Shown here: positions 1 to 50,721 of the stretch, one piece after another
How the letters are laid out: every line of letters starts with the position of its first letter
Position numbering within the stretch: position 1 is the stretch's first letter
NCBI GenBank assembly: GCA_014730345.1
Contig: WJIJ01000063.1
Span: forward strand, 1 to 50,721
Reading direction: 5' to 3'
Source of the DNA: Candidatus Zixiibacteriota bacterium
GTDB taxonomy: Bacteria; Zixibacteria; MSB-5A5; UM-FILTER-46-8
DNA length: 50,721 nucleotides
Translations under genes and position numbers: made by a program
Notes under the pieces: generated by a model
Database searches by the model: none
What the model was told of the DNA's origin: nothing
The model's input: the letters and a program-made list of their open reading frames with translations, nothing else

Positions 1-43
1 CGGTTTAGGAAACCGCCGCTCTATCCAACTGAGCTACGGGGGC
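1..43 (-). tRNA. tRNA-Arg (CCT), partial at window edge
   Basis: On the minus strand the sequence begins with acceptor arm GCCCCCG, then TA, a D-stem GCTC/GAGC and the anticodon stem GCGGT with loop TTCCTAA, giving anticodon CCT (Arg). The T-arm and 3' acceptor lie beyond the left edge. It lies downstream of apt on the same strand, so it may share that transcript. Confidence 0.9.
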
Positions 44-100
44 GATATTTTATTTTACAATTCACTGCGGACTTGAAGTCCTGCGCTTAGAAGAAATCAA

Positions 101-141
101 CGTGGTTTGGAGGGTTGTACTGCTCATTCAGCCCAACCACG
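101..141 (-). other. Inverted repeat between apt and tRNA-Arg
   Basis: Positions 101-110 and 132-141 form a 10-bp inverted repeat with one mismatch, around a loop of about 21 nt, just after the apt stop codon. There is no following T-run on either strand, so it is not a typical intrinsic terminator. It may be an RNA-processing or stability hairpin between apt and the tRNA. Confidence 0.35.
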
Positions 142-147
142 GAAATT

Positions 148-669
148 TTATTCCGAGCCGTAATCCACGAGGGAGAATATGTTATACCCCTCTAATTTAG
201 AACGTCCTCGCAGAAACGACAATTCTATAATAAACGCTATTATCTCTACTCTCGCTCCTAATGACTCAACTAACCTGGCAGTGGCCGTTGCCGTACCGCC
301 CGTCGCCAGAAGGTCATCCACTATGGCGATTTTATCATCCCTGGACAAGGCGTCTTTATGTATTTCCACCGAGTCCGTACCATACTCCAGTTCATAAGTA
401 GCCGAAACGGTTTCAAAGGGCAGTTTTCCCGGTTTTCGAACTGGTATAAACGGAATATCCAGCATATATGCCAGCGGGGCCCCGAATATAAAACCTCTCG
501 ATTCAATTCCCACTATCGCCGTGACTCCCGATGTTTTTAGTCTATCGTAAATCGCGTCGATTGCGTACCGGAATGCCTCCGGGTTTTGAAGGAGGGTGGT
601 TATATCTCTAAATACGACACCGGTTTTTGGGAAATCCGGGATACTTCTTATAACGCCTGTTAAATCCAT
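148..669 (-). CDS. apt: Adenine phosphoribosyltransferase
   Basis: Converts adenine and PRPP to AMP and pyrophosphate in cytoplasmic purine salvage. The 173-residue product has the usual length. It shows the PRPP-binding signature [13 protein letters not shown] at about residues 116-128, the IESRGFIFG segment at about 55-63 and the N-terminal [15 protein letters not shown] stretch typical of bacterial Apt. The start has a GGAG about 10 nt upstream. It lies 78 nt downstream of acyP, and that gap holds a promoter-like box of its own, so it may be transcribed separately. Assignment is very secure from the motifs. Confidence 0.97.
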
Positions 670-701
670 TTACGGCTAACTCCAAATTTATTTAAGCTGA
701 T

Positions 702-743
702 ACCGTAATATATTTGATGACCCATGTAAAGTACTTTTTTCAC
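702..743 (-). promoter_or_regulatory. Putative apt promoter with A-tract/TACTT extended -35
   Basis: Minus strand: GTG, an A6 tract and GTAC (743-731), then TTTACA (730-725), a 17-nt spacer and TACGGT (707-702). The -10 is weak, but the upstream box nearly matches the one before the atp operon promoter, which supports a real promoter. Confidence 0.45.
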
Positions 744-747
744 AAAA

Positions 748-1032
748 TTAAGCGTATTCAACGCCGAAACCTCTATATTTCCCGGTATATTCTCCTTTAT
801 CAATGATTATATCGTTCACCGACGCGCTCGGTGGACCAACCTTCAGCTCATCGATAAAATCATTAACCATTCCCTGCTCTCCCTCGATGACCGCTTTAAC
901 ATCACCGGTGGGAAGGTTGGCGACATATCCGCTAACATTGTACTTCGATGCAGTCCGGGTGGCGAACCACCGATAACCAACTCCCTGGACAACGCCTTTG
1001 ATGAGGGCTTCTATATGTACTTTGTTACTCAT
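748..1032 (-). CDS. acyP: Acylphosphatase
   Basis: Hydrolyses carboxyl-phosphate bonds of small acyl phosphates. From the ATG at 1032 the product is 94 residues, the normal size of the family. The signature VQGVGYRWF (about residues 15-23) carries the phosphate-binding Arg21, and the catalytic Asn is Asn39 in GYVANLP. An open frame extends to 1065, but that adds a charged tail not found in the family and buries the start deep in the upstream gene. The chosen ATG overlaps the stop of the LOG-like gene by 8 nt, consistent with translational coupling. Confidence 0.95.
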   Translation of the reverse strand: MSNKVHIEALIKGVVQGVGYRWFATRTASKYNVSGYVANLPTGDVKAVIEGEQGMVNDFIDELKVGPPSASVNDIIIDKGEYTGKYRGFGVEYA

Positions 1033-1495
1033 AACTTCTTTTTGCTCTTCTGATTGCTGTTTCAACTGCTTTTTCGGGATTATCGGTTTTCAGCACAATT
1101 CCGGGAATGTCCCAGCTGTTCAGCGATATTACCGGAACATCGGTTTTCAGGCAAAAGGCGATTTCCGAGAGGGTCCCGTAACTTCCGGAGATTGCGACCG
1201 CCGCGTCAATGGTTCTGACAATGATCATATTCCTCGCTTCGCCGAATCCCGTCAGTATCCGGTAGTCGAGGAACGGGTTCATATTAATAGCATCGGCGTC
1301 CGGCAAAATTCCAACAGTGGTTCCGTTCTTCTTTTTAGCCCCTTTGCAAGCCGCCTCCATAACGCCCCCGCGGCCGCCGCATACCAAAACCGCGCCTGAT
1401 TCGGCGATTAGCGCCCCGACCTTTTCAGCGTGCTGATAAGTTATATCATCGCAAGAACTTGCGCCGATAACTCCGAGATATAATTTATCTTCCAT
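1025..1495 (-). CDS. LOG-like Rossmann protein (TIGR00725-type)
   Basis: From the ATG at 1495 the product is 156 residues. It has the nucleotide-binding fold of LOG/lysine-decarboxylase-like proteins: a GGRGGVM motif at about 40-46 and GSYGTLSE at about 104-111, the second being the form of the PGGxGTxxE motif seen in the TIGR00725 branch. Homologues include phosphoribohydrolases acting on nucleoside monophosphates, but the substrate here is unknown. The frame opens at 1555, but the ATG at 1495 has an AGAGAAG upstream and avoids overlap with the previous gene. It is overlapped at its end by acyP. Confidence 0.82.
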   Translation of the reverse strand: MEDKLYLGVIGASSCDDITYQHAEKVGALIAESGAVLVCGGRGGVMEAACKGAKKKNGTTVGILPDADAINMNPFLDYRILTGFGEARNMIIVRTIDAAVAISGSYGTLSEIAFCLKTDVPVISLNSWDIPGIVLKTDNPEKAVETAIRRAKRSYE

Positions 1496-1511
1496 GAACC
1501 AAACTTCTCTG

Positions 1512-2129
1512 TCAGTTGTTATTTTCCCACCATTCGCGCCACAGGGCGTAATCATCGCCGTTATCGCTCTGGCCGGTAATTCCTAATAGGGCTTTATGAG
1601 ACAATTCCCGGGTTTTCCTGTCATAATTCGGATGGAGATTGTCGATCAACTCGGGAATAGCCGTTATTGCCTGCGGCCCAATTATCTCAAGGTCTTCTGT
1701 GGCTTTCCACACTGTGTCCAGACTACGGCTTTTCAGGCCTTTCTTTAAAATGGGGATAATCGCGGAAAAATCAAAACTTTTTTTACAAGCGGGGCAAAAA
1801 GCGCTTATTTTTTCCAGTTTGGCGCCGCAATTAGAGCAACAGTATCTATACGATGTTCCTGGAAAGAGAGCTTTAAATAATAGATACGCCAGGGCCGCGT
1901 AGGCCGGTATCACAGCCAACACCAACAACCTTGAAGAATCTCGCAAGTTAATGGATTCTATGGGATAACCCAGCATCAATTGAATAATTACTAAAGCCCC
2001 GGTGATTAGTATCAGCGAGATATAAATCACCGCGTTAAGTGGATAATCCTGAAGTTTCAATACAGCCTGTTCTTTGATGATAAAATCCTTCCCTGTATTT
2101 ACCGGGAGAAGTAAATCTATGCCCTGCAT
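1512..2129 (-). CDS. Membrane protein with zinc ribbon and HEAT-like tail
   Basis: About 205 residues from the ATG at 2129. Two hydrophobic segments in the N-terminal half predict membrane anchoring. They are followed by a four-cysteine zinc ribbon (CSNCG and CPAC pairs) and a C-terminal stretch reminiscent of a HEAT/PBS repeat, in which WKATEDLEIIGPQAITAIPEL and the following helix are the repeat-like part. The frame opens at 2195, but that start lies inside the tRNA-Pro gene, so the later ATG is preferred; no clear ribosome-binding site is seen. I do not recognise the family. It sits between tRNA-Pro and the LOG-like gene on the same strand. Confidence 0.7.
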   Translation of the reverse strand: MQGIDLLLPVNTGKDFIIKEQAVLKLQDYPLNAVIYISLILITGALVIIQLMLGYPIESINLRDSSRLLVLAVIPAYAALAYLLFKALFPGTSYRYCCSNCGAKLEKISAFCPACKKSFDFSAIIPILKKGLKSRSLDTVWKATEDLEIIGPQAITAIPELIDNLHPNYDRKTRELSHKALLGITGQSDNGDDYALWREWWENNN

Positions 2130-2162
2130 GCGAATTAAATTAGGCGTTTCTCGGGTTTTTAA

Positions 2163-2236
2163 TCGGGGCGAGAGGATTTGAACCTCCGACTCCACGGACC
2201 CGAACCGTGTGCGCTACCGGACTGCGCTACGCCCCG
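2163..2236 (-). tRNA. tRNA-Pro (CGG)
   Basis: Complete cloverleaf on the minus strand. The acceptor arms CGGGGCG and CGCCCCG pair, the D-stem is GCGC/GCGC, the anticodon stem is CACGG/CCGTG with loop TTCGGGT (anticodon CGG, Pro), and the T-arm reads GGAGGTTCAAATCCTC. The CCA end is not encoded. A promoter lies directly upstream. Confidence 0.97.
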
Positions 2237-2250
2237 ATTTTCAAAAACGG

Positions 2251-2279
2251 AAATTAATTAAAACCTAATATTCTGTCAA
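2251..2279 (-). promoter_or_regulatory. Sigma70-type promoter for tRNA-Pro
   Basis: Minus strand: consensus TTGACA (2279-2274), a 17-nt spacer and TAATTT (2256-2251). The predicted start lies a few nucleotides before the tRNA. It could also drive the following minus-strand genes. Confidence 0.6.
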
Positions 2280-2293
2280 CTAAATTATTCCGA

Positions 2294-2390
2294 TTGTATT
2301 AATAATACTTATTATGTATTATCGGCGAACCGTTTCATTATTAAAATCCACATCAAATAAATTGACCAAAAGCTTAAATTATTTTATATT
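2294..2390 (+). promoter_or_regulatory. Tandem promoter-like elements before the repeat protein
   Basis: Two candidates, both with 17-nt spacers: TTGTAT (2294-2299)/TATTAT (2317-2322), and TTGACC (2362-2367)/TATATT (2385-2390). The second is closer to the gene and slightly better. The whole 2237-2486 interval is strongly AT-rich, so one of the pair may be fortuitous. Confidence 0.45.
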
Positions 2391-2486
2391 AATAAATATT
2401 CTTCTTAAACTTTGGGTAGCATTTTCGGGTCTAACAATCGAATTGGCAAACAAAACACCAACCCCAACTTTAGTGCTGGAGGTCTT

Positions 2487-5400
2487 ATGCAACTGAATCG
2501 CGTGTCTATTGCTCTTTTGAGCGTCCTTTTACTGCTCACATCACAGGCTATCGCCGGAACCGTGGCCGGTATCGTCCAGGATCAGGACGGCAATGCCATC
2601 GGCGGAGCTTTTGTGGGCGCTTTCGATCCCAGGCATCCCCACCTGGTCGATTCCACATTCACCAACGATGCCGGTGAATATAATTTCGACCTGGATGAAG
2701 GGATGTATAAGTTCATGGCTGTCGGCGAGCAGTACCGTGAACAATGGTATGACCATAAACCATCTTTCGAAAGAGCGGATATGGTCCATGTTCCCGGAAA
2801 TGGCGTAGTAGATGATATCAACTTTGCTCTCGAAGGAAATATGCCGCCGCAATTCGGCGGAATCTCCGGAAATGTTCAGGGATTCACTCCTCCGGATACA
2901 TCGGCATTTCCTATTGCCGGGGCGACTATAGCCGTATTCATACCAGAACATAACCGTCCGTTCCGGGTTACAGAATCCGGAAACAACGGCGATTACTTGT
3001 TTGAAGAGCTACCGGTTGGACGCTATATCGTAATGGCCCGAGCCGAAGGTTTTTACCCGCAGTGGTATCCCATGTCCCCAAATCCTGAAGGGGCGCAACC
3101 GGTTGAAGTAATCGAAGGCGGGATTACCGATGGTATTGATTTTCTTCTTGAGGAAGGCGAAATACCAGAGGACGGTATGATATCCGGTTTTGTTTACAGC
3201 CGGGGTGATGATAACCCGCCGCTTCCGGGCGCTGTTGTTTCACTCTTCGTCCGCGAGGGACACGAACCGATTCGCAGGACTGAAGCTGGTGATGACGGTT
3301 ATTATGTATTTGATGATTTACCTCCGGGTGTTTACTTCGTGGAAGCGCGCCACGAGGGATTCCATCCCCAGTGGTTCGATATGAAACCTAACCGCAGAGA
3401 AGCCGATCCCATACCGCTTGAACAGGGCAGTGTCATAGAAGATATTAACTTCGTCCTGGAAGGCGGCGGCGAAGCCGGAAGGATTTCCGGTATGGTTCGC
3501 GCCGAGGAAACTCAACGCCCGCTTCCGGGAGCGCATGTGCTGGTATTTCCGGTCGGTTCTGACGATCCTATCGCGGAAACCCGAGCCGGAGAACAGGGAA
3601 TGTACATGTTCCAGCGCCTACCCACAGGAGAATATCATGTTATAGCGGCCGCGGAAGGTTTCGAGCCCCAGTGGTTCGACCACGTACCGGAAAGGCGTCA
3701 AGCTACCGTGGTGGTTCTGGAGCCCAATTCTCATGTCGATGATATTAACTTCGACCTGCTGGGCGGAGGCGGTCAACATACCGGATTTGCAGGTATGGTC
3801 GTAACACAGGATAATCATGATCCACGGCCGATACCGGGAGCGAGGGTAGAAGTTTTCCATCCTAATGAACCCCGTCCGTTCGCGTTTGGAATTACCAATG
3901 ACCGTGGCGAATATCATATTCAGACTCGTCCGGGCAGGTATATCGCCGTTGCCAAAAAACAACATTTCGAAATGGAATGGTACGAGGAGAAACCGGTAAG
4001 GGAAAGAGCCGATATATTCGTGGTCGAGGAAAACCAGGTTACTGAGCATATTGACTTTACGCTTGCTCCGCACCAGGCTCCCGAGGGCGCAATATTCGGT
4101 ACTACCTACAATGCCGAGAACAATGAGCCGTTGCATCATGTGCGTGTAACCGCCCGGATGATAGACCCGGGTCATGGGCATCGCCGCACATTCAGTCAGC
4201 GTAACGGTTCTTATGAGTTAAACCATCTTCCTGAAGGAAGGTATCTGCTTTTTGCCGAGCATCCGGGATTCTATCCGGTTCATTACCCTGACACCATTGA
4301 AGTTGGTGAAGAACCGGTCGGTCCTATCGATTTCATGCTCGAGGAAATCGTTACCGGCTATATGTCCGGTCATGTTTATTCCGACAATAGCAACGATCCA
4401 ATCTGGAATGCGCGTATAATGGCAGTAAATACCGAGCATCCCCAGGTTCACCGCGTAACTCACAGCCATCGCGACGGTTATTACATCTTCGATGTATTAC
4501 CGGAAGGTTTCTACATGGTTAAGGCCGAAGCGCATGGTTTCCTTCCGCAGGTCTATCCTGACAGCGTGGGGGTATTCGAAGATAATCCCGCCGAAGGAAT
4601 AGATTTTCATCTTAGCGAAGTCGAACTTGGTTCCATAGCAGGATTTGTGCTCGAAGACTCTTCCGGCGCTCCTATTGCCGAAGCGAGAGTACATGCCCAC
4701 CGCCTTGGCGGTCATGGAAATGGACGCGCCGAAACCGGAGATGACGGCTCTTATTTGATTGATGAGCTTATGCCCGGTTATTACCGCTTAACAGCGGCGG
4801 CCCGCGGTTATCATCCCGCCCATTATCCCGATTCGGTATTTCTCGAAAACGGCGGTACCCTCGAAGATATTAACTTCTTCCTGGTTCCTATGCAGGGCGG
4901 CGACGGGCACATTGGCGGTATGGTTACCGACTCTGAGACAGGGAATCCGCTTCCCCGCGGTATGGTGGTAGCTTTCGGTCCGCTGGGCGAAAACGGCAGG
5001 CCGGTTTTCAGAGCGATGACCTATACAAACGAACGCGGTATGTATGCATTTGATAATCTTCCGCGCAATTTCGAGTATCGTATAGCCGCGGGAGCGCCGG
5101 GATATGTCTGCGAATTCTATGACGACGTTTACACCTGGGAAGACGCAACCCCGGTCGTTTGCGATGCCGACGGTATCGATTTCGCTCTCGATCATCATAA
5201 TACCGGATTCTTAAGCATAACCGGTATGATAACCGACAGGGAAGGTCCGGTTCCGGGCGCGGTCCTCTATGCTAATGACGAGGAGAGCAACCTTTACGTA
5301 ACTTTGGCCGATATCGAAGGTTACTTCGCCTTTGAAGACCTTCCGCCGGGAGATTACAGCATCACCGCCACCGATTTCGGTGTCGAAGGAAGCTACCCGG

Positions 5401-5771
5401 GCGGAGTCGAAGTTGTATTCAACGACTATTACGGCGCCGATATTACCCTCGGAACTACGGATGTGGACGAAGGGAATGAAAATGTGATCCCGACGAGGAC
5501 AGCCCTTGTGGGCAACTATCCTAATCCGTTCAACCCGCAAACTTCTATTGAGTTTGAGCTGTCAACTCCCGCGAATGTAGAGATAACTATCTACAATATC
5601 CGCGGTCAGATGGTGAACAAACTGGTCGAAGGTCAATTCGAAGCCGGTACACACGATGTTACCTGGGACAGCGTCGACGAAAATGGCAACGCTGTTTCGG
5701 CAGGCATTTACTTCTATCGCTTCACCGCGGGAGATATTGTTTCGATAGGGAAGATGACCCTGATCAAATAA
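2487..5771 (+). CDS. Secreted ten-repeat carboxypeptidase-regulatory-like protein with FlgD/T9SS-like C-terminal domain
   Basis: The 1094-residue product starts at the ATG at 2487, four nucleotides after a perfect GGAGG; the open frame to 2412 is ignored because a clear signal peptide (about residues 1-23, ending AIA) starts here. It is followed by ten tandem repeats of about 90-105 residues. Each has a GxIxGxV opening strand, a GxYxFxxLPxGxY middle and a closing DINFxLE strand, as in CarboxypepD_reg/CNA-B-like beta-sandwich domains. Repeats 1-5 share a PQW[FY]D-like motif; repeats 6-8 carry YPDS instead. The last 85 residues begin NYPNPFNP and form the FlgD-like Ig domain used as a C-terminal sorting/anchoring region in FCB bacteria. 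A surface, adhesive or scaffold role is inferred. It is monocistronic, with its own terminator. Confidence 0.9.
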   Translation: MQLNRVSIALLSVLLLLTSQAIAGTVAGIVQDQDGNAIGGAFVGAFDPRHPHLVDSTFTNDAGEYNFDLDEGMYKFMAVGEQYREQWYDHKPSFERADMVHVPGNGVVDDINFALEGNMPPQFGGISGNVQGFTPPDTSAFPIAGATIAVFIPEHNRPFRVTESGNNGDYLFEELPVGRYIVMARAEGFYPQWYPMSPNPEGAQPVEVIEGGITDGIDFLLEEGEIPEDGMISGFVYSRGDDNPPLPGAVVSLFVREGHEPIRRTEAGDDGYYVFDDLPPGVYFVEARHEGFHPQWFDMKPNRREADPIPLEQGSVIEDINFVLEGGGEAGRISGMVRAEETQRPLPGAHVLVFPVGSDDPIAETRAGEQGMYMFQRLPTGEYHVIAAAEGFEPQWFDHVPERRQATVVVLEPNSHVDDINFDLLGGGGQHTGFAGMVVTQDNHDPRPIPGARVEVFHPNEPRPFAFGITNDRGEYHIQTRPGRYIAVAKKQHFEMEWYEEKPVRERADIFVVEENQVTEHIDFTLAPHQAPEGAIFGTTYNAENNEPLHHVRVTARMIDPGHGHRRTFSQRNGSYELNHLPEGRYLLFAEHPGFYPVHYPDTIEVGEEPVGPIDFMLEEIVTGYMSGHVYSDNSNDPIWNARIMAVNTEHPQVHRVTHSHRDGYYIFDVLPEGFYMVKAEAHGFLPQVYPDSVGVFEDNPAEGIDFHLSEVELGSIAGFVLEDSSGAPIAEARVHAHRLGGHGNGRAETGDDGSYLIDELMPGYYRLTAAARGYHPAHYPDSVFLENGGTLEDINFFLVPMQGGDGHIGGMVTDSETGNPLPRGMVVAFGPLGENGRPVFRAMTYTNERGMYAFDNLPRNFEYRIAAGAPGYVCEFYDDVYTWEDATPVVCDADGIDFALDHHNTGFLSITGMITDREGPVPGAVLYANDEESNLYVTLADIEGYFAFEDLPPGDYSITATDFGVEGSYPGGVEVVFNDYYGADITLGTTDVDEGNENVIPTRTALVGNYPNPFNPQTSIEFELSTPANVEITIYNIRGQMVNKLVEGQFEAGTHDVTWDSVDENGNAVSAGIYFYRFTAGDIVSIGKMTLIK

Positions 5772-5793
5772 AACCTCGGATCTTTACCTTTAA

Positions 5794-5822
5794 ATCCCGT
5801 CCGCGAGGGCGGGATTTTTTTT
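5794..5822 (+). terminator. Intrinsic terminator after the repeat protein
   Basis: A 9-bp stem (ATCCCGTCC / GGGCGGGAT, one G-T pair) with a GCGA tetraloop is followed by a run of eight T. Textbook rho-independent terminator, 22 nt after the stop codon. Confidence 0.93.
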
Positions 5823-6056
5823 GGGGGCATAGCGCCACTCGAGGATTCCGTGGGTTGATACCCTATGGGCGGACAAGAATCCACAGTTATTCTATAAGTG
5901 ATGCTTTTTATTCCGACCGCAAGCGGCGGGGCGGCTATGAATGGAGATTTGATCACGCCCGCAAGGATTACCTGATAAACCGCCTCTATAAATAGGTCCG
6001 GATTGCAACATCACCTTCTCAAATAATACGGATTTCCCTGTAGAGGACGAATAATA
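5823..6056. other. Unassigned intergenic stretch
   Basis: Between the terminator and the next promoter no reading frame on either strand looks protein-like; the one long minus-strand frame here runs antisense through the end of the repeat protein and has no family features. No tRNA or repeat is recognised. It may be a decayed gene or an unidentified RNA. Confidence 0.4.
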
Positions 6057-6085
6057 TTGACAATCATCCGCCGTTTTACTAATAT
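6057..6085 (+). promoter_or_regulatory. Near-consensus sigma70 promoter
   Basis: TTGACA (6057-6062), 17-nt spacer, TAATAT (6080-6085), about 33 nt before the start codon of the citrate synthase-like gene. A GGGAGG ribosome-binding site follows at about 6108-6113. Confidence 0.8.
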
Positions 6086-6118
6086 CGTTAAGCTTTATGA
6101 AGATAACGGGAGGATTAA

Positions 6119-6883
6119 ATGGCTGATGATAAATGGCATTCGGCTATTACCAGTATAAAAAAAGGCGAAATCGCCATCAGGGGTTACGATGTTACTAAGC
6201 TAATGGGCAACAGGAGCTTCGCCGAGACTATTTATCTGGTATTGAAGGGGGAATTACCCAATGAAGCCGAAGCGAAGATGTTCGAAGCGATACTGACAAG
6301 CTCGGTTGACCACGGAGTTACACCTCCATCGGTACTTGGGGCGCGGACAGTGGCATCCGGAGGAAATCCATTAAACGCGGCTATCGCCGGAGGCGTTTTA
6401 ACAATAGGAGACAGCCATGGGGGTGCCATTGAACAATGCGCGAAATTTTTGCAGGACTGGGCGAAGAAATCGGGTGAGGTTGACGAATTGGCCAAAGAGC
6501 TTGTGCATGAGTTCGTTGCGGGAAAAAAAAGGCTTCCCGGATATGGGCACCGGCTCCATGATGTAGACCCCAGGACGGTGCGATTATTCGACTTAGCAAA
6601 AGAGCTGAATTTTTCCGGCAGGCATATAGAACTGGCCAAAGCGGTCCAGGAGAAGTTCACGGAGATTAAGGGGAAAAGTTTGCCTATCAACGTTGACGGC
6701 GGTATTGCCGCGGTTATCTCGGATATGGGTTTTGATTGGAGATTAGGAAAAGGATTTTTTATAATATCAAGGGTACCCGGACTGGTAGCGCATGTATACG
6801 AAGAAATTACCCGTGAACGCCCTATGCGTAAATTAGGGAACACAAATTGGGAGTATGACGGTCCGGAATTGCGCGAACTGTAA
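6119..6883 (+). CDS. Short citrate synthase-family enzyme (citryl-CoA lyase-like)
   Basis: The 254-residue product belongs to the citrate synthase superfamily and keeps all three catalytic positions: His100 in GDSHGG, His144 in PGYGHRLHDVDPR and Asp193 in INVDGG. It is far shorter than ordinary citrate synthase (about 370-430 residues) and lacks most of the N-terminal large-domain helices. This short architecture is known for citryl-CoA lyases, which cleave citryl-CoA to acetyl-CoA and oxaloacetate in reductive TCA or citrate-cleavage pathways, and for related uncharacterised proteins. No citryl-CoA synthetase or other TCA gene is in the window, so direction and substrate are open. The start has a strong GGGAGG and a near-consensus promoter. 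It precedes the atp operon but ends before a separate promoter. Confidence 0.8.
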   Translation: MADDKWHSAITSIKKGEIAIRGYDVTKLMGNRSFAETIYLVLKGELPNEAEAKMFEAILTSSVDHGVTPPSVLGARTVASGGNPLNAAIAGGVLTIGDSHGGAIEQCAKFLQDWAKKSGEVDELAKELVHEFVAGKKRLPGYGHRLHDVDPRTVRLFDLAKELNFSGRHIELAKAVQEKFTEIKGKSLPINVDGGIAAVISDMGFDWRLGKGFFIISRVPGLVAHVYEEITRERPMRKLGNTNWEYDGPELREL

Positions 6884-6887
6884 GATT

Positions 6888-6930
6888 GTGAAAAAAAGTA
6901 CTTGACACTTTACTAACACAATTTTATTAT
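6888..6930 (+). promoter_or_regulatory. atp operon promoter with A-tract/TACTT extended -35
   Basis: TTGACA (6902-6907), 17-nt spacer, TATTAT (6925-6930). Directly upstream lies GTG, an A7 tract and GTAC (6888-6901), also seen before apt and, in variant form, before the polysaccharide operon. Predicted transcription start is near 6937, giving a very short leader. Confidence 0.8.
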
Positions 6931-6944
6931 AAGAATTCTTTTTC

Positions 6945-6951
6945 GGTGGAG
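6945..6951 (+). promoter_or_regulatory. Ribosome-binding site pointing to a non-ATG atpZ start
   Basis: GGTGGAG, 2 nt before ATC (6954) and 5 nt before ACG (6957). It lies in the short leader directly after the predicted transcription start and is 56 nt from the first ATG at 7008, so it is unlikely to serve that ATG. Confidence 0.5.
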
Positions 6952-6953
6952 TT

Positions 6954-7199
6954 ATCACGAAAAAGAGCAAAAAAGAAGAGAATTACAGCGCTTACCGTCA
7001 GGTAGGAATGGCGGTAACGATTCCGATGTTAATGGCGGCGGGTCCGGCAATCGGATATTTTTTAGGTTCGTTCCTTGATGGCTATTTTGGGACGGAACCG
7101 TACCTGATGATTCTAACGATAATACTCGGATTCGGAGCCTCGTTTATGGAAACGCGGAATTTGATAAAGAGAACAACTCAGGAGAATTCGGACGAATAA
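6954..7199 (+). CDS. atpZ: AtpZ/AtpI-family F0F1 assembly-associated membrane protein, unusual start
   Basis: A small two-helix membrane protein of the AtpZ type that accompanies F-type ATP synthase operons; homologues have been linked to c-ring assembly and cation transport, which I infer only by family. The first ATG in frame is at 7008, giving 63 residues, but the frame is open back to 6933 and encodes a lysine-rich head ending in YRQVG just before the first helix, as in typical AtpZ proteins. No ATG, GTG or TTG exists in that extension. A GGTGGAG at 6945-6951 precedes an ATC at 6954 and an ACG at 6957, so a non-canonical start is likely; 7008 is the conservative alternative. Hydrophobic segments lie at roughly residues 20-40 and 48-65 of the long form. 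Confidence 0.75.
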   Translation: MTKKSKKEENYSAYRQVGMAVTIPMLMAAGPAIGYFLGSFLDGYFGTEPYLMILTIILGFGASFMETRNLIKRTTQENSDE

Positions 7200-7205
7200 C
7201 TGGTA

Positions 7206-7610
7206 ATGGGACTTGATTTTATAAACCGTGTCGCTAAAGCTTCCGTAATACTTGCGCTTATTCAATTACCTTTTGTAACTGTTTATTTAGGGTGGCAGAT
7301 CGCATTGGGTGTTTTGCTGGGAGCGTTCTGGGGCGCGGCGAATTTGATGCTTATTAAATACATAGTAACCGGCGTTATTACCCCGAACCCAAAATCGAAA
7401 AAGAGAGCGTTAATACTCGGCGCTGTCAAATTCCCTTTATTGTATGGATTGGGGTACCTTTTGCTGATATCGGAAATATTCACGCCCGTAAGCCTGCTTG
7501 CGGGCTTTACTATAATATTCCTGGTAGCTTTTTTGAAAGCTCTGGGCCGCTATTTATTGGATAACAAGATAATATCGAGCGAGATGCCTAAAAATTTCAA
7601 TAAGGAATAA
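7206..7610 (+). CDS. atpI: ATP synthase subunit I-like membrane protein
   Basis: A 134-residue protein with four predicted hydrophobic helices, of the poorly conserved ATP synthase I chain family, placed between atpZ and atpB as usual. Subunit I proteins assist assembly of the c-ring or membrane insertion rather than catalysis. The start ATG follows the atpZ stop by 6 nt, so the genes are probably translationally coupled. The family is assigned from position, size and hydrophobic pattern with the central basic loop (PKSKKRA); sequence identity alone would be a weaker argument. Confidence 0.8.
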   Translation: MGLDFINRVAKASVILALIQLPFVTVYLGWQIALGVLLGAFWGAANLMLIKYIVTGVITPNPKSKKRALILGAVKFPLLYGLGYLLLISEIFTPVSLLAGFTIIFLVAFLKALGRYLLDNKIISSEMPKNFNKE

Positions 7611-7615
7611 ACCGA

Positions 7616-8464
7616 ATGTTAACATCGAAGTTGTTGCCTTATATACTTATAGCGAGCGAAGCCGGACATAAAGCCGCCGAACATGGCGCGGGCCATGGCG
7701 AACACGGAGGCCGCCCGGAACTGCCGCACCTGTTTTTACTGCTTAAATCGATTTTCCCGCATGCGGGGTGGGCGGAATGGCTGGAGCATTACCATCCGGT
7801 GGTGTTTTCGTTTATTGTTATAATCATCCTGTCGATTGTCGCCTACCGTTCAGCCAGTAAACGCGCGATGATACCATCGGGACTGCAGAACGCGGCCGAA
7901 TGGATTGTCGAGGGACTCAGGGACTTTTTAATGGGTATTCTCGGGCCGCAGGGGAAAAAATTCATACCATTTTTAGGCACGCTTTTCATTTATATTTACG
8001 CGATGAATGTCTTCGCTTTAATTCCCGGAGGTTTTTCTCCCACTTCTAATTTGAATACGACTCTGGGTATGGCAATTGTCGTGTTCTTTTATGTTCAATA
8101 CACGGGTATGAGGAAAAATGGCATCCTGGGATATTTACACCACATGGCGGGATCGCCTAAATCAGCGGTGGAATGGTTCCTGGTTCCGTTATTCTTGCCG
8201 TTGCATATTATCGGCGAATTGGCAAAGCCGGTAAGTTTAAGCCTTCGTCTTTTCGGTAATATATCGGGCGAGGATGTGCTTTTGGCGGTGTTTGTAGTAT
8301 TGGGTATTTCGCTGTTGAACTTCCTGCCGGTGCCGGTTGGACTGCCGTTGCATTTGCCGTTTATATTCCTGGCATTGTTGCTGAGTTTTGTGCAGGCGCT
8401 GGTGTTTACTTTGTTATCGACGATTTATTTCGCCCTGATGTTCCCGCATGACGAGGAGCATTAG
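7616..8464 (+). CDS. atpB: F0F1 ATP synthase subunit a
   Basis: Membrane stator subunit forming the proton half-channels beside the c-ring. The 282-residue product has the expected multi-helix layout, and the essential arginine is Arg211 in the SLSLRLFGNISG motif, preceded by GELAKPVSL. The C-terminal helix contains the FVQALVFTLLSTIYF pattern conserved in the family. The N-terminal 50 residues are histidine- and glycine-rich (His18, 23, 27, 30), an extension of unknown purpose ahead of the first helix. It follows atpI by 5 nt. Confidence 0.96.
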   Translation: MLTSKLLPYILIASEAGHKAAEHGAGHGEHGGRPELPHLFLLLKSIFPHAGWAEWLEHYHPVVFSFIVIIILSIVAYRSASKRAMIPSGLQNAAEWIVEGLRDFLMGILGPQGKKFIPFLGTLFIYIYAMNVFALIPGGFSPTSNLNTTLGMAIVVFFYVQYTGMRKNGILGYLHHMAGSPKSAVEWFLVPLFLPLHIIGELAKPVSLSLRLFGNISGEDVLLAVFVVLGISLLNFLPVPVGLPLHLPFIFLALLLSFVQALVFTLLSTIYFALMFPHDEEH

Positions 8465-8523
8465 AATTAAGATAGAAGATTAAACTTGGAACTGTATAAA
8501 GAAGAAAGGTAAGGAGAATAAGG

Positions 8524-8754
8524 ATGGACGCAGGAACAGCATTAGGTTTCGCACTTCCCATCGGTGTAGCCATGGCGGCTATAGGATCCGGTTTAGGTTT
8601 GGGTAAGGCGGTAGGTTCGGCGATGGAGGCTATGGGCCGTCAGCCGGAAGCCGCGGGCAAAATTCAGACCGGTATGATTATCGGCGCGGCATTTATTGAA
8701 GCGCTGACAATTTACGCCCTGGTAACCGTATTCATTCTTCAGGGTAAGATGTAG
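8524..8754 (+). CDS. atpE: F0F1 ATP synthase subunit c
   Basis: Forms the rotating proteolipid ring. The 76-residue hairpin has two helices joined by the RQP polar loop (residues 39-41). The ion-binding carboxylate is Glu59 in [13 protein letters not shown]. Positions that supply extra ligands in Na+-coupled rings are not conserved: the residue after Glu59 is Ala, not Ser/Thr, and the glutamine expected in helix 1 is Leu26. Proton coupling is therefore the likelier reading. An AAGGAGAATAAGG ribosome-binding region precedes it. Confidence 0.96.
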
Positions 8755-8826
8755 CGAGAATTACCATCCGGGTCCGCGCGGCGGGTCCGGGGGGAAGTTT
8801 TTGTTTAACCTAACTGGAGAGAGAAT

Positions 8827-9333
8827 ATGGGAGAGATAGCATCTTCTCTTGGTCTTGAACTCGGACAACTGGTAACTCACGCGCTGGGTTTCCTCCTGGC
8901 GGTCTGGATTCTGAAGAAATTCGCATGGGGACCGTTGCTTAATCTTCTTGATGAACGCAAGCAAAAGATCCAGGGCGAATTTGACGATATCGAGCGTCAA
9001 AAAGAAGAGATGACCAGGCTAACTGAAGAGTATCAAAAGAAACTCGATGATATAGACGCGGAAGCGAGAAAGCGTTTACAGGAAGCGGTTAGCGAGGGCC
9101 AGAAAATCGCCGCGGAGATAAAGGACCAGGCGAAAAACGAACAGAAGGAAATAGTAGCGAAAGCTAAACAGCAGATTGACGCTGAGATAGCTGCCGCCCG
9201 GACACAGCTTCGCAATGACATGGTAAATATGGCAATCCAGGCGGCGTCGAAGGCTATAGAAGAAAAGATGGATGATGAAAAACAGCGCAAACTAATCTCT
9301 GATTTCATTGAAGATCTGGAAGGCGTTAAATGA
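8827..9333 (+). CDS. atpF: F0F1 ATP synthase subunit b
   Basis: Peripheral stalk subunit. The 168-residue product has one N-terminal membrane helix (about residues 15-35) followed by a long charged, heptad-like coiled-coil stretch to about residue 140. There is a single b gene, with no b' paralogue nearby. A 72-nt gap with GC-rich direct and inverted repeats separates it from atpE; such spacers often tune expression of subunit c relative to b. Its stop overlaps the atpH start (ATGA). Confidence 0.94.
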   Translation: MGEIASSLGLELGQLVTHALGFLLAVWILKKFAWGPLLNLLDERKQKIQGEFDDIERQKEEMTRLTEEYQKKLDDIDAEARKRLQEAVSEGQKIAAEIKDQAKNEQKEIVAKAKQQIDAEIAAARTQLRNDMVNMAIQAASKAIEEKMDDEKQRKLISDFIEDLEGVK

Positions 9334-9878
9334 TTGAACAGCAGGTAGCCAAAAGATATGCCGCGGCGTTGTTCACTGCCGCAAAGAGCAAGGATATGGT
9401 GGATAAGGTTTCCGAGGAGTTGAATCTTTTACGGAGTATCATAACCACTGACCGGGCGCTGATCAACTTTCTTGACGCGCCCCAGATAAAAGATGAGGAT
9501 AAACTCAGCCTTGTAGACGCTATCTTTAAGGAGAATTTTTCCGAACTGGTATACAGCTTTGTTCGAGTGACGGTTGACAAGCGCAGGTCAACGCATATGA
9601 TTGCCATCATTGACCAGTTCGCCAATTTATTTGAAGAGGAGAAGGGCGTTTTGAGGGTCAATGTAACCACAGCCGTTCCTCTTGAAGGCGACCTGCGTGA
9701 TAAAATCAAATCCAAGCTTAAGGAGATCACCGGCAAGGAAATCATCCTGTTTCCGAGGGTAAACGAGAAGATAATCGGCGGGATGATAATCAATATGAAA
9801 AACCACGTTATAGATGGTTCGGTCAGGCACAGGCTGACCAATATAAGAAACCAGCTGATTGCGTTGAAGGTGCATTAA
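9330..9878 (+). CDS. atpH: F0F1 ATP synthase subunit delta
   Basis: Links the F1 head to the peripheral stalk. The 182-residue protein begins with the family-typical KRYAAALFTAAK segment and ends with the conserved GGMIINMKNHVIDGSVRHRL pattern of OSCP/delta proteins. The start overlaps the atpF stop in an ATGA arrangement, indicating coupled translation. Confidence 0.95.
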   Translation: MIEQQVAKRYAAALFTAAKSKDMVDKVSEELNLLRSIITTDRALINFLDAPQIKDEDKLSLVDAIFKENFSELVYSFVRVTVDKRRSTHMIAIIDQFANLFEEEKGVLRVNVTTAVPLEGDLRDKIKSKLKEITGKEIILFPRVNEKIIGGMIINMKNHVIDGSVRHRLTNIRNQLIALKVH

Positions 9879-9919
9879 AATAGAAAAAAAGTAGTTAGTA
9901 GAAATAAAAGGAGCGAGTT

Positions 9920-11428
9920 ATGGCTTTAAAGCCGGAGGAAGTATCTTCGGTAATACTAAAAGAGATTTCCAAATACGAAACTAAGTTGGAAATGGAATCT
10001 GTGGGGACAATCCTGCAGATTGGTGATGGTATTGCCCGTGTTTGGGGATTAGAAGATGCGATGATGTCCGAGCTGGTTATGTTCCCGAACGACGTTATCG
10101 GCATGATTCTCAACCTCGAAGAAGACAACGTTGGTGTGGCGATTTTCGGTGATGATACCGACATCAAAGAGGGCGATGAAGTACGCAGGACCGGACGTAT
10201 CGCTTCGGTGCCGGTGGGAGACGCGGTTATCGGCAGGGTTGTAAATGCTGTTGGTCTGCCTATCGACGGTAAGGGTCCGATTCCGCTGGACGAGACTTAC
10301 AATATCGAGCAAGTGGTGCCCAACGTGGTTCAGCGCCAGCCGGTAAAGGAACCTTTGCAAACCGGTTTGAAGGCTATCGACTCCATGATTCCGATCGGCA
10401 GAGGTCAGCGTGAGCTTATCATCGGCGACCGCCAGACCGGTAAAACCGCGCTGGCTATCGATACCATAATCAACCAGAAGGATACCGATGTATTCTGCAT
10501 CTACGTAGCTATCGGTCAGAAACAGTCGACGGTGGCCCAGGTGGTGAAAGTTCTCGAAGACCACGGAGCAATGGATTACACGACTGTGGTCGCGGCAACA
10601 GCTATCGAGAAAGCTCCTCTCCTGTTTATCGCGCCTTACAGCGGATGCGCCATGGGCGAGTATTTCCGCGATAAAGGACAGCACGTGCTGGTAATTTATG
10701 ACGACCTTTCCAAGCACGCTCAGTCGTACCGTCAGTTATCGCTTCTGTTGAGACGTCCGCCGGGACGTGAAGCGTACCCTGGTGACGTTTTCTACCTGCA
10801 TTCACGTTTGCTGGAGAGGGCGGTGAAATATTCTGACGCGATGGGCGGCGGTTCATTGACGGCATTGCCTATTATTGAAACCCAGGCGGGTGACGTATCC
10901 GCATATATTCCCACAAACGTTATTTCGATTACGGACGGTCAGATATTTCTTGAGTCAGACCTGTTCTTCTCGGGTGTTCGTCCGGCGATTAACGTGGGTA
11001 TTTCCGTTTCGCGCGTAGGCGGCAACGCCCAGTCGAAGGCTATGAAGCAGGTCGCGGGAAGGTTAAGGCTTGACCTTGCCCAGTACCGTGAGTTGGCGGC
11101 ATTCGCCCAGTTCGGTTCGGATCTCGACGACGCCACTAAGGCGCAGTTGACTCGAGGCGAAAGGATGGTCGAGTTATTGAAACAGGGGCAGTATGTTCCG
11201 GTACCGCTGGAAAGGCAGGTATTGATCATCTGGGCGGGTGTTAATGGATACCTTGATTCAGTCAGTGTCGACAGGATAAGTGAATTCGAGATCGGGCTGA
11301 ACAAGTTCGTGGATGATAAATACCCGGATATACTTCATACTATTGCCAAGGATAAAATAATTTCCGACGAGACCAAGGCCAAGCTGGAGAAGGCGGTTTC
11401 GGAATTCAAGGGCCAGTTCATGTCTTAA
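9920..11428 (+). CDS. atpA: F0F1 ATP synthase subunit alpha
   Basis: Non-catalytic nucleotide-binding subunit of the F1 hexamer. The 502-residue length is standard. The P-loop GDRQTGKT is at about residues 169-176, followed by the [12 protein letters not shown] segment and the arginine-containing [11 protein letters not shown] signature. The start follows a GGAGCGAG ribosome-binding site. It is placed between atpH and atpG as usual. Confidence 0.98.
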
Positions 11429-11459
11429 CTTTAGACTATAACCGGAATAAGCTGATAAT

Positions 11460-12317
11460 ATGCGTGGAATAAGAGAAATAAGAAGACGGATTCGGTCCGT
11501 TGAATCGACAAAACAGATTACGAAGGCTATGGAAATGGTCGCCGCCGCTTATTTACGCCGTGCGCAGGCGAGAGTGGAAGCGGCGAGGCCATATTCCGAG
11601 AAACTGCGCCAGATACTTAACTCCCTGGCGGGCGCATCGGATATATCCCATCCGCTTTTCGAGCAGAGGGAAGTGAAGAATACGGCCATTGTGATGTTGA
11701 CCGGCGACAGGGGTCTTTGCGGTTCGTATAACCAGAATGTTATACGGGCTACGGAAATCCTGCTTAAAGAGCATTCTCAGGATGAAGTGGAGCTGGTTAC
11801 GATTGGTAAAAGGGGCCGGGATTATTTCAGGAAACGGGATTGGAAAATCACGGCTGAGCATATTGATTTCGGCGGCAGGCTCGATTTTGAGCGCACCCAG
11901 CAAATCGCGAAAGATGCCACCGAGATGTTCCTTTCGGGCGAAGTCGATGAGGTTAAGCTTATCTATACCAGGTTCGTGTCCGCGGTAACATTCAGGGTAA
12001 CCGTTGCCGATTTCCTTCCAATTGCCAAACCGGAAGTGGAGGAAGGCGCCGCGTCATTGGATTATATCTATGAACCCGATTCGGAATCGATATACGCGGA
12101 GATACTTCCTAAATATATTGAGAACATGGTTTATATCGCCTTTGCCGAATCACTGGCAAGCGAGCATGGGGCAAGGATGATGGCCATGGGCAACGCCACC
12201 AAGAATGCCGAGGATATGATAGACAGCCTGACGTTGTTGCGCAATAAAGTCCGCCAGGCGTCCATAACCAACGAACTCCTCGACCTTGTCGGCGGAGCGG
12301 AAGCGCTCAAGGGATAA
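11460..12317 (+). CDS. atpG: F0F1 ATP synthase subunit gamma
   Basis: Central rotor shaft. The 285-residue product has the conserved N-terminal RRIRSVESTKQITKAMEMVA helix and the C-terminal MGNATKNAEDMIDSL / RQASITNEL segments of the family. It is the last gene of this operon: a strong terminator follows immediately and the next gene is convergent, so atpD and atpC, which normally follow, must lie elsewhere. Confidence 0.97.
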   Translation: MRGIREIRRRIRSVESTKQITKAMEMVAAAYLRRAQARVEAARPYSEKLRQILNSLAGASDISHPLFEQREVKNTAIVMLTGDRGLCGSYNQNVIRATEILLKEHSQDEVELVTIGKRGRDYFRKRDWKITAEHIDFGGRLDFERTQQIAKDATEMFLSGEVDEVKLIYTRFVSAVTFRVTVADFLPIAKPEVEEGAASLDYIYEPDSESIYAEILPKYIENMVYIAFAESLASEHGARMMAMGNATKNAEDMIDSLTLLRNKVRQASITNELLDLVGGAEALKG

Positions 12318-12345
12318 TAGAATAGCCATGGCTTATAATTTTGAA

Positions 12346-12389
12346 AAGCCTCCAGTTGGTTTACACAACTAACGGGAGGCTTATTTTTT
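12346..12389 (+). terminator. Terminator of the atp operon, possibly bidirectional
   Basis: An outer stem AAGCCTCC/GGAGGCTT (12346-12353 and 12375-12382) with an inner AGTTG/CAACT stem is followed by ATTTTTTG. On the minus strand the hairpin is followed by TTTTC, so it may also stop the convergent 13.4-12.5 kb transcript, more weakly. Confidence 0.88.
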
Positions 12390-12493
12390 GTTTCATTCGC
12401 TGTAAGGGGCTTGTTGAAAGACGTGCTACCCTTTATGGAGAAGCACTCCACAGGAATTTCTAAACAAGCTTTCAGGGGACCACCCGGCGTTCA

Positions 12494-13383
12494 TCAGCTC
12501 CCATCTGTTTCCACCAGGAAGACCATCGATAACCTACGGAAGTTATAAGCGGAAGTATCGGTAAAAGCCTGGCTATTTACCGCATCAAGAGTAATATGAA
12601 AATAGCCGGATTGGGCAGGGGTGGTTATGAATGTACGGTACCGTTTATCTCCAAGGTAATCCGGTTTGTACAGGGTATACTCGCCGCGGCCGACATGTAC
12701 GGTAAATTCACCAGTCGTATCGCGGGCGAGGAACTCAACTGTGATTCCTTCTTCCGGATGGAACCGAGGAATGTTGTACAGTGAATCGAGACCTATTATG
12801 TCGTCAATATCATAGGCGAACTCGCCCCGGCTTAATGAAATAAGGTATAGGGAATCAAAAGCATTATAAGTAGAAGCGGCGGGTTTTTTCCCGGAAGCGC
12901 CGCCAATTTTATTCATTATCCAACCGTTGCGGGGTTCATAAGGAGTACCGAGACGTTCCAGAAACCCGGTAACGGAGACGAACTCGGTCACCTGCTTTTG
13001 AAGCCTGATGATAGTATCGGGTTCGGCGGATGTATCTTCGGCGATGGAATTAAAGGTGGTTATAATGGTATCGTTAACCGTAATCCATGCCTTGTCGAAG
13101 ACGTCTATGGCGTTGGTGTCGCTGTATTCGGTTTCAATAATGTATTCTTTACCGCTCCGGACTAAATTCCTCCAGAAGTGAATAACTTCAACATCGTCCG
13201 AATAAGCGAACATGGTTGTTTCCGGTATCTCCAGGCTGACCAGTTTAGTTTCAAACAATGTGGTGAAATCCTTGGTGGCGATATCGGTTAACGCGTATTC
13301 ATCGGTATAGGGTTCAAATGTGGGGTTTTCGCATGATGCGGAAATGACCGATAGAATAATCAGGAGAGGGATAATGTACTTCA

Positions 13384-13384
<1 letters not shown>
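12494..13384 (-). CDS. Lipoprotein of unknown function
   Basis: The 296-residue product has a short lipoprotein signal with a lipobox ending at Cys18 (ISASC). The rest is a mostly beta, Asp/Thr-rich extracytoplasmic protein with no family I recognise. Its ATG overlaps the uvrB stop by one base (TAATG), so it is translationally coupled to uvrB although a functional link is not obvious. It is the final gene of the long minus-strand run and converges on atpG. Confidence 0.8.
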
Positions 13385-15378
<1,994 letters not shown>

Positions 15379-15384
15379 ACCGAT

Positions 15385-15393
15385 ATTATAACA
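15385..15393 (-). promoter_or_regulatory. Extended -10 promoter of uvrB
   Basis: Minus strand TGTTATAAT (TGn plus a perfect TATAAT). Its last base lies 7 nt from the ATG, placing +1 at the start codon. No good -35 is seen at 17 nt, as expected for an extended -10 promoter. Confidence 0.55.
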
Positions 15394-15438
15394 GAATTAT
15401 TGAACTTATGGTTTCAATTCCTTGTGATTTGATCATTA

Positions 15439-16713
15439 TCAGGTCTTATGCAACTCGCTTAATACTTCCCCGACCGTGTAATGTGAACCGGTCAATAGTA
15501 TTATATCATCCGCGTCCGCTTTTTTCAATGCCGTTTGGAAAGCTTCACGGACATTAGGAATTACGACAAAATTCGCTTTTAAGGTTTTGGCCGCTTCCTC
15601 CAGGTCGGCGGGATCCGCCGCTCTCTCCGAAGAGGGCTTGGTTAATATAATGGATTGGCTGAATTTCTGTATATCCCACAGGATGTGATTATAGTCTTTG
15701 TCCGACAGAACGCCAAAGATAGTTATAATCTTTTTGCCGGGGGCAAGTTCTTTTATGGTATCGCGGATTACTTCGATACAGGCGGTGTTATGGGCCACAT
15801 CAGCGAGCACCAGCGGTTTTTCCGATAATACCTGCAAACGCCCTTTCCACTTGACATCACGGAAACCCGCGAGAACAGCGCGGTCAGTAATTTTAACGTC
15901 CCTGTTCCTTAGAATTTCGATAGCGGTCAGGGCGGTCAAGGCGTTTTCAAGCTGATGCCTGCCCGGGAGGCCGACAAAGATATTGTTGTATTTGCGGGTT
16001 CTGGTGAATGCCTCGATATTGGTGCCTTTGAAGTTTAGATTTTTAACCAGCCACTGATTTTCATCATGTACGGAGATTAAATTAGAGTTCCGTTGCTTAC
16101 ATATTTCCCTAAGCGTTTTACGCACCCGCCGATCGCGTGAAGCGGTTATACAGGGCACCCCCGGTTTAATTATGCCGGCTTTTTCACGGGCGATAAGTTC
16201 AACGGTGTCACCGAGGGATTTGGTATGCTCGAGGGATATATTGGTGATGATGGATACAAGGGGCGTGATTACATTGGTGGCGTCAAGCCTTCCGCCCATT
16301 CCCACTTCAATAACCGCGAAATCTACCTCTTTCTCGGCGAAATACTCAAATGCCATAGCGGTGGTAATCTCGAAAAAAGACACGGGGATATCATCCATTA
16401 ACTTGCGGTTTTTCTCGACGAAACGCACCACGAAATTTTCCTCGCAATTACGGTATCCGATACGCATCCTCTCGGTGAAATCAACGAGATGAGGCGAGGT
16501 TAAAAGGCCCACTTTGAATCCGGCGGCGGTAAGGATGGATTGGATAAAAGCCGCGGTCGAACCTTTGCCATTGGTTCCGGCGATATGAACGGTCGGGTAT
16601 TTATCCTGGGGATTATCGATGGCATCGAGATACGCGCGAATTCGTTCCAGCCCCAGTTTAATTCCGAATCTCTCAATGGAATAAAGAAAATCGAGAGTTT
16701 CGCGATAGGTCAT
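15439..16713 (-). CDS. folC: Bifunctional folylpolyglutamate synthase/dihydrofolate synthase
   Basis: ATP-dependent ligase adding glutamate to dihydropteroate and folates. The 424-residue Mur-ligase-type protein has the P-loop GTNGKGST near residue 47, the LTSPHLVDFTERMR folate-binding loop and the C-terminal LTGSHYTVGEVL end. The start overlaps the accD stop as ATGA. The accD-folC adjacency is widespread in bacteria. Confidence 0.95.
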   Translation of the reverse strand: MTYRETLDFLYSIERFGIKLGLERIRAYLDAIDNPQDKYPTVHIAGTNGKGSTAAFIQSILTAAGFKVGLLTSPHLVDFTERMRIGYRNCEENFVVRFVEKNRKLMDDIPVSFFEITTAMAFEYFAEKEVDFAVIEVGMGGRLDATNVITPLVSIITNISLEHTKSLGDTVELIAREKAGIIKPGVPCITASRDRRVRKTLREICKQRNSNLISVHDENQWLVKNLNFKGTNIEAFTRTRKYNNIFVGLPGRHQLENALTALTAIEILRNRDVKITDRAVLAGFRDVKWKGRLQVLSEKPLVLADVAHNTACIEVIRDTIKELAPGKKIITIFGVLSDKDYNHILWDIQKFSQSIILTKPSSERAADPADLEEAAKTLKANFVVIPNVREAFQTALKKADADDIILLTGSHYTVGEVLSELHKT

Positions 16714-17567
16714 TTTTGTCCCGGTGGTTGTACTGCCATGTAATCGAGGGCAAGGGAGATGTTACGTTTCAAATCTTTGCGGTGGCTTATAAAATCAATA
16801 AAACCATGTTCGAGGAAGAATTCAGATGATTGAAAGCCGGGAGGAAGGTCCTGGCCAATTGTCTGTTTGATTACCCTCTGCCCGGCGAAGCCGAGAAGCG
16901 CCTGCGGTTCGGCGATTATTATATCGCCGAGGGAGGCGTAGGATGCCATAACTCCCGCGGTTGTCGGGTTGGTCAGCACAGAGATAAAGGGTATCTTTTC
17001 GTCGTAAAGAAGCGCCAGAAGGGCGGAGGTTTTAGCCATCTGCATAAGGGACAGGATACCCTCCTGCATACGGGCGCCGCCGGAAGATGAGATAATAATA
17101 AGCGGAATCCTTTTTTCAAGAGCGCGTTCTATGGAGCGGGCGATTTTCTCACCGACAACCGATCCCATGGAGCCGCCCACGAAGGTAAAGTCCATAACAG
17201 ATATACTAACCGGCTTTTTATCGATATTGCCGGTACCGGTAATAACCGCGTCATTAAGGCCGCTTTTTTTGCGCGCCGCCTTGATGCGCTCGGTGTATTT
17301 TTTTGAATCCTTGAATTCGAGGGGGTCATCGGAAACGAGATTATCATCGAATTGCTCGAGCTGTCCGTCATCGAGAATCAAGCGGATATAATCCTGGCTG
17401 GCTATCCTGAAATGGAAATCGCATTTATTGCAGACCCAAAAACTTTTCTCGAGCTCTTTGACGTAGATAATTTCCCCGCAGTTTTTGCACTTGGTCCATA
17501 AACCGTCGGGAATTTCTTTTTTGGGCTCGCCTTTCTGGGGAGCTGAACTTTTCCTGAACCATTCCAT
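16710..17567 (-). CDS. accD: Acetyl-CoA carboxylase carboxyltransferase subunit beta
   Basis: Transfers CO2 from biotin to acetyl-CoA, forming malonyl-CoA for fatty-acid synthesis. The 285-residue product carries the N-terminal four-cysteine zinc finger (Cys27, 30, 46, 49), followed by the crotonase-like core with SSSGGARMQEG and GVMASYASLGD segments. The alpha subunit gene is not adjacent, so the complex partner lies elsewhere. The gene ends in an ATGA overlap with folC and starts one base after rimI ends. Confidence 0.97.
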   Translation of the reverse strand: MEWFRKSSAPQKGEPKKEIPDGLWTKCKNCGEIIYVKELEKSFWVCNKCDFHFRIASQDYIRLILDDGQLEQFDDNLVSDDPLEFKDSKKYTERIKAARKKSGLNDAVITGTGNIDKKPVSISVMDFTFVGGSMGSVVGEKIARSIERALEKRIPLIIISSSGGARMQEGILSLMQMAKTSALLALLYDEKIPFISVLTNPTTAGVMASYASLGDIIIAEPQALLGFAGQRVIKQTIGQDLPPGFQSSEFFLEHGFIDFISHRKDLKRNISLALDYMAVQPPGQK

Positions 17568-17568
17568 A

Positions 17569-18021
17569 TTAAAACGCCCTGGTCATTATTAACGCGTCTT
17601 CGTTCGGTCTACTATAATAATTTCGGCGGATATTCTCCACCGTAAAGCCGAATCTTTTATACAAATTAATGGCGGGTTGATTGCTTTGCCGGACTTCGAG
17701 CCAGCAGTAAGCACAACCGCGCTGTTTCGCGTCCGTAAATATAAATTTTAATAATTCAGTTCCCAAGCCTTTTTTTTGATATTTTGAATCAATAGCGAAA
17801 TTCGCTATCTGGCATTCATCTTCGATTATGTATATAACCGCGTAACCGATAACCTGTTCGGCGGATTCAATTACCCAGTTGAACGAATATGAAGAATTGA
17901 GTTCGACGGCAAAGGAGTAATCGGGCCACGGATTAGAGAAGAGCTCATGCTCAAGCTCGATTATCCGGGGCAGGTCGTCAATAGTCATACCCCTGATGTT
18001 ATAATCAACTTCGCGGTTCAT
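17569..18021 (-). CDS. rimI: GNAT N-acetyltransferase, RimI-like
   Basis: 150 residues from the ATG at 18021, which overlaps the tsaB stop as ATGA; the longer frame to 18126 runs inside tsaB and is rejected. It has the GNAT core, with the acetyl-CoA pyrophosphate-binding segment KYQKKGLGTELL and the C-terminal AINLYKRFGF motif typical of RimI. RimI acetylates the N-terminus of ribosomal protein S18 in E. coli and is often encoded beside tsaB/tsaD; the substrate here is inferred. Confidence 0.9.
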   Translation of the reverse strand: MNREVDYNIRGMTIDDLPRIIELEHELFSNPWPDYSFAVELNSSYSFNWVIESAEQVIGYAVIYIIEDECQIANFAIDSKYQKKGLGTELLKFIFTDAKQRGCAYCWLEVRQSNQPAINLYKRFGFTVENIRRNYYSRPNEDALIMTRAF

Positions 18022-18680
18022 TTTGGTTTTTTGGCGTCGGGTTCCCGGAGATAGCAGGGCGTTGAGTTTTCTATATCGAGTAAAATCCCCGAATTGTAGT
18101 TTTGCAAAGTTAACTCGGAAATACATCCAGTATCCGGGAAAAGGAGTTGTTTCCCCGCTAATGTAAACTTTTTTCGGAGGTTTTTATCCAGTTTACTGAT
18201 GCCCGGGCCTGTAATTATCGCGTCATCGGGGATGCCCGAAACCACTTTTGCCCTGTCTAAAGTCGAAGGAATTTCAATTGTATCCAGTTTATTGTTATCC
18301 CTGCGATATACGGCCCTATAAAATTGCCCCCGGCGGGCGTCGATTATTGGAACTATTGTCCCGGGATTTTTTATCATGTTGGCGATAGCAAGCGTTGAGT
18401 GTATGCCGGTTATTGGAGTATTGAATGGATGCGCCAATCCTTTCGCCGCCGAAAGGGCTACCCGCAGTCCGGTGAAACTTCCCGGTCCTTCGATAAATCC
18501 AATGAGGTTGACATCTCCGGGCTTAATGCGGGCTTCATCGAAAACTTCTCTTATATAGGAATGCACGGTAGATGTTGAGCCCCTGCGGATATCGAATATT
18601 CTCTCCGCTGCTACCGAACCATCGATGGCAATCCCGGTTGCCCCTCTCTCCATGGATGTATCGATTACAAAAACTTTCAT
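18018..18680 (-). CDS. tsaB: tRNA threonylcarbamoyladenosine biosynthesis protein TsaB
   Basis: Scaffold partner of TsaD in the complex that makes t6A37 on ANN-decoding tRNAs. The 220-residue ASKHA-fold protein has the N-terminal VIDTSMERG strand-loop and the GPGSFTGLRVALSAAKGLA motif diagnostic of TsaB. It overlaps tsaE upstream and rimI downstream by 4 nt each. tsaD and tsaC are not in the window. Confidence 0.95.
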   Translation of the reverse strand: MKVFVIDTSMERGATGIAIDGSVAAERIFDIRRGSTSTVHSYIREVFDEARIKPGDVNLIGFIEGPGSFTGLRVALSAAKGLAHPFNTPITGIHSTLAIANMIKNPGTIVPIIDARRGQFYRAVYRRDNNKLDTIEIPSTLDRAKVVSGIPDDAIITGPGISKLDKNLRKKFTLAGKQLLFPDTGCISELTLQNYNSGILLDIENSTPCYLREPDAKKPK

Positions 18681-19102
18681 CTTTCTATCTCGATTTCACG
18701 AGTGGATTCATCGATGATTATTATTTTTATCTTAATTGCATTTCCCGGAATACTGCCCTCAAGTTTTTCACCCCACTCGATCAATGTTATATCGCCGCTT
18801 TCGAATAACTCATCCAGTCCAAGTCCCGCGAGTTCGGTTTCTCCCTCAATCCGATACAGGTCGACATGATTAACTATTAAGCCGCGGCCCGGGTATGTAT
18901 TTACCAGGGTATAAGAAGGACTGCTGACTTCCGCAGCCGGGCTTAGCCGGGAGCAAATTCCGCGAATAAGCACCGTTTTACCGGCTCCAAGCTCGCCTGT
19001 AAAAGAAATAATATCGCCCGGTTTTAACTCTTCGGCGAGTTTAACGCCTAAGGCAAATGTTTCGTTTTCGTCAAAAGTCCTGCTTTTTAGGGCGCCAACC
19101 AT
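18677..19102 (-). CDS. tsaE: tRNA threonylcarbamoyladenosine biosynthesis ATPase TsaE
   Basis: P-loop ATPase required for turnover of the TsaBD complex. The 141-residue product has Walker A GELGAGKT at 36-43, the SSPSYTLVNTY segment and the VDLYRIEG motif of the family. It starts 3 nt after porX ends and its stop overlaps tsaB (ATGA), so this housekeeping trio is embedded in the same transcript as the PorXY-like pair. Confidence 0.96.
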   Translation of the reverse strand: MVGALKSRTFDENETFALGVKLAEELKPGDIISFTGELGAGKTVLIRGICSRLSPAAEVSSPSYTLVNTYPGRGLIVNHVDLYRIEGETELAGLGLDELFESGDITLIEWGEKLEGSIPGNAIKIKIIIIDESTREIEIER

Positions 19103-19105
19103 ACA

Positions 19106-20662
19106 TCAGGCATTCTTAGGTTTAAGGGTTGCCACCGGCAAAACCATCTCCTGTATAGAGATTCCGCCGTGTTGGAAACTGTTCTGGTAGTAACGCTGGT
19201 ACTCATGGAAATTAGTCGGATAAACGAAATAATAATCTTCCAGCGCAAATAAATATGTTGTATGCCCGGTGAAGTAGGGAAGGTGGTACTTTTCCGGTTT
19301 TTTCAAAAGGATGGCATGTTTCTCATCGCAGTTTAGATTGTCACCATATTTATATCGCAGATTGGTGGAAGTGTCCTTCCTGCCGTAGGCAACTGTGCCT
19401 TTAGTTCCCAGTATAGAGCCATGGTCGGTGGTTATAACGATAGTGCACTTTTTGGAAGAAAGCTCACGCAGTATGGTGTATAGCGGAGAGTGTAAGAACC
19501 AGGATTTCATAAGAGACCGGAAAGCCGATTCGTCGGGAGCGATTTCCTGCAGGATTTCGGATTCGGACCGGCCATGAGCGAGCATATCAATAAAGTTATA
19601 AACGATAGACAACATTGGAGTATTCAGGTAATTATCCAGTTTTTTCAGCAGGTTTTCGCCTTCAGCCTGTTCGAGAATTTTAACATATTTATGGTCGGTT
19701 TTAAATTTCAGTTTCAGTCTTACCAGTTGTTGTTCAAGAAACTGGCTTTCATGGCGGTTGAGAGAACTTTCCGAATCCCCGGGTTTGAAACTGTCAGGGA
19801 TAAGTTTGCTGAACGAGTCCGGGAATAAACCGGAAAAGATGGCATTTCTCGAGAACGGCGTTGCGGTGGGCAATATTGAATAGTAAAGGTCGCGGTTGAT
19901 ATTATAATATTCATTAAGGAGCTCTTCGATAATAAGCCATTGGTCGAGACGCATACAATCTATTACAATAAACACCACCGGATACGTAGTATCCATAAGG
20001 TGGGGGGCTACGTATTTACGGATTATATCAACAGATAGCGTCGGCCTGTCCTCCGATTGCATCCAAGTGGGATAATTGCGATCGATGTACCTGCCGAACT
20101 CGAGATTGGCTTCCCGGTCCTGTCCTTCAACGGTCTGCTTCAAACCGAGGTCGGGGAAGTTATCAATTTCAATATCACGCCGGGCCAATGTCAGCCCAAG
20201 GTCAAGCCAGTCTTTCCAGTTCATGGGACCGGATAGCATCATGGATATCCTGTTGAAATCCTTGATATATTGCTGGGTCAGATGGTTGCCCATAATCTTT
20301 TTGGCTTCGAGGAATTTTTTAGTCAGGGATAAAATCTGGGATGGGTTAACCGGTTTGGTAAGGTAATCATCTATTTTTTTGCCGATAGCTTCTTCCATAA
20401 GGTGCTCTTCCTCGGATTTAGTTACCATAACCACCGGCAGGGCAGGTTGAATATCCTTGATTTCCTCGAGGGTGGTCAAGCCATCCTTTCCGGGCATCAT
20501 CTCATCTAATAGAACAAGGTCGAAAGCCTGCTCTTTGACCATGTTTATAGCGTCATCCCCATTGGCGGCGGGAGTTACATCATAGCCTTTTTCCTTGAGA
20601 AACAGTATATGGGCTTGAAGCTGGTCGATTTCATCATCGACCCACAATATTTTCTTTTTCAT
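19106..20662 (-). CDS. porX: PorX-like response regulator with PglZ phosphohydrolase domain
   Basis: The 518-residue protein has a receiver domain (about 1-120; acidic pair Asp9/Asp10, phosphoacceptor Asp53, Lys103) and a C-terminal PglZ domain of the alkaline phosphatase superfamily. Candidate metal/active-site residues are all kept: Asp235 in IVIDCMRLD, the threonine of TATPFSRN (about 268), Asp359 and His363, Asp413-His414 in TTDHGS and His498 in QHGG. This architecture defines PorX, which in Bacteroidetes regulates type IX secretion genes and whose PglZ domain cleaves oligonucleotide-type phosphodiesters. The cognate-looking kinase is encoded 17 nt upstream. The PglZ domain is not a sign of a BREX system here. 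Confidence 0.92.
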   Translation of the reverse strand: MKKKILWVDDEIDQLQAHILFLKEKGYDVTPAANGDDAINMVKEQAFDLVLLDEMMPGKDGLTTLEEIKDIQPALPVVMVTKSEEEHLMEEAIGKKIDDYLTKPVNPSQILSLTKKFLEAKKIMGNHLTQQYIKDFNRISMMLSGPMNWKDWLDLGLTLARRDIEIDNFPDLGLKQTVEGQDREANLEFGRYIDRNYPTWMQSEDRPTLSVDIIRKYVAPHLMDTTYPVVFIVIDCMRLDQWLIIEELLNEYYNINRDLYYSILPTATPFSRNAIFSGLFPDSFSKLIPDSFKPGDSESSLNRHESQFLEQQLVRLKLKFKTDHKYVKILEQAEGENLLKKLDNYLNTPMLSIVYNFIDMLAHGRSESEILQEIAPDESAFRSLMKSWFLHSPLYTILRELSSKKCTIVITTDHGSILGTKGTVAYGRKDTSTNLRYKYGDNLNCDEKHAILLKKPEKYHLPYFTGHTTYLFALEDYYFVYPTNFHEYQRYYQNSFQHGGISIQEMVLPVATLKPKNA

Positions 20663-20679
20663 TACGAACCTGTTTCAGT

Positions 20680-21930
20680 TTAAGTTGCCGGAAGCGTTAT
20701 TTCAAAGGCGGTTCTCCGTGCCGGCACGCTTTCAACCAGCCGTATTTTACCGCCATGATACTCTTCTATAATTCTCTTGGCAAGCGTTAATCCCAGTCCC
20801 CACCCGCGTTTTTTACTGGTAACGCCGGGATAGAATATCCGTTTCTGCATACGAGGGGGTATGCCCCTGCCATTATCGGATACTATTAACTTAACGCAGT
20901 TTTTATCCTCGCATGGTTTGGTTTCCACCATAATCCTGCCGAAGTCCGGTTTGATGGCTTCAAGAGAATTCTTCACCAGGTTTTCAATAACCCATGAGAT
21001 TAACTCGTCATTAACCCTGACCTCTTTGACTTCGCCATATCTGCCAATAAGGTCGACGCCTTTTCCCTGGTTGGGAATCCTGGTGGTAAAGTAATCAATA
21101 ACCTCGTTAACTATCTTGTTGATATCCGCGTTTTTAAGTTCAGGGATCGAGCCGATTTGTCCGAACCTGTTAGCGATCTTCTCCAGCCGGTGTACATCGC
21201 TGAGCATTTTATCGGTAATGTCGGAAATATTCATTTCCTCCAATCCCGCCGCGGGCGAATCACCTTCTTTAATTTTCATCCTGATGAGTTCAAGCCAACC
21301 CAGAAGCGAGGAAAGGGGGGTACCCAATTGATGAGCGGTCTCTTTAGCCATACCCACCCAGATAGACCTCTGTTCACTGCGTTTAATATTCCGGAAAACG
21401 AAAATAGCTATCCAAACAAAAGCGGCAACGACGGCTCCTTCTACAAACGGCATCCAGCGCAACTGCTGTACTATAGGCGAGTCGCCGTAATGCAGGTAAT
21501 GAATGATGCTTTTTCTATCCTCGCCATAGTATATGGGAATCGGGTTGTACATTTTGTCCATTTCAGCAAGGATTGTTTTAAGCTTATCCTTTGATTTCAT
21601 CGTGGTATCATCGGCGGCAATTCCAACACCCTTCCAGAACTGGGGATCATTTTGGGGGTCGGTGATTATAATGGGGAAATTGCTTTTCTGGATAACTTCC
21701 TCGAAGATAACATTTATCTCCGGGCCGGACGATGGGTCGGAGGCGGCTAATTGCCAGAGCCGGGCGTAAACCCCCGAAATCCTGACCACGTCTTCTTTAA
21801 GGCCATTGATGATGTTCTGGGTGTATAAAACGAAGACCATCACGAAACCGGCCATCCCTACAATCAAGAACAGCTTGAAGAGCAGAGTGTATTTGGTATA
21901 TGCCGGTGAACCTTTAGGGAATATTTCCAT
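20680..21930 (-). CDS. porY: PorY-like sensor histidine kinase
   Basis: 416 residues: TM1 at about 16-37, a periplasmic region to about 160, TM2 at about 161-180, then a HisKA domain with phosphoacceptor His200 in AKETAHQLGTPLSSL and a HATPase domain with N-box ENLVKNSLEAI and DNGRGIPP/GWGLGL motifs. The ETAHQLGTPLSSLLGW H-box closely resembles that of PorY-type kinases. In Porphyromonas porX and porY are not adjacent; here they are, 17 nt apart, which supports a cognate pair. The start is 6 nt downstream of serS. The signal sensed is unknown. Confidence 0.85.
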   Translation of the reverse strand: MEIFPKGSPAYTKYTLLFKLFLIVGMAGFVMVFVLYTQNIINGLKEDVVRISGVYARLWQLAASDPSSGPEINVIFEEVIQKSNFPIIITDPQNDPQFWKGVGIAADDTTMKSKDKLKTILAEMDKMYNPIPIYYGEDRKSIIHYLHYGDSPIVQQLRWMPFVEGAVVAAFVWIAIFVFRNIKRSEQRSIWVGMAKETAHQLGTPLSSLLGWLELIRMKIKEGDSPAAGLEEMNISDITDKMLSDVHRLEKIANRFGQIGSIPELKNADINKIVNEVIDYFTTRIPNQGKGVDLIGRYGEVKEVRVNDELISWVIENLVKNSLEAIKPDFGRIMVETKPCEDKNCVKLIVSDNGRGIPPRMQKRIFYPGVTSKKRGWGLGLTLAKRIIEEYHGGKIRLVESVPARRTAFEITLPAT

Positions 21931-21936
21931 TTTTAT

Positions 21937-23208
21937 TTACGCTTCGATGTATTCGATTCCATTCATGTAACCGCGAAGGACCTCCGGTATTTTAATCCGG
22001 CCGTCGCGAGTCTGGTAATTTTCTATAATGGCTATCATGGTCCTCGGCAAGGCCAGCGCGGAACCGTTTAAGGTATGCACAAACATGGGTTTGGTATCCG
22101 GCGACGGCTTAAACCTGATGTTCGCCCTGCGCGCCTGGAAATCCTCAAAATTCGAACATGAGGATACCTCCAGGTATTTATCCACTCCCGCGGAATAAAC
22201 CTCGAGGTCATAACACTTGGCGGCGGCGAAAGATAGATCTGCTGTACACAGGATAGCTTTTCTATACGGAAGGTTCAACGTCCTGAGTACATATTCGGCT
22301 TCTGATGTAAGTTTTTCCAGTTCGTCATAGGAGTTATCCGGGTGGCAGATTTTAACCAACTCCACTTTATCGAATTGGTGTACGCGTATCAATCCGCGGG
22401 TGTCTTTGCCGTGGGAGCCTGCTTCCCTGCGGAAACATGGCGTATAAGATTCGTAATATATGGGAAGCTGATCCGCGGTCAGGATTTCGCCCTTGTGAAG
22501 ATTGGTAACCGGAACTTCGGCGGTCGGAATCAAGAACATGTCATCGGAAGTGGAGTACATGTCATCTTCAAGCTTGGGAAGTTGGCCTGTTCCGGTCATG
22601 GTCTCGCGGGTAACCAGGTAGGGGACTCGCAGTTCACAGTAACCGTGTTTTTCACGATGCAAGTCCAGCATGTAATTGATAAGCGCGCGTTGAAGTTTCG
22701 CCCCGGCTCCTTTTAGAACAGGGAAACCGCTTCCGGAGACATTAGCTCCCCGGGGCAGATCGATAATATCGAGTATTTCGCCGAGTTCCCAATGAGTTCG
22801 AGGTTTAAAATCAAAGGCGGGTTTTTCTCCCCACTCGTCGATTTTCATGTTATCTTCCTCGCCGCCGCCTACAGGGGTATCCGGATGGGGGATATTGGGG
22901 ATGGTCAGCAGAGCCGATGATAATTTCTCCCCGACTTCCCTCAACTCGTTATCCATATCCGAAATCCTGTTGGAAACTTCTTTCATTTTCTTCACGATAT
23001 CGCCGGCATCTTCACCCTTCTTTTTTAATTCGCCGATCTTCTTACTGGCGGTATTCCTCTCGGCTTTGAGAACTTCCACTTCATTGATGATTTCCCGGCG
23101 TCTTTTATCGAGGTCGAGGATAGCATCAACATCGCCGCTTTCTTTTTTATTATTAACGGCTTCTTTAACTCGTTCCGGATTTTCCCTTATGAATTTTAAA
23201 TCCAGCAT
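21937..23208 (-). CDS. serS: Seryl-tRNA synthetase
   Basis: Class II synthetase charging tRNA-Ser. The 423-residue product has the N-terminal antiparallel coiled-coil arm (about 30-105), motif 2 FRREAGSHGKDTRGLIRVHQF and motif 3 with LNGSALALPRTMIAIIENYQ. An AGGAG lies 10 nt before the ATG. It sits between the polysaccharide genes and the PorXY-like pair in one direction, with short gaps of 41 and 6 nt. Confidence 0.98.
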   Translation of the reverse strand: MLDLKFIRENPERVKEAVNNKKESGDVDAILDLDKRRREIINEVEVLKAERNTASKKIGELKKKGEDAGDIVKKMKEVSNRISDMDNELREVGEKLSSALLTIPNIPHPDTPVGGGEEDNMKIDEWGEKPAFDFKPRTHWELGEILDIIDLPRGANVSGSGFPVLKGAGAKLQRALINYMLDLHREKHGYCELRVPYLVTRETMTGTGQLPKLEDDMYSTSDDMFLIPTAEVPVTNLHKGEILTADQLPIYYESYTPCFRREAGSHGKDTRGLIRVHQFDKVELVKICHPDNSYDELEKLTSEAEYVLRTLNLPYRKAILCTADLSFAAAKCYDLEVYSAGVDKYLEVSSCSNFEDFQARRANIRFKPSPDTKPMFVHTLNGSALALPRTMIAIIENYQTRDGRIKIPEVLRGYMNGIEYIEA

Positions 23209-23249
23209 TTATTATCAGCTCCTGTAAACATTCTAAAATCGAATGGTTG

Positions 23250-25616
23250 TCAATTCCCGTATGAAAGCCTCTTGGTCCAAAAATTAAGCATACCCGACAA
23301 TATAATTGTGAAATCGGTCAGCATGGACATTTGTTCGAGATATTTTAAATCCTTATCAAGACCTTCCCTTGAAAAAGAGATTCCCTTATCGTTTCTTCCG
23401 AGCAAGGAGGCAAAACTTATAATGCCTGGTTTTACAGCCCAACGACGCTTATACAGGGGATGTTCCGCGGATAGCTTTTTGCCCCTTTCCAGAGGGTCGG
23501 GTGTCGGGCCCACCAAGCTCATTTTTCCCGTTAAAACCGAAATAAGCGCGGGAAGGCGTTCGAGCCCGGTAAACCTTAAAAATCTTCCCCAGAAAGATTC
23601 GGGCTTGTGATAAATCAATTTATCAATGTCTCCGCTGAATTCCATGTTCGATACGCGGAACTTTGGTATCCTTATAATTTCCCGCCCCTGCCCATAATAA
23701 GAATTGAATATGAGGGGGTTGCCGCCTACATTCAATTTAATCATGATAAATGAAATAATAAACATGGGGGAAGTTATAATCAAGAGGAACGCGGAAACTA
23801 CAAGATCCGTCAACCTCTTAGCGCCCCATTCCCATGTCCGCAGTCTGTCAGGATATATTTTTAACATTTCCGTATAATAAAGTTTTTCGGTTTTCAGTCC
23901 CCGAATATAGTTTTTCATTTCGGGGAAGATCTTGAACTGGATTTCCATCAAGTTGCCAAGACGGACAATCTCGTGAATGAAATCGCTCTCTTCGCCGGAT
24001 TCAAGGATAACTATATCCGTAACCCGGTATTTTTTAATCAGGCGGCTTAAATCAGCGATATTTCCGAGGGCATCCTTATCCTCCTCATTAATGCCGATTC
24101 TGCCGACAATCTCTACGGCTAAATTAGGTTTGTCGCTCAATACGCGTTTGAACCATTCCTCCGTTTTCGATGTACCGATTATGAATGTGCGCCTTTTAAG
24201 TTTTCCGCCTGTATACCGCATGGCAATAAGTTTCAAGATGATTCCCCTGGAAAATCCGACGCAGGTTATAATCAGTATAGCGTAAATGGAAAGGTACAAC
24301 AACCAATCTATATTGGATGATGAAAAATCAAGCGAAAGGACGATAAATACCGCAATCCCCAATAAAACCGACTTCGTAAGTTTTATCAACTCAACCCTGA
24401 AAAACCGGTCCCAGGTGAAATCATACTGTCCGAGTATACCAAAGAGAAACAGCCAGTAAAATGTTATCCAGACTAACCCCGGTATAAAATCCATCAGCTG
24501 CAGGGGAGTGGTAACCTGAAATATTCCAGAGGAATATTTGATGAAATAGAATGCCAGGAACGCCAGGTTTAACCCGAGGGTATCAGCGAACAGTAAAACC
24601 AGTTTTTCCCTGACATTGGCGAAATTCCTGCTAAGGTGAACACCGAAGACCAATAGTAAAAAGGCTACGACTACCACGGTGATAAGCTTCCATGTGGAAT
24701 CGGAACTGAGATAGAGGATATTTCCCAGAATAGCCAGCAGAAAGCATATAGCGAAAATTCCCCAGACGGCTTTACTGCTCCGGATTCCGAGATTTACCAG
24801 CCGGTGGGATGTGTGGTCTTTGCCGCCCTGGGAGAGCGAACGGCCTTCCCGAAAGCGGGTGAAAGTTACAAAGCTGATATCGAAAAGAGGGTAACTCATA
24901 ATCAAAAGCGGAGTAAGCAAGTCCTGCGGATTGGGATGGGATATCGCGAAAACGATACCCATGGAAGCCAGGGAATAACCGAGGAACATACTCCCGGCGT
25001 CTCCGAGGAATATCTTGGCGGGATTGAAATTGAAATACATAAAACCGGTGAGGGCGCCCATTAAGGCTACGCCGGTTATCACCAGGAATGTTTCATTGGA
25101 AAGCATACCCAGTACCGCGAAACCGAGGGCGGCGCAGAATGATATACCTGAACACAAGCCATCCATATTATCGAGAAAATTCAAGGCGTTCATCAGGGTA
25201 ATCATCCACATGCCGGCGATAGTGAAATCAAGGGGGGTATTCATTAGGATACCACCCGCCCTGCTGAAAGTTAAAAAAAGTATCGCGGTGAGTATCTGCC
25301 CGAAGAGTTTACTGCCGGGGGTCATACCCAGGCCATCGTCTATAAGCCCGATGATTGTAATCATTATGGCTCCGGCGGTAAACCCGGTGAAAACTCCGTC
25401 GAGTTCGATGGACGATACGACATATCCGAGGGCGAATGCTACGGCGAATCCCAGAAATACCGCCATGCCTCCCAGCAACGGGGTGGGGACAACGTGTATT
25501 TTGCGCGAGCTGGGTTTATCTAAAAAACTGGTGCGATGCGCTGTTCTAATAGCGACAGGCGTTAGGCTGAGGGCTGATATAAATGACAGGAAAAGAATCG
25601 CTATAAGCAGATACAT
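23250..25616 (-). CDS. Fusion of WecA/MraY-like and WbaP-like phosphoglycosyl transferases
   Basis: The 788-residue membrane protein joins two initiators of glycan synthesis. Residues 1-320 are a polytopic WecA/TagO-like PNPT transferase with a full set of motifs: Asp93-Asp94 in LIDDGLG, NFLDNMDG at 146-153, GDAGS at 205-209 and KDHTSHRL at 266-273. Residues 330-470 add further helices. Residues 475-585 form a nucleotide-binding-like domain, as in WbaP-type proteins, followed by a C-terminal bacterial sugar transferase domain (KRLTDLVVS at 600, KFRVSN at 652, MSLVGP at 699). In that domain the usual Asp-Glu catalytic dyad reads Glu686-Arg687 (TGLERLPAL), and GPRP reads GPTP. The first half therefore looks active and transfers a HexNAc- or hexose-1-P to a polyprenyl phosphate; the second may be inactive or altered. 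Confidence 0.88.
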   Translation of the reverse strand: MYLLIAILFLSFISALSLTPVAIRTAHRTSFLDKPSSRKIHVVPTPLLGGMAVFLGFAVAFALGYVVSSIELDGVFTGFTAGAIMITIIGLIDDGLGMTPGSKLFGQILTAILFLTFSRAGGILMNTPLDFTIAGMWMITLMNALNFLDNMDGLCSGISFCAALGFAVLGMLSNETFLVITGVALMGALTGFMYFNFNPAKIFLGDAGSMFLGYSLASMGIVFAISHPNPQDLLTPLLIMSYPLFDISFVTFTRFREGRSLSQGGKDHTSHRLVNLGIRSSKAVWGIFAICFLLAILGNILYLSSDSTWKLITVVVVAFLLLVFGVHLSRNFANVREKLVLLFADTLGLNLAFLAFYFIKYSSGIFQVTTPLQLMDFIPGLVWITFYWLFLFGILGQYDFTWDRFFRVELIKLTKSVLLGIAVFIVLSLDFSSSNIDWLLYLSIYAILIITCVGFSRGIILKLIAMRYTGGKLKRRTFIIGTSKTEEWFKRVLSDKPNLAVEIVGRIGINEEDKDALGNIADLSRLIKKYRVTDIVILESGEESDFIHEIVRLGNLMEIQFKIFPEMKNYIRGLKTEKLYYTEMLKIYPDRLRTWEWGAKRLTDLVVSAFLLIITSPMFIISFIMIKLNVGGNPLIFNSYYGQGREIIRIPKFRVSNMEFSGDIDKLIYHKPESFWGRFLRFTGLERLPALISVLTGKMSLVGPTPDPLERGKKLSAEHPLYKRRWAVKPGIISFASLLGRNDKGISFSREGLDKDLKYLEQMSMLTDFTIILSGMLNFWTKRLSYGN

Positions 25617-25629
25617 CCGTTTACTCCGC

Positions 25630-26589
25630 TTATTTTTTATAATATTCTATTATCTGCTGTATCGTCGTCCGCAAATCGATCTGGGGCGAATAACCGATAT
25701 AATTCGATATCTTGGTGATGTCCGGCACCCGGCGGCGCATATCCTCGAAACCGGAAACGTACGCTTCATCATAAGGGATATATTGAATTTCCGAATCGCT
25801 TTCGGTCATTTCTTTTACAAGTTTAGCCAGGTCTTCAATCGTTATCTCGTCGCCGGTGCCGATATTGAAAACCTGACCGATAGCTTCTTCCTTTTTCATA
25901 AGCTCCTGCAAACCCCAGACGACATCGGAAACATTTGTAAAGCATCTCGATTGTTTTCCATCTCCGAAAACGGTGATAGGGTGCTTGAGCAACGCCTGCT
26001 GAACGAAATTTGGAACGACCATACCGTATCTTCCTGTTTGGCGCGGTCCAACCGTGTTGAAAAGCCGGGCGATGATGATGGGCAGTTTCTTTTCATGATA
26101 ATAGGCAAGGCCCAAAAATTCGTCAATAGCCTTGGAACAGGCGTAAGACCAACGGCTTTTTATTGTCGGACCGAATACCGAGTCGTTGTCTTCCTGAAAC
26201 GGTATATTATCGGATTTGCCATACACTTCCGAGGTTGACGCGATCAATGTTCGCTTTTTATAGCGGTTCGCCAGTTTGAGCACAATCTCGGTTCCGATTA
26301 TATTTGTTTCGATAGTTTCAACCGGATTTTCAATTATCAGGCGAACACCCACCGCGGCGGCGAGATGATAGACAACATCGCACTCCTGTATCAATTCCGT
26401 CATTAACGGTTCATTCAATATGGTGTCAATGTGAACTGATAAATCGGGATTATCGCGCAAGTGTTTTATATTTTCAAGTTTACCGGTCGACAGGTTATCG
26501 ACGATAATTACTTTATGTCCCTTTTTCAGAAGGCTTTCGGTAAGATGAGAGCCGACAAATCCGGCTCCTCCGGTTATAAGAGACACCAT
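25630..26589 (-). CDS. NAD-dependent nucleotide-sugar epimerase/dehydratase (extended SDR)
   Basis: 319 residues with the Rossmann motif GGAGFVGS (7-14), an STSEVYG segment and the catalytic Tyr149-x3-Lys153 (YACSK). The ARLFNTVGPRQ and CFTNVSDVV patterns resemble UDP-glucuronate decarboxylase/UDP-glucose epimerase-type enzymes. The exact substrate cannot be read from the sequence. It sits 13 nt upstream of the PGT fusion and 17 nt downstream of the GmhB-like gene, so it probably feeds the polysaccharide. Confidence 0.88.
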   Translation of the reverse strand: MVSLITGGAGFVGSHLTESLLKKGHKVIIVDNLSTGKLENIKHLRDNPDLSVHIDTILNEPLMTELIQECDVVYHLAAAVGVRLIIENPVETIETNIIGTEIVLKLANRYKKRTLIASTSEVYGKSDNIPFQEDNDSVFGPTIKSRWSYACSKAIDEFLGLAYYHEKKLPIIIARLFNTVGPRQTGRYGMVVPNFVQQALLKHPITVFGDGKQSRCFTNVSDVVWGLQELMKKEEAIGQVFNIGTGDEITIEDLAKLVKEMTESDSEIQYIPYDEAYVSGFEDMRRRVPDITKISNYIGYSPQIDLRTTIQQIIEYYKK

Positions 26590-26606
26590 CGGACCTCCAA
26601 ATCCTG

Positions 26607-27152
26607 CTAAGGTGATTTATTTATAATATCGGCGGCTTCCAGCAGGGATTCCACTATGTAATCCGCGTATTTCTCGGCGCCGTCGTTGCGTATAAAATCG
26701 TTTTCGCGTACTAAAATAGTCCTGCATCCCGCGTTCCTGCCGGCAAGCATATCAGAAACCATATCGCCAACGAGGTAGGACTGTTTCAGGTCTATATTGA
26801 ATTTATCCTTCATCCGGGTCAGCATACCGGTCTTCGGTTTCCGGCAGTCACAGTTGTCATCGGGATGATGGGGGCAATATACTATATCATCTATGACAAT
26901 TTCAAGCTGTTCCATCACATTCCGGAACCAGTCGTTCAAGGATTGGAAATCCTCTTCTGTATAATAACCGCGGGCAATACCGGACTGGTTGGTGATGACG
27001 ATCTTCAGGTAGTCTTTTGATATCTCCTTTAGGCCATCCAGGGCGCCGGGCAAAAACTCGAACCGGTGATACTGGTATGTGTATTTCCGGTCCCTGTTTA
27101 TAGTTCCATCCCGGTCGATAAAAACAGCTTTTTTGATATTGCCTGGGCTCAT
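26607..27152 (-). CDS. gmhB: D,D-heptose 1,7-bisphosphate phosphatase-like HAD protein
   Basis: A 181-residue HAD-IIIA phosphatase. The catalytic FIDRDGTIN motif holds Asp13 (nucleophile) and Asp15. The zinc-binding loop CPHHPDDNCDC supplies Cys93, a His, Cys101 and Cys103, as in GmhB. GmhB removes the C7 phosphate in ADP/GDP-heptose synthesis. The other heptose genes (gmhA, hldE or hddA/hddC) are not in the window, so a heptose in this polysaccharide is possible but not shown; related HAD-IIIA proteins act on other sugar or histidinol phosphates. Confidence 0.88.
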   Translation of the reverse strand: MSPGNIKKAVFIDRDGTINRDRKYTYQYHRFEFLPGALDGLKEISKDYLKIVITNQSGIARGYYTEEDFQSLNDWFRNVMEQLEIVIDDIVYCPHHPDDNCDCRKPKTGMLTRMKDKFNIDLKQSYLVGDMVSDMLAGRNAGCRTILVRENDFIRNDGAEKYADYIVESLLEAADIINKSP

Positions 27153-27161
27153 TTACATTTC

Positions 27162-28094
27162 CTAAACGGTAGAACGGAAGTACTCGACCGTTTTCAGTAA
27201 TCCCTCATCTAAACCAACAGTAGTTTCGTATTTAAGGTTTTCTCTGGCAAGGGATATATCCGCGAGGGAACGCTTAATATCTCCAGGTTTGGAATCAGTA
27301 TAGATCGGTTTTATCTCGGAGCCTATTATCGAATTCAGTTTGCCCATGAGAATATTTAAGCTGTACTCATCTCCGCAGGCAATGTTCATAACTTTGCCCA
27401 CACCGCCTTCGCTACGGCATGCGAGAAGATTGGCATTGACTACGTTGTCTATGTAGGTAAAATCGCGGGATTGTTCACCATCGCCGTAGATTGTCGGTTG
27501 CTTCCCTTTAAGCAGAGCCGTAATCATTTTGGGAATCACCGCCGAGTATTGTGAATAAGGATTCTGGTTGGGTCCGAATACGTTAAAATATCTAAGGGCA
27601 ACAGTCTCCAGACCATAAAGCTGATAGAATATCCGGCAATAATTCTCACCGGCAAGTTTGCTGATGGCGTAAGGCGAAAGGGGAGAGGGAGGCATGCTTT
27701 CGTTTTTGGGCATAACTTCGGTATCGCCGTATATCGAAGAAGAAGAAGCATATACAAATCTTTTTACCTTATGAAATCTCGCGGCTTCGAGCAGGTTCAA
27801 TGTACCGTTAATATTGACTTCATTGGACGTCAGGGGGTTGTCAATCGACCTCTGCACCGAAGGCAGTGCGGCCTGATGCATAACATAATCAATTCCCTGC
27901 ACCGCCCGATTAACGGTCCAGAAATCCCGTACATCTCCTTCGATAAACTCAATTTGGTCGAGTATCGGCTCTATATTGGAACGGCGCCCGGAAGAGAAGT
28001 TATCAATAACCCTCACGGATTTACCCTGTTCGATTAACTTCCTTACGATGTTCGACCCGATAAAACCGGCACCGCCCGTAACCAGATATTTCAT
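27162..28094 (-). CDS. UDP-HexNAc/hexose 4-epimerase-like SDR
   Basis: 310 residues with GGAGFIGS (7-14), a YASSSSIYG strand and the catalytic Tyr142-x3-Lys146 (YAISK). The HQAALPSVQRS and RYFNVFGPNQ patterns are those of the WbpP/WbgU group of UDP-GlcNAc/GalNAc 4-epimerases. It probably supplies a GalNAc- or Gal-type precursor to the cluster. It lies 9 nt upstream of the GmhB-like gene. Paralogous to the SDR gene at 25.6 kb but clearly divergent from it. Confidence 0.88.
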   Translation of the reverse strand: MKYLVTGGAGFIGSNIVRKLIEQGKSVRVIDNFSSGRRSNIEPILDQIEFIEGDVRDFWTVNRAVQGIDYVMHQAALPSVQRSIDNPLTSNEVNINGTLNLLEAARFHKVKRFVYASSSSIYGDTEVMPKNESMPPSPLSPYAISKLAGENYCRIFYQLYGLETVALRYFNVFGPNQNPYSQYSAVIPKMITALLKGKQPTIYGDGEQSRDFTYIDNVVNANLLACRSEGGVGKVMNIACGDEYSLNILMGKLNSIIGSEIKPIYTDSKPGDIKRSLADISLARENLKYETTVGLDEGLLKTVEYFRSTV

Positions 28095-28133
28095 GCTGTT
28101 CCTACTCCGTATCCAATCGTTCGATACTCGGCG

Positions 28134-29330
28134 CTACTCATTTTCCCGGTGAAAACCTCTCATATTGAGGAATTGAAAATCTTTTTCCGCCATCAATGTT
28201 TCGTACAGATCTTCAATATCTTTTACCAGGCGCGTATACTCCAGATAAGGATATACTTTATTGACAGCGAGAGCGCCGAATTCATTTCTTTTTTCGTTAT
28301 CCTGCGATAATTTCTCGATTTTGCGCGCCAATTCCACGGGGTTCAGCGACGGCACCACGTATCCATTAACCCCGTCATCTATAAGCTCCCGGACGCCGCC
28401 CACATCGGTGGATACTACCGGGACACCGGCGGTCATCGATTCTATGACCGCCACAGGCAAACCTTCATTTAATGAAGAAATAACCGAAATGTCAAGACCT
28501 GAATATATCTTTTCCAGGTCGCGGCGGAAGCCGGTGAAGATGAATTTATCCTCCAGGCCTTCGTCCCTGATTTTTCTCTCGACAGCGTCCCGGAGTTGCC
28601 CGTCGCCGACGATTACGAATTTAATATTATTCGATTTAATTCGGGCGGCGGCATCCACAAGCAGGGCATGGTTCTTAACCGGGACCATACGAGCTATACT
28701 TCCCACCAGTATAGTATCTTCGCCAATACCCAGCTCGCGGCGGAATTGCCCCTTGTATTTTTCAGTTTCGGTAAAACGTTTCAAATCGAGGCCAAGGTGA
28801 ATCGTTATAATTTTCTCCGGTTTGGCGATTCCCCCGGCAATCAAATCACGTCGTACTCTATCAGAGACCGCAATCAGGCAGTCAGATCTCGCCGCGAGAA
28901 TCCGTTCAAGGGTGGCAAAAAAACCGGTCTTAGCTTTACCCCAGTATCCTTTTAAGGTGTGGCCGTGGAATGTATGAACCACCTTCGCGCCACCGGCCAT
29001 AATTGCCGCGCTCCTGCCCAGAAAACCGGCCATAGCCAGGTGGGTATGTACGATATCGGGTTTTTCGCGCCTGATCAATTTGTATAATTTATACAGGGCG
29101 ACCAGGTTCTTTAAAGGGCGTACTTCCCGGCTCATTTCAGGTATAACAACTGAACTTATTCCCCTCGATTCAAGCAGATAATCCATACTGCCCTCGCCCT
29201 CTTCGACCGAACCGCGCACCAGCAGTTTCTCAAACCGGGAATTATTCATATGTTCAGTCAGATAAGTAACATGAAAGGATGGCCCGCCAACATTCATGCG
29301 GGATATAATACGCATCACCTTAATTTTCAT
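28134..29330 (-). CDS. GT4-family glycosyltransferase
   Basis: A GT-B fold retaining glycosyltransferase of about 398 residues. The N-terminal MNVGGPSFHVTYL loop and the C-terminal donor-binding EGLPVAVIESMTAGVPVVSTDVGG (an E-x7-E-type motif) define GT4. The start is set at the ATG at 29330, preceded by AAGG; the TTG at 29336 is less likely. It begins 2 nt after the previous GT4 gene ends. Donor and acceptor sugars are unknown. Confidence 0.9.
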   Translation of the reverse strand: MKIKVMRIISRMNVGGPSFHVTYLTEHMNNSRFEKLLVRGSVEEGEGSMDYLLESRGISSVVIPEMSREVRPLKNLVALYKLYKLIRREKPDIVHTHLAMAGFLGRSAAIMAGGAKVVHTFHGHTLKGYWGKAKTGFFATLERILAARSDCLIAVSDRVRRDLIAGGIAKPEKIITIHLGLDLKRFTETEKYKGQFRRELGIGEDTILVGSIARMVPVKNHALLVDAAARIKSNNIKFVIVGDGQLRDAVERKIRDEGLEDKFIFTGFRRDLEKIYSGLDISVISSLNEGLPVAVIESMTAGVPVVSTDVGGVRELIDDGVNGYVVPSLNPVELARKIEKLSQDNEKRNEFGALAVNKVYPYLEYTRLVKDIEDLYETLMAEKDFQFLNMRGFHRENE

Positions 29331-29332
29331 AA

Positions 29333-30451
29333 TCAAACCTTAAATAGCTCCAGCTGTTTTTCTTTCAATAACCTGACATACAATTCATCATAACTTTCGA
29401 CCGTGCCGGTAATTGAAAATTTATCCACGGCTCTTTCTCGTCCGGCTTCTCCCATCTCTCTCCTGACGGCATCATTTTCAAGCAGGTATTTTAGCTTTTT
29501 AGTGAATTCATTTATATTGCCTTTATCGATTAAAAAGCCATCGATGCCTTCCCTGATAACTTCAGGCAATCCTCCTACCCTGAAAGCGACCACCGGCGTT
29601 TTCATGGCCATCGCTTCCGCGGCTACTATTCCGAAGGACTCATCATGGGACGTCATCATAAATACTTTCCATTGCGTTAGTTTTTGCCGGACTTCCTCCT
29701 GGGAGCATCTGCCAAGGAATTCCACCTTTTCCGCAACTCCCAACTCTCCCGATAATCTATCCAGGTTTGCTCTTTCAGGCCCCTCGCCGATGATTTCGAG
29801 TTTTATTCCGGGGAATTTAACGGCTACTTTTTTTAATATTCTCAATTGGTATTCATATCCTTTGTGACTATATAGATTACCAACCGAACCTATAACCATT
29901 CCTTTTCCCTCAATTGTCTCGCCATTAAAAAACGATGTATCAACACCATTGTATATGGTGATAAATCGCTTCGCTTTCAGTTTCTCGATATTTTTCATCC
30001 TATCGGTGGTAATATCGGAAACGCCGACGAGCGCGTCATCGAAACGGGCGGTAAACCGATCGAGAATGAATCTAATATCTCCCGAATTTTCATTGATGTG
30101 ATAATGCCTTGTGGCTATCAATACCGGAACTCCGGCTATCCTCCCGGCGATACGCCCTAAAACCGACGCCAATAGAAGATGAACATGGACGATATCCGGT
30201 TTCAAACTTTTGATTATGCTCAATACTCTGAAAAATATGAAGGGATGTTTTCTTCCGTTCATAGAAAGATCATAGACGTACCCTCCGTTTTGCTCTATAT
30301 CGCCGGCGAGAGTGCCTTGCTTATCGAGATAGGCGACGTGGATTTCATAGCGGTCCTTATCAAGATATTGCGCGATATTCGAAAGGAGGACTTCCGCGCC
30401 GCCGATCTCAAGTTCATTGATTATGTGGAGTAGTTTTATTTTGCGTTTCAT
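29333..30451 (-). CDS. GT4-family glycosyltransferase
   Basis: 372 residues, GT-B fold. The LEIGGAEVLLSNIA N-terminal loop, the GxVGNLYSHKGYEYQL segment and the E-x7-E-type region ESFGIVAAEAMAMKTPVVAFRVGG are typical of GT4 enzymes in polysaccharide loci. Gaps to both neighbours are under 10 nt, so it is cotranscribed. It adds one sugar to the repeat unit on the cytoplasmic face; specificity unknown. Confidence 0.92.
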   Translation of the reverse strand: MKRKIKLLHIINELEIGGAEVLLSNIAQYLDKDRYEIHVAYLDKQGTLAGDIEQNGGYVYDLSMNGRKHPFIFFRVLSIIKSLKPDIVHVHLLLASVLGRIAGRIAGVPVLIATRHYHINENSGDIRFILDRFTARFDDALVGVSDITTDRMKNIEKLKAKRFITIYNGVDTSFFNGETIEGKGMVIGSVGNLYSHKGYEYQLRILKKVAVKFPGIKLEIIGEGPERANLDRLSGELGVAEKVEFLGRCSQEEVRQKLTQWKVFMMTSHDESFGIVAAEAMAMKTPVVAFRVGGLPEVIREGIDGFLIDKGNINEFTKKLKYLLENDAVRREMGEAGRERAVDKFSITGTVESYDELYVRLLKEKQLELFKV

Positions 30452-30459
30452 TTACACGT

Positions 30460-31632
30460 TTAACTTCTTTGAATCATCAACAATTCGCGCGCGGCGGTTG
30501 CTACTTCCTCAGGGGTTACGGGTTGCAGGCATATATTGCGGGGCATATAACATTTACCGCTGTAGCATGGCCCGCATAAAACTTCCCGGTAAAGAACCCG
30601 TACTTTTTTACCCAGTGGCATAAATGCTTCAATATCTGAAGTACCCATTATCGCCACTACAGGTGTTTTTAGGCCGGCGGCTAAATGGGAAGGACCACTG
30701 TCATTGCCGATTAATAACCTAGCTTGTGAGACGATAGCAATAAACTCAGTCAAATTTATTCCTCCAGCTAGTACCGTAGCTTCACAATCCATGTGGGAGG
30801 CAACTTCTCGGCAAAGTTCGCTTTCATTGGCAGTTCCACAAATAAATGGTTGATATCCGAATTCATCGAAAATCAAGTCCCCCGCACGAGAGAAATTTTT
30901 AGACGACCACCTTTTTCCTTCCCAACTGGCCCCGGGAGCAATAATAAAGTACTTCCCCATCTCAATACCAAGATCTTGGAATTTATGGTATAAACCGTGT
31001 TTCCATTCGTCTTTTACGAATACAGACATTTCATCAGTAACGATTTTTACTCCAATTGAATTAAGGGCCTTTAATATTTTATGTTGATCATGCGTATACT
31101 TATAAAAGCGCGGGGAACGGTTTCTGATCATTAATCTATAGATGTTGATGGTGTCTTTCAAAGCGTACCTTTGCTTTTCCATCCTGAATGAGGCGAAAAT
31201 ATAAAATATAGCTAATACCAGAGTGAATAAATCCGTATATAATTCCACGATTAAATCATAGTTACTTCTTCTCAGTTTTATGAGTAATGTAAAAGCATCA
31301 CGCAGACGCTTAAACAAAGGAAAATCTGGGTTTTTTCGCGAATTATGGAAAGGTATGATTCTGTTAACGTATATATTGGATTCTAATAATGGAAGATAAA
31401 CTTTATCACATACAACTGTTATCTCGGAATGAGGGAAATTATGCCTTAGGTTAGAATACAGCGGTGTAGATATAACCGTATCTCCCAAGAAGTCGTTATT
31501 AATTACCAGAATTTTCTTTATTGTATCTGGATTTTTAATTCGCCGTGGAATATTCAGGTAATACAGAACCATCGATATTACTTTTATGAAAAACCGAAGA
31601 CTTTTTATCTTTTTCTTTAAAAGAAAATTCAT
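30460..31632 (-). CDS. GT9-family (heptosyltransferase-like) glycosyltransferase
   Basis: 390 residues. The opening IKKILVINNDFLGDTVISTPL segment, the PGASWEGKRWSSKNF motif and the nucleotide-binding GNDSGPSHLAAGLKTPVVAIMG are diagnostic of the ADP-heptose:LPS heptosyltransferase family. A four-cysteine C-terminal cluster (CGPCYSGKC and NIC) is also common in the family. Together with a GmhB-like gene 3 kb away it suggests, without proof, a heptose-containing glycan. Base composition here (30.5-32.8 kb) is more AT-rich than in the flanking genes, hinting at a separately acquired segment. Confidence 0.9.
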   Translation of the reverse strand: MNFLLKKKIKSLRFFIKVISMVLYYLNIPRRIKNPDTIKKILVINNDFLGDTVISTPLYSNLRHNFPHSEITVVCDKVYLPLLESNIYVNRIIPFHNSRKNPDFPLFKRLRDAFTLLIKLRRSNYDLIVELYTDLFTLVLAIFYIFASFRMEKQRYALKDTINIYRLMIRNRSPRFYKYTHDQHKILKALNSIGVKIVTDEMSVFVKDEWKHGLYHKFQDLGIEMGKYFIIAPGASWEGKRWSSKNFSRAGDLIFDEFGYQPFICGTANESELCREVASHMDCEATVLAGGINLTEFIAIVSQARLLIGNDSGPSHLAAGLKTPVVAIMGTSDIEAFMPLGKKVRVLYREVLCGPCYSGKCYMPRNICLQPVTPEEVATAARELLMIQRS

Positions 31633-31764
31633 ATTCTACTTAATATGGCAGCAGTTACAAGGACACCAAATTTCCTGACTTTTTTACTAAAAACGATACT
31701 ATCTCAACCAGCGATCTTACGCTTCGTATTCTTATATTCAATTACTCCCATCCTCGAATATACA

Positions 31765-32766
31765 TCAATGAGTAACACTTTTATTATTTAGTATCTTAAA
31801 GGAATCAAATATTCCCCTCAAAATAACCCTTATTTTTCCAAACCTACCATAGACAACAAGCTTTATCAAGGAAAGAAAGGTTCGGATATTTAAAATAAAT
31901 AGTTGCCGTGGTTTGAAATACCGCCTGGTGATAACATAGTTTGTCCGATAAAGAAAATATAATTTTTTATTATCCATTTCCGCCGTTTTAAAAGAGGAGC
32001 TTTCTTTATGGTATACTATACTATTGGGCGCGAAGGCCAGTGAGTACTTTTCCTCTCCCCGTTTAGCCCAGTCAAACTCTTCGCCGAACATAAAATAATT
32101 CTCGCAAAGCAAGCCTACATCTTCTACGAATTCCCTTCTTACGAACATGGATGCGCCCATAACATAATCCATGTCTCTCTCGATACTTTCAGGTTGGAGA
32201 TTTGGTTCGTATTTTCCGCCTTCGCCGATATGGGTAAACCATCCGGTTCGCTTATTGTATTTCGCCCCACCGAGAGCCTGCACTGTATTTTTCTTATCAT
32301 GATAATACAGAATGGTGGAACCGCAAATTCCAGCTTTTTCCTTTCCATCGGTCCTTTTTAAAAGCTCTGCCAAAGCCGAGGGATGAACTACTGTATCATT
32401 GTTCAGTATCCATATATATCCACACTGCTCATCTTTCAATGAATATCGGATTCCGATATTATTACCTCCGGCATAACCCAGATTGTCAGGGGATTTGATT
32501 AGAATCAATTGTCTTTGATTGTTATAACTATCGAACGAGGCGGTACCGAGGATATAAGAACATTCATGGAAATCTAATTGATGATTAGTATTCGCGTTTT
32601 CCTCCAACCATACCGTTATGCGTTCAATGGAATCATCAATAGAAGCATTATCGATTATCAAAATGCGTAACTCTGGGTAGTCGATTTCCAGTAAACTCTG
32701 AAGGCATTCTAAAGTATCTTTCCAGCCATTATAGTTAAGTACCAGTATATAAATCCTAACATTCAT
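31765..32766 (-). CDS. GT2-family glycosyltransferase
   Basis: 333 residues, GT-A fold. The ILVLNYNGWKDTLECLQSL opening, the IDNASIDDS nucleotide-binding loop and the NND form of the metal-binding DXD motif (WILNNDTVVHP) place it in GT2, rhamnosyltransferase-like. A 132-nt AT-rich gap follows, the largest inside the polysaccharide genes, in which I see no clear promoter or terminator. The donor sugar is unknown. Confidence 0.92.
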   Translation of the reverse strand: MNVRIYILVLNYNGWKDTLECLQSLLEIDYPELRILIIDNASIDDSIERITVWLEENANTNHQLDFHECSYILGTASFDSYNNQRQLILIKSPDNLGYAGGNNIGIRYSLKDEQCGYIWILNNDTVVHPSALAELLKRTDGKEKAGICGSTILYYHDKKNTVQALGGAKYNKRTGWFTHIGEGGKYEPNLQPESIERDMDYVMGASMFVRREFVEDVGLLCENYFMFGEEFDWAKRGEEKYSLAFAPNSIVYHKESSSFKTAEMDNKKLYFLYRTNYVITRRYFKPRQLFILNIRTFLSLIKLVVYGRFGKIRVILRGIFDSFKILNNKSVTH

Positions 32767-32779
32767 AACTTATGTGCAT

Positions 32780-33424
32780 TTATTGGTTGCGCGCTCTAAT
32801 TATAAACTGGTTTACAAAGAAATCGGAAAACATCCCTAATGTAATTTTATTAAGAATGTGCATTTTGGTCCCCGAAGGCGGCATGTTTCCCAGTACCGCA
32901 TCGACTTTCATGCCTGAGGATTCCATGAGAGCAACAGCGGTGTCCCGGACGAAGAAGCGCAAATGAGTTTTGTCGAGTAATCCCTCTTCGGTATAATCGA
33001 AGCGTCCGCGGAGAACCAATGGAATAATGACTTTCAAATTTCTTAGATTAGGAATGCTTGTAATAATAACACCATTTTCGGTAAGTAATTTATGCAATCT
33101 GGAAACAATCTTCCACGGATTAACGAGGTGTTCCAGAATATCAAGGCAAAGGATAACATCGATGCTTGAAGGCTGTACGGGCAATTCCATTTCCTCGATA
33201 TTGCCGATGTATACTTCATCAAGGCGTTGCTTTGCCTTTTCCCCGGCGGGATGGAATAACTCGGCCCCCGCCGCCCATTCCATATCGAATGTATTCTTAA
33301 TCCACTCGGCAGTCGTTCCCGTTCCACAGCCAATATCGAGCAGACGTTTTGCTCCGGGGGGAATAAGGGATTTGATCTCTTCCCTTACCAGGGAATAATA
33401 TTCGATTTTCTTTTCGTCATACAT
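32780..33424 (-). CDS. SAM-dependent class I methyltransferase
   Basis: 214 residues with motif I LLDIGCGTGTTAEW, an acidic motif II and a LCLDILEHLVNPW post-II region, as in Methyltransf_11/23-type enzymes. In this context it may methylate a sugar of the repeat unit or cap the chain, but the substrate is not readable. It starts one base after the flippase gene ends. Confidence 0.9.
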   Translation of the reverse strand: MYDEKKIEYYSLVREEIKSLIPPGAKRLLDIGCGTGTTAEWIKNTFDMEWAAGAELFHPAGEKAKQRLDEVYIGNIEEMELPVQPSSIDVILCLDILEHLVNPWKIVSRLHKLLTENGVIITSIPNLRNLKVIIPLVLRGRFDYTEEGLLDKTHLRFFVRDTAVALMESSGMKVDAVLGNMPPSGTKMHILNKITLGMFSDFFVNQFIIRARNQ

Positions 33425-33425
33425 A

Positions 33426-34967
33426 TTATCTGTTTTTTATCAGGCTGTACAGGATCTGTTTATCCTCCGCCTGCAGTGTTCTTTTCCAGAAGTGCAGGAT
33501 GAGCAATGTCAATAATATCAGGCATAAAACCGTTTTATATACAATACCGGGAATCAGAGAAATTCCGAATGCTACTGCAATTGAAATTACGATCAGTATA
33601 TCAAATAATGGTTTATCTGTAATAAATTTACTCGTGGTTTTAGGATTCAATCTATGATAATTGAAGTTTAGCAGATAATTATCCAAAATAACTCTAACAA
33701 CCCAGGCGATTGCGACCCCGTTAATCCCCAACCATTTCACTAAAAACCACAAGATAAGGAGATAGATAGGTAGTTCAAAGAGATGGATTTTCGCGCTGAC
33801 ATCGGGTCTTCCCAGCGCCTGTATAGCGTTGATAGGGCTATACGCAAGGGTATTTATCAAAACCCCGAGTGATAAAAGCTGGAGAATAATAGCGCTGTTT
33901 TGGGCAAATTCGGTTCCCAACCAAAAATCCATAAACGGTTCGGCGAATATTATCGTCACGACGACAACTGGAGCAACTATTATGATTAAATACTTAATCG
34001 ACTTTTGGTACAATTCATCCAGTTTATCGATATCGGTCCGGGAATACGCGCTGAAGGCCGGGAAAAGAACCCCTAACAGCGCGAAAGGTACTATAAGCAC
34101 TTTAGAAACAAGTTCAAAAGGGGTTACATAAAAAGTAACGGCGCTCATGGTAAGTAACGCGCCAACAATAAACCTGTCCATGTAAACCATAATAGGGCCT
34201 ACTATATTACTTACCGTCAACCAGCCGCCGAAACTCAGCAAGCTACGAGCAAGGTCCATGCTGGGCTTGCGGGGATATTTATACCTCGATATACTTCCGT
34301 GGGCGAATGCGATATATAAAATGAAGGCAAGGATCCTCCCAACAATCAACACTGCTGTTACGTAAAATAGATTCACGCTGTAGGGGACTATCAATAATGG
34401 GCCCACGAAAGTAAAAATGCTTGCGGGAATCTTTACCGCGTTCAACAAACCGAATTTCTGCTGTGCTTCCAGTACTCCCTGGGCTCCCGCCGTGCAAATT
34501 ACCCATGGTATCGAAAACGCGAGCAGATAAAAAGCCCCGGTTGTTTCTTCGGCCAAAGCGGAAGGAATATTAAAAACATGTTGTACCAGCCACGGCGTAA
34601 CCAGAAACGCGGTAACGAAACCAAAGACTCCCAATCCGGCAAGCATAAACATGGAAGAATAAAATATTGATGGCACAAGTTCATATTCTTTGCGGGCGAG
34701 GGTTTCGGCTAAAAACTTGGTTGTAGCCCTGCTTATTCCCATATCGAATATTCCGAAATAACCAACGACCATCCATGCCAGCGCGAGTACTCCAAAACGG
34801 TCCTTGCCTAAATAATCAATCAGAATCGGAATTGTAAAAAAGGCGGCCAGGAGAGGAACCCCCCTTCCCATTAAATTGAACAGGGTATTTTTTGCAAGAA
34901 CCTTTCCGGCCAGGTTGATCCCACCCTCGATATTTATTTCCGCCTTTCCGTTATCTTTTTGATTCAT
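33426..34967 (-). CDS. Wzx-like polysaccharide flippase (MOP superfamily)
   Basis: 513 residues with about 12-14 hydrophobic segments and the N-terminal NTLFNLMGRGVPLLAAFFTIPI stretch typical of the Polysacc_synt family. It is expected to flip the undecaprenyl-linked repeat unit to the periplasm. It overlaps the ligase/polymerase gene upstream by 17 nt. Together with the Wzy-like and Wzz-like genes it marks a Wzx/Wzy-dependent route. Confidence 0.9.
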   Translation of the reverse strand: MNQKDNGKAEINIEGGINLAGKVLAKNTLFNLMGRGVPLLAAFFTIPILIDYLGKDRFGVLALAWMVVGYFGIFDMGISRATTKFLAETLARKEYELVPSIFYSSMFMLAGLGVFGFVTAFLVTPWLVQHVFNIPSALAEETTGAFYLLAFSIPWVICTAGAQGVLEAQQKFGLLNAVKIPASIFTFVGPLLIVPYSVNLFYVTAVLIVGRILAFILYIAFAHGSISRYKYPRKPSMDLARSLLSFGGWLTVSNIVGPIMVYMDRFIVGALLTMSAVTFYVTPFELVSKVLIVPFALLGVLFPAFSAYSRTDIDKLDELYQKSIKYLIIIVAPVVVVTIIFAEPFMDFWLGTEFAQNSAIILQLLSLGVLINTLAYSPINAIQALGRPDVSAKIHLFELPIYLLILWFLVKWLGINGVAIAWVVRVILDNYLLNFNYHRLNPKTTSKFITDKPLFDILIVISIAVAFGISLIPGIVYKTVLCLILLTLLILHFWKRTLQAEDKQILYSLIKNR

Positions 34968-36414
34968 ATGTTAACTTGTTTATGGCTGTAGAGTAATAAT
35001 CAGAAACGGCGATAAGAAGTCCGAGGAATATCGGAAACCTGTAATGGTAAATATGCATGGCGAAAAATGACGCTAATCCCATAGCCGCGGCGAACATGGC
35101 AATTGCCCGCGTGATGAGAACCTGTTCATCTGAAATCCTAATCAACTTCGCGGGGGTTGCCCTCCAGAACAATAGCATAAACAATGCTAAACCGCACAGA
35201 AATGTCGGTAATCCCCCTTTTAACCAGAACCCAAGCCACGTATTATGCGAAGAACGCGGAGGGATGAATGGTTCTTCCGACAGCGGCCAGGGTATAAAAA
35301 CCGGCCATTCCGAACCCCATCCGATTCCCAGGATTGGATGATTGATCAACTCAAGGAGGCCGTTGTAAGATTCCCAAATACGGTAAAAGTTCGATGATTC
35401 CGCGCCCTGGACATCCGCGAGATTAATTTTAATGTCCCCAATCGACATGAGCCGGGAACCGAAATTACTGCTGAGTATAGAAGGCAACAACGCGAAAAGG
35501 ATTATGAATGAAACTATAAAAGCATATCTATACTTGCTGATGATTTCTTTAATACGAGAGAAAGGAATCAAAAAGGGGATTGTTGCCGCCGCGAAAGCTA
35601 TACCAACATACGCGTATCGGCGATAAGAATACACTATAGCCAGAATTACAAATGGCAGAAACAAATAGACTGCCCTTTTAAAACTCTTAGCTCCGGTTTT
35701 TTCGATAAAAAGAGCGAAAGCCATGCAAACGAAAAAGATAAAGAATATTATTTCCTGGCTATAAAAAGTAAACGGTCCGTCCAGCCTCGCTCGAAGGGGA
35801 TCGGTATTCATCAAGATCAAACCGTGAATCGCCCTTAAACCCAACAGGACAAGGACATACAACAATATCCTTTTTATATCTTTCTCATCATCAATAAGCA
35901 TAGCCGCGACGAGGTACGACGCAAACAGGTATACGAAAGGACGGATATCGGCTATTGTATTTAACGGGGATGCCCCAAAAAAAGCGATTCCGTAAAACGA
36001 AGCGAACAGAATACTAAGCAATAATAGCAACAGGGGTTTGTTGATTTTTGCTTTCAGTTTTAAATCATTTTCGCCAAGAACCGCCATTCTGAAAAAGACC
36101 ACGAAAAAGAAAAAACCGAATAAAAGATCCAATATATTCATCTTATAAAATGTCAATCGATATATGAGAACTTCCTCGGATGGCGAGTTCTGGAAGTATG
36201 AAAAAAATATTATAAGATAGAAAAAGAAATAAATATATTTACGGGGAGCGGCAAGTGAAACCCCAAAAAGGCCTATTAAAAACACTATCAAAGAAAGAAT
36301 GAGTGGTTTATAGATGAATAAGCTTATCAGCAGGATCTGGAATATGAAAATTAAAGCGAGGGTTTTATTGTTGAACCGCGATCTTAACGAACCCAAAGAT
36401 AAAGTATCAACCAT
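34951..36414 (-). CDS. Wzy/WaaL-like O-antigen polymerase or ligase
   Basis: 487 residues, almost entirely hydrophobic, with about 11-12 membrane segments and one large periplasmic loop containing SSHNTWLGFWLKGGLP, the motif of the Wzy_C/O-antigen ligase family. Polymerases and ligases cannot be separated by sequence alone. As it is the only such protein beside Wzx- and Wzz-like genes, polymerase is the more likely role. It overlaps its neighbours by 8 and 17 nt. Confidence 0.88.
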   Translation of the reverse strand: MVDTLSLGSLRSRFNNKTLALIFIFQILLISLFIYKPLILSLIVFLIGLFGVSLAAPRKYIYFFFYLIIFFSYFQNSPSEEVLIYRLTFYKMNILDLLFGFFFFVVFFRMAVLGENDLKLKAKINKPLLLLLLSILFASFYGIAFFGASPLNTIADIRPFVYLFASYLVAAMLIDDEKDIKRILLYVLVLLGLRAIHGLILMNTDPLRARLDGPFTFYSQEIIFFIFFVCMAFALFIEKTGAKSFKRAVYLFLPFVILAIVYSYRRYAYVGIAFAAATIPFLIPFSRIKEIISKYRYAFIVSFIILFALLPSILSSNFGSRLMSIGDIKINLADVQGAESSNFYRIWESYNGLLELINHPILGIGWGSEWPVFIPWPLSEEPFIPPRSSHNTWLGFWLKGGLPTFLCGLALFMLLFWRATPAKLIRISDEQVLITRAIAMFAAAMGLASFFAMHIYHYRFPIFLGLLIAVSDYYSTAINKLTYESKR

Positions 36415-37465
36415 TATCCAACACCTCGATAATTCTTGCCGCCGCCGAGTTCTCTATATTCGGCGTTTCGAACGTCTTGCGGGACATATCTTCTATTACC
36501 TCGTCCAGACCGCGTTTTCCCAGCAATACATTAATACCAGCATCGACCGTCTCTACCCACTCGGTTTCATCCCGGAGCGTAATTGTTGGAGTCCCGAAAT
36601 AATATGTCTCCTTCTGCATACCGCCGGAATCGGTTAAAACCATAAAGGCGTTCCTTACGAGGGCTATATTATCAAGATAACCAACAGGTTCAACCAGGTG
36701 CATATTTTCCTTTGATTTTAACTCCATCCATAAATCAGCATTCTTCAATTCTTTTTCCGTACGGGGATGAACCGGGAATACTATTTCTCTATTAATGTTC
36801 TTTATGCCATCTATCAAAAACCTCAAACGGTCATGGTCATCGGTATTTTCGGCGCGATGAATTGTAACGAGTATATATTCTCCCGCGCTCAATCCGATAT
36901 TTTTCAATACTGACGATTTTAGCCCGGCATGTCCCTCGAAAATCCGCAGGGCATCATACATCAGGTCGCCGACAAGGTGAACACCATTGACTATCCCCTC
37001 ATTTTTCAGATTAGCGACAGCTGTTTCAGTCGAGCAGAAAAGTATATCTGAAAGATGGTCGGTCAGAACGCGGTTAATTTCCTCGGGCATTGCGCGAACG
37101 AAACTGCGCATTCCCGCTTCCACGTGAGCGATGCGGAATTTTAATTTGGACGCGGCTAACGCTCCTGCCAATGTTGTATTTGTATCCCCAAAGACTATCA
37201 CCATATCCGGTTTTTCGAACTCGCATATTTCCTCGATACGGATTAATATTTTCGCCGTCTGCAGTCCATGTTTGCCGGACCCTGCGCCGATGTTGTAATC
37301 GGGTTGAGGAAGTTTCAGGTCGCGGAAAAAGCACGCGGATAGGGGGTCATCATAATGTTGTCCTGAATGAACGATCAGGGTTTCATATTTTTCCTGAAGT
37401 CCGGGTAACAGGGGAGCGAGCTTTACGAACTGGGGGCGCGCTCCTACAACACATATTACTTTCAC
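36407..37465 (-). CDS. Non-hydrolysing UDP-HexNAc 2-epimerase (WecB/WbpI-like)
   Basis: 352 residues. The family motifs are clear: VVGARPQFVKLAPL at the N-terminus, HSGQHYD, GDTNTTLAGALAASK, HVEAGMRS, TIHRAEN and DSGGMQKETYYFG. WecB converts UDP-GlcNAc to UDP-ManNAc; WbpI does the same on the 2,3-diacetamido-glucuronate sugar. Because WbpB-, WbpD- and WbpE-like genes follow one another directly upstream, the WbpI role is preferred, though WecB remains possible. The gap to the aminotransferase gene is 8 nt. Confidence 0.92.
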   Translation of the reverse strand: MKVICVVGARPQFVKLAPLLPGLQEKYETLIVHSGQHYDDPLSACFFRDLKLPQPDYNIGAGSGKHGLQTAKILIRIEEICEFEKPDMVIVFGDTNTTLAGALAASKLKFRIAHVEAGMRSFVRAMPEEINRVLTDHLSDILFCSTETAVANLKNEGIVNGVHLVGDLMYDALRIFEGHAGLKSSVLKNIGLSAGEYILVTIHRAENTDDHDRLRFLIDGIKNINREIVFPVHPRTEKELKNADLWMELKSKENMHLVEPVGYLDNIALVRNAFMVLTDSGGMQKETYYFGTPTITLRDETEWVETVDAGINVLLGKRGLDEVIEDMSRKTFETPNIENSAAARIIEVLDNG

Positions 37466-37473
37466 ATTCCCCT

Positions 37474-38574
37474 TTACTTATAAAAACCTTCTATGGTACT
37501 TACAACTTCCTTCTGTTCTTCATCGGTCATCTCCGGGAATATGGGAATGGAGATGACTTCCCTGGCCGCGCTTTCCGTTTCCGGAAGGTCGCCCTCTTTA
37601 TATCCCAACTCGCGGTAACATTCCTGGCTGTGAAGCGGCAGGGGATAATAGATAGCATGACCAATGCCCTTTTCCTTAAGATGCTGGGCTAACGCGTCAC
37701 GTTCGGGTACCCGGATTGTATATTGATGATAGATATGGTAGCAATCTTCCGATTCAAAGGGTTTCTTTACCTTCTCAGATGTAAACAGTTCATTGTACTT
37801 CCGGGCTTTTTCGCGGCGGCCTTCATGCCATCCTTCGAGGTAATTGAATTTAACACCGAGGATTGCCGCCTGGAGCGTATCCAGCCGGCTGTTATAACCA
37901 ACCACGCTGTGATAATATTTCGGTTTGGAGCCGTGCACACGTAGTTTGCGGCACATTTCCTCGTGGCTGTCGTCATTTGTTACAATCATCCCGGCATCGC
38001 CGCAAGCGCCGAGGTTCTTGGAAGGGAAGAAGGAGAAACAACCCAAATCACCCATGCTTCCGGCCTTTTTGCCCTTGTATTTCGCGCCGATGGCCTGGGC
38101 CGCGTCCTCGACAACCGCGAGGTTATGTTTTTTGGCGATTTCATTTATGCGGTCCATGTCAGCGCATTGACCATAAAGGTGTACCGGCATAATTACTTTG
38201 GTCTTGCCGGTAATAGCCGACTCGATTAAATCCGGGTCCAGATTGAAAGTATCCGGCAGTATGTCCACAAAAACCGGTATAGCTCCCACGCGAGTGATAA
38301 CGCCGGCGGTGGCGAAGAAAGTAAACGATGTGGTAATCACCTCATCGCCCGGTTCAACTCCGGCTGAACGGAGCGAAATTAGAAGCGAATCGGTGCCGGA
38401 AGCAACGCCGATGCCGTGTTTGCATTCCGAGTATTCGCTGACCTTTTTCTCCAGTTCAGCAACCTCAGGACCGAGGATGAATTTGTTATGGTCGAGGACC
38501 CTGGAAATTGCTTCGTTAATTTCATCCCGGATAGGACCGTTTTGTCTTGTTAAATCGAGAAGTGGAATTGCCAT
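37474..38574 (-). CDS. DegT/DnrJ/EryC1 sugar aminotransferase (WbpE-like)
   Basis: PLP-dependent aminotransferase acting on keto nucleotide sugars. 366 residues; the PLP lysine is Lys186 in FFPSKNLGACGDAG, and Asp157 of VVEDAAQA binds the pyridine nitrogen. The length and its place between acetyltransferase and 2-epimerase genes match WbpE, which aminates C3 of UDP-3-keto-GlcNAcA. Other members act at C4, so the position is inferred from context. Confidence 0.92.
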   Translation of the reverse strand: MAIPLLDLTRQNGPIRDEINEAISRVLDHNKFILGPEVAELEKKVSEYSECKHGIGVASGTDSLLISLRSAGVEPGDEVITTSFTFFATAGVITRVGAIPVFVDILPDTFNLDPDLIESAITGKTKVIMPVHLYGQCADMDRINEIAKKHNLAVVEDAAQAIGAKYKGKKAGSMGDLGCFSFFPSKNLGACGDAGMIVTNDDSHEEMCRKLRVHGSKPKYYHSVVGYNSRLDTLQAAILGVKFNYLEGWHEGRREKARKYNELFTSEKVKKPFESEDCYHIYHQYTIRVPERDALAQHLKEKGIGHAIYYPLPLHSQECYRELGYKEGDLPETESAAREVISIPIFPEMTDEEQKEVVSTIEGFYK

Positions 38575-38590
38575 ATTAAAAAACCTCTTT

Positions 38591-39340
38591 TTACCAGTCT
38601 TGATTTTCTAAGAGCTGCTCCTCGGGTACATCGCGGAAAACTACCGCGGGAACCCCGGCGACGATCTTACGGGGTAAGGTATCTGATGTAACCAGCGCGC
38701 CGGCGGCCACGAGAGTATCCTCAGCGATAACTTTGCCGGGAAGGATGGTGGCGTTCACCCCGATTCTACCGCCTTTCTTAACCGTTACACCTTTGAAGTG
38801 TTTAAACCTTTCCTTGGTGCGTCCGACGAAATTATCGTTGGAGGTTGCCGCGCATGGCGCGACGAACACCCGGTCTTCGAGTTCCGAGTAAGCGGTTATG
38901 TAAACATTCGTTTCCAGTTTGCAATAAGAGCCTATTTTGCAGAAATTTTCTATAGCCACGCCCCGGCCGATGATTGTGAAATCTCCCACAGAAACATTTT
39001 CGCGCACCGTGGAAAGGTCGGCGGCAAGCACCCGTTTGCCCAGGGTAGCGCCGGCATAGATCACCACGGAAGTTCCGATAATACAATCGTCGGAGATTAT
39101 CGCGGGAGGGAGCTTTTGGTCACTGGTAGTGGCTGAATTTGCCGCTTTCATCGGCTGTTTGCCGATAACCGTATTATCATCGACGCGGACATTGCCACCA
39201 ATTTTAGCGCCGGGATGAATAACGACCCCATTGCCGATAACACACCCATCACCGATTTCGGCGTTTTCAGAGACGACCACGAACCTGCCGAAGGTAACTC
39301 CCTCGCCGATTTTAGCCGTTGGATCTATATACTTTACCAT
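38591..39340 (-). CDS. Hexapeptide-repeat N-acyltransferase (WbpD-like)
   Basis: 249 residues dominated by left-handed beta-helix hexapeptide repeats (IGDGCVIGNGVVIHPGAKIG and similar) and ending with GVPAVVFRDVPE, typical of sugar acetyltransferases. It is longer than P. aeruginosa WbpD (about 190 residues) owing to extra N-terminal coils. The neighbouring aminotransferase and oxidoreductase suggest it acetylates the newly made 3-amino group of the nucleotide sugar. Confidence 0.9.
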   Translation of the reverse strand: MVKYIDPTAKIGEGVTFGRFVVVSENAEIGDGCVIGNGVVIHPGAKIGGNVRVDDNTVIGKQPMKAANSATTSDQKLPPAIISDDCIIGTSVVIYAGATLGKRVLAADLSTVRENVSVGDFTIIGRGVAIENFCKIGSYCKLETNVYITAYSELEDRVFVAPCAATSNDNFVGRTKERFKHFKGVTVKKGGRIGVNATILPGKVIAEDTLVAAGALVTSDTLPRKIVAGVPAVVFRDVPEEQLLENQDW

Positions 39341-39358
39341 TTCTATTCTCCATTTAAC

Positions 39359-40366
39359 CTATTCGATAGTTTGCGGTTGACCGCCCAGTTCAAGTGATTT
39401 CTGGGCGGCGTCCAAAATCTTTAAAACGGCCAAACCATCATTACCGTCCGAACGCGGTTGAAGGCGGTTTTCAACACAATTTACAAAATGTTCGCATTCC
39501 GCTTTTAAGGGTTCGCCGACAGGTATTTTGGGAATAACAATATCCCCGGTGCGAAGCGAAAGGTACTCTCCGTAGGTATTATAATCCTGGGAGATTTGAA
39601 CGCTTTTATCAAAAATCCTTATCTTTTCGGCGGGTTCGGTATCGTTGAAAACCGCCATCTTATCGGAGCCGACAATGGTCAATTTCCGGTCCTTATGGGG
39701 ATCGAGCCAGCTGACATGCACATGAGCCATGGTTTTTCCGGGGTAATGCATGGTCATAAAAGCCACGTCTTCAATCCCTTCCTGCAGGTACCACTGTCCA
39801 TCGGCGCTGACCTTGGTAGGTTTTTCGCCGATAAGGTAATTTATCATGGAAATATCATGGGGGGCGAAACTCCAAAGCGAGTTTTCTATATCACGGACCT
39901 TGCCCAAATTAACCCTTGAGGAATAGAGATAATAAACCCTGCCTAATTCGCCCTTGTCGATAATGCCTTTTAGGTATTCGGTAGCGGGGTGATATTCCAT
40001 GATGTGGCCGACCATTATAATCTTCTTTTTTTCCTCGGCCAGCTTCAAAAGCTCCTCTCCATGCCGGACATTCAAAACCAGCGGTTTCTCTACGAAAACA
40101 TCGAGACCGGCTTCGATTGCTTTAACAGCCAGCTCGTAATGATCTTTGGGGGGAGTCGCTATCACCACAGCATCAATTTTACCGGCGTTCAAAACTGAGT
40201 CGATATCGGTCGTAAACTCGACATTGGGATATCCGGGTTTTAATTTCTCGATCGCTTTATCGTTTACATCGGCCGCGATGATTAATTCGCATCCGCCAAG
40301 CGTATAGAAATTCCGGAGCAGGTTTTTGCCCCACGCGCCTAATCCTATCTGTCCTATTCTAATCAT
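39359..40366 (-). CDS. Gfo/Idh/MocA oxidoreductase (WbpB-like)
   Basis: 335 residues. The NAD-binding GLGAWG is at residues 8-13 and the conserved catalytic EKP at 93-95, both hallmarks of the family. In the WbpB-E-D-I pathway such an enzyme oxidises C3 of UDP-GlcNAcA. The genes here occur in the order B-D-E-I, 18, 16 and 8 nt apart. The pathway's first enzyme, a UDP-GlcNAc 6-dehydrogenase (WbpA), is absent from the window. Confidence 0.92.
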   Translation of the reverse strand: MIRIGQIGLGAWGKNLLRNFYTLGGCELIIAADVNDKAIEKLKPGYPNVEFTTDIDSVLNAGKIDAVVIATPPKDHYELAVKAIEAGLDVFVEKPLVLNVRHGEELLKLAEEKKKIIMVGHIMEYHPATEYLKGIIDKGELGRVYYLYSSRVNLGKVRDIENSLWSFAPHDISMINYLIGEKPTKVSADGQWYLQEGIEDVAFMTMHYPGKTMAHVHVSWLDPHKDRKLTIVGSDKMAVFNDTEPAEKIRIFDKSVQISQDYNTYGEYLSLRTGDIVIPKIPVGEPLKAECEHFVNCVENRLQPRSDGNDGLAVLKILDAAQKSLELGGQPQTIE

Positions 40367-40368
40367 AA

Positions 40369-41640
40369 TTAAGTTCCAGTGCCTTGTTCTTTCTTTCTTC
40401 TGAAGATGGTTCCGCTGATCGCTCTCATGTCATTGTGAATCAATTTGACTACAGAATCAAACTTATCATAAACCACGCTCTGCCGTTCTTTTAACTTGCT
40501 GAAATACTCAATAAGCAATACCACGATAACGCTGAATGCCAAACTGCCCAGCATACCCATCAGCACCATTTTGAACCTGACCGGCCTGCTTCGTCTCTCC
40601 GGCGGTTTAGCTTCGTCCAGAACCTGCAGAGTCGGGGTATCCTTTTGTTCTTCTATTTTCGCCTGTTCGAATTGGGTTATCAACAACTCGAATATTGTTT
40701 CCTGTATTTCAAATTCCCTGGTTAATCGCACGAACTCCAATCCGAGTTGCGGGGTATCAGAGAAAGGAAGGATTATATTTCTCGATTCATTATCGCTTCC
40801 TTCCATCATCTCGTTTAACTGTTTGTCTATCTGGTCAATACGGGATTTGACTTTGCGAGCGGCGGCATTATTAGGGGACATGCTTTCCAATAAAACACCG
40901 TATTCAATCTCCGCCATTACCAACTTGCTGTTCAAATCCGCGATAGTACCTATTTGCGCCTTAATCTGTTCTGTTAAATCCAGAGCGTTATGCTTTTCCT
41001 TAAAAGCGCGAAGGTTTTCCTCTGCTTCGGCAAGGTCCTTACGGTTCTGGTCGAGTCTTTCACCTATGAATCTGCGGGTATTCGACGCCCTTATATTTTT
41101 TAGTTGCTGGTTTACGCTGTTCAAAACGGCGGCGTAGCTGTTGGCGGTTTGGGCCGCGAGGACCGGATCTTTCGCTTCGAACCCGATTTTTATCATCCCC
41201 GTTGGTTTTACCTCAACGCTGGTCTGATCCCACACGGTTTTGAGCAATTCTTCATCCACCCTATCATAATCGAAAGCCTCCGCAAGGTTATTTTCCCTGG
41301 TCACCCGCTCCACGACTGTCCTGCTGGCCAGAATTTCGGCGTAAATATCCGAGGATGAACCAAAAGAGGGCAGAGAGAGACCGCCTCCGGCGCCACCCCC
41401 GACAAACGCGCCGAGACCGCCTAACATGGATGTCGCCGCCGACCCCAATCCGAAAGACTCCTCGGTAGGGGGCATAACCGTAGTTGCAGAATAGTACCAG
41501 CTGGGAATGATCAAGCTTATTATCCCGACGACCACCCCCACGGCGATTACATTAAAAAATATCACTTTGCGCCATTTCAACAACACCAGGAAATAATCCC
41601 AGATAGTAACAGCAGTGCTTTCTTTGTTTTCTTCAGCCAT
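40369..41640 (-). CDS. Wzz/GumC-like chain-length determinant
   Basis: 423 residues with a Wzz N-terminal domain: TM1 at about 30-52, a periplasmic part containing a Gly/Ala-rich loop (SMLGGLGAFVGGGAGGG), a long coiled coil at about 190-330, and a C-terminal TM at about 355-380 preceded by a proline-containing RSRPVRFK segment. No tyrosine kinase domain is attached. It sets chain length and couples inner-membrane synthesis to the Wza-like exporter encoded 7 nt upstream. Confidence 0.9.
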   Translation of the reverse strand: MAEENKESTAVTIWDYFLVLLKWRKVIFFNVIAVGVVVGIISLIIPSWYYSATTVMPPTEESFGLGSAATSMLGGLGAFVGGGAGGGLSLPSFGSSSDIYAEILASRTVVERVTRENNLAEAFDYDRVDEELLKTVWDQTSVEVKPTGMIKIGFEAKDPVLAAQTANSYAAVLNSVNQQLKNIRASNTRRFIGERLDQNRKDLAEAEENLRAFKEKHNALDLTEQIKAQIGTIADLNSKLVMAEIEYGVLLESMSPNNAAARKVKSRIDQIDKQLNEMMEGSDNESRNIILPFSDTPQLGLEFVRLTREFEIQETIFELLITQFEQAKIEEQKDTPTLQVLDEAKPPERRSRPVRFKMVLMGMLGSLAFSVIVVLLIEYFSKLKERQSVVYDKFDSVVKLIHNDMRAISGTIFRRKKEQGTGT

Positions 41641-41647
41641 AGTACTA

Positions 41648-43405
41648 TTAATCCGTCGCCTGTTTGATAACCAAATATATAGTCGCCAGGTTGCCCGCGA
41701 CCGCTAAAGTTTCCCTGAAAATCTTCCAATAATCACGGTCGGGTTTTTCTGGAACCCAGACCGTATCGCCGGGTTTTAAAGGATGTTTCCTTCCTGGTTT
41801 TACCCACTCGCCGGTACTCCCCTGAATTATCCTTATTTTTCCTTTACGCGCTTCCTGAGAGAAACCGCCGGCCTTGCCGATGTAATAATCGACATCCTCA
41901 CCTTCTACAAATGGTATAAGACCGGGATTTAATACTTCACCTGTAACCGAGATGGTAAGGCTCTTCTTCGGAATTTCGATAATATCGCCGCTCCGCAACG
42001 GTATATCAAAACTCCTGTCTCCATTTATCAACAAAGCCTGCAGATTAAGAGAAACTTCGCCGGGAGTTTCCCGTTCCCTCATCTTGAAATATTCGTATTC
42101 CGTCTCGGTCATGTCCGAAACCTGCATCCTCTTCAATCGTTCATACTCGGGGTCATCCGTTGCCTCTGCCGATTCCCTTATCATCTGGGCATTCTGGAGG
42201 TACGCTTCCCCGGTGGGGCCGCCGCTTCTCCTAAGGAGTTCGGATAGCATGATCGAATCCGATTCAATCCAGTATGTTCCGGGATAATACACCTCGCCTT
42301 TGATCTTAACCTGTTTTTTCTCATGATAAGGTTCAATAGACTTTATGAATACCCGGTCATCGGGCCTTAAAAGAAGGCTGGCGGGACCGCTTTCATTAGC
42401 CATTATGCCCGGTATATCAAGCTCGATCGAGTAGGTGGAAACCTTATCGGAGGCAAATCTGACCAACTCTCCTGAGGTGAGGTCCGCGTTGAGGGTTAAC
42501 CCATGAGCTATATGAATTAAATCAGATACCCTGTCCCCCGGGTAATATTCACAGAAACCGGGATACTTGACCGCTCCGAATATACCATATTTATTTATAT
42601 CATCCTCGATAACCGGCACGACAACCACGTCCCCATCCAATAACCTCGGATTGGACTCAAGATAACCAGCACGTTCATACTTCAGGATATCAACCAAAAT
42701 CCTCTCACCGGTTCTTCGAATTAGCTCTATGTTCCGTTTGGAGGCTTTCGAATATTTTATCTTTTTTTCTGTTTGGGTTTGCTGTTTGTCCTCCTGGGCC
42801 TTTTTCCTGCCGTCCTCTTCTTCTTTAACATATTCAGTTAGCTTCTGACCTGTTTCGGGATCAATGTATCCGATTAAACCCCCGGCTTCTTCAATCAATG
42901 ACGAAACGCGGTCATTGGCATTCATGGAATAAACTCCGGGCATGAATACAGCTCCCACAATTGAAACCCTGAAGGAACGTAATTTCAGCAGAGTAATCGA
43001 AATTCCGGTGTCCCGGTACCTGTTCAGCACCGCGCTTTTAATCTTTTGTTTGGCATCTTTCAGAGATAATCCACGTAAATCCACTTCGCCTACGGTAGGA
43101 ATCAAAACAGTAGCTTCGGGGGTTATATTAAGTTGGTATTCCACCGCCATCTCACCCCATATATTAATCGAGAGAACATCGCCGGGGCCAACGTAATAAT
43201 CCGTTGGGTCTACAGGCGATTCCAGCGCGTCGGCTTCGATATTCAATTTTCGGGATTGGGGTAATTGAAGCTGGGACATATCTATATCAGGCTGTTGAGC
43301 CATTGATATATTGCCGGCGACAGGGGAGAGAACCATTAAAAAAATGAGGGGCATCACGAAGAGCGAACGTATTTTCGACCTCAATAAAAAATCACACATC
43401 AGCAT
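41648..43405 (-). CDS. Wza-like outer-membrane polysaccharide export protein with SLBB repeats
   Basis: About 585 residues from the ATG at 43405; a TTG at 43477 in frame and an ATG at 43399 are alternatives. An N-terminal signal-like hydrophobic stretch ends near SMA-QQ. The poly-export domain follows (YYVGPGDVLSINIWGEM), then SLBB-type repeats with GAVFMPGVYSM, GAVKYPGFCEYYPGD, GEVYYPGTYW and GEVLNPGLIPF. A Lys/Gln/Glu-rich insertion interrupts the first SLBB region, and the C-terminus ends with an amphipathic/hydrophobic helix like the Wza outer-membrane barrel helix. It is the first gene of the polysaccharide operon. Confidence 0.9.
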   Translation of the reverse strand: MLMCDFLLRSKIRSLFVMPLIFLMVLSPVAGNISMAQQPDIDMSQLQLPQSRKLNIEADALESPVDPTDYYVGPGDVLSINIWGEMAVEYQLNITPEATVLIPTVGEVDLRGLSLKDAKQKIKSAVLNRYRDTGISITLLKLRSFRVSIVGAVFMPGVYSMNANDRVSSLIEEAGGLIGYIDPETGQKLTEYVKEEEDGRKKAQEDKQQTQTEKKIKYSKASKRNIELIRRTGERILVDILKYERAGYLESNPRLLDGDVVVVPVIEDDINKYGIFGAVKYPGFCEYYPGDRVSDLIHIAHGLTLNADLTSGELVRFASDKVSTYSIELDIPGIMANESGPASLLLRPDDRVFIKSIEPYHEKKQVKIKGEVYYPGTYWIESDSIMLSELLRRSGGPTGEAYLQNAQMIRESAEATDDPEYERLKRMQVSDMTETEYEYFKMRERETPGEVSLNLQALLINGDRSFDIPLRSGDIIEIPKKSLTISVTGEVLNPGLIPFVEGEDVDYYIGKAGGFSQEARKGKIRIIQGSTGEWVKPGRKHPLKPGDTVWVPEKPDRDYWKIFRETLAVAGNLATIYLVIKQATD

Positions 43406-43538
43406 AACCGTTTGAAAAAAACCGAGCCGGATTAAAACCCTGATGCCCGGATTACTCCTTATTACCAAGGCCGGCAATTAACGACACATCTCCTGCCGGC
43501 GTTTATCTCCTTTTCCAAGCAAAGCTTGACAAACCAAT

Positions 43539-43580
43539 ATTTTAGCTATAATGTGATTTTGCGTCAAGTAGTTTTTTGTT
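43539..43580 (-). promoter_or_regulatory. Promoter of the polysaccharide operon
   Basis: Minus strand: AAC, an A6 tract and CTAC (43580-43568), TTGACG (43567-43562), a 17-nt spacer and TAAAAT (43544-43539). The upstream box resembles those before atp and apt. Predicted start is near 43532, leaving a leader of about 125 nt to the ATG. Confidence 0.6.
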
Positions 43581-43647
43581 AATTTATTATAAGCTTCGCG
43601 CTTCGCCGAGTTCCTTATTAAATCGTTATAATTCGCGCAGGTCCAAT

Positions 43648-45480
43648 TTACCATGATACATGGATATCATCTATCCAGGCGCAATCTTCGCCCGACGACT
43701 GCACTTCATCCTTTTCAAACACCCATCGAAGCACAAGCTCCCCTCCGGTGCCATCCGGGCGGTAATCGTACTCCACATCCCGCCAGTCACGCTCACCCGA
43801 CCAATTGGAAATCAGCTGTCCATCAATATAGAAGCGCAGGTAATCATTCGATTCCGAGGAAACCTTTCTCGCAAAACTGACATTAACCAGCGTATCCTCC
43901 GGAATCCTGAAGGTTTTCTCCAGGTAACTCTCCTCATTATCGCTAATATCGCCGGAACGAACAGAATAACCGCCCTGGTAAACGGTGTCGGTTACGATAA
44001 ACCATGCTGAATCACCGGTTAACCACCCGGCAGGCATGGCCCCGTCCTCAAAATCCTCGGCGTATGAGGTAACTCCTATCGGTATGACCGTATTCCAGTT
44101 GCCGTCCCCGTCTATTTCATCCTCATCCCCTCCATAGAAATAGACTCCATATTCGTAAACGGAGTTGTCCATGGTAAATGGTATCTCCAGGCCAAACTCA
44201 GTTATGTTGTCAATAGTTACTTTGAACAGATTGCCGAAATCGCCAAACTCCAGCTCGTTACCGGTCGAAATGAAAAAGTTTTCATTATCCATAACCGGCG
44301 TTGTCCAGCTTCCCAACAGACCTCCGTCGTAACCCGGCACCAAATCTACATCAACCGATTTCCCGGTATCAAACCTGAACCGGAAAGTGGTTATATCCCG
44401 GGGAACATGCTCGGCGCGTATAAAAAATTCCGCGCTTCCGCCGGTAACAGAAGATTCAGTAAATGATATTAAACCCAGTTTGTGGTTGCCGGCTATCGAG
44501 TCGCCATCAACCCGCTGATTGATATGGGGATATGTAGTATTGCCGTTATATGTCAAAGAAATATCCACCGTAAATTCGACTTGCTTGGGGGTAATATAGC
44601 TGATTTTGTAATTGCCGCCCAGGTCATCCATTATATTTTCGAATTTCTCTTCGAGAAATTCTATCTGTTCAGCGCCATAGTAATTGCCGCCGGTTTGATT
44701 TGAAATATTCTGAAGCGTACTCTCCCTCGCCGGCTCTATGCCACCAACGCCAATATTAAAAATTCGTATATTCCTGTCTTTAGCGTTTTGGATTACCTGC
44801 GCGGGGGTAGCGCTACTGCTGTTATCGAAACCGTCCGAGAGAAATATCAAGGCTCCTATTGAATTTGGGTCGCTTTCGGCTGGAAACTGCTGGATGCCCA
44901 TAGATACCGCGTCCCAGCATACTGAAAAACCGTTATATGCCCCCTGGTCTACGAAATCCTCTATAGCCGCCACAGCCGCGCTTTTATTGGTGGTAAACTC
45001 CTGGAGAAGGGAATAGTTATCCGATGGATCATTATCGTGAAATTCAATGACCGCTATACGGTGTGTTTCTCCCATATTGTTTATCAATGACTTAGCGCCG
45101 TTAATCATCGTTTCGATACCGTTTTCGGCATTCGCCATCGATTCGGTAAAATCAAGAACGAGAACCACGGACATATCGAAATTCTGGGCTGTGTGTATGA
45201 ACCCGTGGCTTTCGGCATAATCAATCTGCTGACCGTCCTCAAGTATCTTAACCTCAACATCCTCATCGAATTGCGCCTGGGGGATTATAACCGCGTGGTC
45301 TTCTTTATCCCTCAACGAAAAAATAAATTGCACCTTACTGGGTATCTCGTGGGCGGCCTGAACATTCTTGAAATTCAACTCCGATGGGTTTGGCGGCCTT
45401 GCAATTTTGCTGTCTGTGTCGCACCCAACCGAAAATATAAATACCAGCAATACTATTCCCAAAAAGTATCGAATTTTCAT
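43648..45480 (-). CDS. Surface lipoprotein with VWA domain and adhesin-like C-terminal domain
   Basis: 610 residues. A lipoprotein signal ends at Cys20 (FSVGC). Residues 100-300 form a von Willebrand factor A domain with metal-site motif DFTES (110-114) and the later FLSDGFDNS. A beta-rich segment (about 330-450) resembles cohesin-like domains. The C-terminal 140 residues begin FEDGAMPAGW and end with DCAWIDDIHV, the pattern of choice-of-anchor J/cleaved-adhesin jelly-roll domains. It has its own GGAG ribosome-binding site. Exposed ligand binding is likely; the ligand is unknown. Confidence 0.85.
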   Translation of the reverse strand: MKIRYFLGIVLLVFIFSVGCDTDSKIARPPNPSELNFKNVQAAHEIPSKVQFIFSLRDKEDHAVIIPQAQFDEDVEVKILEDGQQIDYAESHGFIHTAQNFDMSVVLVLDFTESMANAENGIETMINGAKSLINNMGETHRIAVIEFHDNDPSDNYSLLQEFTTNKSAAVAAIEDFVDQGAYNGFSVCWDAVSMGIQQFPAESDPNSIGALIFLSDGFDNSSSATPAQVIQNAKDRNIRIFNIGVGGIEPARESTLQNISNQTGGNYYGAEQIEFLEEKFENIMDDLGGNYKISYITPKQVEFTVDISLTYNGNTTYPHINQRVDGDSIAGNHKLGLISFTESSVTGGSAEFFIRAEHVPRDITTFRFRFDTGKSVDVDLVPGYDGGLLGSWTTPVMDNENFFISTGNELEFGDFGNLFKVTIDNITEFGLEIPFTMDNSVYEYGVYFYGGDEDEIDGDGNWNTVIPIGVTSYAEDFEDGAMPAGWLTGDSAWFIVTDTVYQGGYSVRSGDISDNEESYLEKTFRIPEDTLVNVSFARKVSSESNDYLRFYIDGQLISNWSGERDWRDVEYDYRPDGTGGELVLRWVFEKDEVQSSGEDCAWIDDIHVSW

Positions 45481-45605
45481 GTCTCACTCCTGAATTAGAC
45501 AAATCTACATCGCCAAAATACACAGATTCCCGTCATTCGATTCTGCTTACACTATTTAAACAGAAAAATCAAGCTCTAAATGGGCGTATATGGATGTATT
45601 ACCGA

Positions 45606-47456
45606 TTATTTAAAGGCAGTATTTTCGACTTTCGGTTGGGGATCCGGTATCTCGGTAGTCGCCTGGCTGACTGGAAGGGTTATAGCAAAAATGGTTCCCT
45701 TGTCAGTTTTACTTCGAACCGCGATAATACCCTCATGGAGAGAAACGATTTTCTTAACAATCGCTAATCCCAACCCTGTGCCTTTATCCTTGCGGGTAAA
45801 GAACGGATCGAATATTCTTTCGCGAATCTCTTTGGGAATTCCCGGTCCATTATCAGCGATCATAATCTTCACAAAACCGTTGATGTCCCCGTTTATTAAC
45901 AAGGGATTGAAGTAATCAAACCTCGAGGCTTTAATAATAATCTCCCCATCGGCGCCAAATTCCTCGAAAGCATTACGTATTAAATTATGCAGACATTGCC
46001 TTAGAAGATGGGCGTCGGCATTTATCACCGGAATATCCTCGCCAAAAACCCGGCGGATTTTTGCGTCGGGGTTGGCGGCCACAAATTCCTCGGCGCAATC
46101 CTCTATTAAAACCGGCAGTTCGATTGGTTCGCGTATAACTTCCATAGGACGCGCGAAAACAAGGAATTTCTGCATCACTACCGCGAGCTGGTCACTTTCG
46201 CCAATAATATCATCGGCTATTTTGCCGACCCGTTCCTTGTCATCCACGAACTTACGCAGTAGTTTGCCGAAACCGGATAACGCCGCCGCCGAGTTGCGGA
46301 TTTCATGAGCCATTCCGGCGGTCATCTCGCCAAGGGCGGCCATTTTGTCCCGGTATGAGTTTTCGCTCTCGATTTTCTTTATCTGGGTAAGGTCGATTAA
46401 CATAATCGCCATACCTATTATTACGTTCTTTTCGTTCTTAATAAGGGATGATGTTGCCCCCAGAATCTTATTATAGCCCTCAAAATTAAGCGAAATTTCT
46501 ACCCTTGAATAGGTCTTGGTCGAAATTAAGGCGCTGCTGACCAGGAATTTGATTTCTTTTATATCCTGAAAGGATTCATTATAAGGTTTGCCAACACACT
46601 CTTCCGGTTCGACTTCCAGAATTTCCGCGGCGGGGCTGTTTATCCGTACAATTGTCCCATTTTTATCGCATATTATGACCCCGGATGATATTCCCCCAAA
46701 AATATAATCGTAACTACCAGTTAAGCCGAGGGTACGCTGGGTATTGTCTATTGCCATCTGTTTAAGCTCTTCCTCACGCCTTTTCAATTGTTCGAGCACC
46801 TCCCCGAAGGCTTTCTCAGCGAAATCGGGATCTTCGGCATCATAAAAGTCGGTATGAAGGGCGGAAGAGGCTAACATCCGGATTCGTCTGTAAGGCTTTA
46901 TTATCATCCGGGTAATAAAATACCCGAAAAACAGTACGGTGACGATAGCCGAGATACGAATTATATTATCCCACCGGGTAACCTTGTTTAAAAAACCAAA
47001 CCAGCTGATATGGTTTTTAACCACTAATACCGATTTAACATCGCCATGAATACCAATATCGAGGGGGATGAAACTTGCCTGGGTTTCAATCTCAGGAAAG
47101 TAGATATAGGACTCGTTTCCGGCAAATGCTATTTCAAGGTTTTTTGAAAATGTTTCGTATTCGCCAATCTCTCCATTATCGTATTTGTCCGAACTTACTA
47201 CGTCCACGATGAACGATTCATCTTCCCGATACAGGCTGTCGAGTACTTCGATACTTTGACCAAAATCATCAGAATTAATTATGAAATTTCTGCACAGCAA
47301 CGCTATCCTTCTCTGGTTTTGTGATTGAAGGTCAATGAAAAGCGTTTTTGTGCGCTCTATAAGGTAAGACGCGGTAAAATTACCAATTATCAGTATTGTA
47401 AGTACCGCCAGGATAGAAATTTTTACTTTTGTTTCATAACCGGATAATTTCAACAT
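45606..47456 (-). CDS. PAS-containing membrane sensor histidine kinase
   Basis: 616 residues: TM1 at about 12-33, an extracytoplasmic sensor region to about 160, TM2 at about 164-184, a HAMP-like linker, a PAS domain at about 246-357, a HisKA domain with His384 in GMAHEIRNSAAALSGF and a HATPase domain (HNLIRNAFEEF, DNGPGIP, GTGLGLAIVKKI). The domain order resembles NtrB/AtoS-type kinases. No response regulator is encoded in the same operon; the nearest is the HD-GYP protein at 49 kb on the other strand. Confidence 0.93.
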   Translation of the reverse strand: MLKLSGYETKVKISILAVLTILIIGNFTASYLIERTKTLFIDLQSQNQRRIALLCRNFIINSDDFGQSIEVLDSLYREDESFIVDVVSSDKYDNGEIGEYETFSKNLEIAFAGNESYIYFPEIETQASFIPLDIGIHGDVKSVLVVKNHISWFGFLNKVTRWDNIIRISAIVTVLFFGYFITRMIIKPYRRIRMLASSALHTDFYDAEDPDFAEKAFGEVLEQLKRREEELKQMAIDNTQRTLGLTGSYDYIFGGISSGVIICDKNGTIVRINSPAAEILEVEPEECVGKPYNESFQDIKEIKFLVSSALISTKTYSRVEISLNFEGYNKILGATSSLIKNEKNVIIGMAIMLIDLTQIKKIESENSYRDKMAALGEMTAGMAHEIRNSAAALSGFGKLLRKFVDDKERVGKIADDIIGESDQLAVVMQKFLVFARPMEVIREPIELPVLIEDCAEEFVAANPDAKIRRVFGEDIPVINADAHLLRQCLHNLIRNAFEEFGADGEIIIKASRFDYFNPLLINGDINGFVKIMIADNGPGIPKEIRERIFDPFFTRKDKGTGLGLAIVKKIVSLHEGIIAVRSKTDKGTIFAITLPVSQATTEIPDPQPKVENTAFK

Positions 47457-47647
47457 TTTTCAACCTGTTCGCTCTACACTTTAAATCGACATCATTATAA
47501 TAAGCTTAATAATTTGCTTATACATACCGAGAATTTACCGATAATTCTTAATGACTTGATTACTCTACTTCTTTGTGGGAATAGTCGCAGCGGGAAAACC
47601 ATTACCAGCCCGGTAAAAAAGGACATGAAGTTAAAAGAAGCACGAAG

Positions 47648-48523
47648 ATGAAAAACGGAAATAACTTACCACAGATATGTAAAAATACAAAATTTATTGA
47701 TGATAATCAGGGCTTGCTTAACGAAGTATTTTCAATCGCCCATGATATGAAAGCGCCGATTATTTCCATTCGCGGTTATCTAAACCGGTTGGAAAAGCAA
47801 CTGAATGATAATGAAACGGGGTCCGAAAACAATGAGAACAACATTGAGTTTATTAAAAAATCAACAGCGCGGTTAAGCGAATTGGTAAACGCCCTTTTCA
47901 AGATAACCAGGATAGAGGAAGATGCCAAAACGCAATCAATAATAAATATAAAGGAATTAATAGGGGAAATCATAGTCGAACAACGTAATTCTTCAGCAGG
48001 CGCCAAAGCAACATTTATCGTCGATCCCGCTCTTCCTGATTTCTTTTGTAATGAAATAAAAGCTTATCAGATTTTTTCCAATCTAATAGGAAATGCCGTT
48101 AAATTCAGTTCACAAAAGCATAAGCCATGCATCACCATCGGATTTAAAAACAACGAGTATTACATAAAGGATAATGGCAGTGGAATCGCTCCCGAGCATC
48201 GGGAGAAGGTTTTCGAATTGTTTTTCCGGGCTAACGAGCAAAATTCTGACGGGAATGGGATAGGGTTAACGACTGTTAAAGAAGCCCTCGATTCCATCGG
48301 CGGGAAAATCAGGCTAAATTCCACTCCGGGGAAGGGAACTACATTTTATATCAATATTCCTTCGGTTCTGCAATCAAAAAGCCCCGGTAATAAGTTAAAC
48401 AATAGCTTTAGGGAAAGCGGTCAAGCCAGTATGCGCTTTAAGTTTAACAAAAAAGCTAATACAATTCCCCCAGAAACGGCTGATAGCAGTACCGACGCGG
48501 ATGTGACTTCAGCAACCATGTAG
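47648..48523 (+). CDS. Soluble histidine kinase without sensor domain
   Basis: 291 residues, no membrane segment. The HisKA-like domain carries His32 in SIAHDMKAPIISIRG, and the HATPase domain (about 130-238) has the N-box FSNLIGNAVKF, DNGSGI and GNGIGLTTVKEAL. There is no input domain, so it may act downstream of another protein or form complexes with membrane kinases. After about residue 240 the polar tail has no family features, and from about residue 258 it is antisense to the 48.4-48.75 kb gene. Divergent from the PAS kinase across 191 nt. Confidence 0.85.
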   Translation: MKNGNNLPQICKNTKFIDDNQGLLNEVFSIAHDMKAPIISIRGYLNRLEKQLNDNETGSENNENNIEFIKKSTARLSELVNALFKITRIEEDAKTQSIINIKELIGEIIVEQRNSSAGAKATFIVDPALPDFFCNEIKAYQIFSNLIGNAVKFSSQKHKPCITIGFKNNEYYIKDNGSGIAPEHREKVFELFFRANEQNSDGNGIGLTTVKEALDSIGGKIRLNSTPGKGTTFYINIPSVLQSKSPGNKLNNSFRESGQASMRFKFNKKANTIPPETADSSTDADVTSATM

Positions 48524-48753
48524 ACCAATATTCCCGCGATCAACCCAACGATAGCATATACTAAGAATATGGTAATTACTTTTAATAGGGTACGAACGAA
48601 AATTATCCCGAAGGTAAGAATAAAAACCGATCCGATAATCGCCAGGGGCACGGGTATTGAATAACCTTTAAATAAAATAGCGCCCTGGAAGTTGCTGATA
48701 ATACTTCCTATATTATCAATCAATAATAGATATAATTCTTCTATTATGCCCAT
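48421..48753 (-). CDS. Small membrane protein of unknown function
   Basis: 110 residues with three or more hydrophobic segments (about 36-55, 56-80 and 82-103) and a short basic end. I do not recognise a family; small residues and valine in the helices suggest a compact helical bundle. Its C-terminal third overlaps the kinase gene tail-to-tail by 103 nt. It looks coding because of its coherent membrane-helix pattern, but the overlap leaves doubt. Confidence 0.55.
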   Translation of the reverse strand: MGIIEELYLLLIDNIGSIISNFQGAILFKGYSIPVPLAIIGSVFILTFGIIFVRTLLKVITIFLVYAIVGLIAGILVYMVAEVTSASVLLSAVSGGIVLAFLLNLKRILA

Positions 48754-49019
48754 TTAAAAACCTTGGGAAGAAAATATCATTCGGTCTGAGATATTATACG
48801 AATTTATAGCCCAAAAGTCAACCCACAGGATTGAAAAACTTTAAAATAAATTAAATATTTTTTAAAGCGAAAATTTAAATTCCAATTATGCAGTTTATGG
48901 AATTCTGTTTATAAATACGGTAATAAATGGGCTAAATATCTCTATGAATTATTCAGTTTTAATGGAATGCTGACGATAATTGAAATAAACCGATTCATAT
49001 CAGATAGCCTAAACAGGCT

Positions 49020-49024
49020 GAGGA
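49020..49024 (+). promoter_or_regulatory. Ribosome-binding site supporting a TTG start
   Basis: GAGGA at 49020-49024, 6 nt before the TTG at 49031. No ATG in this frame is better placed before the receiver domain, so this site decides the start of the HD-GYP regulator. Confidence 0.7.
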
Positions 49025-49030
49025 CCCAGA

Positions 49031-50536
49031 TTGGACGAAAAAGCAGAGCATATTTACCAGGACAGCACTCTCCCATGCATCCTCGTTGTCGATGACGAGC
49101 AACATATATGTGAACTTGTTACCGAAATGCTGGAAGGAGAAGGTTACAATATTATATCCTCGACCGATACTCATGAAGCCCTGAAAATGATCGAGGATAA
49201 TTCGATAAATGCTGTTTTGACCGACCTGGTTATGGATGATGTAAATGGGGTGGATATCCTGCGAAAGGCGAAAGAGCATCACCCCGATGCCGTACTTATA
49301 CTGATGACCGGGCAACCAACCCTCGAAAACGTCATAACCGTATTGCGCGAGGGCGCTTATGATTACCTTATAAAGCCATTTACCCTGGATACCCTGCGGA
49401 TGACATTTCAGAGGGGCTTGAGCAAGCAAAGACTCCAGAGGGAAAATGTTCAATTAAAAGAGCTAATCAATATTTATAAAATAGGCGAGGATGTCGGTTC
49501 TGGCATTGAATTGAACGAAATTCTCAAAGTAATTGTCGAATCGACAATAAAAGAATTTGACTGTGACGGCGGCGCTGTATTGCTGAAATCCGAACATGGC
49601 GATTTACTTGAGGTAAAGGCTCAAAGAGGCGTGCCCGAGGGATTTTTCAAAAAAGAATATCTAAAAATAGATATGGAGCATCTTAGCGCGCCATTGATCA
49701 ATAATTACAGCGAGGATAACAAACTGGTCGATTCTTATAACACCGAAGGCGTGAGATCCCATTTATGCCACCCGCTTATGATTCATGGCAAATGCGGCGG
49801 GCAAATACATTTGATAAGAACCAAAAATCAAAAACCGTTTATCAGGAACAACCTGGTTGCTTTATCTCTGATAGCGTCCAAGTCGGCCACGGCCATCGAA
49901 AATGCCACCCTGCTTAAAAATCTGGAAAATACTTACTTAGCCACTCTGTCCGCATTAGCCAATGCCATAGAAACCCGGGATGAATACACGCGGGGTCATA
50001 CTGAGAGAGTTTTCCAGGCCGCCGAGGCGATAGCAATAGAGTTGGGATGGGAAGAGGAACGGCTGAAAAGTTTGCGCATGGGCGGATTATTGCATGATAT
50101 AGGCAAAATCGGCGTTCCCGACGCGATACTAAACAAGCCCGGCCCGCTCACCTCCGAGGAATTCGAGATCATGAAATCCCATCCGATACTTGGGGCGAAA
50201 ATCGTGGAAGGGATTCCATTTCTCAAACCGGCGATGCCCTATATTCTTTACCACCATGAACGTTTCGACGGGACGGGCTACCCGCATGGTTTAGCCGGCG
50301 AAGACATACCCATTGAAGGTCGTATCCTGGCGGTAGTGGACACAATCGACGCCATCACATCGGACAGACCATACAGAAAAGGGATGGGAATCGATAAAGC
50401 TATAGATGAGCTTAATATTCATTCCGGCACCCAGTTCGACCCGGAAATCGTAAAAGTAGCCCTCAAAGTGCTTCCGAAAATCTTTAAGGATGAACTTAAA
50501 AAGAAATCCGCGCCTGAACCTCAACCAACAAGTTAA
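49031..50536 (+). CDS. REC-GAF-HD-GYP response regulator (c-di-GMP phosphodiesterase)
   Basis: 501 residues starting at TTG. The receiver domain (about 15-130) has Asp21/Asp22, phosphoacceptor Asp65, Thr93 and Lys115. A GAF domain spans about 155-295. The HD-GYP domain (about 305-490) keeps His355-Asp356 in LLHDIGKIG, the HHERFDGTGYP motif at 408-418 and the downstream VVDTIDAITSDRPYR. With all motifs intact it should hydrolyse c-di-GMP to pGpG/GMP under phosphorylation control. The two nearby kinases are candidate partners and polysaccharide production a candidate target; both are inference. The 277-nt AT-rich region before it holds no other gene. Confidence 0.95.
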   Translation: MDEKAEHIYQDSTLPCILVVDDEQHICELVTEMLEGEGYNIISSTDTHEALKMIEDNSINAVLTDLVMDDVNGVDILRKAKEHHPDAVLILMTGQPTLENVITVLREGAYDYLIKPFTLDTLRMTFQRGLSKQRLQRENVQLKELINIYKIGEDVGSGIELNEILKVIVESTIKEFDCDGGAVLLKSEHGDLLEVKAQRGVPEGFFKKEYLKIDMEHLSAPLINNYSEDNKLVDSYNTEGVRSHLCHPLMIHGKCGGQIHLIRTKNQKPFIRNNLVALSLIASKSATAIENATLLKNLENTYLATLSALANAIETRDEYTRGHTERVFQAAEAIAIELGWEEERLKSLRMGGLLHDIGKIGVPDAILNKPGPLTSEEFEIMKSHPILGAKIVEGIPFLKPAMPYILYHHERFDGTGYPHGLAGEDIPIEGRILAVVDTIDAITSDRPYRKGMGIDKAIDELNIHSGTQFDPEIVKVALKVLPKIFKDELKKKSAPEPQPTS

Positions 50537-50580
50537 AGCTATCGATTTAAACCATCTGTTGCCCAATGGCGACAGCCGGG

Positions 50581-50721
50581 CTATTTAACTGTTTCAATAT
50601 ATTTAGGCAGAACCTTCCCGAACAGCGTCGCGTACATCACCCGGTAGATATCTGTATTGTCAACGTTATTTTCCAGGAGGTGCGAGTTCAAACCATGCGC
50701 CCTGGCGATAATCGCGCCGGC
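50581..50721 (-). CDS. Probable alkaline phosphatase, C-terminal fragment at window edge
   Basis: The last 46 codons of a minus-strand gene running off the right edge. The readable end contains ARAHGLNSHLLENNVDNTDI and then YRVM and LFGK. It parallels the C-terminus of PhoA-type alkaline phosphatases, where a GPHA-like stretch is followed by DQTDLFYTMKAALG. The catalytic part is outside the window, so the assignment rests on this tail alone. Confidence 0.5.
   Translation of the reverse strand, partial: AGAIIARAHGLNSHLLENNVDNTDIYRVMYATLFGKVLPKYIETVK

Follow-up and report, generated by a model that had tools for sequence, protein, structure and literature searches.

A single protein encoded in the window (the whole 50,721-nucleotide stretch of DNA that was analyzed) joins a polytopic phosphoglycosyl transferase (PGT) and a large monotopic PGT in one chain. 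The open reading frame of 788 residues is uninterrupted and occupies 23250-25616 on the minus strand. We think it rather probable, if far from certain, that the product is an active polytopic initiating PGT that carries a pseudo-monotopic-PGT module for assembly, docking or regulation.

Architecture of the fused chain

An earlier note on this DNA had read both classes of PGT in one polypeptide, and the Pfam domains together with structural matches to MraY, PglC and WbaP bear this out. Along the chain, Pfam places Glycos_transf_4 (PF00953) at residues 77-222 (3.5e-28), CoA_binding_3 (PF13727) at residues 395-552 (2e-05, a marginal match right at the curated cut-off) and Bac_transf (PF02397) at residues 600-776 (7.7e-31). 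Among the NCBIfam models, TIGR03025 (large monotopic PGT) is spanned whole by residues 344-783 and the WecA model is aligned by residues 4-327, both below the curated cut-off. Polysacc_synt_2, which behind bundle and DUF marks dehydratases of the PglF/CapD type, is absent from the window protein in Pfam. In the AlphaFold2 model (pLDDT 71, pTM 0.60), eleven membrane helices precede residue 330 and four more reach to residue 469, followed by a Rossmann-like domain and a re-entrant-helix core. Foldseek pairs this single chain with PglC (TM to target 0.80), MraY (up to 0.77) and WbaP, and its polytopic half also with DPAGT1; a viral structure library gave no match at E ≤ 0.001. Given the odd helix count of the N half, the junction between the halves would be cytoplasmic if the N-terminus is periplasmic as in MraY, a placement suited by the count of eleven helices plus four plus the re-entrant helix.

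Each of the motifs picked out beforehand (LIDDGLG, NFLDNMDG, GDAGS and KDHTSHRL in the first half, Glu686-Arg687 and GPTP in the second) lies in the protein as described, and the proposed WbaP-type second half with its linker is present as bundle, CoA_binding_3 domain and Bac_transf core, the order that defines a large monotopic PGT. A chance reading of motifs is ruled out by Pfam, fold and conservation. The features of the protein and its surroundings are as follows.

23250..25616, minus strand: fused polytopic PGT and putative pseudo-large-monotopic PGT, 788 aa, ATG start, TGA stop
24627..25616, minus strand: polytopic PGT half (WecA/MraY type, Glycos_transf_4), residues 1-330, from Pfam, AlphaFold2, Foldseek and motifs
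25335..25340, minus strand: Asp-Asp motif (LIDDGLG), codons 93-94, from motif alignment
25161..25190, minus strand: NALNFLDNMD motif, codons 143-152, from motif alignment
24990..25004, minus strand: GDAGS motif, codons 205-209, from motif alignment
24798..24821, minus strand: KDHTSHRL His loop, codons 266-273, from motif alignment
24207..24626, minus strand: four-helix membrane bundle of large monotopic PGTs, residues 331-470, from NCBIfam and AlphaFold2
23847..24206, minus strand: CoA_binding_3 (DUF) domain, Rossmann-like, and linker, residues 471-590, from Pfam and AlphaFold2
23250..23846 (stop codon included), minus strand: Bac_transf-like domain, residues 591-788, re-entrant-helix residues intact, active site degenerate
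23556..23561, minus strand: Glu-Arg where the catalytic dyad has Asp-Glu, codons 686-687, from phmmer and alignment
23499..23510, minus strand: GPTP at the GPRP position, codons 703-706, from alignment
25630..43477, minus strand: upstream glycan cluster, a complete Wzx/Wzy cluster of which the fusion is the last gene
17569..23208, minus strand: conserved downstream serS, histidine kinase, PglZ-domain response regulator, tsaE, tsaB and rimI

The N half shares its fold, Asp motifs and His loop with polytopic PGTs such as WecA, TagO and MraY (PF00953), from which the fusion differs by an added C half of 460 residues derived from a monotopic PGT; its DxxD motif reads DNMDG, in contrast to the DGxDG of nearly all stand-alone relatives compared. 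With large monotopic PGTs such as WbaP, WcaJ and EpsZ (PF13727 and PF02397), the C half shares the order of bundle, DUF and core, the determinants of the re-entrant helix and the core fold, but it lacks the Asp-Glu dyad and the GPRP Arg and stands behind a polytopic PGT. The class of Bi-PGTs (bifunctional monotopic PGTs; O'Toole et al. 2021, cited in PMC10942596), in which a second functional domain is attached to a monotopic PGT domain, offers a partial parallel on that description. The window protein likewise has a second functional domain; unlike a Bi-PGT so described, its partner belongs to an unrelated PGT superfamily and its monotopic part is degenerate, the catalytic dyad being absent. 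We found no description of a polytopic and monotopic PGT fusion in the open papers searched, among which the superfamily's 2021 survey does not figure, and an earlier description is possible.

Active site and fold of the monotopic half

The active site of PglC comprises D93-E94 with K59, R88 and R111 (PMC12802240), and the dyad is reported for every member of the monotopic superfamily (PMC10519829). Residues 686-687 had been taken beforehand for the dyad position, and phmmer does align Glu686-Arg687 with the Asp-Glu of the solved PglC and WbaP. The dyad reads D-E in 42/42 stand-alone monotopic PGTs (28/28 of the comparison set and 14/14 from other phyla) and in 0/21 distinct fused Zixibacteria proteins, a count in which L041 and L035, which share a contig, figure once. 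In twelve of the 21 the nucleophile position holds Glu and the next residue is R, K, Y, L or M; the other nine, from families f10 and f14, have no recognizable dyad segment. The equivalent of R111, the Arg of GPRP, is Arg in 28/28 stand-alone enzymes versus 1/21 fused proteins, where it is mostly T, D, E, Q or K (Thr in the window), and the K59 equivalent is Lys in 28/28 versus 8/21. The window protein retains its K59 and R88 equivalents.

It is conceivable that the monotopic half is active with altered chemistry, Glu686 taking the place of the Asp nucleophile. Not only does every one of the 12 distinct fused proteins that retain the segment have Glu, but the window protein also has the K59 and R88 equivalents; against this stand the variety of residues at the second dyad position and at the R111 equivalent, and the complete deletion of the segment in orthologues of two families. 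We therefore hold this reading to be very improbable for the window protein.

The determinants of the fold are retained throughout. Lys, Asp and Pro of the re-entrant helix are invariant in 21/21 fused proteins, and the equivalent of D168, a residue suggested to stabilize that helix in PglC (PMC12802240), is Asp in 20 and Glu in one of the 21; the window protein keeps all of them. Because synonymous sites are saturated in the window's own family, dN/dS was taken from close pairs of other families only, and there the omega of the Bac_transf-like domain, 0.09-0.46, indicates that the domain is maintained. A C half that is a functionless vestige, tolerated after fusion, would account for the lost catalytic residues, as well as for the faster evolution of the monotopic-derived domains in the window's family (39-52% identity versus 72-73% for the polytopic half). 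It would not, however, lead one to expect uninterrupted full-length reading frames in six families, invariant re-entrant-helix residues or omega well below 1, and we judge it improbable.

The earlier note had left three fates for the second half: it might be a partner without activity, serve in regulation or docking, or work as an enzyme by altered chemistry. Comparison strongly favors the first two, since the dyad is lost in 21/21 distinct fused orthologues and its segment deleted in two families, while the fold determinants are kept and purifying selection persists where it can be measured. Altered chemistry cannot be the common function of the family, although it may occur in those members whose nucleophile position holds Glu. 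That the monotopic half is a pseudoenzyme, suspected of inactivity from its residues, is thus well supported.

The polytopic half, its locus and the origin of the fusion

The window protein has the sequence marks of PF00953: the Pfam match, DD, NxxNxxDxxDG, GDxGS and the His loop. DD, DxxD and GDxGS recur in almost every orthologue; the His loop, present in the window protein and its family, is lost in f14 and in parts of f8, f10 and f16. Judged by these motifs, the polytopic half looks active in the window genome, and the N half may be altered in substrate or activity in families where the His loop is altered or lost. Two orthologues of f10, L019 and L021, reverse the pattern of other pairs, with polytopic halves only 47% identical and C-half domains 64-73% identical; perhaps the N half was replaced there or came under altered selection.

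Upstream of the fusion, the cluster encodes Poly_export/SLBB (Wza), Wzz, Wzy, Wzx, an oxidoreductase, a hexapeptide transferase, a methyltransferase, epimerases, a HAD phosphatase, a DegT aminotransferase and a UDP-GlcNAc 2-epimerase (Wlb-like), and glycosyltransferases of GT2, GT9 and, twice, GT4. Four Wlb-like genes of the cluster are reminiscent of the UDP-diacetamido-uronate route. No second PGT was found in 25630..43477, and because the fusion ends a cluster in which it is the only PGT found, it is probably the initiating enzyme of the adjacent Wzx/Wzy pathway. It is not the cell's only initiator, since stand-alone polytopic and monotopic PGTs are encoded elsewhere in the same genome. Those enzymes, and the loss of the His loop in several orthologues, would be compatible with a protein that is no longer a phosphoglycosyl transferase and serves another step of the pathway. 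Such a change of role is nevertheless the least probable of the readings weighed here, as the window protein and its family keep all the Asp motifs and the cluster has yielded no other PGT.

Named relatives place the window's genome in Candidatus Zixibacteria. Orthologues occur in 22 of 133 Zixibacteria genomes (class and phylum), in six families. An alignment-based scan of genome contigs also found the fusion, where a single-protein scan had given none. Full-length single reading frames account for 20 of the 22, the gene being split between two contig ends in G002 and cut by a contig end in G030. An assembly error joining two genes, which the earlier note had named as a possible refutation, is excluded by the recurrence of the full-length fusion in many independent assemblies; frequent fusions, which that note had also named, are not seen, with 22 of 133 genomes in the phylum and six of 386 sampled genomes for the second type described below. 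None of the matching 639 plasmid and 57 phage records aligns with 80% or more of the query at a single place. Two further candidates were set aside: a Patescibacteria match (L048) proved to be a large monotopic PGT of the usual stand-alone kind, with D-E, and a long reading frame in G338, suspected as another fusion, runs through a polytopic PGT and a porphobilinogen-deaminase-like domain. At L133:5246-7291 a polytopic PGT stands in one frame with a porphobilinogen-deaminase-like domain, as either a true fusion or a frame artefact.

Every Zixibacteria orthologue whose contig includes the flank has serS immediately downstream. The order fusion, serS, histidine kinase, PglZ-domain response regulator, tsaE, tsaB, rimI is common to the families where the contig extends, with the exception of L042 (serS only), and the upstream glycan genes differ among fusion-bearing Zixibacteria. 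Outside the phylum, the slot before serS holds a stand-alone polytopic PGT (L136, L141 and L143; L137 with one reading frame between), and their sequences branch next to the fused N halves in the tree. Zixibacteria families without the fusion often have a protein with bundle and DUF at this position, in one case PglF-like with Polysacc_synt_2 present. The fused proteins group together in the trees of both halves, with support of 94 for the N half (just below the 95 mark) and 100 for the C half. On these trees, the simplest history would be that a polytopic PGT at the serS locus gained a C-terminal large monotopic PGT once, in the ancestor of the six families.

The regulatory genes of this locus merit a separate remark. 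At 19106-21930 of the window lie a histidine kinase and a PglZ-domain response regulator that resembles PorX, which regulates the type IX secretion system, and the two are conserved beside serS and the glycan locus in Zixibacteria. The myxobacterial EpsZ is activated through direct binding of a response regulator (PMC12802240); by analogy, a direct link between response regulator and PGT could be pursued here, purely as a lead. At 2412-5771 the window also encodes a protein of 1119 aa with many carboxypeptidase-regulatory-like repeats and a C-terminal sorting domain of the Por_Secre_tail type, features consistent with a type IX secretion substrate.

Proposed function and a second lineage

As we envisage it, the whole protein would act as the initiating PGT of the adjacent Wzx/Wzy glycan cluster. 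Its N half would transfer a sugar 1-phosphate, putatively of HexNAc type, from a UDP-sugar to polyprenyl phosphate. The C half, as a pseudoenzyme, would lie at the cytoplasmic face of the membrane and keep bundle, DUF and re-entrant helix as a module with a role other than catalysis. By analogy, dimerization of the initiating enzyme and docking of downstream glycosyltransferases or of Wzx/Wzz would be the likeliest such role; ligand-dependent control by the module is possible as well. WbaP dimerizes via its DUF and bundle, and its isolated DUF, which is stabilized by UMP, UDP and UTP, appears to sense uridine nucleotides (PMC10942596). Other bacteria have polytopic PGTs of 586-606 aa with only bundle and CoA_binding_3 attached (L131:980-2746, L132:6687-8444, L134:5062-6879), which indicates that the accessory part can travel without the monotopic core. 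Taken together with the activation of EpsZ, these precedents make a non-catalytic role in assembly, docking or regulation the likeliest.

The same precedents might be read more narrowly, with the C half serving mainly as a nucleotide sensor: UMP, which both PGT classes release, or UDP-sugars would bind to its CoA_binding_3 domain, which would then hold back the polytopic half. WbaP is indeed inhibited by UMP (IC50 4.1 uM; PMC10942596), and the stabilization of its DUF and the existence of chains that lack the monotopic core agree with such a function. Sensing alone would, however, give no need to keep the Bac_transf-like domain, and in some close pairs conservation is lower in the DUF, with an omega of 0.99 for the DUF in one pair. 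The glycine loop of the DUF, IIGTSKTEEW in the window, is gone in f10 and f14, though it varies in stand-alone enzymes too and was discarded as a clear marker of nucleotide binding. The lost loop and the omega of 0.99 weigh against the assembly module as well. We consider a predominantly sensory C half unlikely, and continue to prefer the module for assembly, docking or regulation.

A second lineage of fusions, found by searching outward from G327, comprises six proteins of about 825-850 aa in four families (L145, L146 and L153-L156) and was met in six of 386 sampled genomes, which are a sample and not a census. The architecture of polytopic and large monotopic PGT is the same as in Zixibacteria. 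The polytopic halves, in contrast, belong to another subfamily, and the AU test rejects a clade shared with the N halves from Zixibacteria (p 2e-08). The monotopic halves group with the Zixibacteria ones with support of 94, which is not decisive, and may belong with them; monotopic kinship beside polytopic difference would mean that the polytopic part was exchanged or that one monotopic subfamily was fused twice. L145, L146 and L153 keep D-E, and the active sites of both PGT superfamilies are apparently intact. L154-L156 have Tyr-Lys at the dyad and have also lost K59 and R88 while keeping R111, a pattern that differs from the Zixibacteria one, so the dyad was probably lost independently.

More broadly, and only tentatively, the hybrid PGTs might form a distinct class in which a monotopic PGT was joined to polytopic PGTs of two subfamilies, passed through a stage with two intact initiating sites and then lost the monotopic site at least twice, the domain then serving the polytopic enzyme solely as an allosteric or assembly subunit. 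We lean somewhat against so far-reaching a scheme.

We are only starting to understand what the accessory domains of large monotopic PGTs do. An unrelated polytopic PGT on which these domains are kept while the monotopic site is lost sets accessory function apart from catalysis, so that their role can be tested directly. The pattern points to an enzyme turned to a new use in control or docking. In the second lineage, the chains whose two initiating sites both look intact would prompt one to ask whether one enzyme feeds two glycan pathways.
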